NCBI RefSeq assembly: GCF_965363235.1 | Contig: NC_134846.1 | Location: 33,428,218 to 33,492,217 of the forward strand | Origin: Mytilus galloprovincialis | Lineage: Eukaryota > Mollusca > Bivalvia > Mytilida > Mytilidae | Reading direction: 5' to 3' | DNA length: 64,000 nucleotides | Shown: piece by piece, positions 1-64,000 of the stretch | Position numbering within the stretch: the first letter of the stretch is position 1 | How the letters are laid out: each line of letters begins with the position of its first letter | Notes under the pieces: model-generated | What the model was told of the DNA's origin: nothing | The model's database searches: none | The model's input: the letters and a program-made list of their open reading frames with translations, nothing else | Program-made: the position numbers and the translations under genes

Positions 1-479
1 ACAATCTAGGATAACATGCCTTGCAGTGTTTCTATTGTTTTACCCTTAGATTAGATATGTTTCCTTAGATTTAATTTTGTAACCAGGATTTGTTTTCTTT
101 TTTCATAATGATATCAGGGTTATCACTAAGAAAACTTAGCGAGTCATGAACTCATAATTTTCAAAACTTGCGAGTCCAAAGATGCATCAAAATTGTAAAA
201 TGTTGTATCAAATGAGCACCTTTATCATCATTTTATAAAAAAAAAAAAAAAAAAAAAAAAAACAATCTAAATTTTACGTCATTTCCTTGCTCAAATAGAT
301 TGAAATCATCATACATCAATTTGATTTCATCCTTTTACTGCTGGACATGCCTTCAAAAATCCTTAGTGGAAACCCTGAGTTATGATTATTAAACAGCGGT
401 GTGCAACTGTTGAAGTTTTGTGAATTTGTGTGTGAACCCATATAATTTGCATCCAATTTGAATGCATATTCCTTTACAG
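1..479. other. Gene A intron sequence, nothing else recognised
   Basis: AT-rich sequence with a pure A-tract at about 236-262. No exon, RNA gene or structured repeat could be supported. Confidence 0.5.
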
Positions 480-539
480 TGAGTGATAAAAGTGTTACCC
501 CATCAAAAGAAATTAAACATTCCAGCGATTCAACAACAG
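480..539 (+). CDS. Gene A, extracellular linker exon
   Basis: A 60-nt exon between an acceptor ending TTTACAG and a donor GGTAAATG. It is phase 1 at both ends and encodes about 20 Ser/Thr/Lys-rich residues (reads as VSDKSVTPSKEIKHSSDSTT). It resembles the small phase 1-1 linker exons just before the transmembrane exon of gene B. The gene starts left of the window. No other exon could be defined in bases 1-479. Confidence 0.6.
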
Positions 540-1582
540 GTAAATGTCTTTTTTCTTTTCTTGAAAATTTGATAGACGATATAAAATCCTGCAGGAAAAC
601 ATCACACTATCCTTATTACTCATGTAAAATAGTTATGTAACAAGCCTTTAAAATGCCAAACAAAATATATGACAGATAATTTATGTACACAAGCAACTCG
701 TTTACGTTATTTCATCAACACAGCAGACACACTATTTCTTTAAATCGCACATATTATCAAGCGTATCTGTGGTGGATAAAAACATTCCCTTATCGAAAGG
801 GTATAGGAAACATATCGACAAACATTTTGAGGAGAACTGTATTATTCGGGTGACTTTTATTAATAATCTGTTTTTATAAAACATGTGTATTTGAATACCA
901 GTATATATGGTATACTTTCGTTGCCTTTACTTAGATGACGACGGATATTTCTTCTTGTAGTAACCGTTTATCGGTCCCTTTTCGTGATTGTATTATTACC
1001 TTACCTTACAACTTATTAACTTATTTTTACTTGAATCAAGTAATTCAACGGTTGACAAGCCTCAATAACAAATGTATTTTTCTTTGGGGGGGATGGACAT
1101 TATACTAATCTTTATTTTCTATTTTGTCTTTCCATCGTTTCTCATTTTGACAACAATACCGTTGATAATAAAGAATCTAACGAACCTCACACTTTTGATA
1201 TGTAACCTTAAAAAGGGGAAAATGCGTAACGAAAATCATGTTTTGTTTCATTCTCAATGAAAACTGTATATTCAAACTGGATAAAAAAACAGCTGCTAAC
1301 CCAAAAGATGGATCAGGAATTGAAGAATGTGCATTATATTATGGTTTGCATTGACATTGGTCCTGAATAAATGAACCAATTTAAATGTAAAAGACCTTAA
1401 GGTGTGGATAAACAAGCATACTTACGGTGTTTTAAAAAGAGATTCGAAAGGGACTAAAACGTGTATTCAAATTCATAAGTCGACAACTGACAAAAGGAAA
1501 CACTGGCGAAAAGACAAGCATCAGATCACAAAACACGACATAGAAAAACAATAGATGATGTATTTTTGTTTACATTTTACAG
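540..1582. other. Gene A intron between linker and transmembrane exons
   Basis: AT-rich intron with GT-AG borders. A short open frame near 1072-1260 starts inside a G-run and has no splice context or recognisable product, so it is not called as a gene. Confidence 0.6.
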
Positions 1583-1658
1583 GTTTAGTTGTAGGCTTGG
1601 TTATTGGTTGTTTATTACTAGCATGTGCTGTGATTCTCATTATTGTTGTCTTTAGAAG
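1583..1658 (+). CDS. Gene A, transmembrane exon
   Basis: A 76-nt exon with acceptor ATTTTACAG and donor AAGGTATGC. In phase 1 it encodes a single hydrophobic helix beginning GLVVGLVIGCLLLAC and ending in Arg-Arg, a stop-transfer pattern. It leaves phase 2, which matches the start of the next exon at 2910. This makes gene A a type I single-pass membrane protein. Confidence 0.8.
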
Positions 1659-1867
1659 GTATGCTTTGTATAAAGTTGTGGTTAAATAATGTCAAATATT
1701 CTTCCTTTAGATGTTCGATATAATATTTCATTTTATGTACTATAGAAATTCAGTTAATATGCATGAGTTGTCCTTATACGATGTAATTTTTTTTTTATCA
1801 AAATGCAAATTCTAAATTTAAACGGAAAGTATTTTATCTAGAGCAAACTTCAACTTTTATGTACATT

Positions 1868-2085
1868 TAGGTACATGAATTAGGTCGTTAGTTTTCTCGT
1901 ATAAATTGTTTTACATTTGTCATTTCCGGACCGTTTGTAGCCGACTATGCGGTATGGGCTTTGGTAATTGTTGAAGGCGGTACGGTGACCTATAGTTGTT
2001 TTTTATGTGTCATTTCGTCTCTTTCGGAGATTTTTCTCATTGGCAATCATACCACATCTTTGTTTTATATTCATCCAATCACCAT
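1868..2085 (+). repeat. Dispersed repeat family R1 copy
   Basis: It shares long blocks with 11790-11975: TAGTTTTCTCGT, a GACTATGCGGTATG core, GACCTATAGTTGTT and a terminal ATTGGCAATCATACCACATC. The same family occurs in the opposite orientation at 45020-45320 and 47705-48240. Class unknown. I recognise it as common in mussel DNA but cannot name the element. Confidence 0.7.
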
Positions 2086-2124
2086 ATTTGTAAAGATTGA
2101 TAGATTAAATAGATATGAATTATT

Positions 2125-2545
2125 AATAGATATAAGAAGATATAATGAGACAACTCTCCATCCTAGTCACAATTTATAAAAGTAAAACCTTACAGGTCAA
2201 AGTACAGTCTTCAACACGGAGCCATGGCTTAAACCGAACAGCAATCTATCAAGTGCCTAAAAAATTACAAGGGTAAAACCATCCAAACGGGAAAATCAAC
2301 GGTTCAATTTATATCAAAAACTAGAAACTCTTATGAAACAAATCAACACAAGACAACAACTGAACATCAGATTTCTGACTTAGGACAGTTGCAAACAATA
2401 GCAGCAGGTGTAAACGTTGTAAGGGTTACAAACCGTCACTCTAATTTGACACAATAGTGTAACGTCATAACATAGAAAGACACAGTATAAAATATCAATT
2501 AACATGGCTTAACTCAACCATATGACATATTAACACAAGTGAACA
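2125..2545 (-). repeat. Dispersed repeat related to R1, inverted
   Basis: It contains ATGAGACAACTCTCCATC, AAGTACAGTCTTCAACAC and GACTTAGGACAG, the antisense order of the R1 block layout. With the copy at 1868-2085 it forms a head-to-head pair inside a gene A intron. Confidence 0.55.
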
Positions 2546-2909
2546 TTCACAGAACAAATAAATATAAATTTGATCTATAATACTATGTTAATATAGAATC
2601 AATAGAATAAGGGATGTATAGTTTAATAGTATGATACCACTGTGAAATGTTAAACAATTCAGAAAAACAACAATGAGCTTGTACACAGTAAAAGTTTTAT
2701 AGTAATACCAAACACTAATCAAAGCTGGTATATTGACCAGATATTATCCTTTATAAGTAAACATAAAATATCACAAACGCATTACACATAGTATTATTAG
2801 ATCAAATAAACAAGAACGTACAATTTAAGATTATGCATACGCTATTTGAGCCAAAATACGACAATAATTCTTCATGTAATTTTTAATAAAGGCATACCTT
2901 AAAAAGCAG

Positions 2910-3510
2910 AACAAGAGAAAAACTGAGCAACAATCACGGAGGAAATGACTATATTGGGAGTCAAGATATAGTTTTACCACAAACAATTGAACATTCCAGC
3001 CATATGCAAAATGATGGCATGCACGGTAATCTTGAAAGAAGGAACACTTCTTTAAGTGTTCATGGTTACGAAAGTACCCTGATGAACACTGTTCAACATA
3101 ACTACGCCAGCGTAGGTGCAACCAACCAAAATGAAACAACCTTAAATGAAACTATAGAAAATATGACTGGAACAGCAGATAGTTATATGGTATTAGATCC
3201 AATCGAAACGGGTTTCAATAGACAAATATTTTCTAACAATTCTACAGATTATGAGCTAGCACATGCTGTTCAGGATTCGGAGAACAAACTTGGCGAGGAT
3301 GATCAATATGCTATATCCCGGGAAGGAGTCTACGATCATTCGGGAAGTAATCGTCACAAGGAATTAGAGAATAACATTTATAACCATGCTGTTGATACCA
3401 TTTATGACTCCGGGAGTCACAAAAGAAATGACGAACTGAAAGAAGATAGTTATGATCATTTCTTTGGACAGAAAACAGAAGATGAGTATGATGTTTCAAC
3501 AACGACATGA
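2910..3510 (+). CDS. Gene A, cytoplasmic tail and stop (terminal exon)
   Basis: The terminal exon follows an AAAAAGCAG acceptor and reads open through to TGA at 3508-3510, about 199 residues after the split Arg codon. The tail is Asn/Ser/Thr/Asp-rich and hydrophilic, with many tyrosines. Motifs seen include NYASV, SYMVL and YELA (YxxPhi-like) and repeated YDH/YDS segments near the end. The SYMVLDPIETGFN stretch resembles tails I associate with molluscan scavenger or MEGF-type receptors, which is recollection and not a search. The tail differs clearly from that of gene B. Possible AATAAA polyadenylation signals lie at 3751 and 3953. Confidence 0.8.
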
Positions 3511-6500
3511 ACTCATGTTATATACAAGTTTGATAAAAGTTTTATAGTTATTCGGACTGCATATTCTTGAGGTTTATGACCCCTTCTGTAGCCATTTTTG
3601 TACGAACTTTTCAAACTTCAATAGTATTAAAACTACAGATATAATGAATAATAGAGATAGGCCATATGTACATATACCAGGGGAAACTTGATGCAAAGAA
3701 TCATTATTTACTGTGTCATTGTTTTAATAGAAATAGAAGTCTTTGTGTCAAATAAACCAAGATTTCGATAGAAAATCCACAGCATTAATACATAGATTTC
3801 TGTTATAAAATTTGAAACATTTGTTTACAAAAACTTCTAAGCAACCTGTAAATTCCAAAACACCTCATGCTGAGTCACTAAAGTCGAGCGCACTCTAAAA
3901 GGTGTACTTGATTTGGTCCATATTTATATTTATTTTAACCAATAACTTCATTAATAAACTTGTTTTAAGGAAATCAATGCTAGCACTGCATGCAATTATC
4001 CTATATCTATCAGTCAACAAATTGCCGAATACAAGAGTACAAGGATAAAGGCTGTGGATTTTCTATAAAATTTCAATATGTTTAGCATTGAATCAACACA
4101 AGGGTACATAATCCTTAAAACAGATTATTAATGCATATATTCTAATACCAGCTTTTAACAAAATAGATAGGGTTATCATAAAAGTATTATATAATACATG
4201 TATTTAAATGATTAATACTTTCAGAATGGAAATATATGATTCGATTGTGAACTAGATAAATATTCAACTGAGACATAATGGCATGACTGTCAGCAAATTT
4301 ATATCTACATCTGTTTTATATCAACATCATTACAATATTACGAGCATTTACACTGTAATTCTGCAATATGTTAAAATTACTATAACAAGCCATATCACTG
4401 TACTAGTATACATATTTTTAGGGGCCAGCTGAAGGACACCTACGGGTGCGGGAATTCTCGCTACATTGAAGACCATTGGTGGCCTTCGACTGTTGTCTGC
4501 TCTATTGTCGGGTTGTTGTCGCTTTGACACATTCTCCATTTCCTTTCTCAATTTTATATAATATTTGCCTTAGAGAAAGGATCAAAGCTCATTATAAATG
4601 TAAATGATACAGACTCGTACCTTACACATATTTGTTAATTTCTTCACCCAATGTGGTTCTTTGAACCCTTAATATTTTTTTGTAAATCAAACATTTTTGT
4701 TGTTCATTGATTACAATTTGGTATGTTCGTTTTTGGTTCGAACAGCATTTTCTAGTTATATATTATTTATTCTATGTATCAGCATTATATCATGTTATAT
4801 TGATTTGATTACAATATATACTGGTATAAAATCGATACTGACAATTTTTTGAAATTCATTTCCGTGTCTTTTATGAATATTGATCTTTGTTTTGGGAATA
4901 TCGACTTTTAACTTAACAGCTTCTGAAGTTTAGAGCCTCATATCTGTTAACTTTGATACTTTTTTTAATACCATACTGTCATATTTCTGAAAATGTGACT
5001 GAAAATTAAAACGACTCTAGTATGAATAAGAACTGGCATATAAAGCATAACACACAAACAAAGACATATATGAGCACGATAATGTTACCAAAAGCAAAAA
5101 TACATAGAAATTAAGGCTAAGTTTTTTATTCAAGATATGAGTTTTAGCATTTTGGTTTTAGATAAACAATCTTGGAGAGATGATACAAAGTAGGAATAAA
5201 ACAACGTAATTAAAACAGCATGACTAACTTTGTAAATGTGTCTTCTCCAACTCAAAAACATAGTTTGATTTAGTATTAATCGCCCCAGGTCATGCATCAT
5301 GTTCACCACTAGCTTTTTGAAAGAAGAAGAGTATGTCTGGACTGCAACCAATACGCTTACGTTACCACAAAAAGTATTGATAATTTCAACAACAAAGACG
5401 CACAACAGCAGCCTGAAATCTTTCTTGCACTATTTTTAGATTGTAATATTGTAGATAAATTTACTTCATCCATATACGACGATTTTTTCCCTTTGGGTCA
5501 TCTCTAGCTATTGTCAGCACTTGGCGTCCGTCTTCCGTTGCATTCCGTTCCTTCAACAATAGTTTGACAATATAAAACATGTATAAAACATAAACATGGT
5601 CTTGTATCTTGTATCACAAGCTATCTACAACGTAAAAATGTCAAAATATAAAGATGTTTCTACTATCGTTTGAACCCTTATTTTTAGTAACTCTGTTACA
5701 TAAAATTGTGCCTTAAAATAGAAATGTATATCAGTCTTAACAGTGTTGGATATTATCTTGAAAAGAAATAAGATATTTAAATGGGCACTATCTTCGACGT
5801 ATGAAACCCCAAAAAGTATTGATTTTGTTTGGTTCTATCATCATTATCATTGATAAAAATGAAATTATGAGATAATAATTTGCTTTTCAGCAACCCATTT
5901 GGTTCAATTTTGTCTAAACGAGCAAAGAAGTATTTACAGCTTCCGTTTTAGAGTAATACCACCATTGTTTGGTCCTAATAGTCTTTGTTGGAATGGGATT
6001 TTCCCAAAACCTGTGCAGAAATTATCTTTGCTTCAGATTAGGGACTACTGAACAATAGTTATAGTTTGTCCTACCCAGTACTGCAGTTACAATTTCACAC
6101 TACATTCCATTGCTTATAAGATGATAACCATTAAAAGAAGTAAACCAATCGAATGTTCACCTCTTTTTCTATTTGCAATCTGTAATAAGCATGTCACTTT
6201 AAGTTTCTAAAATATTGGACAGAAACACCCAATAAAAAAGATTAAAGCTTAGAAACACATAAGGATTTATTGCTTATAATTTTGTATTGCAAGGGAGTGA
6301 AGAATTACTTTCACACAACTGTTTTCTGTTTCGACTCTTTTTCGTATGAAACCAGATGTGACTTATTTATTGCGATTGTATGGTATTCATATTTTGGAAT
6401 AGCCAAAGCAATAATAAACAAAGCATTCGAAAAATTTAACTACATTTGTATTTCTAAATTATTTTTTTTTATTATATTTTATAGTGAAAATAGTATAATA

Positions 6501-7000
6501 GTTAGGCTAAATAGATTGATAACTGTTTGACTTTGATTTCCTTCATATGAGGAAGAAGGAAAACTTAATCTTCTAAAATGGAATAAAGATAAATAAACAA
6601 AACTAAATGATATCAAATCGGCACAGGACAATCTTATCTATAGACAATTGTGTAAACATATTATACATGTTATATTATGTATGATTTATAAACATTGTTA
6701 AAATGTACCATAGCCACATTAAACATGTTTAATCATCATTAGCTATAATTAAATTGTTAACTTAAGGGTTTTTATCATCAAATATACAGATTAAAGAGAG
6801 ATGGACTGTTAAACAAATAAATTAATTGTTTTTTTTTTTAATGATCTTTGACAGTTCCGTTCATCATTTTTCAAAATAAAAATAAAATTTACGTTCATTT
6901 ATTTTTCTTTCTTACACATCATACATTTTTTCTTTCAATATATTGTTATTTAATCAATTAGTTGACATCTCCAATGTCTTTACTTTTTCCACAATGTCTT
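3511..7000. other. Intergenic region between genes A and B
   Basis: AT-rich DNA. It begins with the gene A 3' UTR and contains one R2 repeat copy (4420-4556). No coding region supported by splice sites or domains was seen. Open frames near 5130-5405 and 6270-6530 look like chance frames in AT-rich sequence. Confidence 0.6.
4420..4556 (-). repeat. Dispersed repeat family R2 copy
   Basis: It contains GGGCCAGCTGAAGGACACC, GCGGGAATTCTCGCTACATT, GGGTTGTTGTCGCTTTGACA and ends TTTCTCAATTTTAT. The reverse complement is found at 40450-40620 and a shorter copy at 45675-45750. Confidence 0.7.
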
Positions 7001-7965
7001 TACCAACGTCTTACACCAGTGATGTTCAGATATCGCAAATCAATAAGGAAAAGAACAAATTATCAAAACCTGTATAGATCGGAAAAAATCATCAAATGAA
7101 ACAAAATGGCTGGATGCATTAACACAGTAAGTGGTCTGTGTTATCAATTCATTATCTACATCATGTGTACATTGCGTAATCCCACTTAGTCAATATAAAT
7201 CGGTATCGTCATGGTCTGAGATACGTAGATTATTCATTACCCGGTTACATTATTGGCAGCTTTGCTGAAAAACATAAACAAGTAATTTTAGCGGGTGTCA
7301 TTGATAGTGTATTCTTTTCAGCCCTACGTTAAGCCTGGCGGTTTTGTTGTTTAACTCATGTGGTAATTTAAGGTTTCAGAACTGCTTTCGGTTTCAAATA
7401 TTATTCAACTCAACATTGTCTTGTTCATTATTGACAACAGTGCCTTGTTGCGCTATCCTATCATGTGTGTTTTTAACCCCTTTGGGCATATGCAATACAA
7501 TATTTCTTATTATCTACAATATAATGCTTCAGCAATATGGCAGTTATATTTCACTTGTTCCGTTGATTGATACCTTATGAGTTTGTCAGTTTTTATGAAC
7601 TTTTCCTTTTTGAATTACAATTGATTTGGAGTATTGTTATTCGTTCTAAAGCATCTCTAAATTTTACATGAAAATCTATATAAATTGCATGCCGATTTAA
7701 TCAAAATCAAATCTTCATATAATGCCAGCGTTTGGTGATATTTCAAAAGTACAGGTAAACTGGTTCTACACTCATGTGATGTGTTGCTTGACGATATTCT
7801 TTTTTAATATCCTTATTTTAATATGAACAGACGCTGGCATTGTTCATTAACTTGTAAGTTTGTTTGGTGCTCTGAAGTCGTCGTTATAGTCAACAAATGG
7901 CAATAACATGAAATTGTTTCACGCATCAATAGTATTATAGTACATGAGTATAATGATCATGAATG

Positions 7966-7998
7966 AGGAGGAGGAGGAGGAGGAGGAGGAGGAGGAGG
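7966..7998 (+). repeat. (GAG)n microsatellite
   Basis: About ten GAG/GGA triplets in the gene B 5' flank. A shorter, interrupted version sits at the equivalent place upstream of gene C (51850-51880), so the tract predates the duplication. Confidence 0.9.
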
Positions 7999-8167
7999 GG
8001 AAAGATCATGTATTTCTTTTTATCGCAGAGTTTGAATGAGTTCGTGACATAAAGTCAATGTAACTGATTCTATTGAATTTCATGTTGAATAATGAACATG
8101 CCTCAATAAAACGTCCCATAAACAGCAAATGAACTTATCATAGATACCAGGATAAAGTGTTATACCT

Positions 8168-8211
8168 ACGCTAGACGCTCGTTTTGTGTACAAAAGACTT
8201 ATCAGTGACGC
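8168..8211 (-). pseudogene. Decayed solitary hammerhead ribozyme copy
   Basis: The minus strand reads GCGTCACTGATAAGTC, then TACACAAAAC, then GAGCGTCTAGCGT. This is the hammerhead layout of the satellite monomer with core damage (CUGAUAA for CUGAUGA; AAAA for GAAA). The flanking TACCAGGATAA matches the monomer's TATAATCCTGGTA. It is likely an old dispersed retrozyme copy and should not cleave. Confidence 0.6.
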
Positions 8212-8495
8212 TCGAATCAAAAAATGATTCACAGAGCATCATCTTATGACAATGTTAAATGTTTATTTACTACTATGCGAAGGTTTCCTATTTCTCTCCA
8301 TTATTAAACATATCATCTTCCTTGTTTTTGTCTTTACAAATGTATATTTAAAACATACACGTATTCTTTAATTGAATTTTGTAAAACCTTTGATATTTAG
8401 ATAAAGCGTATCTGTATGACTGTGAATATTGATTTGAAACACGGAAATATACCTGAAACATTGTCCCTTGTGTCAGTTAAACTTCCTTTAAAAAC

Positions 8496-8562
8496 ATGGA
8501 TTATAATTTGAAAGTTTTATTATCGTTGCTACATTTATTTGTGTATGTTTTTACCCATACGG
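8496..8562 (+). CDS. Gene B exon 1: signal peptide
   Basis: ATG in good context (AAAAACATGG) followed by a short N-region and a hydrophobic core (MDYNLKVLLSLLHLFVYVF), ending at a consensus donor GGTAAGT in phase 1. The same start and context recur in gene C at 52284, which supports the start choice. Confidence 0.85.
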
Positions 8563-8704
8563 GTAAGTACTTCTAAAACTATTTAAATGTTTTGTATATG
8601 TAATACCGTTTAACTATTCGCGTTTACAAATACAATATTTGAAGCTGTATAACACCAAAACAAACTTCCCAAATTTATTGATATTCATTACATTACTTTT
8701 GCAG

Positions 8705-8965
8705 GTTTTCTAAAAGATACCTTTATGAGCAACTCAAGTATAATCAGCTGTACCACCAACACAACAATTACAATAGTCGATTTAAATGTGGAACAATATC
8801 CGACAACATGCTCAGAATATAAGCATTGTAATCTGACAGGAGAAGAGGCGAATGACATCAAAAGGAGGTGTAATAAAGAAAAATCCTGCACTATCTCAAA
8901 GATTATTCCAAATTCATGCCTCTTCAATAATTATGGACACGTTTCTATTTCATATTCTTGCACAA
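8705..8965 (+). CDS. Gene B exon 2: SUEL-type lectin domain
   Basis: A 261-nt phase 1-1 exon between TTTTGCAG and AAGTAAAT. The cysteine pattern fits a galactose/rhamnose-binding lectin (SUEL) domain: an early cysteine before TITIVDLNVEQY, a central C-x-n-C pair, then CNKEKSCTIS, and the typical ending CLFNNYGHVSISYSC. The canonical sugar-contacting YGR and DPC triads are not obvious, so sugar binding is uncertain. It corresponds exactly in length to gene C exon 2. Confidence 0.8.
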
Positions 8966-9416
8966 GTAAATATTGCTTTTTATTATTTAGCTATATTGAA
9001 TATGAAGGCTGATAGATTAAATATAGTAAACAGACAAAAATAAAAGTTTTACAAAAAATGATATATAAAAAAAATACATAGAAAGAGACCCTCAAGATGC
9101 CATTTTAACAAAATAAGCTTTAAAATTTAGTAATTCTGTATAACAAAAGTTTGATGTCTGGTCGATTTTACATGATACATTTAAGTTAAAAATTAACCAA
9201 AGGTGTCCACCCCGTTTATAGAGTAAATGCATTACGTGTATATTTATGTAACTGCCCTTTAACTGTTATTTCATATGCATATGTAATGCAAGTGCACATT
9301 CAAAAGATCATAATTTACAAGAAATGGAAAAAATAAGTATAACATATATGTATATATTTATATTATTTAACATGATTAATTTCATGTAATTTAATCGTAT
9401 TAAAAACCTGTTACAG

Positions 9417-9557
9417 GAACTGTTAACGGTAGTTGTGATTTCGAAAATGATCTGTGCGGTTGGTCGGTCATTTGTAATGGAACTTACCAGTGGACACAAG
9501 GACGCAAAACATCTCCTGAAAATTTTACAGGACCAGACAGAGACACAACTGCGACTG
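9417..9557 (+). CDS. Gene B exon 3: MAM domain 1, N-terminal part
   Basis: A 141-nt exon after CTGTTACAG. It opens with the MAM signature CDFENDLCGW and continues through YQWTQG, ending at GGTAAAG in phase 1. It is the same length as the first exon of MAM2. Confidence 0.9.
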
Positions 9558-11998
9558 GTAAAGTAGCAATACAGACATGAATTTGATGAAATGTACCACT
9601 ACCCCAAAATAAATTTAATAAAAGAAATTTAATCAAGCACTTTAATTTATGCCTAAGAGGCTGGTATTATCAAAAAAGGTTAAAATATCCTTAATCGTTG
9701 ATAATATTAAAAACAAACTACAGCCATGATTTATACGTTTGCTTTTTGATCATTTTTTTCTTATGCTAACGTGAAAAATCCACTGCTTTCAAGACAAATA
9801 ATAGAAATGCAGGGTTGATTCGTGCATAGATATAATGACAGTGTATGTACTACTTATATTTGTTATCAAAAGGATTCGTTTCATTTAATTCAATTCATTA
9901 CGACTTTGCATCGTATTAAGAATTTACTTGAACAATATACACAGAATTGCACCACCGTCGATAAAGAGGCGTAACCATTCAAAACTCATAAGTTGATATT
10001 AATTGACAACGCAGACGCCAACAAACAAACACTACATAACATTAAATCAACATAAGTTCCCAATACACTACGATAGAAGACTAACGAGAGGCCCTGCTTA
10101 AATATTACTGTGTAGAAATGAAAAGATACCAATTTGGAAGTTTAAATCAAATCTTCTGTCCAAGTGTTTTATTCTCAACCGACCGTGATTGTCAATTTCT
10201 AGATGAAATTGAAGATATGAATGAGACTAAACTGTTGTATTTTTTTTTTATTTTAATGGGTGAAATGCTTTTTTGTTTTATCATTGGATTTTTCCATTTG
10301 ATTAGGAACTTTCCGTTTTGAATTTTCCTCAGGTTTTTTTGTGATGTAACTTTTTTTTCAACATAGTCACTTTGAATAATATAGTGCGAAAACATGATAT
10401 ATATAAATCGGAACTTAAAGTAAAAGATACTCCTACATTATTGTCTTCATACGCTTCTGTATAGTTAACACGCACCAACCCCAATCTTTTGATGGTATCA
10501 AGTGGAAGGGTTGGTAGATTGAAGTTTGCTTTACGCCGCATGAGCACAAAAGGCTATATCGCGGCGATAAAGGCTGGCAGATTCTGCCCCTACAGTTGCA
10601 TCCCTCATATTACTCATTGTGGGAACAGTAATAAGTCTGATCTTTTCACAATGTAAGGAAACAAAATACAATATTAGCCAAATATCTCGTGATAACGTCC
10701 TAAAAACAAATCACTCTACATTCAGGAAAGTATCATGAAAAAGATCACATACGAATTGAGACGTTTACTTGCAATTGTAAACAGTTCAACCGATACCGGA
10801 GAAACTTTAAACCTTCTTGTAGGTTGCATTTCTGTTAATATCAACAATGCATTTTCCTTTTTCCGGGTAAAACTGTACCATTTTTACTATGAAGTTTGAA
10901 AAATATTTTATCCTAGGATGGAACGTTCATATGCACTACTTTTTTTCAAAGGTCAAACTATAGGGCAGTGCGGCATACTTACAACGTGTATATGCCCGAA
11001 CTTCTAAGAGTTTTAACTAACACTTAATGTATTAACTAACCCTACCTTGACTGTAGGATTACCTCAGATTTCAAAATAAACAATGTGTATATGTATAATC
11101 ACTGGTAACATTCCCAAGTTAAGTCTCCATGATATGAAACAAAGAGTTCTTCATTGGGAACCAGTACGTAAACAAAATTAATTATCTATGAGTATTCTAT
11201 ATCTCCCAAAAACAGGCGTGGTTTGAGAAACAGCTGTATTTACAAAGTGCAATCTGTAGTGTGTTTACTTTTGCATCCCTATCATTGTATACTAACATCC
11301 ATAGATCTACAATCTGTCGATACTTGAACCTTGGCATTGCACAAGGTCATGTTTTTCTCTGACTGTTTATGACGTCTTTACATTAAATCTATTGGATGTT
11401 CGATGTGTACGGATTGATAGTTTAGTCTAAGATGCATTATTTTTTTTTTTTAGTTGTTAGTGGTTTTGAACTAGCTGTCATATAACTGCGAGTACTCTCA
11501 GATATGTTCTTTGTGTCTTTTTGTTGGATGAACAAGTACCCGGCCACGTCCACTAGTATTTTTGTCGATCTGATGAGTTAAGCCTTTTTCAACTGATTTT
11601 TATAGTTCGTTCTTATGTTGTACTGTTATACCACTGTCCCATGTTAGTAGGAGGGTTGGGATCCCGCTAAAATGTTTAACCCCGATACATTATTGATGTA
11701 TGTGCCTGTCCCAAGTCAGGAGCCTGTAATTCAGTGGTTGCCGTTTTTTTAAGTGTTACATATTTGTTTTTCGTAATTTTTTTCATATAAATAAGGCCGT
11801 TAGTTTTCTCGTTTGAATTGTTTTACATTGTCATATCGAGGCCTTTTATAGCTGACTATGCGGTATGAGCTTTGAGCATTGTCAAAGGCGGTACGTTGAC
11901 CTATAGTTGTTAATGTCTGTGTCATTTTGGTCTCTTATGGACAGTTGTCTCATTGTCAATCATATCACATCTTTTTTTTTATAACAAATATTGTTTAG
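9558..11998. other. Gene B intron 3
   Basis: A 2.4-kb intron, largely alignable with gene C intron 3 (55699-57407). Both contain an old R4-like repeat (10228-10350 here). Only the B copy carries the R1 insertion near the acceptor. No exon seen. Confidence 0.7.
11300..11981 (+). mobile_element. R1-type insertion in gene B intron 3
   Basis: Gene B and gene C intron 3 match up to ATTGTATACTAACA and resume at ACAAATATT. Between them B has about 685 extra bases containing R1 blocks (GGCCGTTAGTTTTCTCGTTT, CTGACTATGCGGTATGAG) and ending CACATC followed by a T-tract. The empty site in C indicates insertion after the duplication. Element class unknown. Confidence 0.65.
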
Positions 11999-12346
11999 GT
12001 GATGGATACTATATATACACAATGTCCGAAACAGAGTCGCAGCCAAATGAGGAAACTGATTTGCTGTCTGGTTTGATAGGACCAAATCCAAAGCAGTGTT
12101 TGACATTTTGGTATCACATGTATGGTAAACACATTCACACATTGAAAGTTTTTCAACTGAACTATAATCGTACTGTTGAACTGTGGAATGAATCAGCTTA
12201 TCAAGGAAACAAATGGTATTTCCAGTCACTGTCATTGAATGATACAGGGCCATATCATATTATGTTTAAAGCCATTCGTGGAAACGGAAGTAAAAGTGAA
12301 ATCGCTATTGACGATATCTCTATTTCCAACACCAATTGTAAGAGAG
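11999..12346 (+). CDS. Gene B exon 4: MAM domain 1, C-terminal part
   Basis: A 348-nt exon carrying the MAM core: GDGYYIYT, KQCLTFWYHMYG, IMFKAIRGNG, IAIDDISIS and a closing cysteine. Several N-glycosylation sequons (NRT, NES, NDT, NGS) fit an extracellular location. An inserted R1 repeat ends only about 15 bases before the acceptor. Confidence 0.9.
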
Positions 12347-13116
12347 GTATGACACGTTTTTCTCTTTAAATAACATATATTTTCTAATAATCTTGGTTTA
12401 TCAGTTAAGACTGTTATGATTCTTGTTCAAAAATGTTCAAATGCTGAATATGCAACCTCAAAATTTCACAAATATGTTTTACAATTAGAAAGTTTAGCAA
12501 ACTGAACACTTGTTCCCCGGATTAACATGTTTTAATTTCGAGCTTATTTTTAGCAAAACAAGCGGGCCACAATACCTCAAACAAATTAATTGATACAGTA
12601 TAGTACTCTTATTATGGCGGTTAGTATTGTGGTTTTTTTTAGACATAACTTAAATTTTTGTTGTAATGGTGGCGAAATGGTGAAAAAGGTCGAAGGTTTG
12701 ATATATTTTTAAGATAATATGCGAGATGTTAAATTTTCAGTTCTTTGGAAATCACATAGAGTTTATGCCACTACGCGAGTAAACAGTGTCACATTATTTT
12801 TGTGATCAGTCTTTTAGGACAAAATGGTTGCTTATATACCGGACACTAACCGTTGTGTGTACGGAGCTTCGTGAGGATTTTTGAAGTGAAGATGCTCTCT
12901 GTCATCACTGCAGAGACATTTTAAGTGTTCTAATAAATTTTCCAAACAAGTTTGGATTACGAAATGTATCCCTCTCATTCATACATGTCATAGCTCTGTA
13001 TCCTTTTCTTGAAATGATATTACTTTTTTCCGTTACAAAAAAATTTCTTATATCATTCATACAAACGTTCATATGTATTGATCTCTATAATCACTGAAGA
13101 AAAAAGCTCTTTATAG
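12347..13116. other. Gene B intron 4
   Basis: AT-rich, with GT-AG borders. It is partly alignable with gene C intron 4. Nothing recognised. Confidence 0.7.
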
Positions 13117-13257
13117 TTTCTAGCCTAGATTGCAATTTTGAAAAAGATAATTGCAAATGGAATGTAGAAAAGGAATCTGAATATATGTGGGCTGTAATTT
13201 CTGGTGGAACTAATCATAATGATACCGGGCCGATGGTTGATCATACATACGGATTTT
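13117..13257 (+). CDS. Gene B exon 5: MAM domain 2, N-terminal part
   Basis: A 141-nt exon after TTTATAG. It contains LDCNFEKDNCKW and YMWAVISGG, and exits at TGTAAGT in phase 1. It corresponds to gene C exon 5. Confidence 0.9.
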
Positions 13258-14419
13258 GTAAGTTGTTTATCAAATTCTATTAGTAAAATTATATTATAAT
13301 TATGATAAATATATTTTGCCTCTGGAACAGTCTAAATGTACCTGAACAGGAACGCTAAAATATCAGAGTTTTAAAATGTTAAAAATCCTAAATGAAATTC
13401 TTATATAGTCGACATGCCGTTTTACATTAAGCATGTTAAGAGACATAATTGGAAAGGTACGTCCACTTCACGTAAACTTTTCCATTTTAATTCAGTTTCA
13501 GTTGTGTTGAAAGTTTTCACTTGAACCAAATTCGTGTCTTATCAATTAATTGTGTCTGTTTGGATTGCTCACATCAGTGTGGTAAAATAGGGACAAAAGA
13601 TACCAGAGAAATGTTCAAACTCATAGATCGAAAATAAAATAACAGGGATACAACTAGCAAACATGTACACGTTAAAGGTTGACCTAGCAAAAAAAAAAAC
13701 AAGACAAATCCTTCATTTTCTTCACGAATACATTAACCATTATAACTATAAATATTAATTTTTACGCTTTTACATTGAGATTAATTACTCGTCCAAATAA
13801 AGTCCAAAACATCAGTACGTGTGCTTTAATAACCATACACTACGAATCCAAATTTGAGATGAATGTCATTGTGTCTTATAAATAAGAGTAAACCCTCTGT
13901 GCAGTTATTTACCTTAAAGGATAACACATGATTTTTAAAATAACGTCTTTTTCAACCGAGTATCAATACTAAATGTACACTCTATATGTATGGTCTTTTT
14001 CAAAACATTGACGAATTATTTGAAATTATATCATAGTCATACTTTCAAGGACTAACACATGCTAACACTAGTAAATGAATAACACAAACGCAATTGTTGT
14101 CAGTAAAGAATAAATACACTGTACAGTTTGGGAATCAAGTTTGGTGTTGTGGACACCAAGAAATAAAAGCGTCTGCTAACCTCAACACCATTGCTGTTAA
14201 AGAACAAGGTACATATATGTCGTATATGCGGTGTAGATTTTTCTCACCAGTGAAGATCGTATGGTTGCCTATAACTGTTTTGTTGGGTAGTTGTCTCATT
14301 GGCAATCATACCACATTTCCTTACATAGATATAGGATGCATGCATTTTTTATATGTTAATCAGCTTTTTAATTGTTTTTATGTTAATCATACTACTGTTC
14401 AAGTTGTTATATCCAACAG
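13258..14419. other. Gene B intron 5
   Basis: Contains a partial R3 repeat at about 13578-13650 and a short R1 3' fragment at about 14225-14317, the latter ending about 100 bases before exon 6. Otherwise AT-rich. Confidence 0.65.
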
Positions 14420-14767
14420 ATGATGGAAATTACATCTACCTCAATGCTTCAAACATAGAACCAGGGCAGAAGTCAAATTTTACAAGTGTAACTGTGTTTT
14501 TAGAAGGTGATGCATGCTTTACTTTCTGGTTCCATATATCTGGAAATGAAAATGGAACGTTAATTGTTTACCTTGTATCAGAGAATATTACACAGAAACT
14601 GTGGTCAAGATCAAAAAATGTACCAGAATTATGGCAGTTAGCATTCGTTGATATTTCAATGTTACAGCCATACAACATAACATTAGAAGGGGTTCGAGGT
14701 GCGACGAAAAAGGGTAATATAGCCGTAGATGACATTTCACTGCTGCCCGGGCCGTGTAATAAAAGAG
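14420..14767 (+). CDS. Gene B exon 6: MAM domain 2, C-terminal part
   Basis: A 348-nt exon after ATCCAACAG. It contains DGNYIYLNAS, GDACFTFWFH, ITLEGVRGAT, IAVDDISLLPG and a final cysteine, then GGTAAAT. The start was fixed by the phase and by gene C exon 6. Confidence 0.9.
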
Positions 14768-15462
14768 GTAAATATTTTGACTTTATTTATTTCAAACTTT
14801 TTGTCAAAGAATTCTGTCCCATTCTTATATAAAGGCGAATTAAAAAGAACTTGTAACTTTAATTTCATACATTAACTAGTGTACATGTGGAGTTCACTTA
14901 ATAGTAAATTAAACTTTATATGGAAAGTTTGGCTGTACTAAAAAACTTTACCCATTATGATGTAACTGCACTTCTTAAAAAAACAGATATTCTCAATGTA
15001 CAATGTATAAATGCTGTCATTTAAACGGTTTTCACCATTTGTCAACACAATTCACATCTAAAAGACATTCTTTCCTTTTGTCTCTAGTTTATCATAAAGT
15101 TTTTTTTATATATTTACTCAGACAGAAATTGTGCAACCATATGTGCACAAGAATGATGTTTTTCGAAAGATGTTTGTTTATTATCTCTTTTGGGAAAGTT
15201 ATGTTTCATATCAAGTTGACCAGGAGATGTGTTTACAATTGCGAGTTCAGATAAAACGCCGGAGTATCATCTTTAAACTGTTTTGGTACTCAGATTAATA
15301 TTTTAGGGAAATCGATTTTTCTTTGAATTGTATAATGAAATAAAAAATGAAGGAAATTGATTGATCGTGTTTTTTTTTTACAAAATATATCTCAAATAGA
15401 TGGCAGGGCCCGATTCTTCACTTTATCATGATTGCTTAATTGAACTAACAATTATACTTCAG
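14768..15462. other. Gene B intron 6
   Basis: AT-rich intron, alignable in parts with gene C intron 6 (59724-60335). An open frame at 15003-15254 has no splice or domain support. Confidence 0.65.
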
Positions 15463-15600
15463 CGTTCTTCTTGAACTGTAATTTTGAATCAGACAAATGT
15501 AACTGGTTGTCAAGCTCTAACAACAGGGCATACATTTGGACAACGAATAAAACAGGTGACATTACGAAGAGACCGCTGAATGATCACACCACTGGAACTG
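15463..15600 (+). CDS. Gene B exon 7: MAM domain 3, N-terminal part
   Basis: A 138-nt exon after ATACTTCAG with LNCNFESDKCNW and AYIWTTN, exiting at GGTATGG in phase 1. It is one codon longer than gene C exon 7. The following intron is 19.7 kb and holds the ribozyme satellite. Confidence 0.88.
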
Positions 15601-16094
15601 GTATGGATTTATATTATATTTGACTAATAATAAAATACATATAACACATTTTCGTGTGTTGTTTGATAATTGTATTCTGGTGAATTTTGCGTCAAGCGAC
15701 TGTTACAAATGTGTTATTATACTGAAAACTGTATTGTTGACTTAAATTGGCTGTATTTAAATAATAATTATGACGTTAATTTAAACGGATCCAACGGAAT
15801 ATTTCCTAGTTGGTAATTTAAGTGATACATTTTAATATGCTATGTATTTTTACAAGCATTAAAAGGCCTGATTTCAAGAATATTTTCAATTCATAAATGA
15901 TATGTATTCACATCAATTTATTCTCGCTAACGTCAATGTCAATGATGATGATAATTTACAGTGTAGTTATAGATATTACAAATTCTCATATTGCTCTTCA
16001 TGTCAAAAGGAATGGAATAACTTCCACTTATATTTATTATTCGACAGAGTAAAACTATAAATTTGGGAAATTAAACAAAACTGCTATCAATACA

Positions 16095-16620
16095 TCCCTG
16101 TAACACAAAACATTTTCAAAACATTTTAGAAGGTTGTATAAATGTCTTATCAAAACGTTGTCAAACAAATATTTTCGTGATGTTATGTAAATATCTTGTC
16201 TTTGATTTTTAAAACATTTATTTAAAACATCTTTTGAAAATATATTTAAAATGATGTAAGAATATTCATAAAAATGTTTTTATGTTTGAATGTTTTATAA
16301 ATGTTCAGAAGATATGTAGGTTCTACCTCTGAAAAACATTTTAAAAGTATATAAGTAGAACATTTTTAACCATATTACTCCGATGTTTTAAAAATATTTT
16401 CTAAAAATGTTTCATGAAATGTTTAGATAACATGCCTTTGAGATATTTTAACAACATTTCTTCATAATATTTGATGAAAACATTTTGAAAACATTACGTT
16501 CTTAATATCGAGAAAATGAATATATAAAACATTTTGTTGCTAATATTTTGACAACATTTTAAAATATATTATTTAATAGAAAATGTTTTAACAATATTTA
16601 TTTAGGTTATGTAAAATACT
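16095..16620. repeat. Degenerate AAAACATTTT-rich repeat block, left
   Basis: Many variants of AAAACATTTT, AACATTTT and AAATGTTTT on both strands at irregular short spacing. It starts exactly where alignment with gene C intron 7 is lost. A similar block lies at 34230-34490, at the other edge of the insertion. Confidence 0.6.
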
Positions 16621-17500
16621 TTATTTTATTAAATGACAGTGATTGGAGCTGTACCTCGGTCCCATATATAGCATTATACAGTGCACGCATTGCTATTTTC
16701 CGGATTTTCTGTTTCACCACCGACAACAAACGTTTATACATTTAAAATATAACTGTTCCCGATGATCAACGGACATGATCCAAAGGAATTTTAGAACCAG
16801 TTAACGGAAGTTTTATTTACCGCCATGCTGTAAATAAAGACAAAGGAAATGTACAAAATAAAGAATTACCTTATCATGCATTAAAACTGGTAAGATATGA
16901 CACTAGTTCACATTTATAAATCATTGTTATGCTTCTGAAAATATCTTGGTTACTTCGTTTAATATATTTAAAGAAATAATACGAGTGTAAGCAAGTATAA
17001 TGCAAAAAAGGGGATGATGTGAATTTTAGTCTGCCTTCATGTTATGATGTTTATGTCCAGTGAACATTAGAATTATACAAAAAGGCTTAAACTTAAGGGT
17101 TATTTATATGATTTTAAAGTCTATAAAAGCAATCACTTGTTACCACTGAGCATGTCTGAAAAGTTCTGTTAAAAGCATTACAAGCCAGCCCATTATTTGC
17201 TTTAACAGACTGGGCGATATAAACAGTACTTTATTTACTCAATCGCTTGCTACACATCTACTAATCAAGGGAATCTCAAATACGCAATGGTTATCAAAGC
17301 TTTTGCTATTCGATAAAGCGAGTGTTGTTGCCTCTATAATATATTGTTTTACGTTTTTGTAACTTGTACATTTGTGTTGAACCCTACAACCCATCGCCAA
17401 GCCAGATAAATATTTATATGCAGGTCCCAAGACAGGAGTTTGATTCAGTACTTGCAGGTTCATTTCTGACAATTTTTTTTTTTTCGTCAAACTTTATAAG
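16621..17500. other. Intron 7 sequence, nothing recognised
   Basis: AT-rich sequence between repeats. A minus-strand open frame at 17239-17490 has no support as a gene. Confidence 0.5.
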
Positions 17501-17504
17501 AGAG

Positions 17505-17705
17505 GGACGAAAGATACCAAAGGGACAGTCAAACTCATGAATCGAAAATGAACTGACAACTGCCATGGCTAAAAATGAAAAAAGACAAACAGACAAACAA
17601 TAGTACACATGACACAACATAGGAAAATAAAGAATAAACAACATGAACCCCACCAAAAACTAGGGTGATCTCAGGTGCTCCGGAAGGGTAAGCAGATCCT
17701 GCGGC
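17505..17705 (+). repeat. Dispersed repeat family R3 copy
   Basis: It contains GACGAAAGATACCAAAGGG, CAGTCAAACTCATGAATCG and TCCGGAAGGGTAAGCAGATC. An inverted copy lies at 29785-29985, so R3 copies face each other across the satellite. Partial copies are at 13578-13650, 40300-40350, 42055-42095 and 59015-59065. Confidence 0.7.
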
Positions 17706-18129
17706 ACCCGTCCTGTTGCTTTATGAATTATTCCATTCCTTTCATTGTTTGAATTGTTTTATTATACGTCTTTACAGGACGTATTATGGTATACCGTGTC
17801 CGTCTGTCGATCGGCCTGTCCGTTCCTCTGTCTGTTGCCAACATGTCAGACACTAACTCAAAAAAGCTTTAACAAGTAGTAGGAGTAGATGACCTTAGCC
17901 GTATTTGGCACAACTTTTTGGAATTTCGGATCCTCAATGCTCTTCAACTTTGTATTGATTTGGCTTTTTAACTATTTTGATCTGAGCGTCACTGATGAGT
18001 CGTATGTAGACGAAACTTGCGTCTGGCGTATACAATTATAATCCTGGTACTTTTGATAACTATTTACACCACTGGGTCGATGCCACTGCTGGTGGACGTT
18101 TCGTCCCCGAGGGTATCACCAGCCCAGTA

Positions 18130-18149
18130 GTCAGCACTTCGGTGTTGAC
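18130..18149 (+). ncRNA. UUCG-capped hairpin of the satellite monomer (first copy)
   Basis: GTCAGCACTTCGGTGTTGAC folds into an 8-bp stem (one G-U pair) closed by a C(UUCG)G tetraloop, among the most stable loops known. It recurs every 355 bp. One copy near 22753-22760 has a mutated loop. Nested just upstream are ACTGGG/CCCAGT, CTGGTG/CACCAG and GGACG/CGTCC pairings. Confidence 0.75.
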
Positions 18150-18409
18150 ATGAATATCAATTATATGGTCATTTTTATAAATTTTCTGTTTACAAAACCT
18201 TGAATATTTCGAAAAACTAAGGATTTTCTTAGCCCAAGAGTAGATTACTGTAGCCGTATTTTGCACAACTTTTTGGAATTTTGGATCCTCAATGCTCTTC
18301 AACTTTGTATTGATTTGGCTTTTTAACTATTTTGATCTGATCGTCACTGATGAGTCTTATGTAGACGAAACGCGCGTCTGGCGTATAAAATTATAATCCT
18401 GGTACTTTT

Positions 18410-19834
18410 GATAACTATGTACACCACTGGGTCGATGCCACTGCTGGTGGACGTTTCGACCCCGAGGGTATCACCAGCCCAGTAGTCAGCACTTCGGTGT
18501 TGACATGAATATCAATTATATGGTCATTTTTATAAATTTTCTGTTTACAAAACCTTGAATATTTTGAAAAACTAAGGATTTTCCTAGCCCAGGAGTAGAT
18601 TACCTTAGCCGTATTTGGCACAACTTTTTGGAATTTTGGATCCTCAATGCTCTTCAACTTTGTATTGATTTGGCTTTTTAACTATTTTGATCTGAGCGTC
18701 ATTGATGAGTCTTATGTAGACGAAACGCGCGTCTGGCGTATACAATTATAATCCTGGTACTTTTGATAACTATTTACACCACTGGGTTGATGCCACTGCT
18801 GGTGGACGTTTCGTCCCCGAGGGTATCACCAGCCCAGTAGTCAGCACTTCGGTGTTGACATGAATATCAATTATATGGTCATTTTTATAAATTTTCTGTT
18901 TACAAAACCTTGAATATTTCGAAAAACTAAGGATTTTCTTAGCCCAAGAGTAGATTACCGTAGCCGTATTTTGCACAACTTTTTGGAATTTTGGATCCTC
19001 AGTGCTCTTCAACTTTGTATTGATTTGGCTTTTTAACTATTTTGATCTGATCGTCACTGATAAGTCTTATGTAGACGAAACGCGCGTCTGGCGTATAAAA
19101 TTATAATCCTTGTACTTTTGATAACTATGTACACCACTGGGTCGATGCCACTGCTGGTGGACGTTTCGTCCCCGAGGGTATCACCAGCCCAGTAGTCAGC
19201 ACTTCGGTGTTGACATGAATATCAATTATATGGTCATTTTTATAAATTTTCTGTTTACAAAACCTTGAATATTTCGATAAACTAAGGATTTTCTTAGCCC
19301 AGGAGTAGATTACCTTAGCCGTATTTGGCACAACTTTTTGGAATTTTGGATCCTCAATGCTCTTCAACTTTGTATTGATTTGGCTTTTTAATTATTTTGA
19401 TCTGAGCGTCACTGATGAGTCTTATGTAGACGAAACGCGCGTCTGGCGTATAAAATTATAATCCTGGTACTTTTGATAACTATGTACACCACTGGGTCGA
19501 TGCCACTGCTGGTGGACGTTTCGTCCCCGAGGGTATCACCAGCCCAGTAGTCAGCACTTCGGTGTTGACATGAATATCAATTATATGGTCATTTTTATAA
19601 ATTTTCTGTTTACAAAACCTTGAATATTTCGAAAAACTAAGGGTTTTCTTAGCCCAGGAGTAGATTACCTAAGCCGTATTTGGCACAACTTTTTGGAATT
19701 TTGGATCATCAATGCTCTTCAACTTTGTATTGATTTGGCTTTTTAACTATTTTGATCTGAGCGTCACTGATGAGTCTTATGTAGACGAAACGCGCGTCTG
19801 GCGTATAAAATTATAATCCTGGTACTTTTGATAA
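18410..19834 (+). repeat. Satellite higher-order block H1, first copy
   Basis: Four monomers whose private variants recur in the same order 1775 bp (five units) downstream at 20185-21609: the GACCCCGAGG variant, then the C3-to-U hammerhead, then the G8-to-A hammerhead with a nearby TCAGTGCTC, then a GATAAACTAAGG variant. Confidence 0.8.
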
Positions 19835-20184
19835 CTATGTACACCACTGGGTCGATGCCACTGCTGGTGGACGTTTCGTCCCCGAGGGTATCACCAGCCC
19901 AGTAGTCAGCACTTCGGTGTTGACATGAATATCAATTATATGGTCATTTTTATAAATTTTCTGTTTACAAAACCTTGAATATTTCGAAAAACTAAGGATT
20001 TTCTTAGCCCAAGAGTAGATTACTGTAGCCGTATTTTGCACAACTTTTTGGAATTTTGGATCCTCAATGCTCTTCAACTTTGTATTGATTTGGCTTTTTA
20101 ACTATTTTGATCTGAGCGTCATTGATGAGTCTTATGTAGACGAAACGCGCGTCTGGCGTATAAAATTATAATCCTGGTACTTTT

Positions 20185-21609
20185 GATAACTATGTACACC
20201 ACTGGGTCGATGCCACTGCTGGTGGACGTTTCGACCCCGAGGGTATCACCAGCCCAGTAGTCAGCACTTCGGTGTTGACATGAATATCAATTATATGGTC
20301 ATTTTTATAAATTTTCTGTTTACAAAACCTTGAATATTTTGAAAAACTAAGGATTTTCCTAGCCCAGGAGTAGATTACCTTAGCCGTATTTGGCACAACT
20401 TTTTGGAATTTTGGATCCTCAATGCTCTTCAACTTTGTATTGATTTGGCTTTTTAACTATTTTGATCTGAGCGTCATTGATGAGTCTTATGTAGACGAAA
20501 CGCGCGTCTGGCGTATACAATTATAATCCTGGTACTTTTGATAACTATTTACACCACTGGGTTGATGCCACTGCTGGTGGACGTTTCGTCCCCGAGGGTA
20601 TCACCAGCCCAGTAGTCAGCACTTCGGTGTTGACATGAATATCAATTATATGGTCATTTTTATAAATTTTCTGTTTACAAAACCTTGAATATTTCGAAAA
20701 ACTAAGGATTTTCTTAGCCCAAGAGTAGATTACCGTAGCCGTATTTTGCACAACTTTTTGGAATTTTGGATCCTCAGTGCTCTTCAACTTTGTATTGATT
20801 TGGCTTTTTAACTATTTTGATCTGATCGTCACTGATAAGTCTTATGTAGACGAAACGCGCGTCTGGCGTATAAAATTATAATCCTTGTACTTTTGATAAC
20901 TATGTACACCACTGGGTCGATGCCACTGCTGGTGGACGTTTCGTCCCCGAGGGTATCACCAGCCCAGTAGTCAGCACTTCGGTGTTGACATGAATATCAA
21001 TTATATGGTCATTTTTATAAATTTTCTGTTTACAAAACCTTGAATATTTCGATAAACTAAGGATTTTCTTAGCCCAGGAGTAGATTACCTTAGCCGTATT
21101 TGGCACAACTTTTTGGAATTTTGGATCCTCAATGCTCTTCAACTTTGTATTGATTTGGCTTTTTAACTATTTTGATCTGAGCGTCACTGATGAGTCTTAT
21201 GTAGACGAAACGCGCGTCTGGCGTATAAAATTATAATCCTGGTACTTTTGATAACTATGTACACCACTGGGTCGATGCCACTGCTGGTGGACGTTTCGTC
21301 CCCGAGGGTATCACCAGCCCAGTAGTCAGCACTTCGGTGTTGACATGAATATCAATTATATGGTCATTTTTATAAATTTTCTGTTTACAAAACCTTGAAT
21401 ATTTCGAAAAACTAAGGGTTTTCTTAGCCCAGGAGTAGATTACCTAAGCCGTATTTGGCACAACTTTTTGGAATTTTGGATCATCAATGCTCTTCAACTT
21501 TGTATTGATTTGGCTTTTTAACTATTTTGATCTGAGCGTCACTGATGAGTCTTATGTAGACGAAACGCGCGTCTGGCGTATAAAATTATAATCCTGGTAA
21601 TTTTGATAA
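20185..21609 (+). repeat. Satellite higher-order block H1, second copy
   Basis: Repeats the variant order of 18410-19834, showing duplication of a multi-unit block and not only single monomers. Confidence 0.8.
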
Positions 21610-23739
21610 CTATTTACACCACTGGGTTGATGCCACTGCTGGTGGACGTTTCGTCCCCGAGGGTATCACCAGCCCAGTAGTCAGCACTTCGGTGTTGACA
21701 TGAATATCAATTATATGGTCATTTTTATAAATTTTCTGTATACAAAACCTTGAATATTTCGAAAAACTAAGGATTTTCTGAGCCCAGGAGTAGATTACCT
21801 TAGCCGTATTTGGCACAACTTTTTGGAATTTTGGATCCTCAATGCTCTTCAATTTTGTATTGATTTGACTTTTTACTTATTTTGATCTGAGCGTCACTGA
21901 TGAGTCTTATGTAGACGAAACGCGCGTCTGGCGTTTAAAATTATAATCCTGGTACTTTTGATAATTGTTTACACCACTGGGTCGATGCAACTGCTGGTGG
22001 ACGTTTCGTCCCCGAGGGTATCACCAGCCCAGTAGTCAGCACTTCGGTGTTGACATGAATATCAATTATATGGTCATTTTTATAAATTTTCTGTATACAA
22101 AACCTTGAATATTTCGAAAAACTAAGGATTTTCTTAGCCCAAGAGTAGATTACCTTAGCCGTATTTGGCACAACTTTTTGGAATTTTGGATCCTCAATGC
22201 TCTTCAATTTTGTATTGATTTGGCTTTTTACTTATTTTTATCTGAGCGTCACTGATGAGTCTTATGTAGACGAAACGCGCGTCTGGCGTATAAAATTATA
22301 ATCCTGGTACTTTTGATAACTATGTACACCACTGGGTCGATGCCACTGCTGGTGGACGTTTCGTCCCCGAGGGTATCACCAGCCCAGTAGTCAGCACTTC
22401 GGTGTTGACATGAATATCAATTATATGGTCATTTTTATAAATTTTCTGTTTACAAAACCTTGAATATTTCGAAAAACTAAGGATTTTCTTAGCCCAAGAG
22501 TAGATTACCGTAGCCGTATTTTGCACAACTTTTTGGAATTTTGGATCCTCAGTGCTCTTCAACTTTGTATTGATTTGGCTTTTTAACTATTTTGATCTGA
22601 GCGTCACTGATAAGTCTTATGTAGACGAAACGCGCGTCTGGCGTATAAAATTATAATCCTGGTACTTTTGATAACTATGTACACCACTGGGTCGATGCCA
22701 CTGCTGGTGGACGTTTCGTCCCCGAGGGTATCACCAGCCCAGTAGTCAGCACTTCTCTGTTGACATGAATATCAATTATATGGTCATTTTTATAAATTTT
22801 CTGTTTACAAAACCTTGAATATTTCGAAAAACTAAGGATTTTCTTAGCCCAGGAGTAGATTACCTTAGCCGTATTTGGCACAACTTTTTGGAATTTTGGA
22901 TCCTCAATGCTCTTCAACTTTGTATTGATTTGGCTTTTTAACTATTTTAATCTGAGCGTCACTGATGAGTCTTATGTAGACGAAACGCGCGTCTGGCGTA
23001 TAAAATTATAATCCTGGTACTTTTGATAACTATGTACACCACTGGGTCGATGCCACTGCTGGTGGACGTTTCGTCCCCGAGGGTATCACCAGCCCAGTAG
23101 TCAGCACTTCGGTGTTGACATGAATATCAATTATATGGTCATTTTTATAAATTTTCTGTTTACAAAACCTTGAATATTTCGAAAAACTAAGGGTTTTCTT
23201 AGCCCAGGAGTAGATTCCCTAAGCCGTATTTGGCACAACTTTTTGGAATTTTGGATCATCAATGCTCTTCAACTTTGTATTGATTTGGCTTTTTAACTAT
23301 TTTGATCTGAGCGTCACTGATGAGTCTTATGTAGACGAAACGCGCGTCTGGCGTATAAAATTATAATCCTGGTAATTTTGATAACTATTTACACCACTGG
23401 GTTGATGCCACTGCTGGTGGACGTTTCGTCCCCGAGGGTATCACCAGCCCAGTAGTCAGCACTTCGGTGTTGACATGAATATCAATTATATGGTCATTTT
23501 TATAAATTTTCTGTATACAAAACCTTGAATATTTCGAAAAACTAAGGATTTTTTGAGCCCAGGAGTAGATTACCTTAGCCGTATTTGGCACAACTTTTTG
23601 GAATTTTGGATCCTCAATGCTCTTCAATTTTGTATTGATTTGACTTTTTACTTATTTTGATCTGAGCGTCACTGATGAGTCTTATGTAGACGAAACGCGC
23701 GTCTGGCGTTTAAAATTATAATCCTGGTACTTTTGATAA
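21610..23739 (+). repeat. Satellite higher-order block H2, first copy
   Basis: Six monomers matched unit for unit 2485 bp (seven units) downstream at 24095-26224. Shared private variants include CTTATTTTTATCTGAG, the G8-to-A hammerhead, TTTTAATCTGAG and GGATTTTTTGAGCCC. Confidence 0.8.
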
Positions 23740-24094
23740 TTATTTACACCACTGGGTTGATGCCACTGCTGGTGGACGTTTCGTCCCCGAGGGTATCACC
23801 AGCCCAGTAGTCAGCACTTCGGTGTTGACATGAATATCAATTATATGGTCATTTTTATAAATTTTCTGTTTACAAAACCTTGAATATTTCGAAAAACTAA
23901 GGGTTTTCTTAGCCCAGGAGTAGATTACCTAAGCCGTATTTGGCACAACTTTTTGGAATTTTGGATCATCAATGCTCTTCAACTTTGTATTGATTTGGCT
24001 TTTTAACTATTTTGATCTGAGCGTCACTGGTGAGTCTTATGTAGACGAAACGCGCGTCTGGCGTATAAAATTATAATCCTGGTAATTTTGATAA

Positions 24095-26224
24095 CTATTT
24101 ACACCACTGGGTTGATGCCACTGCTGGTGGACGTTTCGTCCCCGAGGGTATCACCAGCCCAGTAGTCAGCACTTCGGTGTTGACATGAATATCAATTATA
24201 TGGTCATTTTTATAAATTTTCTGTATACAAAACCTTGAATATTTCGAAAAACTAAGGATTTTCTGAGCCCAGGAGTAGATTACCTTAGCCGTATTTGGCA
24301 CAACTTTTTGGAATTTTGGATCCTCAATGCTCTTCAATTTTGTATTGATTTGACTTTTTACTTATTTTGATCTGAGCGTCACTGATGAGTCTTATGTTGA
24401 CGAAACGCGCGTCTGGCGTTTAAAATTATAATCCTGGTACTTTTGATAATTGTTTACACCACTGGGTCGATGCAACTGCTGGTGGACGTTTCGTCCCCGA
24501 GGGTATCACCAGCCCAGTAGTCAGCACTTCGGTGTTGACATGAATATCAATTATATGGTCATTTTTATAAATTTTCTGTATACAAAACCTTGAATATTTC
24601 GAAAAACTAAGGATTTTCTTAGCCCAAGAGTAGATTACCTTAGCCGTATTTGGCACAACTTTTTGGAATTTTGGATCCTCAATGCTCTTCAATTTTGTAT
24701 TGATTTGGCTTTTTACTTATTTTTATCTGAGCGTCACTGATGAGTCTTATGTAGACGAAACGCGCGTCTGGCGTATAAAATTATAATCCTGGTACTTTTG
24801 ATAACTATGTACACCACTGGGTCGATGCCACTGCTGGTGGACGTTTCGTCCCCGAGGGTATCACCAGCCCAGTAGTCAGCACTTCGGTGTTGACATGAAT
24901 ATCAATTATATGGTCATTTTTATAAATTTTCTGTTTACAAAACCTTGAATATTTCGAAAAACTAAGGATTTTCTTAGCCCAAGAGTAGATTACCGTAGCC
25001 GTATTTTGCACAACTTTTTGGAATTTTGGATCCTCAGTGCTCTTCAACTTTGTATTGATTTGGCTTTTTAACTATTTTGATCTGAGCGTCACTGATAAGT
25101 CTTATGTAGACGAAACGCGCGTCTGGCGTATAAAATTATAATCCTGGTACTTTTGATAACTATGTACACCACTGGGTCGATGCCACTGCTGGTGGACGTT
25201 TCGTCCCCGAGGGTATCACCAGCCCAGTAGTCAGCACTTCGGTGTTGACATGAATATCAATTATATGGTCATTTTTATAAATTTTCTGTTTACAAAACCT
25301 TGAATATTTCGAAAAACTAAGGATTTTCTTAGCCCAGGAGTAGATTACCTTAGCCGTATTTGGCACAACTTTTTGGAATTTTGGATCCTCAATGCTCTTC
25401 AACTTTGTATTGATTTGGCTTTTTAACTATTTTAATCTGAGCGTCACTGATGAGTCTTATGTAGACGAAACGCGCGTCTGGCGTATAAAATTATAATCCT
25501 GGTACTTTTGATAACTATGTACACCACTGGGTCGATGCCACTGCTGGTGGACGTTTCGTCCCCGAGGGTATCACCAGCCCAGTAGTCAGCACTTCGGTGT
25601 TGACATGAATATCAATTATATGGTCATTTTTATAAATTTTCTGTTTACAAAACCTTGAATATTTCGAAAAACTAAGGGTTTTCTTAGCCCAGGAGTAGAT
25701 TACCTAAGCCGTATTTGGCACAACTTTTTGGAATTTTGGATCATCAATGCTCTTCAACTTTGTATTGATTTGGCTTTTTAACTATTTTGATCTGAGCGTC
25801 ACTGATGAGTCTTATGTAGACGAAACGCGCGTCTGGCGTATAAAATTATAATCCTGGTAATTTTGATAACTATTTACACCACTGGGTTGATGCCACTGCT
25901 GGTGGACGTTTCGTCCCCGAGGGTATCACCAGCCCAGTAGTCAGCACTTCGGTGTTGACATGAATATCAATTATATGGTCATTTTTATAAATTTTCTGTA
26001 TACAAAACCTTGAATATTTCGAAAAACTAAGGATTTTTTGAGCCCAGGAGTAGATTACCTTAGCCGTATTTGGCACAACTTTTTGGAATTTTGGATCCTC
26101 AATGCTCTTCAATTTTGTATTGATTTGACTTTTTACTTATTTTGATCTGAGCGTCACTGATGAGTCTTATGTAGACGAAACGCGCGTCTGGCGTTTAAAA
26201 TTATAATCCTGGTACTTTTGATAA
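24095..26224 (+). repeat. Satellite higher-order block H2, second copy
   Basis: Second copy of the six-unit block. It has a few private changes such as ATGTTGACG in a stem II. Confidence 0.8.
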
Positions 26225-26934
26225 TTATTTACACCACTGGGTCGATGCAACTGCTGGTGGACGTTTCGTCCCCGAGGGTATCACCAGCCCAGTAGTCAGC
26301 ACTTCGGTGTTGACATGAATATCAATTATATGGTCATTTTTATAAATTTTCTGTATACAAAACCTTGAATATTTCGAAAAACTAAGGATTTTCTTAGCCC
26401 AAGAGTAGATTACCTTAGCCGTATTTGGCACAACTTTTTGGAATTTTGGATCCTCAATGCTCTTCAATTTTGTATTGATTTGGCTTTTTACTTATTTTGA
26501 TCTGAGCGTCACTGATGAGTGTTATGTAGACGAAACGCGCGTCTGGCGTATAAAATTATAATCCTGGTACTTTTGATAACTATGTACACCACTGGGTCGA
26601 TGCCACTGCTGGTGGACGTTTCGTCCCCGAGGGTATCACCAGCCCAGTAGTCAGCACTTCGGTGTTGACATGAATATCAATTATATGGTCATTTTTATAA
26701 ATCTTCTGTTTACAAAACCTCGAATATTTCGAAAAACTAAGGATTTTCTTAGCCCAGGAGTAGATTACCTTAGCCGTATTTGGCACAACCTTTTGGAATT
26801 TTGGATCCTCAATGCTCTTCAACTTTGTATTGATTTGGCTTTTTAACTATTTTGATCTTAGCGTCACCGATGAGTCTTATGTAGACGAAACGAGCGTCTG
26901 GCGTATAAAATTATAATCCTGGTACTTTTGATAA

Positions 26935-28354
26935 CTATTTACACCACTGGGTCGATGCCACTGCTGGTGGAAGTTTCGTCCCCGAGGGTATCACCAGCCC
27001 AGTAGTCAGCACTTCGGTGTTGACATGAATATCAACTATATGGTCATTTTTATAAATTTTCTGTTTACAAAACCTTGAATATTTCGAAAAACTAAGGATT
27101 TTCTTAGCCAAGGAGGAGATTACCTTAGCCGTATTTTGCACAACTTTTTGGAATTTTGGATCCTCAATGCTCTTCAACTTTGTATTGATTTGGCTTTTTA
27201 ACTATTTTGATCTGAGCGTCACTGATGAGTCTTATGTAGACGAAACGCGCGTCTGGCGTATAAAATTATAATCCTGGTACTTTTGATAGCTATGTACACC
27301 ACTGGGTCGATGCCACTGCTGGTGGACGTTTCGTCCCCAAGGGTATCACCAGCCCAGTAGTCAGCACTTCGGTGTTGACATGAATATCAATTATATGGTC
27401 ATTTTTATAAATTTTCTGTTTACAAAACCTTGAATATTTCGAAAAACTAAGGATTTTCTTAGCCCAGGAGTAGATTACCTAAGCCGTATTTGGCACAACT
27501 TTTTGGAATTTTGGATCATCAATGCTCTTCAACTTTGTATTGATTTGGCTTTTTAACTATTTTGATCTGAGCGTCACTGATGAGTCTTATGTAGACAAAA
27601 CGCGCGTCTGGCGTATAAAATTATAATCCTGGTACTTTTGATAACTATTTACACCACTGGGTCGATGCCACTGCTGGTGGAAGTTTCGTCCCCGAGGGTA
27701 TCACCAGCCCAGTAGTCAGCACTTCGGTGTTGACATGAATATCAACTATATGGTCATTTTTATAAATTTTCTGTTTACAAAACCTTGAATATTTCGAAAA
27801 ACTAAGGATTTTCTTAGCCAAGGAGGAGATTACCTTAGCCGTATTTTGCACAACTTTTTGGAATTTTGGATCCTCAATGCTCTTCAACTTTGTATTGATT
27901 TGGCTTTTTAACTATTTTGATCTGAGCGTCACTGATGAGTCTTATGTAGACGAAACGCGCGTCTGGCGTATAAAATTATAATCCTGGTACTTTTGATAGC
28001 TATGTACACCACTGGGTCGATGCCACTGCTGGTGGACGTTTCGTCCCCAAGGGTATCACCAGCCCAGTAGTCAGCACTTCGGTGTTGACATGAATATCAA
28101 TTATATGGTCATTTTTATAAATTTTCTGTTTACAAAACCTTGAATATTTCGAAAAACTAAGGATTTTCTTAGCCCAGGAGTAGATTACCTAAGCCGTATT
28201 TGGCACAACTTTTTGGAATTTTGGATCATCAATGCTCTTCAACTTTGTATTGATTTGGCTTTTTAACTATTTTGATCTGAGCGTCACTGATGAGTCTTAT
28301 GTAGACAAAACGCGCGTCTGGCGTATAAAATTATAATCCTGGTAATTTTGATAA
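26935..28354 (+). repeat. Satellite higher-order block H3, two tandem 710-bp dimers
   Basis: Dimers 26935-27644 and 27645-28354 share GGAAGTTTCGTCC, GATAGCTATG, CCCCAAGGG and the hammerhead-inactivating GACAAAAC. They appear nearly identical. Confidence 0.8.
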
Positions 28355-29309
28355 CTATTTACACCACCGGGTTGATGCCACTGCTGGTGGACGTTTCGTC
28401 CCCGAGGGTATCACCAGCCCAGTAGTCAGCACTTCGGTGTTGACATGAATATCAATTATATGGTCATTTTTATAAATTTTCTGTATACAAAACCTTGAAT
28501 ATTTCGAAAAACTAAGGATTTTGTTAGCCCAGGAGTAGCTTACTGTACCTTAGCCGTATTTGGCACAACTTTTTGGAATTTTGGATCCTCAATGCTCTTC
28601 AATTTTGTATTGATTTGGCTTTTTACTTATTTTGATCTGAGCGTCACTGATGAGTTTTATGTAGACGAAACGCGCGTCTGGCGTTTAAAATTATAATCCT
28701 GGTACTTTTGATAATTATTTACACCACTGGGTCGATGCCACTGCTGGTGGACGTTTCGTCCCCGAGGGTATCACCAGCCCAGTAGTCAGCACTTCGGTGT
28801 TGACATGAATATCAATTATATGGTCATTTTTATAAATTTTCTGTTTACAAAACCTTGAATATTTCGAAAAACTAAGGATTTTCTTAGCCCAAGAGTAGAT
28901 TACTGTAGCCGTATTTTGCACAACTTTTTGGAATTTTGGATCCTCAATGCTCTTCAACTTTGTATTGATTTGGCTTTTTAACTATTTTGATCTGAGCGTC
29001 ACTGATGAGTCTTATGTAGACGAAACGCGCGTCTGGCGTATAAAATTATAATCCTGGTACTTTTGATAACTATTAACCAATTTGAATAACACTTTGGTGG
29101 ATTGTTTATATATGTTACAGTAAATAGGTGAAATTAAGAATTACATGTAATTACTAAAATTCAGGAATTACATGTAATTACTAAAATTCAGGAATTACAT
29201 GTAATTCCTGATGCACTTAGTAAATACAAGTAATTCCTGAATCTGCCCAGATATTACCAGTAATCACTAATTTTTAAATGAATTTTTACAGCTATTTACT
29301 TACTATTAA

Positions 29310-30450
29310 AACAATGTTGTAATGTGGTCAGCTGATAAAAAATCAGGGTAAATCTGATAAGAAGGTCAGTGAATATTATCAAAAAGTGATCATCCTAAAC
29401 TATACCGTTTTGCTATATAAAAGAGACATTAACTATATAATACAAACAATTAAATATGATTTTTTTGTTGTCGAATCAAATTATAATTCGCTTTTTGCAG
29501 ATAAATTTAATTCATTTTTTTTTAAATAAGCTAACAAACATGGCTGATGAGTTATTTACTTGCAAATGACTAGTTCAACCTCAATGTAACTGTTTAGCTG
29601 GAGATGGGTTACACATGTAGTCAGCTGTTAAAAAGAATAGAGTGTCAACATTGAAAGTAAAACAAAAGGGGTGAACCTTTTGGTTGACTGGTTCGATCCA
29701 CGAAAAGATCATTATTATACATGTACCTGCACTATTAACGATCTTGTAATAACATGCGTAACATGACAAGTGCCACAAGTGGAACAGGATCTGCTTACCC
29801 TTCCGGAGCACCTGAGATCACCCCCAGTTTTTGGTGTGGTTCGTGTTGCTTATAGTCCTTAGGTTTCCATGTAGTGTGTTGTGTACTATTATTTGTCTGT
29901 TTGTCTTTCCCCCTTGTGAGCCACGGCGTTGTCAGTTTATTGAGTTTGGCTGTCCCTTAAGTATCTTTCACCCCCCTTTTTGACATACCTTTTAACCTTC
30001 AATTTGAAATCAAACATACCTAGAAAAATCATATTGCATATGGATGCGGTCTGTTTATATTCATATAATTGTTAATATCTGTTTACTAGTATATGATCGT
30101 TGGCAGTCTTCTGAGGTCATTTCGATAATTAATTATATGATGTTTAGACGAACATACACACGAAATTTTGATACATATTATCGCTTTAATGCATTGTTGA
30201 TTGTTCATTTTAGACGTTTTGTAATTTGGATATTAGTGTAGTATATTATAAATCAAATATGAGGATTTGAGTCAAGTCAGTGAACATGAATTTGACAGCT
30301 AGTGCAATTTTAACTGTCTTTAACATGTTTTTTGAAAATGCACAACAAGAAATGAGAAAAAGAAAAATAAATTGAAGGGAAACCAGTTTTGAGTACAGAC
30401 GGACAAGGGTAAACCTTAATGCCTCAATCATTTCTTATGTCAAGTTGGTC
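29310..30450. mobile_element. Probable insertion nested in the left arm of element 1
   Basis: The right arm has only about 200 bases between the corresponding landmarks. The extra sequence includes the inverted R3 copy. Exact borders not determined. Confidence 0.4.
29785..29985 (-). repeat. Dispersed repeat family R3, inverted copy
   Basis: It contains GGATCTGCTTACCCTTCCGG, GTACTATTATTTGTCTGTTT and TTGGCTGTCCCTTAAGTATC, the complement of 17505-17705. Confidence 0.7.
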
Positions 30451-30760
30451 TGATTAATATGCAAAGTATGCCTCATAGAGATTTCAATTTTATTATGAAT
30501 AATCAAGATCTTATAACCAAAGGAGAAGGTTCACAAAGGGTTAAAATTGGCCCTAAATGTTTGATGGTTTTTAAATCTAGCCAAAATATTACAAATTTCA
30601 CATAGAAAAACTTGTGATAATACTATTCTGACAAACATTTTTTTTGTAGCTTTCTTGTAAAAGATTTAAAGCTATGACCCCTTTTTAAATAAACATTATT
30701 TGTATTTTAGGTCATTTTTGGTAAAAATATTCCATAATCTTAATTGTTTCAGGCATAATT

Positions 30761-30880
30761 AACCTTGGCCGCCATCCACAATCAAAAAATATTTTATTTT
30801 GACGAATTCTAAATCATGTATATCAAAATTGGAATCTTTTGGTTAAAAAACATTTTGGATCTTAGGTGGCGGCCAAGGTT
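30761..30880. repeat. Central hairpin of element 1
   Basis: AACCTTGGCCGCCA (30761-30774) and TGGCGGCCAAGGTT (30867-30880) are a perfect 14-bp inverted repeat around an AT-rich loop of about 92 bases, near the centre of symmetry of the foldback element. Confidence 0.8.
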
Positions 30881-31530
30881 TTCCTTAAGCTTTTATGTCT
30901 GAAAATTGCACAAAATCATCATATTTTGACAAAATGTCCCAAATGGGCCTACTTTGAAGAATATTGTGTATTTTTATGAAAAGAACTGATCTATTTAGCC
31001 TTAAGGCTTTTGAAATAGACCTTTTTACGAAACAAATGTGACCTTTTAATGGTGTTTTAAGATCAAGTTGATATTTTAGGCCATTTTGTGCTTCATGTGT
31101 AAGTGAACCTTGATTATTCATAATAAAGTTAAAATCTCAATTGGGTATCATTGTCTTGCATATTGCAAATGAGTTTTAGCGAGTTTCAAAAATTATAAAA
31201 CATTCATTTTCAAGTTTCAATTCACAAACATAAATATAGAACATAGTTACAATCTTTGACTCCATTACCTCCAAAGTAATCCCTACAATCCTAACCCTGT
31301 TACTTTCTTATTTGGTATCTTGAATTATATTTCAAATTTAACATGTTTAATACAAAATATCAAGTTAGTAAATAGGTGTAAAAATGACTAAAAAAATCAG
31401 TAAATACCTGTAATCACTGAAACCAACAGTAAATTCATGTAATTACTAAATTGGTTAGTAATTACAGGTATTTACTGAATAGTTCAGTAATTACGTGTAA
31501 TTCCTAATTTCACCTATTTACTGTAACATA

Positions 31531-31902
31531 TACATGGAGCAGCTGTTCACTTTTGTATGTTGTGGCCTTTGTAGCTGACTATTACAATATGACTTTTTCT
31601 TACTTATATTTTATTTATTTGTTTATTTTAACTTTTGTAGGATCAATTAGACGTACCAAAATTTATGATAGATTTTCTAAAATGGGGATTTTAAAGAAGA
31701 ATATAAGCTTAGAAATGACTACAACCATCCTGGAAGAGCAAATGTTATATGAAGGTATTTATTATTTAAAATCCTCAATCTATATTACATGTATTTGCGC
31801 AAAAAATACAATAACCATTACGAAACTTTTTTTTCTTTGTGAGACCAAGACAATGTTACGGGTTCTTCTACTCTTTATAGTTGAGAAAATTATAGTGTAC
31901 AA
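31531..31902. other. Sequence between the two foldback elements
   Basis: AT-rich. The open frame spanning 31553-31957 crosses into the next element and is judged spurious. Confidence 0.5.
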
Positions 31903-33361
31903 TCACTACAAACCGTTAAAGTCTGAAATGGCCTATATCTGTACTCGACTGTACTGATTTTTACTCGACCAGTCTGAATTGATCTGACTTTTACTTGACA
32001 TTACTCGACCCCAGTCTGAACCATACTTGACTGTACTGAATCGTACTTGACCCTTATCTTTGCCGTTGAAAATAGTCTGAACTATTACTCGACCAGTCTG
32101 AAACAGTCTTAACCCATTCTTGACATGTACTCTACCTATTTTTCCAGTCTAAACCATACTTAACCAAAGGTCTGAACAATACTTGACCAGTCTGAACCAT
32201 ACTAGACCAAAAACCCTCTATTTTTTAACTGTTTAAATAAATTTCTTTTTAACTGACATATATAACAACAGCCAACAAAATTTATAAAAGATTTTAACCT
32301 TATCATGCTTATAAAAGAAATACATCTCTGATTATAATTTTAGGATAAAAAAAAAATATCATATATAACTTATATCAAAAAGGGATAAAATTAAATAAAT
32401 AAATAAAATTATTTTTCTGATTAGTGGTGAAATATAAAGTATAATAACCTCTGCTTGGGGCAAACTCATAAATAAGATCACACCTGGTCAGAGGTATTAA
32501 ATTCTAAATAACATTGATTCAAAATTGCAACATCCTGTTTAAATTAAATAACAAGGCCTTTCGAATATACATGTATGTACTAGATAAGTAATACACGAAT
32601 TTAAGAAAATAGGGCTTTCTTTTTACCTGTAAAACACACATGTACTGAGTTAATTAGAACATATTAAAGTGCTTTATGTATGCCATGTTAATTTGACAAA
32701 AAAATACTTAAATTAATTTACAAAAATTTGTACTGTTACTTTGGAATACATTTCCTTTTTTTAAAAAGGTTATCAAGGATTGCTAGGGAAATTCTATTAT
32801 AATGATTATATTAAATTCTTGGTTTAATAAAACAAAACAATTAAGCTCTCATTTTTTTTTAATTTATTTAGTTGTTTTATATACTATTTTATATATATCT
32901 TAATAAAAAAATCATTCACTGCATTATAAACTGAAGTCAACTGACAACATAAATCTATACTAGGCTTAAGTTAATGGTGAAAATAGTCCAGTTACCATAA
33001 ACATGATAAAATACTTCCGAAATATTCATAAACTTTGAATAATATTGAAAATATGATAAAATTCAGTTAATAGATACAAAGAATAGGTCTAGTTTGGTTA
33101 AGACTTGGTCGAGTATGGTTCAGACTAGGTCGAGTACGGTTCAGACTAGGTCGAGTACGGTTCAGACTAGGACCAGTACAGTTCAGACTCGTATAAAACG
33201 GTTAAGTTCTGGTCAAGTACACATTCAGACTGTTAAGTATGGTTCAGACTACAGTCGAGTATTATCAAGTAAATCTCAGACGAATTCAGACTGGTCGAGT
33301 AAAAATCAGTACAGTTGAGTACAGATATAGGCCATTTCAGACTTTTAATGGTTTGTAGTGA
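31903..33361. mobile_element. Inverted-repeat (foldback-like) element 2 with tandem subrepeats in its arms
   Basis: The left end TCACTACAAACC and following AAAGTCTGAAATGGCC and GATTTTTACTCGACCAGTC match the reverse complement of the right end. Both arms (about 31930-32215 and 33085-33345) consist of degenerate short units built on CAGACTaggTCGAGTAcGGTT or its complement. The middle is AT-rich with no transposase. A recurring VQTRSST-type frame at 33094-33318 is a by-product of the subrepeats. Confidence 0.8.
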
Positions 33362-34229
33362 ATATACATGTCTTATTTTAAAAACTGGTGAAATCTACCG
33401 TTACACTTGTTTATTAATAAAAAAAAAACTCTAGATGTATAAAATAGCTACAATTGTTGCTTCGCAAATCATTAACACTGATAAGTTAACACTTTTCAAT
33501 ATTTTTTTGTAAAACCACTGGATTTAATGAAGAGAAATAGTTTATTGTGTAATTTTTATTAAATTAACTGAAGCTCCAATTGTTTAATCACTAATCTGAA
33601 GGAATAATTTGTTTACACTTTATTTTACAGAAGTCAGCAGATGTCAAAGGAAATAAAAAGAATGGAACAAAGGAAACTTTGAAAAAGAACAGTGATATGA
33701 AGATATTGAATAAATGTTTTGCATTTATAATTGTAATTCTATTTTGTATAGTGTTGACTAATTATATATAAGGCAGCAAAGAAAACAGTTAAAAAACTAT
33801 GCAGAAAAAATGTCTGACGGTACATGTGATCAAACATGAGATCAAGAAATACTTCTCCAAAAAATGCACAAAGATATCTAAATCAGAAAAAAAGAATACC
33901 TTTCTGTAAGTAAAACCATGACAAACTATATAATATAACGTGTTCAATGAATACAAAAAAAAAAGGTTTATGTCAATGAGACATCAATCTGACAAAAGAA
34001 AACAAAATATATGTTGATTCAACTGTAATCAACAAACAATTGTAAAAGAAGATGTGGGGTAAAGATCAGTATGACAGCAGTTGTTTTTCAGATGCAGATC
34101 TATGATTATGAGAAAAGTGGTCACAGGCTCTAAACTAGACAAAGTTTGCGTGAAATAGTTGGAATTAGATAAACCATAATTATAGCTCCATAAGGGGACC
34201 CAGGACCCCCCCCCCCTAATTCAAACACG
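33362..34229. other. Intron 7 sequence, nothing recognised
   Basis: AT-rich spacer with a short C-tract at about 34207-34216. No supported feature. Confidence 0.5.
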
Positions 34230-34490
34230 ATCAAATGTTTTTTTAATATTTTATAAAACGTTTGAATAATGATGTTAGAAAAAATTTTCTAATGATATTC
34301 ATATAATATTTAAATGATGTTTTGAGAATAAGAACATTATTAAAACATTTTGTAAAATATTTTTTGAACATTTTCACAACATTTTATCCTGCAAAACAAA
34401 TTGGTTTTATTTTTTAAAAATGTTTCAAAAATATTTTAATATAAACAAACATTTACAAAACATTTTACACACATTGTCAACAAAATACAT
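34230..34490. repeat. Degenerate AAAACATTTT-rich repeat block, right
   Basis: Dense AACATTTT/AAATGTTT variants, as in 16095-16620. Alignment with gene C intron 7 resumes at about 34490, so this block marks the right edge of the B-specific insertion. Confidence 0.6.
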
Positions 34491-35321
34491 GAAGTAGATA
34501 TGTTCGAGTGACATGATGCAGTGAAAATATTTAATGGATATGAAAAAGCATTTGCAACCGTGAGTGACATCAATGACGCGACGTCATACAGTTAAAAGTG
34601 TCATAGAGCTGCTGTATTTGTGTCTCAAATATCGACAATACCCATTATTTGAAGTTCATAAAGGTTGATTAATGCGAAGTTGGTCTAACCTGGATATGAT
34701 TCATGGCAAGATCGATTTACTTAGTATTATCAATACCGTATATATATGTAAGGACCCAACATTACAAAATGTGGAATATTTTTCATAAGAAAAAACAGCT
34801 TTATTCTTGAATTGAAAGTACAAAAATATGACAGACAACAACCATTGACTACGAACGTGTACATTTAAAATGTGGTTGTTTTTACATATAGTAGCAATAG
34901 TTGTATCCGCAAGAAAAAAAAACTTACATAAAAACATTCAACATCCTGTAAGAGAATAACTCAATATTACTGAAAGGTTGAAGAGAATAAGACTTAATGA
35001 ATACATTCATAAAGTGGCGTTAAAAAGAAATCAATAAATCAATAAACTATTCATACTTTTGTCAAGTGTCGAATAATTTTTTACATATTCAATGTCTGTG
35101 TATGTATCCTGTATTATTGTTGATATGTAATGAAAATCTGTTCCATATATCCGTGTGCCTATACATCTTATTAAAACCTACCTTCCTTTATAAATGTCGC
35201 TTTGTTCTTCATTACATAAGCAGGTTAGTGTAAAAAGTCAGATATGGTTATTTATGAATTATTATTTTAATCCTATTTTCATTCCATTTATTTCCTCTTT
35301 TTTTATTTTTCGTTCCAAAAG

Positions 35322-35666
35322 TTAATGGACATTACATTTACCTTCAAATTGAAGGTATAAAACGATCTGGTATGCAGTCTAAATTTACAAGTAACATTAT
35401 CCATCCTGATGGTGATATTTGTTTAACTTTCTGGTATCATATGTATAAAATAGAGCCAGATACCTTAAGAGTTTACACAGAATCAGAAAACACTACTCAA
35501 CTGCGTTGGTCACAGAACGGAAGCAACTTAGACCAGTGGAACTTTGCTAGTTTTACAATTTCTATATCAGAACCATACAGGATTATATTTAAAGGGGTTC
35601 GAGGATCTGGTTATTGGAGTGTTTTAGCAATAGATGATATTTCACTACTTGAGCGTTCGTGTTCAG
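35322..35666 (+). CDS. Gene B exon 8: MAM domain 3, C-terminal part
   Basis: A 345-nt exon after TTCCAAAAG with NGHYIYLQ, GDICLTFWYHMYK, IIFKGVRGSG, LAIDDISLLE and a closing cysteine, then GGTAAGT. It completes the MAM domain begun at 15463 in frame across the 19.7-kb intron. Confidence 0.88.
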
Positions 35667-36671
35667 GTAAGTAAATCAATCACAAAGATATTTTAGGATC
35701 AGCATCTTTTTGATTATATCAATCCTTAAAATCAAAGAAACATATTTGTTTAAAGATTAATCATTGTATACGTTCGTATTGTGTTGAGTATACTTCTATT
35801 TCTTATAAAGGGGAGGGGCATTGTGATATTCTCATCCATGTGTATGTCTTTCCGTGCTATAAATATCTTGTCACAGGGAAGTCTGAAGGGCTTGCTGATC
35901 TTTCACGAATTAGAAAACGATAAGTACATAATGTAGGCCCATACTGCGCTATTGTTAAATATTATTCACTGCCCTAGGTTTGTTTGTAGGACCGGCTTAG
36001 CATAAATACAATGAAAATGACACTTTACTTACCATTATAACGAAACTGAAATCGCTTTGGACATTGTATCGTAAATAAAACAGTGTTTGTAAAATAGTTC
36101 ATCCACGGAATTAATAAGTTTCTGAAAAAAAATACAATGAAAATGAAGTAATTATTTAAAAGAAGTGGGTTTTCTTCATGTTAAACAATATGCAATGATT
36201 TTTTTACACTGTAGCATATCTGTGCTATGTGAATAAATTAAACTTGTAATTACACAATTCTCTCTTCCTTGATTTTTAAAGGACTGTACAATGTAGCTGT
36301 TCAATTACTGTTTAGCTACCCGAAAAACAAATACAATATTGTGTACATGTAAGCTGAATGATGATATTATTCAAACTATGAAAAAAAGCGAGAGACCTAA
36401 AACGAACACATAACGAAGGTCAAGGTCATGTTCCTAATTTAGATTTTTCCTATCGTTACTTCTTTTAAGAAATAGTTCATCTACATAATAGTTTTAATGA
36501 GTGAAACTAGTTATGGTTTTTTCAAGTAAAAAGGGAAGGTTGACATTGAATGGGAGGTCTTAAAAATGATAAACATTTACTGATTGTTATACGTAGAATG
36601 TCTAAATTATTTCAATGTATAGAAGTGATGTTGCTACCTTTTATTTTAATTTTAAGATTTGTTTTTTGTAG
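35667..36671. other. Gene B intron 8
   Basis: About 1 kb, AT-rich. It aligns in parts (GTAGCATATCTGTG, AGCTGAATGATGAT) with gene C sequence at 62620-63480. Confidence 0.65.
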
Positions 36672-36950
36672 GTTTGATTACAACTTCACAGAAATGCCAT
36701 AACATTGATGATTCTATATCGCTTCATGAATGTTCAAAATATTATCTACAACTTAATGACACATCTTTAGTATTTGATCCACAATTTGATAACTGTTCGA
36801 CCGTATACCAAGATGTACAAACATCGGTTACAACTTCATGTAACGATATGAACAATTCAGACATTTGCACCTTCGATCTTCCGGAACTAATTATGGAACA
36901 CAAAAGATGTTTTCAATCAAACTGGCTTTCGGTCGAGTACAGATGTGAAG
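36672..36950 (+). CDS. Gene B exon 9: second, divergent SUEL-like domain
   Basis: A 279-nt phase 1-1 exon between TTTTTGTAG and GGTAAAT. The cysteine pattern and the ending CFQSNWLSVEYRC match a SUEL-type domain, but the first half is divergent and lacks recognisable sugar-binding residues. The equivalent exon of gene C must lie right of the window. Confidence 0.75.
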
Positions 36951-38575
36951 GTAAATTTTCAGAGACAATAACATTATATTTATAATTATGAAGAGATTAA
37001 TCAAAGTTATAGGAGTAAAGAATATCTTGTTATACACTATTTTATTGAAATCAATGAACACTTATAAATTTCAAATCTTCTGTACCAAGTCAAATTAAAT
37101 TAAAGAAGTAATAAGTTACTTTCTATGTTTTTCCCGTATGGCTTGTTTATGTTGTGCTGGTGTTCATTTTTATGGTAAAAGCCTCGGTGGCAAAATAACC
37201 TACGTAGTCTAACTACTATATCACTAATCTATCAATACTGACGTTGCGAGTGTCAACCCCGACCTTAACAGTTTGAATCAATATCAAATCACTGGATTCA
37301 CAAGGATCGTTAGCTATCCTTCTGAACGTGTGTGCCTCTCTCTTGACCCTCTGGCCAACACCGAATATAGCCAATTGTGTTAAATACCCGATCATTTAAT
37401 TGTTCAGCAATTGTTTAAAACATTGGATGTCTTTATATTTATTATATGTTTTCATTCCGTTATTAGGACATCTGTGTTTGGTATGTAAAATAAAACGTGT
37501 TTGCCTGACAAGATTCATTGAACTCTGACTTAGTTTAAAAATAAGGAAACAACGTTAAGTTTCATGGCTAGATCATGACATAGATACTATGTGCAATAGA
37601 TCAATAATATTTTGTGTATGAAGGAATATGTTTTCGACTGATATGATTCATTTGTTATTGATCTCATTTTTAATGATTCTTTTGTCCACATTAACTGTCG
37701 GGGTTAAGAACATCTATTAGAGCCAAATACAAAAAGTCAATTAACTTTCGATGCATAGAATGACTGAAAAATCCAAACTGAAGGTCTCATACGACATTGA
37801 CTCTTTTGCATTGTTCATTGGTCAACATAAGTGTTCGTGACTTAGTGCGTTTCTCAGAAATTAGTAGTAATAGGATAACAACAGATTACTTGTGAATGTG
37901 TATAAAAAGAATATAGATGTCCGTGTAGAGTTCATCTGACCTTATTCTTATTAGCCTGGTTTACTGGTCAATTGCAGTGTTTTGTGACAATAATGTGTTT
38001 ACTATCAATCAAATGAAAACCAGATGATACTAAGGAGACATTTGACATCTATAAGTGAGTTATTCCTTATATTATAAGTGAAGAGAAATGTTTTACATGT
38101 TAAATGTCTCGCAATTTGACAATGCAGTGTCCTCATTTTGATGATTTATCGAACAACGTAATGTTCGTGATTAAACATAATTCTCATTTACTATAACATG
38201 TATACCGTCCCGCAGAATTTGTACACCTTGAATTCCGTCAATGGATCGATGATCATCCTTCTGTGTGTTGAATATGTCCAATCTCAGATTATCATTGTAA
38301 TAAGTAATCTACATTTGTGTAGATTGCTTGGAAGGTAAACACAGCCAACTTACGTTGGCTTTTTTCCATGATACATTAATAATGTAAAGCTTATGTAGTA
38401 TGTGTAATAAAACACTGATATTAACTTATTTCAATATAAATATTTACCAGTAGAAAATTGAGGCATGTTATTGTGTGCTCTATTTTTTTTTTCTTACAAT
38501 TGTTGGTAATTACCATGTATTTAAAGATTTACTGTACTGAAATAATCGTAAACTTTCAAAGTTTTTGTTTTACAG
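36951..38575. other. Gene B intron 9
   Basis: A 1.6-kb intron with GT-AG borders. No exon or recognised repeat. Confidence 0.6.
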
Positions 38576-38620
38576 CTGAGGTAAATAATAAATTGTCGTC
38601 AGTTGATACCTCAAGCAAAG
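38576..38620 (+). CDS. Gene B exon 10: linker micro-exon
   Basis: A 45-nt phase 1-1 exon between TTTTACAG and GGTAAGAC encoding EVNNKLSSVDTSSK. It is too short for a domain. The symmetric phase means it can be skipped without a frameshift. Confidence 0.7.
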
Positions 38621-39187
38621 GTAAGACTTAACGGAAAGCACAGTTTTAAGTTCTGTAGTTGTTATAATCTCGTTAATTATTTCCGAAGTACATAGAATAT
38701 GTTGAACACTTTATACCAACGAATAGAAAGAAGGATAATACAGATATAGTTGTTTAGTCTAGTTAATATCTTGACTCACATAACACATGTCAGCAGTTTT
38801 CCAGTAAATTGTGTTGAATACCCTTTGGTTATGTTGGTGGCCTTTTGTTGTAAATGCCATTAGTTGGATTGTTGTTTTTTTTTTACCACATTCCCCATTT
38901 ACATTCTCAATTGAGATTATAGTTACCAGAATAAAATTGTGTACGCCAAGCGTGCGTTTCTTCTAAAAAAAATACCACATCAGTGATGTTTGAATCACAA
39001 AAGGTAAAACAAATATTTAAAGTAAGAAGTTAAACGCTGTACCAAAAACAAAATGAAATCTTTTTTTCAAAATAAAGTTCAGGTCATATATTTTTGGGGT
39101 GGAAAATCTTTTTTTTTTCTAATAAACTTACATTATTGTAAACAGTTTGTTTATAATGTTGATCATATCAATGATATTTGATGTCAG
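38621..39187. other. Gene B intron 10
   Basis: Contains a weak R2-like fragment at about 38820-38930. Nothing else seen. Confidence 0.5.
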
Positions 39188-39226
39188 CAAAGAAGTACTA
39201 CTGGCCTGAAGAAACGCGTACCGATG
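39188..39226 (+). CDS. Gene B exon 11: linker micro-exon
   Basis: A 39-nt phase 1-1 exon between GATGTCAG and GGTATGTC encoding KKYYWPEETRTD. The acceptor has a poor pyrimidine tract, so this is the least certain exon of the model. Confidence 0.5.
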
Positions 39227-39568
39227 GTATGTCTATGAAAAGCAGTATAACTTTATTCATTTCTTTTTTTTTCGACAATTGTAATGTTCAGTTTTGTAAA
39301 GAAAGAAAGTAAAACATAATGCGACTGGAGCATTAATAACATATGAATATTATCCATCAATAGCATCTATTATCAAAATTTAGATAGTACCATATTGTGT
39401 AGCATTTTGCATTATCTTACAAACAGCAAACAAATGGAATCAGGAAAGGCTTTTTATTTTAACATTAAGTTAAGATAAAAATGTCGTGTTAACATTTCTT
39501 TCTTTGTAATACTATAGCGATACAATTAGTGAGGATATCATTTAACAATGTATAATATTTGTTTTCAG
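39227..39568. other. Gene B intron 11
   Basis: AT-rich 342-bp intron. Nothing recognised. Confidence 0.5.
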
Positions 39569-39625
39569 CTGCTGAAACTCCTATTGTTACAGCTGAAACG
39601 TTCTCAAGTTTCGCTTCAAGTGCAG
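39569..39625 (+). CDS. Gene B exon 12: Ser/Thr-rich linker
   Basis: A 57-nt phase 1-1 exon between GTTTTCAG and GGTTAGTC encoding a Thr/Ser-rich segment (AETPIVTAETFSSFASSA) suited to O-glycosylation. Confidence 0.7.
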
Positions 39626-40365
39626 GTTAGTCGTAACTTGATCCCCCTTTCATTAAAAGGCTCATATAATTTGAGGTTTTACAGTATTATGGAAACTAAC
39701 ATGGTTTGGGTCCTGATAAACCACAAAATATTTGAGCGTTTGGTTTTTCATTTGACTAATTATAGAAGACATCAATTTTTACCCTGAAAACCAAAATATA
39801 AAAAACAATTACTGAACTCCAAGGAGTTTTGTTAGTACAATTATGTACGTTGTTAAGTTATAGTACCAAGATAACAAAATACGACACTGTTGTGTGAAAA
39901 GTAAATGTTAAACTGACTATACTTACAGTTTTCATCAGTGTCTGTGTGTATTGATTTTATTAATTTCAATAAAAAAAATGCAGTTCTATAATCGATTGAC
40001 CAAACATCGATATTTTTTAAGAAGAATTATTAATTAGTAAATAACGTATGTAATGAAATAACTGTTAATGAAGTCACAGTGAATTCAAGGTATTTGGATT
40101 ATCTCTTTATTAAAATGAGTTTTTAAAAATTGAACGAGATTGTATTAACAATTAAACGTTGCACAATCTACTACTTAATCGGTTTGAGTCTAAAAATGAA
40201 TTATATGATAATGAATTATTTAATTGTTTTCAAATCGACCCTTTATGTTAGTATTTGCACGTTTTGTACTAATGCACAAGTGACATATAGTTTTAACATG
40301 GTAAAATAGGAGCGAAAAATACCAGAAGGAAATGCAAACTTATAAATCGAAAAATACATGTTTTA

Positions 40366-40412
40366 TGCGAAGGTCACTGATGCGTCTTTTATAGACAAAC
40401 CTCTCACAAGTT
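40366..40412 (+). pseudogene. Decayed hammerhead-like fragment
   Basis: GGTCACTGATGCGTCTTTTATAGAC followed by AAACC retains stem II and most of the core but has lost A9/GAAA integrity and stem III. Weakly supported as an old retrozyme copy. Confidence 0.4.
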
Positions 40413-40449
40413 TAATTCTTGACAGTTTTTTTTATAAAACTAATACTAA

Positions 40450-40730
40450 AATTGAGAATGGAAATGGGGAATGTGCCAAAGAGACAACAACCCGACCATA
40501 GAAAAAAAACAACAGCAGAAGTCACCAACAGGTCTTCAATGTAGCGAGAAATTCCCGCACCCGGAGGTGTCCTTCAGCTGGCCCGGAAACAAATATATAC
40601 TAGTTCAGTGATAATGAACGCCATACTAATTTCCAAATTGTACACAAGAAACTAAAATTAAAATAATACAAGACTAACAAAGGCCAGAGGCTCGATTTGG
40701 GACAGTCGCAAAAATGCTGTAGGTTAACAT
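40450..40730 (+). repeat. Dispersed repeat family R2 copy
   Basis: It starts AATTGAGAATGGAAATGGGG and contains CAAAGAGACAACAACCCGAC, TGTAGCGAGAAATTCCCGC and CCTTCAGCTGGCCC, the complement of 4420-4556, and extends further at its 3' side. Confidence 0.7.
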
Positions 40731-41334
40731 CAGCTGTTACTCTGTCAAGTTTTAAAATGATGTACTATCGACTTTGTTCAAAAGAATTATGTCCCTTAGA
40801 AACATCAATGTTTATGATAAATGGCCTCGTAAGCCCCCTCAAGGGTACCATTGTTGCCAGATTTTGAAACTCTTATAATTAAAGTTAATATGAGCAATAT
40901 CTCATTCAAGTTCTTTAATGGTGAGCGTTCGGCTCTTTTTATAGAATTATGGCCTTTGGAAATCTTAGTTAACTGCAGTGGATTTTGAACTAACTCATTT
41001 CTTTTATAATATTTGCTTTTAATATACTTGATATTCGATGTGGTACGAGTGCCAACGAGAGAACTATCCAACCAAGTCACAATTTGTACAAAGTCAATTT
41101 ATTACGGACCCTTGTCTCAAACTGAACAACAATCTAGAAGGACTCCGAAATGTAAAGAAAAGAAAAAGTGTTAAACAATTCCAAAGGAAAACCACTGGCT
41201 TCGGACAGGTGTATACAAACGCCGAATGAAAATTAAAATTATTACACAGTATTGACTGCTGCTCCCTTATTTTGACACTTTTACCTTTTATATGTTTGTT
41301 TTCTTTACAAATAGTTGTCACTATACTGGAATTG

Positions 41335-41470
41335 GATGCGACTGTCATGTAGCTAGCTATAAAACCCGGGTTTATCCACCATATTCTACATACGAAAATG
41401 TATGTCCCAAGTCAGGAATACGGCAGTTGTTATCCATTCGTTTGATGTGTTTGAGCATTTGATTTATTAT
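41335..41470 (+). repeat. Dispersed repeat family R4 copy
   Basis: It contains TAGCTAGCTATAAAACCCGG, CCCAAGTCAGGAATACGGC and TTATCCATTCGTTTGATG. A related inverted fragment is at about 47130-47200. Confidence 0.55.
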
Positions 41471-41519
41471 TTAGCGACACCTCAAATGAACTGCTTAACA
41501 TATGTTATATCTATTATAG

Positions 41520-41582
41520 GCGATGATACTACAGTAACCACAATTTCTTCAGTTATTAACGTAAGAGAAGATAATAGTTCAG
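41520..41582 (+). CDS. Gene B exon 13: linker
   Basis: A 63-nt phase 1-1 exon between TATTATAG and GGTAGGGC. Its start (DDTTVTTISS) resembles the start of the next exon (DDTTVYAVV), which suggests a small internal duplication. Confidence 0.7.
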
Positions 41583-42366
41583 GTAGGGCAGAATAAAATC
41601 AAAACAAAAGATAGTGAACACTATTTCAGAGTACTACATGATTTCTTTTCTGGCTTGTCGGAGTCAAAGAACTTTTTATATATCAAAATAAGAAGAAAAA
41701 TTACAAAATGAGGTGATTTAATGCTTAAAATAACTTTACCAGCCAAGATTTAATTTAGCAATCATTACAATTATAGACACGACGTAATGATTTTACTATG
41801 AAATCTATTGACCCCTACGGATCCATAGGTATTAACCTGTAACAGAGTTTAAAAATTTTAAAAAATGTATTACACTAGTTTACCCGGAATACGAGTGTGT
41901 GGTATATTATTTGAATTATACATTTTGTACTTGCAGAGTGTTTTATACTTTCAAATCTGTTTACTGTAGGTATGATGATTAAATATTTGTTTGTTTTCAC
42001 AAACACGCTCCAATTATTGTTATATGACGCTATACTTAAAGTGTGCCATATAACATTTAGTTTGACTGTCCCTCTGGTATCTTTCGTCTCTCTTTTAATG
42101 AGCAAATATTTCATTTATTTAAATTTCAAAGTCCAAATAAATGAAAAAAGAGCGATATTTGATATAGATTTAGGCATTCAAATATTTAAGAGCAGATAAA
42201 TGTTTGGTTTCGGGAGAATTTTAGGGTTTTTATTATTTATAAGAATGCATTATCATGTAAAAAGTGAACAATAAATATCACTGTATACGAATTCATTCTA
42301 GATTTCCTTCCGATTGTATGACCATCAATTGTTTTGTCTGCTTTATGCTTGTGCGTTATTTTGCAG
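41583..42366. other. Gene B intron 13
   Basis: AT-rich, with a partial inverted R3 fragment at about 42055-42095. No exon seen. Confidence 0.6.
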
Positions 42367-43229
42367 ATGACACAACAGTGTACGCTGTGGTTGTACCTAC
42401 ATTAGTGATCATTATAGCTGTCGCTTTAATATTTACCGTAATTGTTTGCCATTTGAAAAAGAGAACCAAATCTTCAAAACTATGTGATGTTAGTCCGATT
42501 ACAACGGTTACAGAGACGATCGATTCTTCTGGCTATAACATTATAAACTACAATAACATGACAGGTATTAGTATTCATGAGAAAGAAAAGAATAGACATG
42601 AAATGAATGCAAACAATTGTCAACCAGAGGATATTAGAACTGCAATTAAACAGGAAGATACCATTGGCAACAAATACGAATCATTATCAACAAATCGAAA
42701 CCCTTCTGAACACGCTTATGAATCAGACCCAATCCACACCAATCAATATCAGACATTAACAAAACAACAGGAATCGGATAAACATTTCTATGAATCTACC
42801 GAACCTGCACAAGCGCAAGCAAAAGACAATGAAACTTTAACTGGTCGGGAAGATGATATATTCCACAAATACGAATTTGTATCAGCCAATCGAAACTCCG
42901 TTGAACACGCTTATGAGTTAGACGTACTCCACACCAATCAATATGAATCATTAACAAAACAACGGGAATATGATAAACACACATATGAATCTACAGAAAC
43001 TGCACAAAAACAAGACATTAAAACTTTAACTGGTCAGGAAGATGGTAACTGCCACAAATACGAATCATTATCAACCAATCGAAACTCTGCAGAACATATT
43101 TATGAATCAGACTCAATCCACAACATTCAATATGAACCATTAACTAATCAACAAGAATCGAATGAACATACCAATCAATCTAACGGATATGAGTTACCGG
43201 TATCGATGAAACAGGAGCTATCTCAATAG
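42367..43229 (+). CDS. Gene B exon 14: transmembrane helix and tyrosine-rich tail
   Basis: The terminal exon (863 nt) follows ATTTTGCAG and ends at TAG 43227-43229. It encodes a hydrophobic helix starting YAVVVPTLVIIIAVALIF, a basic stop-transfer HLKKRTKSS, and a tail of about 255 residues. A 63-65-residue module is repeated three times from 42672, 42867 and 43056. Each has KYE(S/F)(L/V) at its start, an EHxYE motif and a QY(Q/E)xL motif, giving six YxxPhi sites. One, IQYEPL in module 3, fits the strict ITIM consensus. The sites suggest endocytic sorting or SH2-type signalling, which is inference. Confidence 0.88.
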
Positions 43230-43575
43230 CAATCGCTTACTGCTCCTCAAAGAGATGATAGACATTTGTATGCATCAACTGGTTCACTACAGTAACGTAT
43301 CAAAGCAAAAGACAGCATCGGTTATTGAAAAATTATACATTTACACTCTTTATATATGTATTTATAACTTTATGCTGTCATTTAATATTCGTTTTTGCTT
43401 TGCATGCTGAAAAATCGATATAAATTATGTATTGACCATCAATTTGAAAACATTTCAGTGTGATATAGATAGATACTTATAGATGCTTATTTATTTAAAG
43501 TCTATAAGCAACAGCTTATTATCTAAAACATATCGATAGTCAAGCGTCTACTGTATGACTAAGTTTCACACATAA

Positions 43576-43581
43576 AATAAA
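43576..43581 (+). terminator. Possible polyadenylation signal of gene B
   Basis: AATAAA about 350 bases after the stop codon, the first canonical hexamer downstream. A second is at 44185. The choice cannot be settled without transcripts. Confidence 0.4.
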
Positions 43582-44766
43582 TCAAAAGAGACTAACACGG
43601 ATGAACACTATGGTGTGTTCTGTTGCACTGATTTTTCTCATTTTGTTTTACAATAACAAAAGGATTTGTTGGAGTATATTCTAGTTAAATTCATATAATA
43701 TATTATATATGTTTGCTAATATTTTTTTAAGTTTTGCATAAAGATTCATTTTAACATGTTTAATAATCTAAGAAAATTGAGTATTTTAAAACATGTAAAA
43801 ATAAAAAAAAGATTAAAAACCTGGTAAACTTGTATTTTATAATATTCTGCTTGATTTCACTGCTTATAAACCAATACGACATAACATATTTTTGTTGTAA
43901 CCCTCTTGTTATGTTCCGTTACATATATTTATCCATATTTGTTTTAATCATGTTAATGGTTGTTATCCTACATACGAATAAAACAATTGATGTCAAAACA
44001 AGTAAAACCAATCAATTATTTGATAATTCATTCACTTTGCAATGCTGATACAGGAAAGTATATTTTGTCAACCAAAATGTTGGTGTAAGCTTTGATTTTT
44101 GGGATGTCCAAAAACTTTTAACTTAAACTATTTTGTAGAAAGTTGAAATTAAGATTTTGTAACATTTATCTTACTGTTTCCATGAATAAAATTTATGTAT
44201 TATCATATATAATGTTGATGAATTTTATAAATTGTATTGAACCTATATATGCATTCCTAATATGGTGTTCGATATTGTTGCGGTGAATTGCATTTGACAT
44301 TTACATTTTAGAATACAAATCTTTATACTTATCAATTGTGTCATAAGGAAAAAAATAGTTGCTATGACCTCGGGGTTCAAAATAAGGTTTTGCTTTTTTG
44401 GCACATAAAAGACCTTCGTTCATTTATCATGAATACATAAGGTATGACATAACACAGAACATTTATTCTATAAGTAATTTTAATGTCATATTTTTCAATG
44501 TTCTTTACAGTGTATAAAGGGGTAGGAGTTTTGTTGTAAACTAGATAAAACAGTATGATAATTACTAGTACATGTTGTAAACTTATAATACGAAGTTCAC
44601 GTCACTACGATCTTCAATAAGCATAATTATCCTCTGTTTCCCGTGTCAAGAAGACAAAATAATCCAGCAGTGTAATTATGGAAAACAACTTTTCTATAGA
44701 TCTTGTGAATGTTAAGACTTGATTTTTCTTCAAGTATATTTAGTGTAAAGTGCATTTCTTATTTAA

Positions 44767-44810
44767 GCGACACTAATGGGTCTTATGTAGATGTAACGCA
44801 CGTCTGACGC
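44767..44810 (+). pseudogene. Decayed solitary hammerhead ribozyme copy
   Basis: GCGACACTAATGGGTCTTAT then GTAGATGTAACGCACGTCTGACGC has the same 44-nt layout as the satellite ribozyme, but with CUAAUGG for CUGAUGA and GUAA for GAAA, so it should be inactive. Downstream CCTGGAATCTATAATGAG parallels the monomer's CCTGGTACTTTTGATAAC. Confidence 0.65.
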
Positions 44811-45019
44811 AAATAAAACCATTCAACCCTGGAATCTATAATGAGTTTATTTACAGTACATTGTTTGATTTTTCAAATCATAAAACACATTACATTACAT
44901 TACTTTAACATTACAGTTTAATGACAAAGATTGAAACATACACATGACCGTCATAAGGGGAAAACATTGCCAGAAGATTTAATTATTTCAATTTAAGAGT
45001 TTTATAAAAAAAAAAAAAA

Positions 45020-45320
45020 GAAGATGTGGTAGGATTACCAATGAGACAACTGTCAACAAGAGACCAACATGACACAGATATTAAACACTATAGGTCACCG
45101 TTCGGCCTTCAACAATGAGAAGCCCATGCCGCATATTCAGCTATAAAAGTCCCCGATATGACAATTCAAACGAGAAAACTAACGGCCTTATTTATATAAA
45201 AAAAATGATCGAAAAACAAATATGTAACACATAAACAAACGACAACCACTGAATTACAGGCTCCTGATTTAGCTTGGGACAGGCACATGCATAAATAATG
45301 TGGCGGGGTTAAACATACAA
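45020..45320 (-). repeat. Dispersed repeat family R1, inverted copy
   Basis: It contains GAAGATGTGGTAGGATTACC, CACTATAGGTCACCGTTCGG, ATGCCGCATATTCAGC and GAATTACAGGCTCCTGAT, the complement order of 11300-11981. Confidence 0.75.
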
Positions 45321-45674
45321 AAGTACAATTTTTCTTTTCATGTGCAATTGTTTTTATGAGGTAAGTTGTGTTTAAACTTTCAAATTCAATCATTAACTTT
45401 TAAAAATTCCGGATAGTTGTATTCCGTCCATTGTTTTCCTGAAATATTTTGGACCTGATATTACTTGATTATGTTGATGTATTATTGTTTCTTAGAATTT
45501 TTTGGGTGTCCGTAATTATTTTTCAGGTTGTTTTAACATCATTTTATTAATATAAGAGGTAAAATAAGTTTTTCAGTTGTTTCTTTAAAAATAGGAATCC
45601 GACAAAATCCAAAAAGATAACAAAACTAGAAAGTCCATTGAAACTTGGCTTTAACAATTCAAAGAAGCAAACAT

Positions 45675-45750
45675 TCGGCTGTTGTCTACTCTATGGTCGG
45701 GTTGTTGTCGCTTTGACACATTCCCCATTTCCTTACCCAATTTTAGTTTA
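45675..45750 (-). repeat. Dispersed repeat family R2, short copy
   Basis: CGGGTTGTTGTCGCTTTGAC and CATTCCCCATTTCC match the complement of the start of the 40450 copy. Confidence 0.65.
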
Positions 45751-46112
45751 ATTCCTTAATTAAATTGTATGATTTTCTTAAAGGTGGAAGTGAAAAAATT
45801 GATTTTTTTCCACTTACACTTACAATCTGCGAATCAAAAAACAAAGACAAATACATATGATGGACTTTTATCCACATAACATGCTAGACTAAGTTAAACA
45901 TAAAAAAAGAATACTCTAAATAATTTCTTCTGAACGATCTGTGAACCTTGATCAATGTGGTAATTATCAATTTTTAAAAAGTCAAAACTTTATCCATTGG
46001 GAATCACAACATCTCCTTTTGTACAATATCATTATGGTTGATTTTGCACACTATATGTAAGTTTTATGTATATGTTCAAAATATAATGTAAAATAGAGAA
46101 AAATATATTTAA

Positions 46113-46383
46113 GGTGGTACCCAAGACTTTCACTAAAATAAATTTGGCCGTTTAATTTTCATAAAATTTTGTTAAAGTATTTACTTTGACCTTTAAACAA
46201 AAATATAAAAAATAAAAAAAATTGAACCAACCGTTTTGTCAGAAAAATTACACTAGTTATATAGCAGTTTGACTAACACCAATTTTGATCATTGAGAAGC
46301 TTAATATTCCTTTAACAACACAACGTAATTAAATCTTTTAGCTGACTTTACTGAGTTATCTCCCTGTAGTGTTAGATACCACC
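46113..46383. mobile_element. MITE with TTAA target duplication
   Basis: Left TTAAGGTGGTACC (46109) and right GATACCACCTTAA (ending 46387) form short terminal inverted repeats (GGTGGTA/TACCACC) directly flanked by TTAA on both sides. At about 271 bp with no coding capacity it is a miniature inverted-repeat element. TTAA is the piggyBac superfamily target, so that class is likely. Confidence 0.75.
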
Positions 46384-47129
46384 TTAACAATGTTTTACAG
46401 TATAGATGTATTCAGCGTATTAAAGACGTTATAATCTTTCATCTATTCTTATATTTCATTAATAAATTACTCTCAATATTCCGAATACAAAATTTTTAAA
46501 TACATAAGACATAGTTGTCTATCATTGTGACTTAAGAGTTTGAATATGCCTTTTGCAATTTCTGTTTTTCTTTTCTAATAACAAATGAGCTGTCCTTGGT
46601 TATGTTCTTCAGTTTAGTTCGTCTTTTGTTTTGCTTGTTTCGTTTGAGAGTCCGATGTTTTCAATAACACCTTTCATTCAAATAGTATTTATATTTCTGT
46701 CAATGTAATGTATCACTTCAATATGGATATAAAGATAAAACATAACAGCAATTTAAAAAAAAAATTAAAATCGTAAATCTTTTTAAATTATACCAATAAA
46801 GAGGTACTTTTATGAAATCAAAAATGTAATTTAATTATGATTTTTTTTTAAATCGGAACACGTCCGGGTTCAACGAATAGGTAATTATTTCCTTCTTATT
46901 ATCACGAATCTAAAAAAAGTATTGTCGCGATAAGAATAAGACATAAAGGTAATATTAACATGATTAAGAGTGGAGGCCTATTATGATATCGAATGAACTT
47001 ATATAAATGAAATAAACGAAAAACCGAACTTAGTGGAAAATTATAAACGGAAAGTTCTTATCAAAAGCTCAAACACACCAAACGAATGGATAACAACTGC
47101 AATATTCCTGACTTGGTAGAGGCATTTAT

Positions 47130-47200
47130 ATATAGAAAATGGTTGATTAAACCTGGGTTTATAGCTAGCTTAACCTTTCACTTGAATGACAGTCAGTTAA
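47130..47200 (-). repeat. Repeat R4 fragment, inverted
   Basis: TTAAACCTGGGTTTATAGCTAGC is the complement of the R4 block at about 41350. It underlies an open frame at 47086-47529, which is therefore not called as a gene. Confidence 0.5.
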
Positions 47201-47704
47201 AATTCCATCATAAAGACAACGTTGTGCAAATAAAACTTACATACACAAAAGCTAAAATTGTGCAGCAACTATTTAGTATTATTCCGTCTGTAAGAAATGT
47301 GTTTAAGAATAAAAAAGCAATTTACAAGTTGCACAGGATAATATGTTGTCAAAAATTGTCTTCTGACAACGGGAAGTTTTCTAAAACGTGTAATTCCTTG
47401 AAATGCTATATTCAATCATTCAGTGATTTTTTTTGTTTTAACAAACAAGAGAACATTGGAATAGTTATTTTATACTGTGTCGAAATAACTCTAAAAATTG
47501 TTTTACTCGAATTTGGAGTTGTGAACTAGCATTTCCCATATTGTGTATACGGAGTTATCTCCCCTTGATATCCATTTTTCAATGTCTATACATAAGAGAA
47601 GCCATTAAAATGTTTGCCTCTCAAGTGGAACTCAAGAATTCGACTCCATTCGAACACGTTTAATGAATGTTTAGTGTCACTTTCAGTGAAGATTTGTTGA
47701 TATT

Positions 47705-48240
47705 AAAAAGAAGATCTGGTATGATTGCCAATAAAACAACTCTCTAAAAGAGACTAATTAAATGACACAGAAATTACCAACTATAGGTCACCGTACGGCC
47801 ATGTACAACGAGCAAAGACCATACCGCATTGTCAGTTATGTAAAGCCCCAAAATTAGAAATGTAAATCAATTCAAACGAAAACCAAACGACCTAAATAAT
47901 GCTCAAAGAAAATATAAAAAAAAAACATATATAGGTTACAAAGCAACAAACGACAAGTACTAAGTTACAGGCTACTGACTTAGATCAGGCAGATATAAAC
48001 AGAATAGGGCAGCAAATGGAACTGTTGTGTACAAACATGTAACAGTACAACATAAGAACAAACTATAACAATCAGTTAAAAGGGGCTGAAATCTTCTGAT
48101 GAATACAAATAGAAGTACATATAACAAAAGCACAAAAGGGGCGTGGCAGTGTACTTGTATATCCCAACAACAGAAAGACACTGAGTACTGATCTGAGAGT
48201 ACTCAAAGTTAATGGCAGCTTGTTTAAAGCCAACTACGAC
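47705..48240 (-). repeat. Dispersed repeat family R1, inverted long copy
   Basis: It contains GATCTGGTATGATTGCC, AACTATAGGTCACCGTACGG, CATACCGCATTGTCAG and ACAGTACAACATAAGAAC, in the same order as the inverted copy at 45020 and extending further. Confidence 0.7.
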
Positions 48241-48959
48241 TAATTTAAAAAAAAACATACATCTTATATCAATGACTATTATAATCATGTTGTTTGCACA
48301 TTCATTATTTCAAATGAAAAAGAAATGTCAAAATCGAATATTCACTAAAGAGGGACAGGAGGAAAAAAAAGAAAAACGATGATATAAGAATATTTGGATT
48401 ATTTCAAAATGACAAGTAAACGATCTCGAAAAGTAGTCGTTAACAAATTGTACTTGTTTGTCTGTCTTTTCATTTTTATGTCCATATCGAAATATATGAG
48501 ACCGTCTTCAGTTTATGTTTGTCACCTCGATGGACAGTCATATGGCGTCTAGTCTAATATACGAACGAAACGTTGATGTTTTTAGACAGGTACATGCACT
48601 GTAAAATGTTTCTTTTATGACTATTTGTGAATTTAATATATAACGTTAATTATAAATTGTTATCGATTAGAATAAGATTGTGAACATGAATTGTTGCACT
48701 AAAATGACTACTTTTGCTTAGTAATAATCAAGAATTTAAAAAAAAATTAAAAACGGTACATGATCTGCTTATAATCAAATCGCAAAATTCTGTAGTGGGC
48801 TTTTCTGTAATTAAACGATTTGTCAACATGTTTGGCTATTATCTTAAAAGTATGATAGATGGAGAGAAACAGAAAATAAATTGATAAAAGAGACCAGAAA
48901 TAATGCCAATCAAATGTGATGAAATAAATCATGAATTGACTCTTTTTATAGTGTGTTAA

Positions 48960-49975
48960 CTTAAGATGGGGTCACACATTCACGATTTATACTTCCGTTC
49001 TTCATAGGACCATTCCCGATTAAAATTTGTCAACAGTCTGATCAAGATCTTGTGAATCGTGGATGGAAATTCTAACTTTAATAAAAATTTGTAAAACAAT
49101 TAATTTAATCACGACAACAATCAGATATTGATCAGGAAGCGGCAATATTCAAACGTTTCAAAGCGAATTTATCCCGATAATCCCGTTCTCAATCTGCTTC
49201 TAATCCAATTTGTATCTTTCACCTGGTAAAATTCGACCGAGTCTGTCACGACTGCATCCCGATTCTTCCGAATGTAATCCGACAGAGATCAGACAGTGAC
49301 CAGACAGTGAACCGACGCTCACGGAAGTTATCCGTTCAAACAATGTCGGTATACTCGGGATGATAAGGTACTGTCGGAACGTAATCCTATCATGGTCCGC
49401 TCTATCGCATTGCAAACGGCTTTGTCTGGTCTCAGTCGTATTGAATTCTGTAATTGTCGGGACTATGATGTGGGTATCATTGACGAATTTCGTATTAATA
49501 ACGGGACTGTTCCGGAACGGTTTCGGCAAAAACGCTTCGCCATCGACAAGATCTGGATGCAATCTGGACTCAATCGGCAGAAAAACAGCAATGACAAATT
49601 TCTCCATATCATTCCCGTTCCATATGACACCGTCCAGAATACAAAGAACATTGTTAGGATTTTGATCCGATACAGCAGAATCTGTCACGACATAGGCACG
49701 ATCGTAATCCGACTAGACAAACTTGGGTGAGTTTCCCGAATGTTACGGGACGAACCTAACTGTCGGGGTGCTTTGCCGAACTATTTGGACCCTTCCCGAC
49801 ACGTAGGAATCTGTTACGAACTTAAACGACTGCGTTCAGACAATGATAGGACATTCCAGATAATTGAGGATAGTAATCCGACTGTTTCACTTTTCGTATC
49901 GTATCGCTGTCTGATCGCAAACGGGAACAATAATTGGCAATGTGGTCATGTGAACTCCGCTTAACTAACAATACG
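48960..49975. repeat. Less AT-rich island with CCGA/TCGG motifs, probable non-autonomous element
   Basis: Composition changes sharply from the AT-rich surroundings. ATCCGAC, CCCGATT, GTCGGAA and similar motifs recur on both strands. The left edge reads GGGGTCACACATTCACG and the right edge carries a loosely matching complement (TGTGGTCATGTGAACTC). Overlapping open frames on both strands here (for example 49200-49688 minus) have no recognisable product and likely reflect the lower AT content. Confidence 0.4.
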
Positions 49976-51269
49976 CATGGTGTCCTCTCAATAAATAATT
50001 CAAAGTCAAGTGATTCTGTTGGCACATCTTTCTCGAAATTAACAAAAAATGATATATCATATACAGCTAGTTTATTTCATATAATGACTTACATTTGTTT
50101 TATCCTATGGTGTTGAAATCACAATTTTACGACAAAAGAGATGATTTCCATTTAGCCACATTAAAGAAACACCTTGATATAAAGTATGCATATCTCGATC
50201 GAAACGCGTAGGCTTCATTTTCATTCGAATAAATATACGGCTGCCTTACGATATATTTGACAGTTATTGAATATATGTTTCACACAACGGATATATTCAG
50301 TTTCATCCTTCTTTCCTCCGAATGTGACCTACTCCAGGATATGTATCTGTGTGTTTTGAACTAACATGAGCAATAAATAACGGATTCGACATGTAGAGAA
50401 CATGAAATTACTACCGGTTGTTGATGGCATTTATATTGATCAGTGCCTAGTAAGGTGTTTTGTCTACTGTTGTTTGTCAAGTGATGTTGTTTGCAATAGC
50501 GTTGTCAGTTTTTTTTTACTTATTAGTTTGAATGTCCTTAAAGTTTCTATTATCTCTATTTTACATTTATCTGTGTTTATTTGGATATACTTCTTAAAAC
50601 TATGATATAGTGAGAGACATCATAAATTGATCACCAAGACAACACCTATAAATAATTCAGAACTTACCTTCTGATTCTTTTTAGAATCATTTCAAAACAG
50701 CGTGGACAAGATCATTTCTTGACTGGGTCAGATTAGGTGAAAGTTAGTCTGTAACGCCCGCTTGTCATATCATATGTGTTAAAACATTTACACTGTGTGG
50801 GTATCTAGAAATTCTAAATGTCTAAATAAAATAATACGAACATCTAGCAGAGGACTAAACCTTTTGTGTTGAATTAAATGTTGACAACTTTTTTTTTAAA
50901 AATCGCTTGCACCTGCATGTACTTTACTCTTTTATTCTATTTGAATCCGTACTTAAAGGCCTCTAACAAACTGATTCACTGTCATTGATAGCCGATGACA
51001 AACAAGTTAAAGGTAAATGATTCAGTATTATTGCCAACATAAGTGGTGTGGTTGTCCACGCTGTTATGAAAATGATTCTATCAGCTAATGCACTCTAATA
51101 ACGATCACTAACAATTTCACACAGAAAACACTTATAACAAATTCGGCAGTTGATTCTTTATAACAATTATTGTCATTAAAAATGAATATTCATTATAATG
51201 AAGAAAAATGTTATAAAATTTCATGTTTGAAGAACTACTTAGCCTAACTAGAGTTATACTAGTTGATTG

Positions 51270-52283
51270 CTAACCAACGTCGACTTACACCAGTGAGGTT
51301 AAAAAGTAGCAAATCAATTAGGACAAGAACAAATAATCAGAAACAACCTGAGTGTTTAATATTAGAAAAAAAACATCAATTAAAACAAGCTAGCTGGGTG
51401 CATTGACACAGTAAGAGTTCTAAGTTATTAATTCATTATCTACATAACGTAACCATCGGTGTATTTCCCTTGTTCCGTTGATTGATACCGTATGATGATG
51501 TCAGTTTTTCTGAACTTCGCCTTCTTGAATTATCTGTGATTCAAAATTTTGCATCGCTAAATTTTACAATAATATTTATATAAATTGCATGCCGATTTAA
51601 TCAAATCTTAATATAATGCCAGCGTTAGATGATATATTAAAAATTCAGGTAAACTGGTTATACACTAATGTGATGTGTTATTTGACGATATTCTTGTTTG
51701 AACCGTTTAATAGTCTATATTTTGAGATGAACGGACGATGGCATTGTTCATTAATTCGTAAGTTAGATTGGCACTCTGACGTCATCGTTAGTTAAACATC
51801 AGCAAATGACTATCACATTAAATTGTTTCACGCATCAAACTGGTATTAAGGAAGAGGAGGAGGAGATGGAGGAGAAGGGGAGATGATCTTTTTTTTTATC
51901 TGAGAGTTGGAATGAGTTCAAGACATAAAAATCAATGTAACTGATTTTATTGAATTTCATTTTAAATAATGATCATAACTTGATAAAACGTCACATCAAC
52001 AGCAAATGATTCAAAGAGCATCATCTTATGACAATGCTAAATGTTTATTTACTACTTTATGTATGTGAAGGTTACCTATTTTTTTCCATTATTTAACATA
52101 TCATCTTCCTTGTTTTTGTCTTGATAAATGTATATTTAAAACATACACGTATTCTTTAATTGAATTTTTGGTACACCTTTGATATTTAGATAAAGCGTAT
52201 TTGTATGACTGTGAATATTGATTTGAAACACGGAAATATACCTTGAATATTGTCCCATTGACCGTAAAACTTCCTTTAAAAAG
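51270..52283 (+). promoter_or_regulatory. Gene C 5' flank
   Basis: Aligns in blocks with the gene B 5' flank, including the last 150 bases before the ATG with the conserved TATTTAAAAC. It marks the left side of the second copy of the duplicated segment. Confidence 0.5.
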
Positions 52284-52362
52284 ATGGATTCAAATTTGAA
52301 TGTTATATTATCATTTCTACATTTATTTGTGTATGTTTGTTCAATGGAGCAAAATCATACGG
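52284..52362 (+). CDS. Gene C exon 1: signal peptide
   Basis: ATG in AAAAAGATGG context, hydrophobic core LNVILSFLHLFVYVCS, donor GGTAAGT in phase 1. It is four codons longer than gene B exon 1 before the splice site. Confidence 0.83.
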
Positions 52363-54886
52363 GTAAGTTCTTCTAAAACTTTTTAAATGTTTTGTATATG
52401 TAAAACTATTTAATTATTCCTTTATACGATATTTGAAGCTGTGTAGCTATATTTTAATATCAAACTCAATTTATACAATTATACATTAATTTTGTAAAAT
52501 CTGTACGTGTTGTGCTAATTTAGTTTATATACATGTATTATTGTCAAATTATGGAACATCATTTATTATACGTTTTCTTAATTTTTTGTATGAAAATTAT
52601 ATTTCATTATCAATCTTAAAATTTCTGGTAATGGTATATGTTTCCGTTTTTTGTAGTCGATCACACATTTGAGATACCACAAAATTGATTTCAACATTGT
52701 TCAATTGCATATTGATAAAATGATGTACTTCTTTTAACTGTATACTCTCTTCATGATTTTATTGAATATTTCTTTTTTTTTTAAGTTTTTTTTTCATTTT
52801 TAAATTTTATCATGTGTTATTGGTTTTTTTTTCAAGGAGTTGATGTTTTATAGCTTAATTTTGTCAGATTATCGTTGCTTAATTGTGATTCTAGATGTCA
52901 ATAAAAAGATATGGAATATTGAAAATATGAGATTGTACATGTCACTGGAATGTGTTTTCCCCTATATTAGAAACTAGAGACAGATGAAGCATTTTATTAT
53001 AGTTGGCACTGATACCTCAGTTTATACAAATTCCAATTAATAAGCCATATAAACATGCTAAAGGAGTTCAACCGATATAGTCCAAAAGCAAATAGAAGAA
53101 AGGCAACACAAACTTTTGTAAAATGTCTTGAAATTTTTTAGAGCGATTATGCTCATTATCATAATGATAATTCAGAAATAATCCATTTGAAATCCTTAAA
53201 ACCTAATCAATTTTCACCTCTAGCTGTATCATATATATGGTACTAGGTAGATATCCAGTGCACGTTGATACTTAATTAAAGACAGAACCATACAGTCAGG
53301 ATTCTACTTTGTCTTACGCCAGTTCATTTTCACAATCGTAGAAATGGTAGCCATTGTAGGGATGACGCGCTGCCAATTTTGCTCTCGGAAACCGATAAAT
53401 TTATCTACATTGCACCATTTCGATCCTTATATGTCAGTTGTATTTTAAAAGACAAATGTATCAACTAGCTAATGAGCATCAGTTAATGATCTTGTCTGCA
53501 TTGATTCAACTTAAAACTATTGTCTGATCGGTTGTCAGGTGGGATTTTCGAAAATACATAAACATTTAAAAAAATTCTAATTAAATATTTCGTGGAAGGG
53601 CAGACTAGATTTTCGTAGTGGTTGAAGACTATAAACCCTGGTTATCACACACACAAAAAATTTAATTTTTCGAAGATATGCATTTTCATCATCCAACTTG
53701 AAAGACTGTCGTCAAGAACTTTCAGTAAAAAAAAATAGCTATTCGAACACACCTAATCTGTTTTTGTGATTCGTTAGATAGGAATTCCACTTGACCCATA
53801 TATTTTACCTTTTAGTACCGTGATTTTTTTTTATGTTATAAAGTCAACCTGTAGCTTTGATATATAAAAATTATAGAATCTGAAGCGAAACGATGTATGA
53901 AATATTCTTGCTTTGTACGATACCAAGACAAAATATTCAACTCAAACACGCCCTAACATAAAAAGGTGCACTCGATTCTCTCTTTTCGATACAATTGTTA
54001 CCCATTTTTTGGAATTTTTTCTTGAGTCACATAATGGAAGGGCAGACACGAAAATTACTAAACTGATAGATTGATATGTTTTCCGTCCGTGGTAAAAAAA
54101 AAATTAAATCGGAGGTTATGCATTTTCTACATCCAATTTGAAAGATACCCATGTCGTCGACTTGATATCTAATTGTTTTGCTTAACTATGTACTAGATAA
54201 ATTGAAAACTAATGCAAATGGTGTTTTTAAAATGAAACACTTCGTAATTGAGAAGAAAATTGTAATTTTGTTTGCTTCTATTAGCTTTTAAATTTTTTGT
54301 CACTATGGTAAACATTTCAATAAGCATTTATAGCCTTCTCTAACAAAGAGCTTCGATTCATTTGTTCTATTTCAACCGGGTTTCCGACTGCATAATGCTG
54401 GAGATTGTAATCTGTTTTTTATGTTATCTTTTATCGCATATATACTGAATATCTTTTGATAAATAGAGGCGAAATCTACCGTAGAGACGATCAACCCCAA
54501 AAGTCAAAAATAATCTAACAGTGGTTGTTAAAGTAAGTGCAGAAGTGTCTTTCAATATGTTATATAAACAAAACAAAAAACACTCAGAAGAAAAAAATCA
54601 AGGATTAAAAAACAATCAGAATAAAAACTATTGTTCTCTTAAGGGAGAAGTGAAGGAACTTTTAATCAAATCAAATGCACTTGTTTTTTCATGGAAAAGT
54701 GATAGAACTTATTTATAAGGGAAAAGTGTGTATGAAATGTGGTTGATGATTTACCTGCATTTGTCTCATTAGCAAGCTAGTTAAAGCATCAAACAAAACG
54801 CAGAGAGACAGGTTAAAATGTACTAAGTCGTTATAACTGAAACAGACTACCCAAATGAATTTATATCTATTACATTACTTTTGTAG
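52363..54886. other. Gene C intron 1 with a 2.4-kb segment absent from gene B
   Basis: Both ends align with the 142-bp intron 1 of gene B (up to ATATTTGAAGCTGTGTA, and again from CCCAAATGAATTTAT). The middle, about 52444-54850, has no counterpart there. No terminal inverted repeats, target duplication or coding frame could be identified in it. Confidence 0.6.
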
Positions 54887-55147
54887 GTTTTTCAGAAGAA
54901 ACCTTTGTAAGCAACTCAAGTAAAATTAGCTGTGCAGGCAATACAAAAATTACAATAGTCGATCTAAATGTGGAACAATATCCGACAACATGCTCAGAAT
55001 ATAAGCACTGTAATCTGACAGAAGAAGAGACAAATGCCATTAAAAAGCGTTGTAATAAAAAACCATCTTGCACTATCTCAAAGATTATTCCAGAGTCATG
55101 CCTGTTCAATAATTATGGACACGTGTCTGTTTCTTATTCATGCACAA
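54887..55147 (+). CDS. Gene C exon 2: SUEL-type lectin domain
   Basis: A 261-nt exon after TTTTGTAG. Cysteine positions match gene B exon 2, with ITIVDLNVEQYPTTC and CLFNNYGHVSVSYSC. The donor is AAGTAAAT as in B. Confidence 0.82.
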
Positions 55148-55557
55148 GTAAATATTGTAATATATTAATTAAGATTCGGCCAATAAAGAAATCAAACAAA
55201 ATTAGATGCAAAGAAAACCTCAGTGTTCAATTTTGTTTAAATAAGCTTTAAAATTGAGTGATAGATATAATTTAGTCTGGTCAATTGTAAAAAGTACACT
55301 CGAATCAAAAATATAAGCATAGGTGTGCACCACATTTAGAGTGTTAATATTATACGTGTATATTTATTTGTCAGCCTTTTAACTGATTTTTCAAATGCAT
55401 GTTTAATGTAAGTGCGCATTACATTGATCATGAGATCATAATTTGCAAAGTCAAGATACAAGATATGGAAAAAAAGAATGCTTAATATATGTAAATGTAG
55501 TTATTTTTTTACATGTTTAACTACATGTTATGGAATTATATTTTAAATCTCTTACAG
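55148..55557. other. Gene C intron 2
   Basis: AT-rich, aligned over most of its length with gene B intron 2. Nothing else seen. Confidence 0.65.
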
Positions 55558-55698
55558 GAACTGTTAACGGTAGTTGTACTTTCGAAGATGATCTGTGCGG
55601 TTGGTCGGTCATTTGTAATGGAACTTACCAGTGGATACGCGGACGCAGAAAATCTCCTGGAAACTCTACAGGACCAGAAAGAAATACAACTGCGTCTG
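55558..55698 (+). CDS. Gene C exon 3: MAM domain 1, N-terminal part
   Basis: A 141-nt exon with CTFEDDLCGW and YQWIRG, and acceptor CTCTTACAG as in gene B exon 3. Confidence 0.88.
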
Positions 55699-57407
55699 GT
55701 AAATAGCAATTTAATAAAATGTACCACTACATGAATTATAATCATATTTTTTTTTTTATTTCATGAGTTTGATCAGTTTTTTAAAACTATGTTAACGTGA
55801 AAAATTCGAAGTTTTCAAGACAAATAATAGTAATCTAGGGTTGATTCGAGAATAGATATAATGACAGTGTATGTACAATTTATATTTGTTATCAATATGA
55901 TACGTTTCATTTAATTTAATCCAATAAGACATTGCATCGTGTTTAAGAATTTACTTGAACAATAAAAACAGAATTACACCACCATCGATAAAGAAGTGTT
56001 AGCATTCAAAACTAATAAGTTGATATCAATTGACAACGCGTACGCCGCGGAAGAAAAAAACACTACAGAATAGTAATAACAACATAAGTTCACAATAAAC
56101 TAAGATAGAAGACTAACGAGAGGCCCTGCCTGATTATTACTTTGTAGAATTGAAAAGATACCAATTTTGAAGTTTAAATCAACTCTTCTGTCCAAGTGTT
56201 TTATTCTCAACCGACCGTGATTGTCAATTTCTAGATTAAAGAGAAGATATGAATCAGACTTAACTGTTGCTTTTTTATTACAAAGCGTGAAATGCTTTTT
56301 TGTTTTGTCATTGAATTTTATCATTTGATAAGAGACTTTCTGTTGTGAACTTTCCTTGGAGTTCAGTATTTTTGTAATTTTACTTTTTTTATTCAACATA
56401 GTCACCTTGAATACATCATATATAAAGCGGAACTTAAAGTTAAGGATGATCCTACATTATTCTCTACATAATATCATGTATAGTTTACACGTACCCAAAC
56501 AAAATCAATTGATGGTATTAGGTGGAAGGGTTGGTAGATTGAATGATTGGTGTTTGCTCTAAAAATGCATAAAAAGCACAAAAAGGCTATATTGCGGCGA
56601 TAAGGGTTCACAGATTCTGCCCCTATAGTTGTATCCCTCGTATTACTTATGGTTGGAACAGTAATAAGTCTGATCTAGTCACAATGTAAGAAAAAAAATA
56701 CGATATTATATTTCCGTAAAGGAAATCTTTGTGCCAACTGTAGCAGAAATATTCATTATAGCCATGTAACTCATGATAACGTCCGTAAAAAAAATCCCTC
56801 GACATTCAGTAAAGTATTATTTAAAATATCATATACGTATTTAGACGTTCACTTGCAATTATACACAGTTCAAATGATACAGGGGAAACTTTAAAACCTT
56901 CTTGTAGGTTGAATTTCTGTAAATATCGACAATAGAATTTTCCATATGAGCTCCTTTTACTGCTAAAACTGTACCCCTTTTACTATGAAGTTTTGAAAAA
57001 TATTATATCCTAGGATATAAAGTTCATATGCACTACTTTTTTTTCAAAGATCAAATTATGCCCTGTGCGGCATATTTTCAACGTTTATATGCCCCGAACT
57101 TCCAAGAGTTTAAACTAACACTAAATGTATTACTAACCCCTACCTTGACTGAAGGGTTAACACAGATTTCAATATAAACAGTATGCACATGGATATTGAC
57201 TGGTAAAATTCCCAAGTTAAGGCTCCATGAGATCAAACATAGAGTTCTTCACTGGGAACCAGTACGTAAACAAAATTAATTATCTATGAATTTTCTATAT
57301 CTACCCAAAGCAGGCGTGGTTTGAGAAACAGCTGTATTTACAAAGTACAACCTGTAGTATGTTTACTTTTGCATCCCTATCATTGTATACTAACAAATAT
57401 TTAGTAG
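55699..57407. other. Gene C intron 3
   Basis: Aligned with gene B intron 3 but without the R1 insertion. It contains the shared R4-like repeat at about 56285-56400. Confidence 0.65.
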
Positions 57408-57755
57408 GTGATGGATACTATGTATACACTATGTCCACAAATGGATCGCAACCAAATGAGGAAACTGATTTGCTGTCTGGTTTGATTATACCGAATCCAA
57501 AGCAGTGTTTGACGTTCTGGTATCACATGTATGGGGAACACATCAACACATTGAAAGTATTTATGCTGAATGATAATCGTACTGTTGAACTGTGGAGAGA
57601 ATCAGCCAATCAAGGAAACAAATGGTATTTCCAGTCACTGTCGTTGAATGATACAGGGCCATATCGAATTATGTTTAAAGCCATTCGTGGAAACGGAAGT
57701 AAAAGTGAAATCTCTATTGAAGATATCTTCATCACCAACACCGATTGTAAGAAAG
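57408..57755 (+). CDS. Gene C exon 4: MAM domain 1, C-terminal part
   Basis: A 348-nt exon with GDGYYVYTMS, KQCLTFWYHMYG, IMFKAIRGNG and ISIEDIFIT. The usual DD before the final strand is ED here. Confidence 0.88.
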
Positions 57756-58555
57756 GTATGACACGTAATTATCTTTTAAAACAAACATAAACTTTCATTT
57801 ATTTTGTCAATACGACATTCCGGCAAACTGATCACTAGTTCTTCATTTCTATTTTCATGTTTCATAGTTCAATTGTAACAAAATATGTTGATTAAATTCC
57901 CAAATGTGAAACAAACTTGCAGTGTTTGGTTCCATCTTTATGGAGTAAAGTATTGTGGATTATTTCTTTGAGACGGGTAATACTTTTTCATGTGGAAGAG
58001 GGAGGTAAAAGGTTTACATAGTCGATGGATTGGTGAAATTGATTTCAGATAATGAACAAGACTTTAAATTTATCAGAGTTTTTTTAGTTCTAAAGGAATT
58101 CACATATGGTTAATGCTATTAGGTGAGTAAACAGAGTCGCAGTTTTTTATATAACCCGTCTATGTAGACAAAATATTGACTTATTTCACGGACAATTCCA
58201 TAGTAGAATATGAAGATGATCTGGCAAAGTACAGTTGATTGTACAGAATTTCGTAAAGTTAAGTTGATCTCTTGCATCACTGAAGAGACATTTGATTTGG
58301 TGTGCTAGTAATACATTTTCGAAATCATTTTAGATTTAGAAATGTTTCACTGTTATGCATACCTCTGATTCCTTTTCCCCAGAATGGCTTTACGTTTTGT
58401 TCTGTTCAAAATACCGGCTCTCAAATGTCTGTATACGTTGTTCGATTTTCATATTTGTTTACCTCTAGCTTTACTGACGAAACATAAATCTGCACCTAGA
58501 ACTGTACAATTGTTACCGTTAATGTTGTAACTTCCCTATGATCATGTTGTTATAG
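57756..58555. other. Gene C intron 4
   Basis: AT-rich. Partly aligned with gene B intron 4. No feature supported. Confidence 0.6.
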
Positions 58556-58696
58556 TTTCTGCCATTGATTGCAACTTTGAAAAGGGAACTTGCAATTGGA
58601 ATGTAGAGCAGAAATCTGACTATATGTGGACTGTTATTTCTGGCGAAACTCATTTCAATGATACAGGACCTGTAGTTGATCATCCATACGGAATTT
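58556..58696 (+). CDS. Gene C exon 5: MAM domain 2, N-terminal part
   Basis: A 141-nt exon with IDCNFEKGTCNW and YMWTVISG. The acceptor GTTATAG and donor TGTAAGT match B. Confidence 0.88.
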
Positions 58697-59375
58697 GTAA
58701 GTTGCTTATAAGATTTACTTATATTATATAATAATTAAGATAACAATATGATCCTTCCGGAACTGTCTTCATTTGCCTGAACATGAACGCTAGAATACAA
58801 AAATTTAAAACCCTGACATTAATTCATCAATAGCCGACATTCAGATTTACCTGGATGGACATAAATGAATAGGTACGTCAAACTAACGTAAACATTTTAA
58901 AGTGAGTTGTGTTGTATATCTGTGGTGTATGTTTACAAGTTTGATTGCTTAGAACCAATTCATGTCATGTCAATTAATTGTGTGTTTTAGGTTACTCATC
59001 CATTTGTGTTATAAAAAGGGGCGACAGATACCAAAGAGACATTCAAATTCATTTATCGAAAATCATTTCAGTACTATAGCGCTGACATCAGAGGTACTGT
59101 ACCCTCGTAGACTAAACGCTAGAAAATGGTGTAAATCATGCAGATTTAATATGTTTGAAATACTTTTCTCAGTAATTTTTAATAGATAATAAAACCAAAA
59201 CCATTGTAGTCAGTTTATAAACATTACACTGTACAGTGGTGGTTACCCTTAGGATAAAGCCTCTCAGGGAACTCCTTCCTTTGTCACGCCACTGTTGTTA
59301 ATAAACATACACTGAAATATCAGGTTTTTAATTGTTTCTTTTTAAATTGCTAAATCAAGTTGTTTTATCCAACAG
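58697..59375. other. Gene C intron 5
   Basis: Contains a partial R3 repeat at about 59015-59065, matching the position of the one in gene B intron 5. Confidence 0.6.
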
Positions 59376-59723
59376 ATGATGGAAATTACATCTACCTCAA
59401 CGCTTCAAACATCGAACCATGGCGGAAATCAAATTTTACAAGTGTGACTGTGTTTTCGGAAGGTGATGCCTGTTTTACTTTCTGGTTTCGTATGTATGGA
59501 AGCGAAAATGGAACGTTAAATGTTTACCTTGTATCGGAGAATTTGACAGAAAAGCTGTGGTCAAGATCAGGAAATGAACCAGACTTATGGCAGTTAGCAT
59601 TCGTTGATATTTCAATGTTAGATCCTCACAACATAACGTTAGAAGGGGTTCGAGGTTCAACGAAAAGAAGTGATATAGCAGTAGATGACATTTCACTGCT
59701 GCCCGGATCGTGTAATAGAAGAG
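59376..59723 (+). CDS. Gene C exon 6: MAM domain 2, C-terminal part
   Basis: A 348-nt exon with DGNYIYLNAS, GDACFTFWFRMYG, ITLEGVRGST and IAVDDISLLPG. Confidence 0.88.
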
Positions 59724-60335
59724 GTATTTTTACTTTATATATTTTTAAGTTTGGTTACGGTCACACTCGTGAAATTGGTTAGATTATAACTGTTAATTTC
59801 GACGTTTTTACATAATGTTGTGAATCCAGTTTTGAAACAAATTTCAAGAAAAAAGAAAAAAACAAAGTATTTAAAAAGAAAGATTTTCTCCATGTCTATA
59901 TTTTGACATTAAACGGTTTTTACCGAGTGTCAAAACATTTCACAACCCAGACAAAATGGTGCTACCGTATGCGCAAAACAATGATATTTATCAAAAGATG
60001 TTTGTATATCATCTTTTTGGGGTATTGTTTGTTTAAAGTTGACCATGTGATGTGTATAAAAGTGTGAATTCCGATAAAAAGCTTGATTATTATCATCTAT
60101 TTTGGTACTAAGATACATATTTTTATGGAATCGATTGTTTGCTTTTTTTTATTTTTTGTATTGTACATAATGAAATTTACAATTGAAAGAAATCTTTTAC
60201 ATGTTTTACTTTGTTATAACTTAGTAACTACAAATGTATATAGCTATATTTGACGCTGTTTGAGGTTTTGCATTGCCCAACTCTTCACTTTACTATCAAT
60301 GCTCTATTAAACTATCGAGAACATTTAACATTTAG
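59724..60335. other. Gene C intron 6
   Basis: AT-rich, aligned in blocks with gene B intron 6. Confidence 0.6.
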
Positions 60336-60470
60336 CTTTCTTCTTGGACTGTAACTTTGAAGTCGAATGTAGTTGGTTGGCAAGTTCTAACAATAGGACA
60401 TACATTTGGAAAACAAATACAAAAGGAGACAGTACAATTGGACCGATAACTGATCACACCTTTGGAACTG
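60336..60470 (+). CDS. Gene C exon 7: MAM domain 3, N-terminal part
   Basis: A 135-nt exon with LDCNFEVECSW and TYIWKTN, ending GGTAAGG in phase 1. It lacks one codon of the N-terminal motif relative to B. Confidence 0.86.
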
Positions 60471-62274
60471 GTAAGGGTTTACATTATAATTTTCAAACTA
60501 CATATCATAAGTTTTCATGTTTTTGTTGTTTGCTAATTTAAATCTCTTAAAGTTTTAAGTGAAGTGAAGACTTCCAATAATCTTTAGCGTTGGCTTTAAT
60601 CAACTGTATTTGAAACAAAGTTATGACGTAAATTGGTATTGATCCAATGAAACTCGTCCTGATTGGTATTTTGAATAATACATAAACCTATAAATATTTT
60701 AACAACCCTTATAAAGTCTGATTTCAAGAATATTCATAAATGATATGTATTCACAATGTATTCTCTCTAACGTCAACGTCAATGATCTGATGATGATGAT
60801 AGTTTACTGTATAGTTTTTGATATATCAAATTCTAAAATTACTCTTCATACAGAGAGGAAAGAGGTCAATCCCCTTATATTTATTGTCGACAGAGCATAA
60901 ATGTAAAAGTTGGGAAATTCGATAGGACTGCTATCAATACATTGAGATCACCATATGGCTTTTTCATTATCAACTCGAGACATCTTTTTGATGAATTATA
61001 TTTGGGGGTAAATACGGTCTTTATCATTGAAAAACCTATATAAATTTACTTTCTCAAATACCTAAAGTAGACGTTTTCATTTAACATGATACAGTGAACA
61101 TGTTTAGGGATATAATAAAGCATTTGCAACCGTAATTTACTGCGATGACTGGATATCATACTGTTAAGGGTCATATTGTTCACTTGGTCGTTAATTCATG
61201 CGAGTCATTAAATTTTATTTATCACTGCGTTAGATTTATTCAGTCCATTATCATGTTGTTCATCTTGTCAGAAGATTTAATTAGTCGTTTAAAATTGTCA
61301 TGGTATCGTTATATTTAATCGACCTCGTTGAGATTGATTCAATTTTAATCAGTTGAATAACCTAATTATAAGGTGGCTGTCAATGATTTGTTTCAACCAC
61401 CTGTGGTTAGAAGAGAAAAATATTTTCGCTTTGTTTTACCTCCTTCAACAACCATTGGCTACGGACGTTTATTCGTATACAAAAGTTAATCCTGTATCTA
61501 TGCTGAGTTTATTTACATTTAAAATGAGATTGTTTTTACATACATCAATAGTTGTATCCGCCCCTTATATCAACTAGGGACACAGGTTCAAGCACTACTA
61601 GAACTTTATAATACATCACTTTAAAATTGCACGACTCATCAGATTGGCATTACGCACGAAAAAATTACTTACATAAAAACAATCAATATCCCTGTAAAAG
61701 AACAACTCACAATTACTGAAAACTAGTAGCCAGTAAGAATTATTAAATAAATCATGTTAGCATAGACTTGATACACCAAGCTTATAAAGTTGCAGATGCC
61801 CTCGATTCCAAAATTAATTTTCTAGGATTGGTATTTCAACTATCAAGGGTCAGTGGATCTACCTTGTGCACTCCGGCTTCTTCACCAGTAAAAACTGACC
61901 ACCAAGAAATAGCAGTCTTGAATGTACCGTTAAACAGCAATCAACAAATTTATATAATATTCATATGTTTGTCCAGTGTCGAAGACATCATTTTGCCTAT
62001 CTAATGCCTGCTTATATTTCCTGTCATATTGTTAATATGTCATGAAAATCTGTTCCATATTTCCACGTGATTATATATAGATATACGTTTTAGGAAGATG
62101 TGGTATTATACATCTTATCGAAACTTACAATTACGCTTATTATTGTCGCTTTGTTCTTCATTACATATATAGGTACGGAGTGAGTAAACAAAGTCAGATG
62201 ATGTCAGTGAATTATTATTTTAATCTCAATTTTCATTCTATTTATTTCTTCTTTTTTATTTTTTGTTCCAAAAG
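60471..62274. other. Gene C intron 7, without the satellite
   Basis: A 1.8-kb intron. GACTGCTATCAATACAT at about 60930 and AAGCATTTGCAACCGT at about 61118 align with gene B at about 16080 and 34544, which brackets the empty site of the gene B insertion. Confidence 0.75.
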
Positions 62275-62619
62275 TTGATGGTCATTACATTTACCTTCAA
62301 GTTAAAGGTCCAGTAAATTCGGATATGAAGTCTAAATTTACAAGTATCATTATCAAACCTGATGGTGATATTTGTTTAACTTTCTGGTATCATATGTATA
62401 AAATAGACCCAGATACATTAAGAGTTTACACTGAATCAGGAAACACAACTCAGCTGCGTTGGTCACAGAACGAAACTACATCAAACCACTGGAAATTTGC
62501 TAATTTAACCATTTCTGAATCAGAACCATACAGAATTATATTTGAAGGGGTACGAGCGAATGGTTTTTGGAGTGTTATAGCATTAGATGATATTTCACTA
62601 CTTGAGCGTTCGTGTTCAG
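62275..62619 (+). CDS. Gene C exon 8: MAM domain 3, C-terminal part
   Basis: A 345-nt exon with DGHYIYLQ, GDICLTFWYHMYK, IIFEGVRANG and IALDDISLLE, acceptor TTCCAAAAG and donor GGTAAGA. Confidence 0.87.
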
Positions 62620-64000
62620 GTAAGAAAACCAATCTTAAGGATATTGTAGGATCTGCATGTGTTTTGATTGTCACAAGGAAGCCCGAAAGGTCTTGCTGAA
62701 GTTTCACGAATTGCATAACAACTTGTAGACCAATATTGCGATGTTGTTAAACATTATACACTGCACTAGGTTCGTTCCTAGGATCGGTATAGCATAACCA
62801 CAATAAACATGATATTTGACTTGCCATCATGACAACACGTTACCGCTTTTGACAATATATGATAGCATATCATAAATTCAACACTGCAACATTGATCTTC
62901 CACGTCATTAAGTAGTTTCTGAAATAATGTCATCAAAAATTAATATTGGGGTACTTTCCTCAATTATAAAAATATTCATTATCTAATCACATTTACATAA
63001 AATACATGTAAATGATATCTGTCATGTGTTTTACACTGTAGCATATCTGTGTTATGTGTAATTGCAAACAAGTTCACCTTGTCCTGGCAAAATTATCTCT
63101 TCCTGTTTTGTTTCATCACACACTGCGACTATAACTAATCTATTTAACTACATATTTAATGGCCTCAACTTGTTTTACTTGAGATCGAGTAATTTTAGCG
63201 GCTATCTGTGTTAATCCTTGATTTTCATAGGACTGCAGCTTTGCAATGAATTTTTTAAATATCTTCTCGAAAAAGAAAAAAAATGTTCATGTAAGCTGAA
63301 TGATGATCATGATGATATAACTTAAACTATAAGAGAGAAAGATCTAAGAAACAAGGAAAGAAGGTCAGGATCATGATCTTACGTATTACTTTTCCTTATC
63401 GCTACTTGTTTAAAGCCGTATAGGTCATCTACAAAACACAATGATGAGTGAAACGATTTATGGCTTAATAAGTAAAATGGACACAACGGCAATTCATTGG
63501 AGATTTCTCCCCTTTAATGTTTAAAAATGCAATAAAATAACTGATTGTTTATATAATGTCTTTATCATATGCAATGAACAGAAATGATTTAGTTACCTGT
63601 TATTTGAGTTCCGTTGAAATTGAAGTTCAAAGAATAATTTTAGATTAGAATCACCTCAGCTCTATCAGCATCTTTGCAATAATTACAAGTGTGGGGTTTT
63701 TTAGTGCATTTAATTGCCCAAAATTTGACCTGTATGAAGTCAACCGGAAGTGATTTTTTTTTTTTTTTGTTAAGTAAAGCACGAATTTAAAGTTAAAGTT
63801 CCTAGAAAGGAATATATTTGTAATCAATGCCGTGTAGGAGAGAAGTCCAATCAGCAATTCTACCGAGATGGGTAAATCCCGAGCTAAATCCGAATGGATG
63901 AATATTTTTTTCAGTCGTGCATTAATCTACAATAGCAGCGTTGCTAGGGTAGCACAAAAAGAGTGAAGTTACGGATCGTTTGAAAACTGAAGTACAATTT
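62620..64000. other. Gene C intron 8, to the end of the window
   Basis: AT-rich and partly alignable with gene B intron 8. A T-tract lies at about 63757-63768. The next exon (second SUEL-like domain) is not inside the window. Confidence 0.6.

Follow-up and report, generated by a model that had tools for sequence, protein, structure and literature searches.

A retrozyme-like tandem array of hammerhead ribozymes in a receptor gene intron of Mytilus galloprovincialis

The window, a 64,000-bp stretch of the Mytilus galloprovincialis genome, includes gene B and its paralog gene C (Table 1). The original prediction took positions 15601–35321 for an intron that splits the third MAM domain of gene B, and this placement holds with exact GT..AG phase-1 boundaries; once joined, the flanking exons encode a complete MAM domain by Pfam (PF00629, E 1.5e-34). 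A tandem array covers only part of this intron (11.2 of 19.7 kb).

Table 1. Features of the gene B intron and of its counterpart in gene C, in window coordinates.
Feature	Position	Strand	Description	Basis
Exon part upstream of gene B intron, first half of MAM domain 3	15471..15600	+	exon 5' edge not fixed	
Intron of gene B	15601..35321	+	phase-1 GT..AG, 19,721 bp, between two exons of third MAM domain	sequence, spliced translation, Pfam MAM
Older dispersed repeat hit by array, left part	17721..17873	+	stretch searched	
Target-site duplication TTAAC, left copy	17869..17873	+	followed by 7 extra bases (17874-17880)	
Retrozyme array	17881..29073	+	31.5 units of 355 bp, terminating at unit phase 182/183	
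32 type I hammerhead motifs, 44 nt each	17986..29039	+	predicted cleavage between unit phases 143 and 144; 21 intact	
Target-site duplication TTAAC, right copy	29073..29077	+	first T common to array end	
Older dispersed repeat, right continuation	29078..29112	+	joined flanks aligned to locus L047	
Exon downstream of gene B intron, second half of MAM domain 3	35322..35668	+	open; 3' edge approximate, at gtaag	
Homologous GT..AG intron of gene C (paralog)	60471..62274	+	1804 bp, unit match absent	

The tandem repeat has a period of 355 bp, 31.5 copies and 96% matches. The Rfam model RF00163 (Hammerhead_1) gave 32 matches on the plus strand (22.6–33.0 bits, E 4.3e-05 to 0.12); because none of them reaches the curated gathering threshold of 34, a search at that cut-off returned none. 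Checked letter by letter, all 32 layouts carry a type I hammerhead, each still under the gathering score, and the core, defined as CTGANGA plus GAAA plus an NUH triplet, is intact in 21. The 11 broken cores are altered at G8 (four), C3 (three), G12 (two), A6 (one) and U4 (one), so that one third of the ribozymes in the array are dead by core sequence. The 32 complete type I hammerheads predicted on the sense strand of gene B are thus borne out by the Rfam matches and the letter check, the latter also confirming the 21 intact cores, and the predicted 355-bp spacing stands with one exception, unit 30, of 360 bp. In the context of the unit, RNAfold, which does not model tertiary contacts, gave probabilities of 0.005 for stem I and 0.30 for stem II. 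A candidate ribozyme-blocking helix, GTTTCGTC against GACGAAAC, was dropped at a pairing probability of 0.0 in the same context. The unit contains a B-box-like GGGTCGATGCC with one mismatch, for which 36 of 2000 single-base shuffles were equally good, and a search of the unit for an internal RNA polymerase III promoter found no well-placed A box beside it. The longest reading frame in the array is 96 aa (stop to stop).

By description, the gene B array matches an already known kind of element, the mussel-type retrozyme, and its unit may be like the published mussel repeat sequences (MN642551-MN642576). Excerpts of the report on the M. galloprovincialis non-LTR retrozyme (Cervera and de la Pena 2020, PMC7229834) describe 350–390-bp repeats with a kobs of about 0.1 per min, for which self-cleaved linear and circular RNA were reported. 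Type I hammerheads, tandem units of 350–390 bp, thousands of copies and low GC are common to both, LTRs are likewise not seen at the array ends, and the original link to the retrozymes is supported (PMC7229834). GC is 0.375–0.395 in 1-kb windows across 18001–29000, in keeping with the low GC and 150–450-bp units of metazoan non-LTR retrozymes, and dispersed copies with target-site duplications are also found. The 355-bp units are present on many chromosomes, with flanking sequence that varies from locus to locus; a 35-letter pattern had 10,370 matches in the genome and its reversed control had 0. Unlike the present family, the mussel element is described in the excerpted text of PMC7229834 without an intronic array, a fixed 3' end or block duplications, and its step of genome entry is put forward there as a hypothesis.

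The array lies within an older dispersed repeat. Among the listed matches to the left part of this repeat (the window's own excluded), 34 of 39 stop at query position 153, which corresponds to 17873. The joined array flanks align (172 of 196 columns) to an uninterrupted repeat, that is, an empty site, at locus L047, the single target-repeat copy for which the far side was read. Judged from these sequences, the insertion is retrotranspositional, as the 5-bp TTAAC duplication and the uninterrupted target repeat elsewhere directly indicate here. Tandem arrays are difficult to assemble and the locus is known from the assembly alone, so the true place of the array could in principle be elsewhere; however, the sequences on either side are the two halves of a single dispersed repeat, which L047 carries without interruption, and the array stops at the usual 3' end of the family, which makes such an artefact extremely improbable. 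The number of units in the array may be wrong even if its placement is right.

Family elements share a preferred 3' end, TTTTGATAACTAT, and have variable 5' ends. In 27 of the 30 selected arrays, and in 9 of the 12 elements counted in a chromosomal sample, the 3' end falls at phase 180–187, about 40 nt beyond the cleavage site; three of each set end outside this range. The 30 arrays were drawn from 40 collected elements, the 10 omitted ones (low identity, short or cut) ending at phase 180–187 in three cases and elsewhere in seven; the chromosomal sample comprised 14 elements, two of which were uncounted as cut by the stretch, one of these ending at 183. Elements below one period long in the chromosomal sample also carry the same 3' end. 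Among 5' ends, four of the 30 arrays start exactly at phase 149 (Monte Carlo 0.00025), where ribozyme stem I has its outer edge, and 7 of 42 elements start within phase 144–155 (p 0.0005), with 1 of 12 (p 0.34) in the chromosomal sample alone. Flank matching exceeded that of permutations (0/500).

Unit pairs differing by two bases or fewer account for 8 of 26 pairs at an offset of five units and 6 of 24 at an offset of seven, against none of the 30 neighbouring pairs (neighbour mean 11.6), and near-identical blocks recur at offsets of 5, 7 and 12, as in higher-order satellite DNA. This pattern indicates that after insertion the array grew at the DNA level in 5- and 7-unit blocks. A plain satellite of DNA-level origin, with no retrotransposition, would also show such block duplications, but it would leave aside the preferred 3' end combined with 5' ends that vary, the target-site duplication, the empty site and the 3' end shared by sub-period elements, and we consider it very improbable. 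In the other arrays, pooled unit pairs differ by 0.38% within an array versus 2.1% between arrays; averaged over 19 per-array values, the within-array difference is 0.94%. Elsewhere, an array of 16.5 units has an internal divergence of 0.04%. These figures point to the copying of a single template, against which some others are internally as divergent as the gene B array, up to 3.5%.

The ribozyme core of the gene B array decays as fast as the rest, and thus gives no sign of retention for cutting gene B precursor RNA. Divergence is 2.7% (11/403) in the core versus 2.5% outside the ribozyme, and the corresponding values in 30 other arrays are 0.27% (3/1131) versus 1.15% for the rest. Variable columns number 5 of 13 in the core versus 57 of 342 others (p 0.057), the direction being towards more change in the core; unit 32 was omitted from both the variable-column and the divergence counts, and one short broken unit entered the variable-column and broken-core counts and was absent from the divergence count. 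Within this array the core is unconstrained, without the conservation expected of a domesticated intronic hammerhead. If the sense intronic position instead favoured ribozyme loss, dead cores would accumulate faster than under neutrality. Consistent with such selection against cutting, broken cores are more frequent here (11/32) than in other arrays (4/114, p 9e-6) or among the sites of a chromosomal listing (16/100, counted by eye; p 0.04), and the fraction of variable columns is 2.3 times as high in the core as elsewhere. However, the set of 114 was drawn from arrays chosen for high similarity, an identical motif filter on both sides yields 8/24 versus 16/100 (p 0.08), and neutral decay accounts for the broken cores equally well, so that we regard this selection as unlikely. 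Because the broken units are duplicated copies, there were only about five independent breaking events.

A kinetic model that takes k=0.1/min and assumes 2 kb/min predicts about 9 cuts and a probability of 5e-6 that no cut precedes the acceptor. At the published cleavage rate, gene B pre-mRNA would thus nearly always be cut before transcription reaches the acceptor, and many-fold cutting, as originally proposed, is plausible. Selection might maintain this cleavage, lowering full-length receptor mRNA or favouring short forms, a possibility that draws on the 21 of 32 intact sense hammerheads, the modelled cuts, the Cpeb3 intronic ribozyme as precedent (PMC10919898) and a dN/dS of 0.73 in the exon downstream of the array (MAM3b) versus 0.40 overall. 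Yet the core columns are at least as variable as the others, the retrozyme unit is absent from the 1804-bp intron of gene C, the only paralog compared for presence at the same site, and relative-rate tests on the downstream exon found no significant excess with any of four outgroups (p 0.09–0.77); such a function is very unlikely. The proposed regulation of the receptor, or favouring of forms ending after MAM2, is likewise unsupported, given in addition that the downstream exon is still open and that a family with more than 10,000 matches must land in many introns. Relaxed constraint on that exon was considered from its dN/dS and dropped on the relative-rate tests.

The intronic Cpeb3 ribozyme is HDV-like. 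It resembles the gene B array in being self-cutting, intronic and in a race with polymerase, and excerpts of PMC10919898 report that its inhibition leads to higher CPEB3 protein; it is a single ribozyme with a reported effect on its own gene, whereas the gene B array has 32 hammerheads. The SmPoMuc mucin genes of Schistosoma mansoni similarly carry a satellite-like repeat hammerhead in introns of a multigene family, with G12 kept only in group 2 genes, but there every gene described in the excerpted text has a ribozyme between exons 9 and 10 (PMC2576457), whereas here 32 lie in gene B and none in the gene C intron. Conserved hammerheads of amniotes are also type I and within introns; these are few and highly conserved as excerpted from PMC6155905, in contrast to the tandem and decaying ones of gene B.

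The array is very probably a mussel-type non-LTR retrozyme insertion that arose by reverse transcription of circular RNA and was later enlarged by unequal exchange, its cores decaying and its intact copies remaining able to cut the nascent intron. Family RNA would self-cleave and then circularise, and a borrowed reverse transcriptase would start at a fixed internal site, 40 nt 3' of the cleavage point, and copy round the circle. The cDNA would have been joined into the older dispersed repeat within the gene B intron, creating the 5-bp duplication; unequal exchange would have expanded the array to 32 units via 5- and 7-unit blocks, and the cores would have decayed at the same rate as the remaining array. 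Upon transcription, the 21 intact hammerheads could cut the nascent gene B intron; exon joining would nevertheless go ahead provided that splicing can cope with a cut intron or that cleavage proceeds slowly in vivo. An internally primed linear multimer could also yield such arrays. Most family RNA presumably derives from loci other than gene B. More speculatively, and with considerable doubt, every gene B transcript might be cut repeatedly in one intron yet spliced because polymerase-held exons stay together, while genome-wide RNA circles might be reverse-transcribed from one fixed internal start for up to 16 rounds, stopping preferentially at the folded or cut ribozyme.

At the gene B locus, the cost of carrying a self-cutting mobile element in an intron could be gauged by comparison with a neighbouring paralog that lacks the array. 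The array ends provide purely sequence-based evidence for the way in which animal retrozymes enter genomes, pointing to a preferred 3' start, copying of a circle, a short duplication and an empty site.

Gene B, a MAM-domain gene, carries the array in an intron whose flanking exons, once joined in phase 1, encode a complete MAM domain, so the array does lie between two MAM-domain exons as the original prediction had it. A scan of the window with Rfam at the gathering threshold returned no match; with E-values, Hammerhead_1 (RF00163) matched every one of the 32 units, all on the + strand, with scores of 22.6–33.0 bits, each short of the gathering score of 34, and comparison with the catalytic core found it intact in 21. 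Both the 32 sense-strand hammerheads and the exact number of intact cores had been read from the sequence beforehand. The commonest motif is GCGTCA-CTGATGA-GTC..GAC-GAAA-CGCGC-GTC-TGGCGT, in which the 3' strand of stem I occupies phase 144–149 of the 355-bp unit, stem II is GTC/GAC and helix III is very short; cleavage is predicted at phase 143, after GTC. The B-box-like GGGTCGATGCC at phase 194–204 may serve the repeat as an internal promoter.

Array, host introns and decayed family pieces in the window
Feature	Position	Strand	Remarks
Gene B intron	15601-35321	+	flanking exons join in frame, phase 1
Tandem array	17881-29073	+	period 355, 31.5 copies, Tandem Repeats Finder
Gene C homologous intron	60471-62274	+	GT..AG, 1804 bp, same two exons on either side
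Decayed family piece	8135-8222	-	66-84% identity across three pieces
Decayed family piece	38924-39208	-	66-84% identity across three pieces
Decayed family piece	44766-44809	+	66-84% identity across three pieces; covers 44-nt ribozyme stretch only

Gene B is part of a gene family arranged in tandem along its chromosome, and one of its exons has 75 matches in the genome, most on contigs C9 and C7. The homologous intron of its paralog in the window, gene C, gave no match to the 355-bp unit. The five exons compared contain no stops in either gene, with an overall dN/dS of 0.40. MAM-domain genes in tandem surround the window (C9, 32.87–33.49 Mb), and a second MAM cluster, including a 3519-aa open frame, lies near 25.8 Mb on C7. 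Ten open frames of the window gave nothing above cutoffs against Pfam; a 322-aa frame (42261–43229) containing a 189-bp tandem repeat (42670–43158) likewise had no Pfam family above cutoff, and frames overlapping on both strands at a GC peak of 0.42 (49001–50000) had no Pfam match.

The available text on the mussel retrozyme describes ~5000 type I hammerheads in 350–390-bp repeats (Cervera and de la Pena 2020, PMC7229834), a description that the 355-bp repeat fits. Searching one unit against the genome from which the window comes (1.38 Gb in 331 contigs) yielded at least 189 matches, with 39 of 1302 candidates scored. A 35-letter pattern spanning the ribozyme, its core boxes left partly free, occurred 5004 times forward and 5366 times in reverse (control pattern, 0), a density of 7.5 per Mb or 0.15 expected per intron-length stretch (19.7 kb). 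Because the first 100 listed pattern sites, by reading of the listing, are single or in groups of at most three at unit spacing, and 30 measured arrays have a median of 2.8 units with 16.5 the next largest, the 32 units in gene B are exceptional among the arrays examined. Intronic hammerheads are reported, in the portions available, for amniotes (PMC6155905) and Schistosoma mucin genes (PMC2576457). In the search listings and text passages covered, neither a tandem retrozyme array inside an intron nor a fixed 3' end for animal retrozymes was found, which argues only weakly that such reports are lacking.

A dispersed repeat borders the array on its left, and 34 of 39 listed matches to it elsewhere end at window position 17873. 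Another genomic copy, L047, the sole one with its far side examined, runs on unbroken into the sequence right of the array. The window reads GCTTTAAC on the left, seven extra bases, the array and then TTAACCAATTTG, and L047 reads GCTTTAACCAATTTG; since L047 is continuous across both flanks, the alignment indicates that TTAAC is duplicated at the insertion site and that L047 represents the empty site. Duplications of 15 bp are noted for Nematostella retrozymes in the accessible part of the 2016 retrozyme paper. Directly 3' of the array, a 50-nt inverted repeat (29109–29158 / 31483–31532; 94% complementary, 2324 nt apart) suggests a probable 2.4-kb foldback or terminal-inverted-repeat element. 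Inverted repeat copies also flank the array (17562–17701 / 29785–29927; 39 nt at 100%, 75 nt at 77%) and could pair in RNA, looping it out.

The array of gene B and 29 others, each no shorter than 400 bp, at least 95% identical and with both flanks present, were compared. In 27 of these 30 the 3' end falls at phase 180–187 (in 14 at 183), and the 5' ends spread over phase 1 to 349. To offset the choice of best matches, a further sample was taken site by site from the beginning of chromosome C1; 9 of its 12 uncut elements end at phase 180–187, five of the nine being shorter than one unit. The preferred 3' end lies 40 nt beyond the cleavage site. Upstream of this point a cleaved linear monomer would offer just its initial 40 nt, and longer copying from there would require a circle or an uncleaved multimer as template. 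Circular RNA is favoured as the final template in the part of the 2016 retrozyme paper available, and is abundant for the mussel retrozyme in the available text of PMC7229834, which names a dimeric construct Mg353. In four of the 30 arrays the 5' end coincides with the outer edge of stem I, phase 149; in the C1 sample one element starts at 144 and one at 140, and the excess near the stem I edge is not significant in those 12 elements on their own. Target-like words common to the flanks measure 5.27 letters versus 4.34 by permutation (0 of 500 as high).

Over pooled pairs from other arrays, unit divergence is 0.38% inside an array versus 2.1% across arrays (per-array mean within arrays, 0.94%); internal divergence is 0.04% in the 16.5-unit array and as high as 3.5% in some older ones. 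Within the gene B array, no neighbouring pair (0/30) has two or fewer base differences (mean 11.6), and such pairs number 8 of 26 at offset 5 and 6 of 24 at offset 7, the signature of DNA-level duplication in blocks. Thirty other arrays differ from the family consensus by 0.27% in the core versus 1.15% outside the ribozyme, and the gene B array by 2.7% versus 2.5%; on the simplest reading, it has left the replicating pool and is decaying neutrally. Broken cores in 11 of 32 units versus 4 of 114 in other arrays hint at more than this, namely selection favouring dead ribozymes in a sense-strand intronic position, but those 114 units come from arrays picked for similarity, a same-filter comparison with the chromosomal listing gives 8/24 versus 16/100 (p 0.08), and the broken units trace to about five events.

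A cloned mussel retrozyme repeat cleaves with a kobs of ~0.1 per min according to the text available (PMC7229834). Should cleavage in the nucleus be as fast as published, and assuming a polymerase speed of 2 kb per min, ~9 of the 21 intact ribozymes would cut before transcription reaches the acceptor at 35321, with a 5e-6 chance of zero cuts by then; in the model this chance is 0.09 at 0.02 per min and 0.55 at 0.005 per min. Unit-length RNA would come from 12 neighbouring pairs of intact units. A cut intron can still be spliced, via tethering to the polymerase. Inhibition of the intronic ribozyme of Cpeb3 raises its protein, according to the accessible part of PMC10919898. The exon downstream of the array is still open, which argues that enough full-length gene B mRNA is made.
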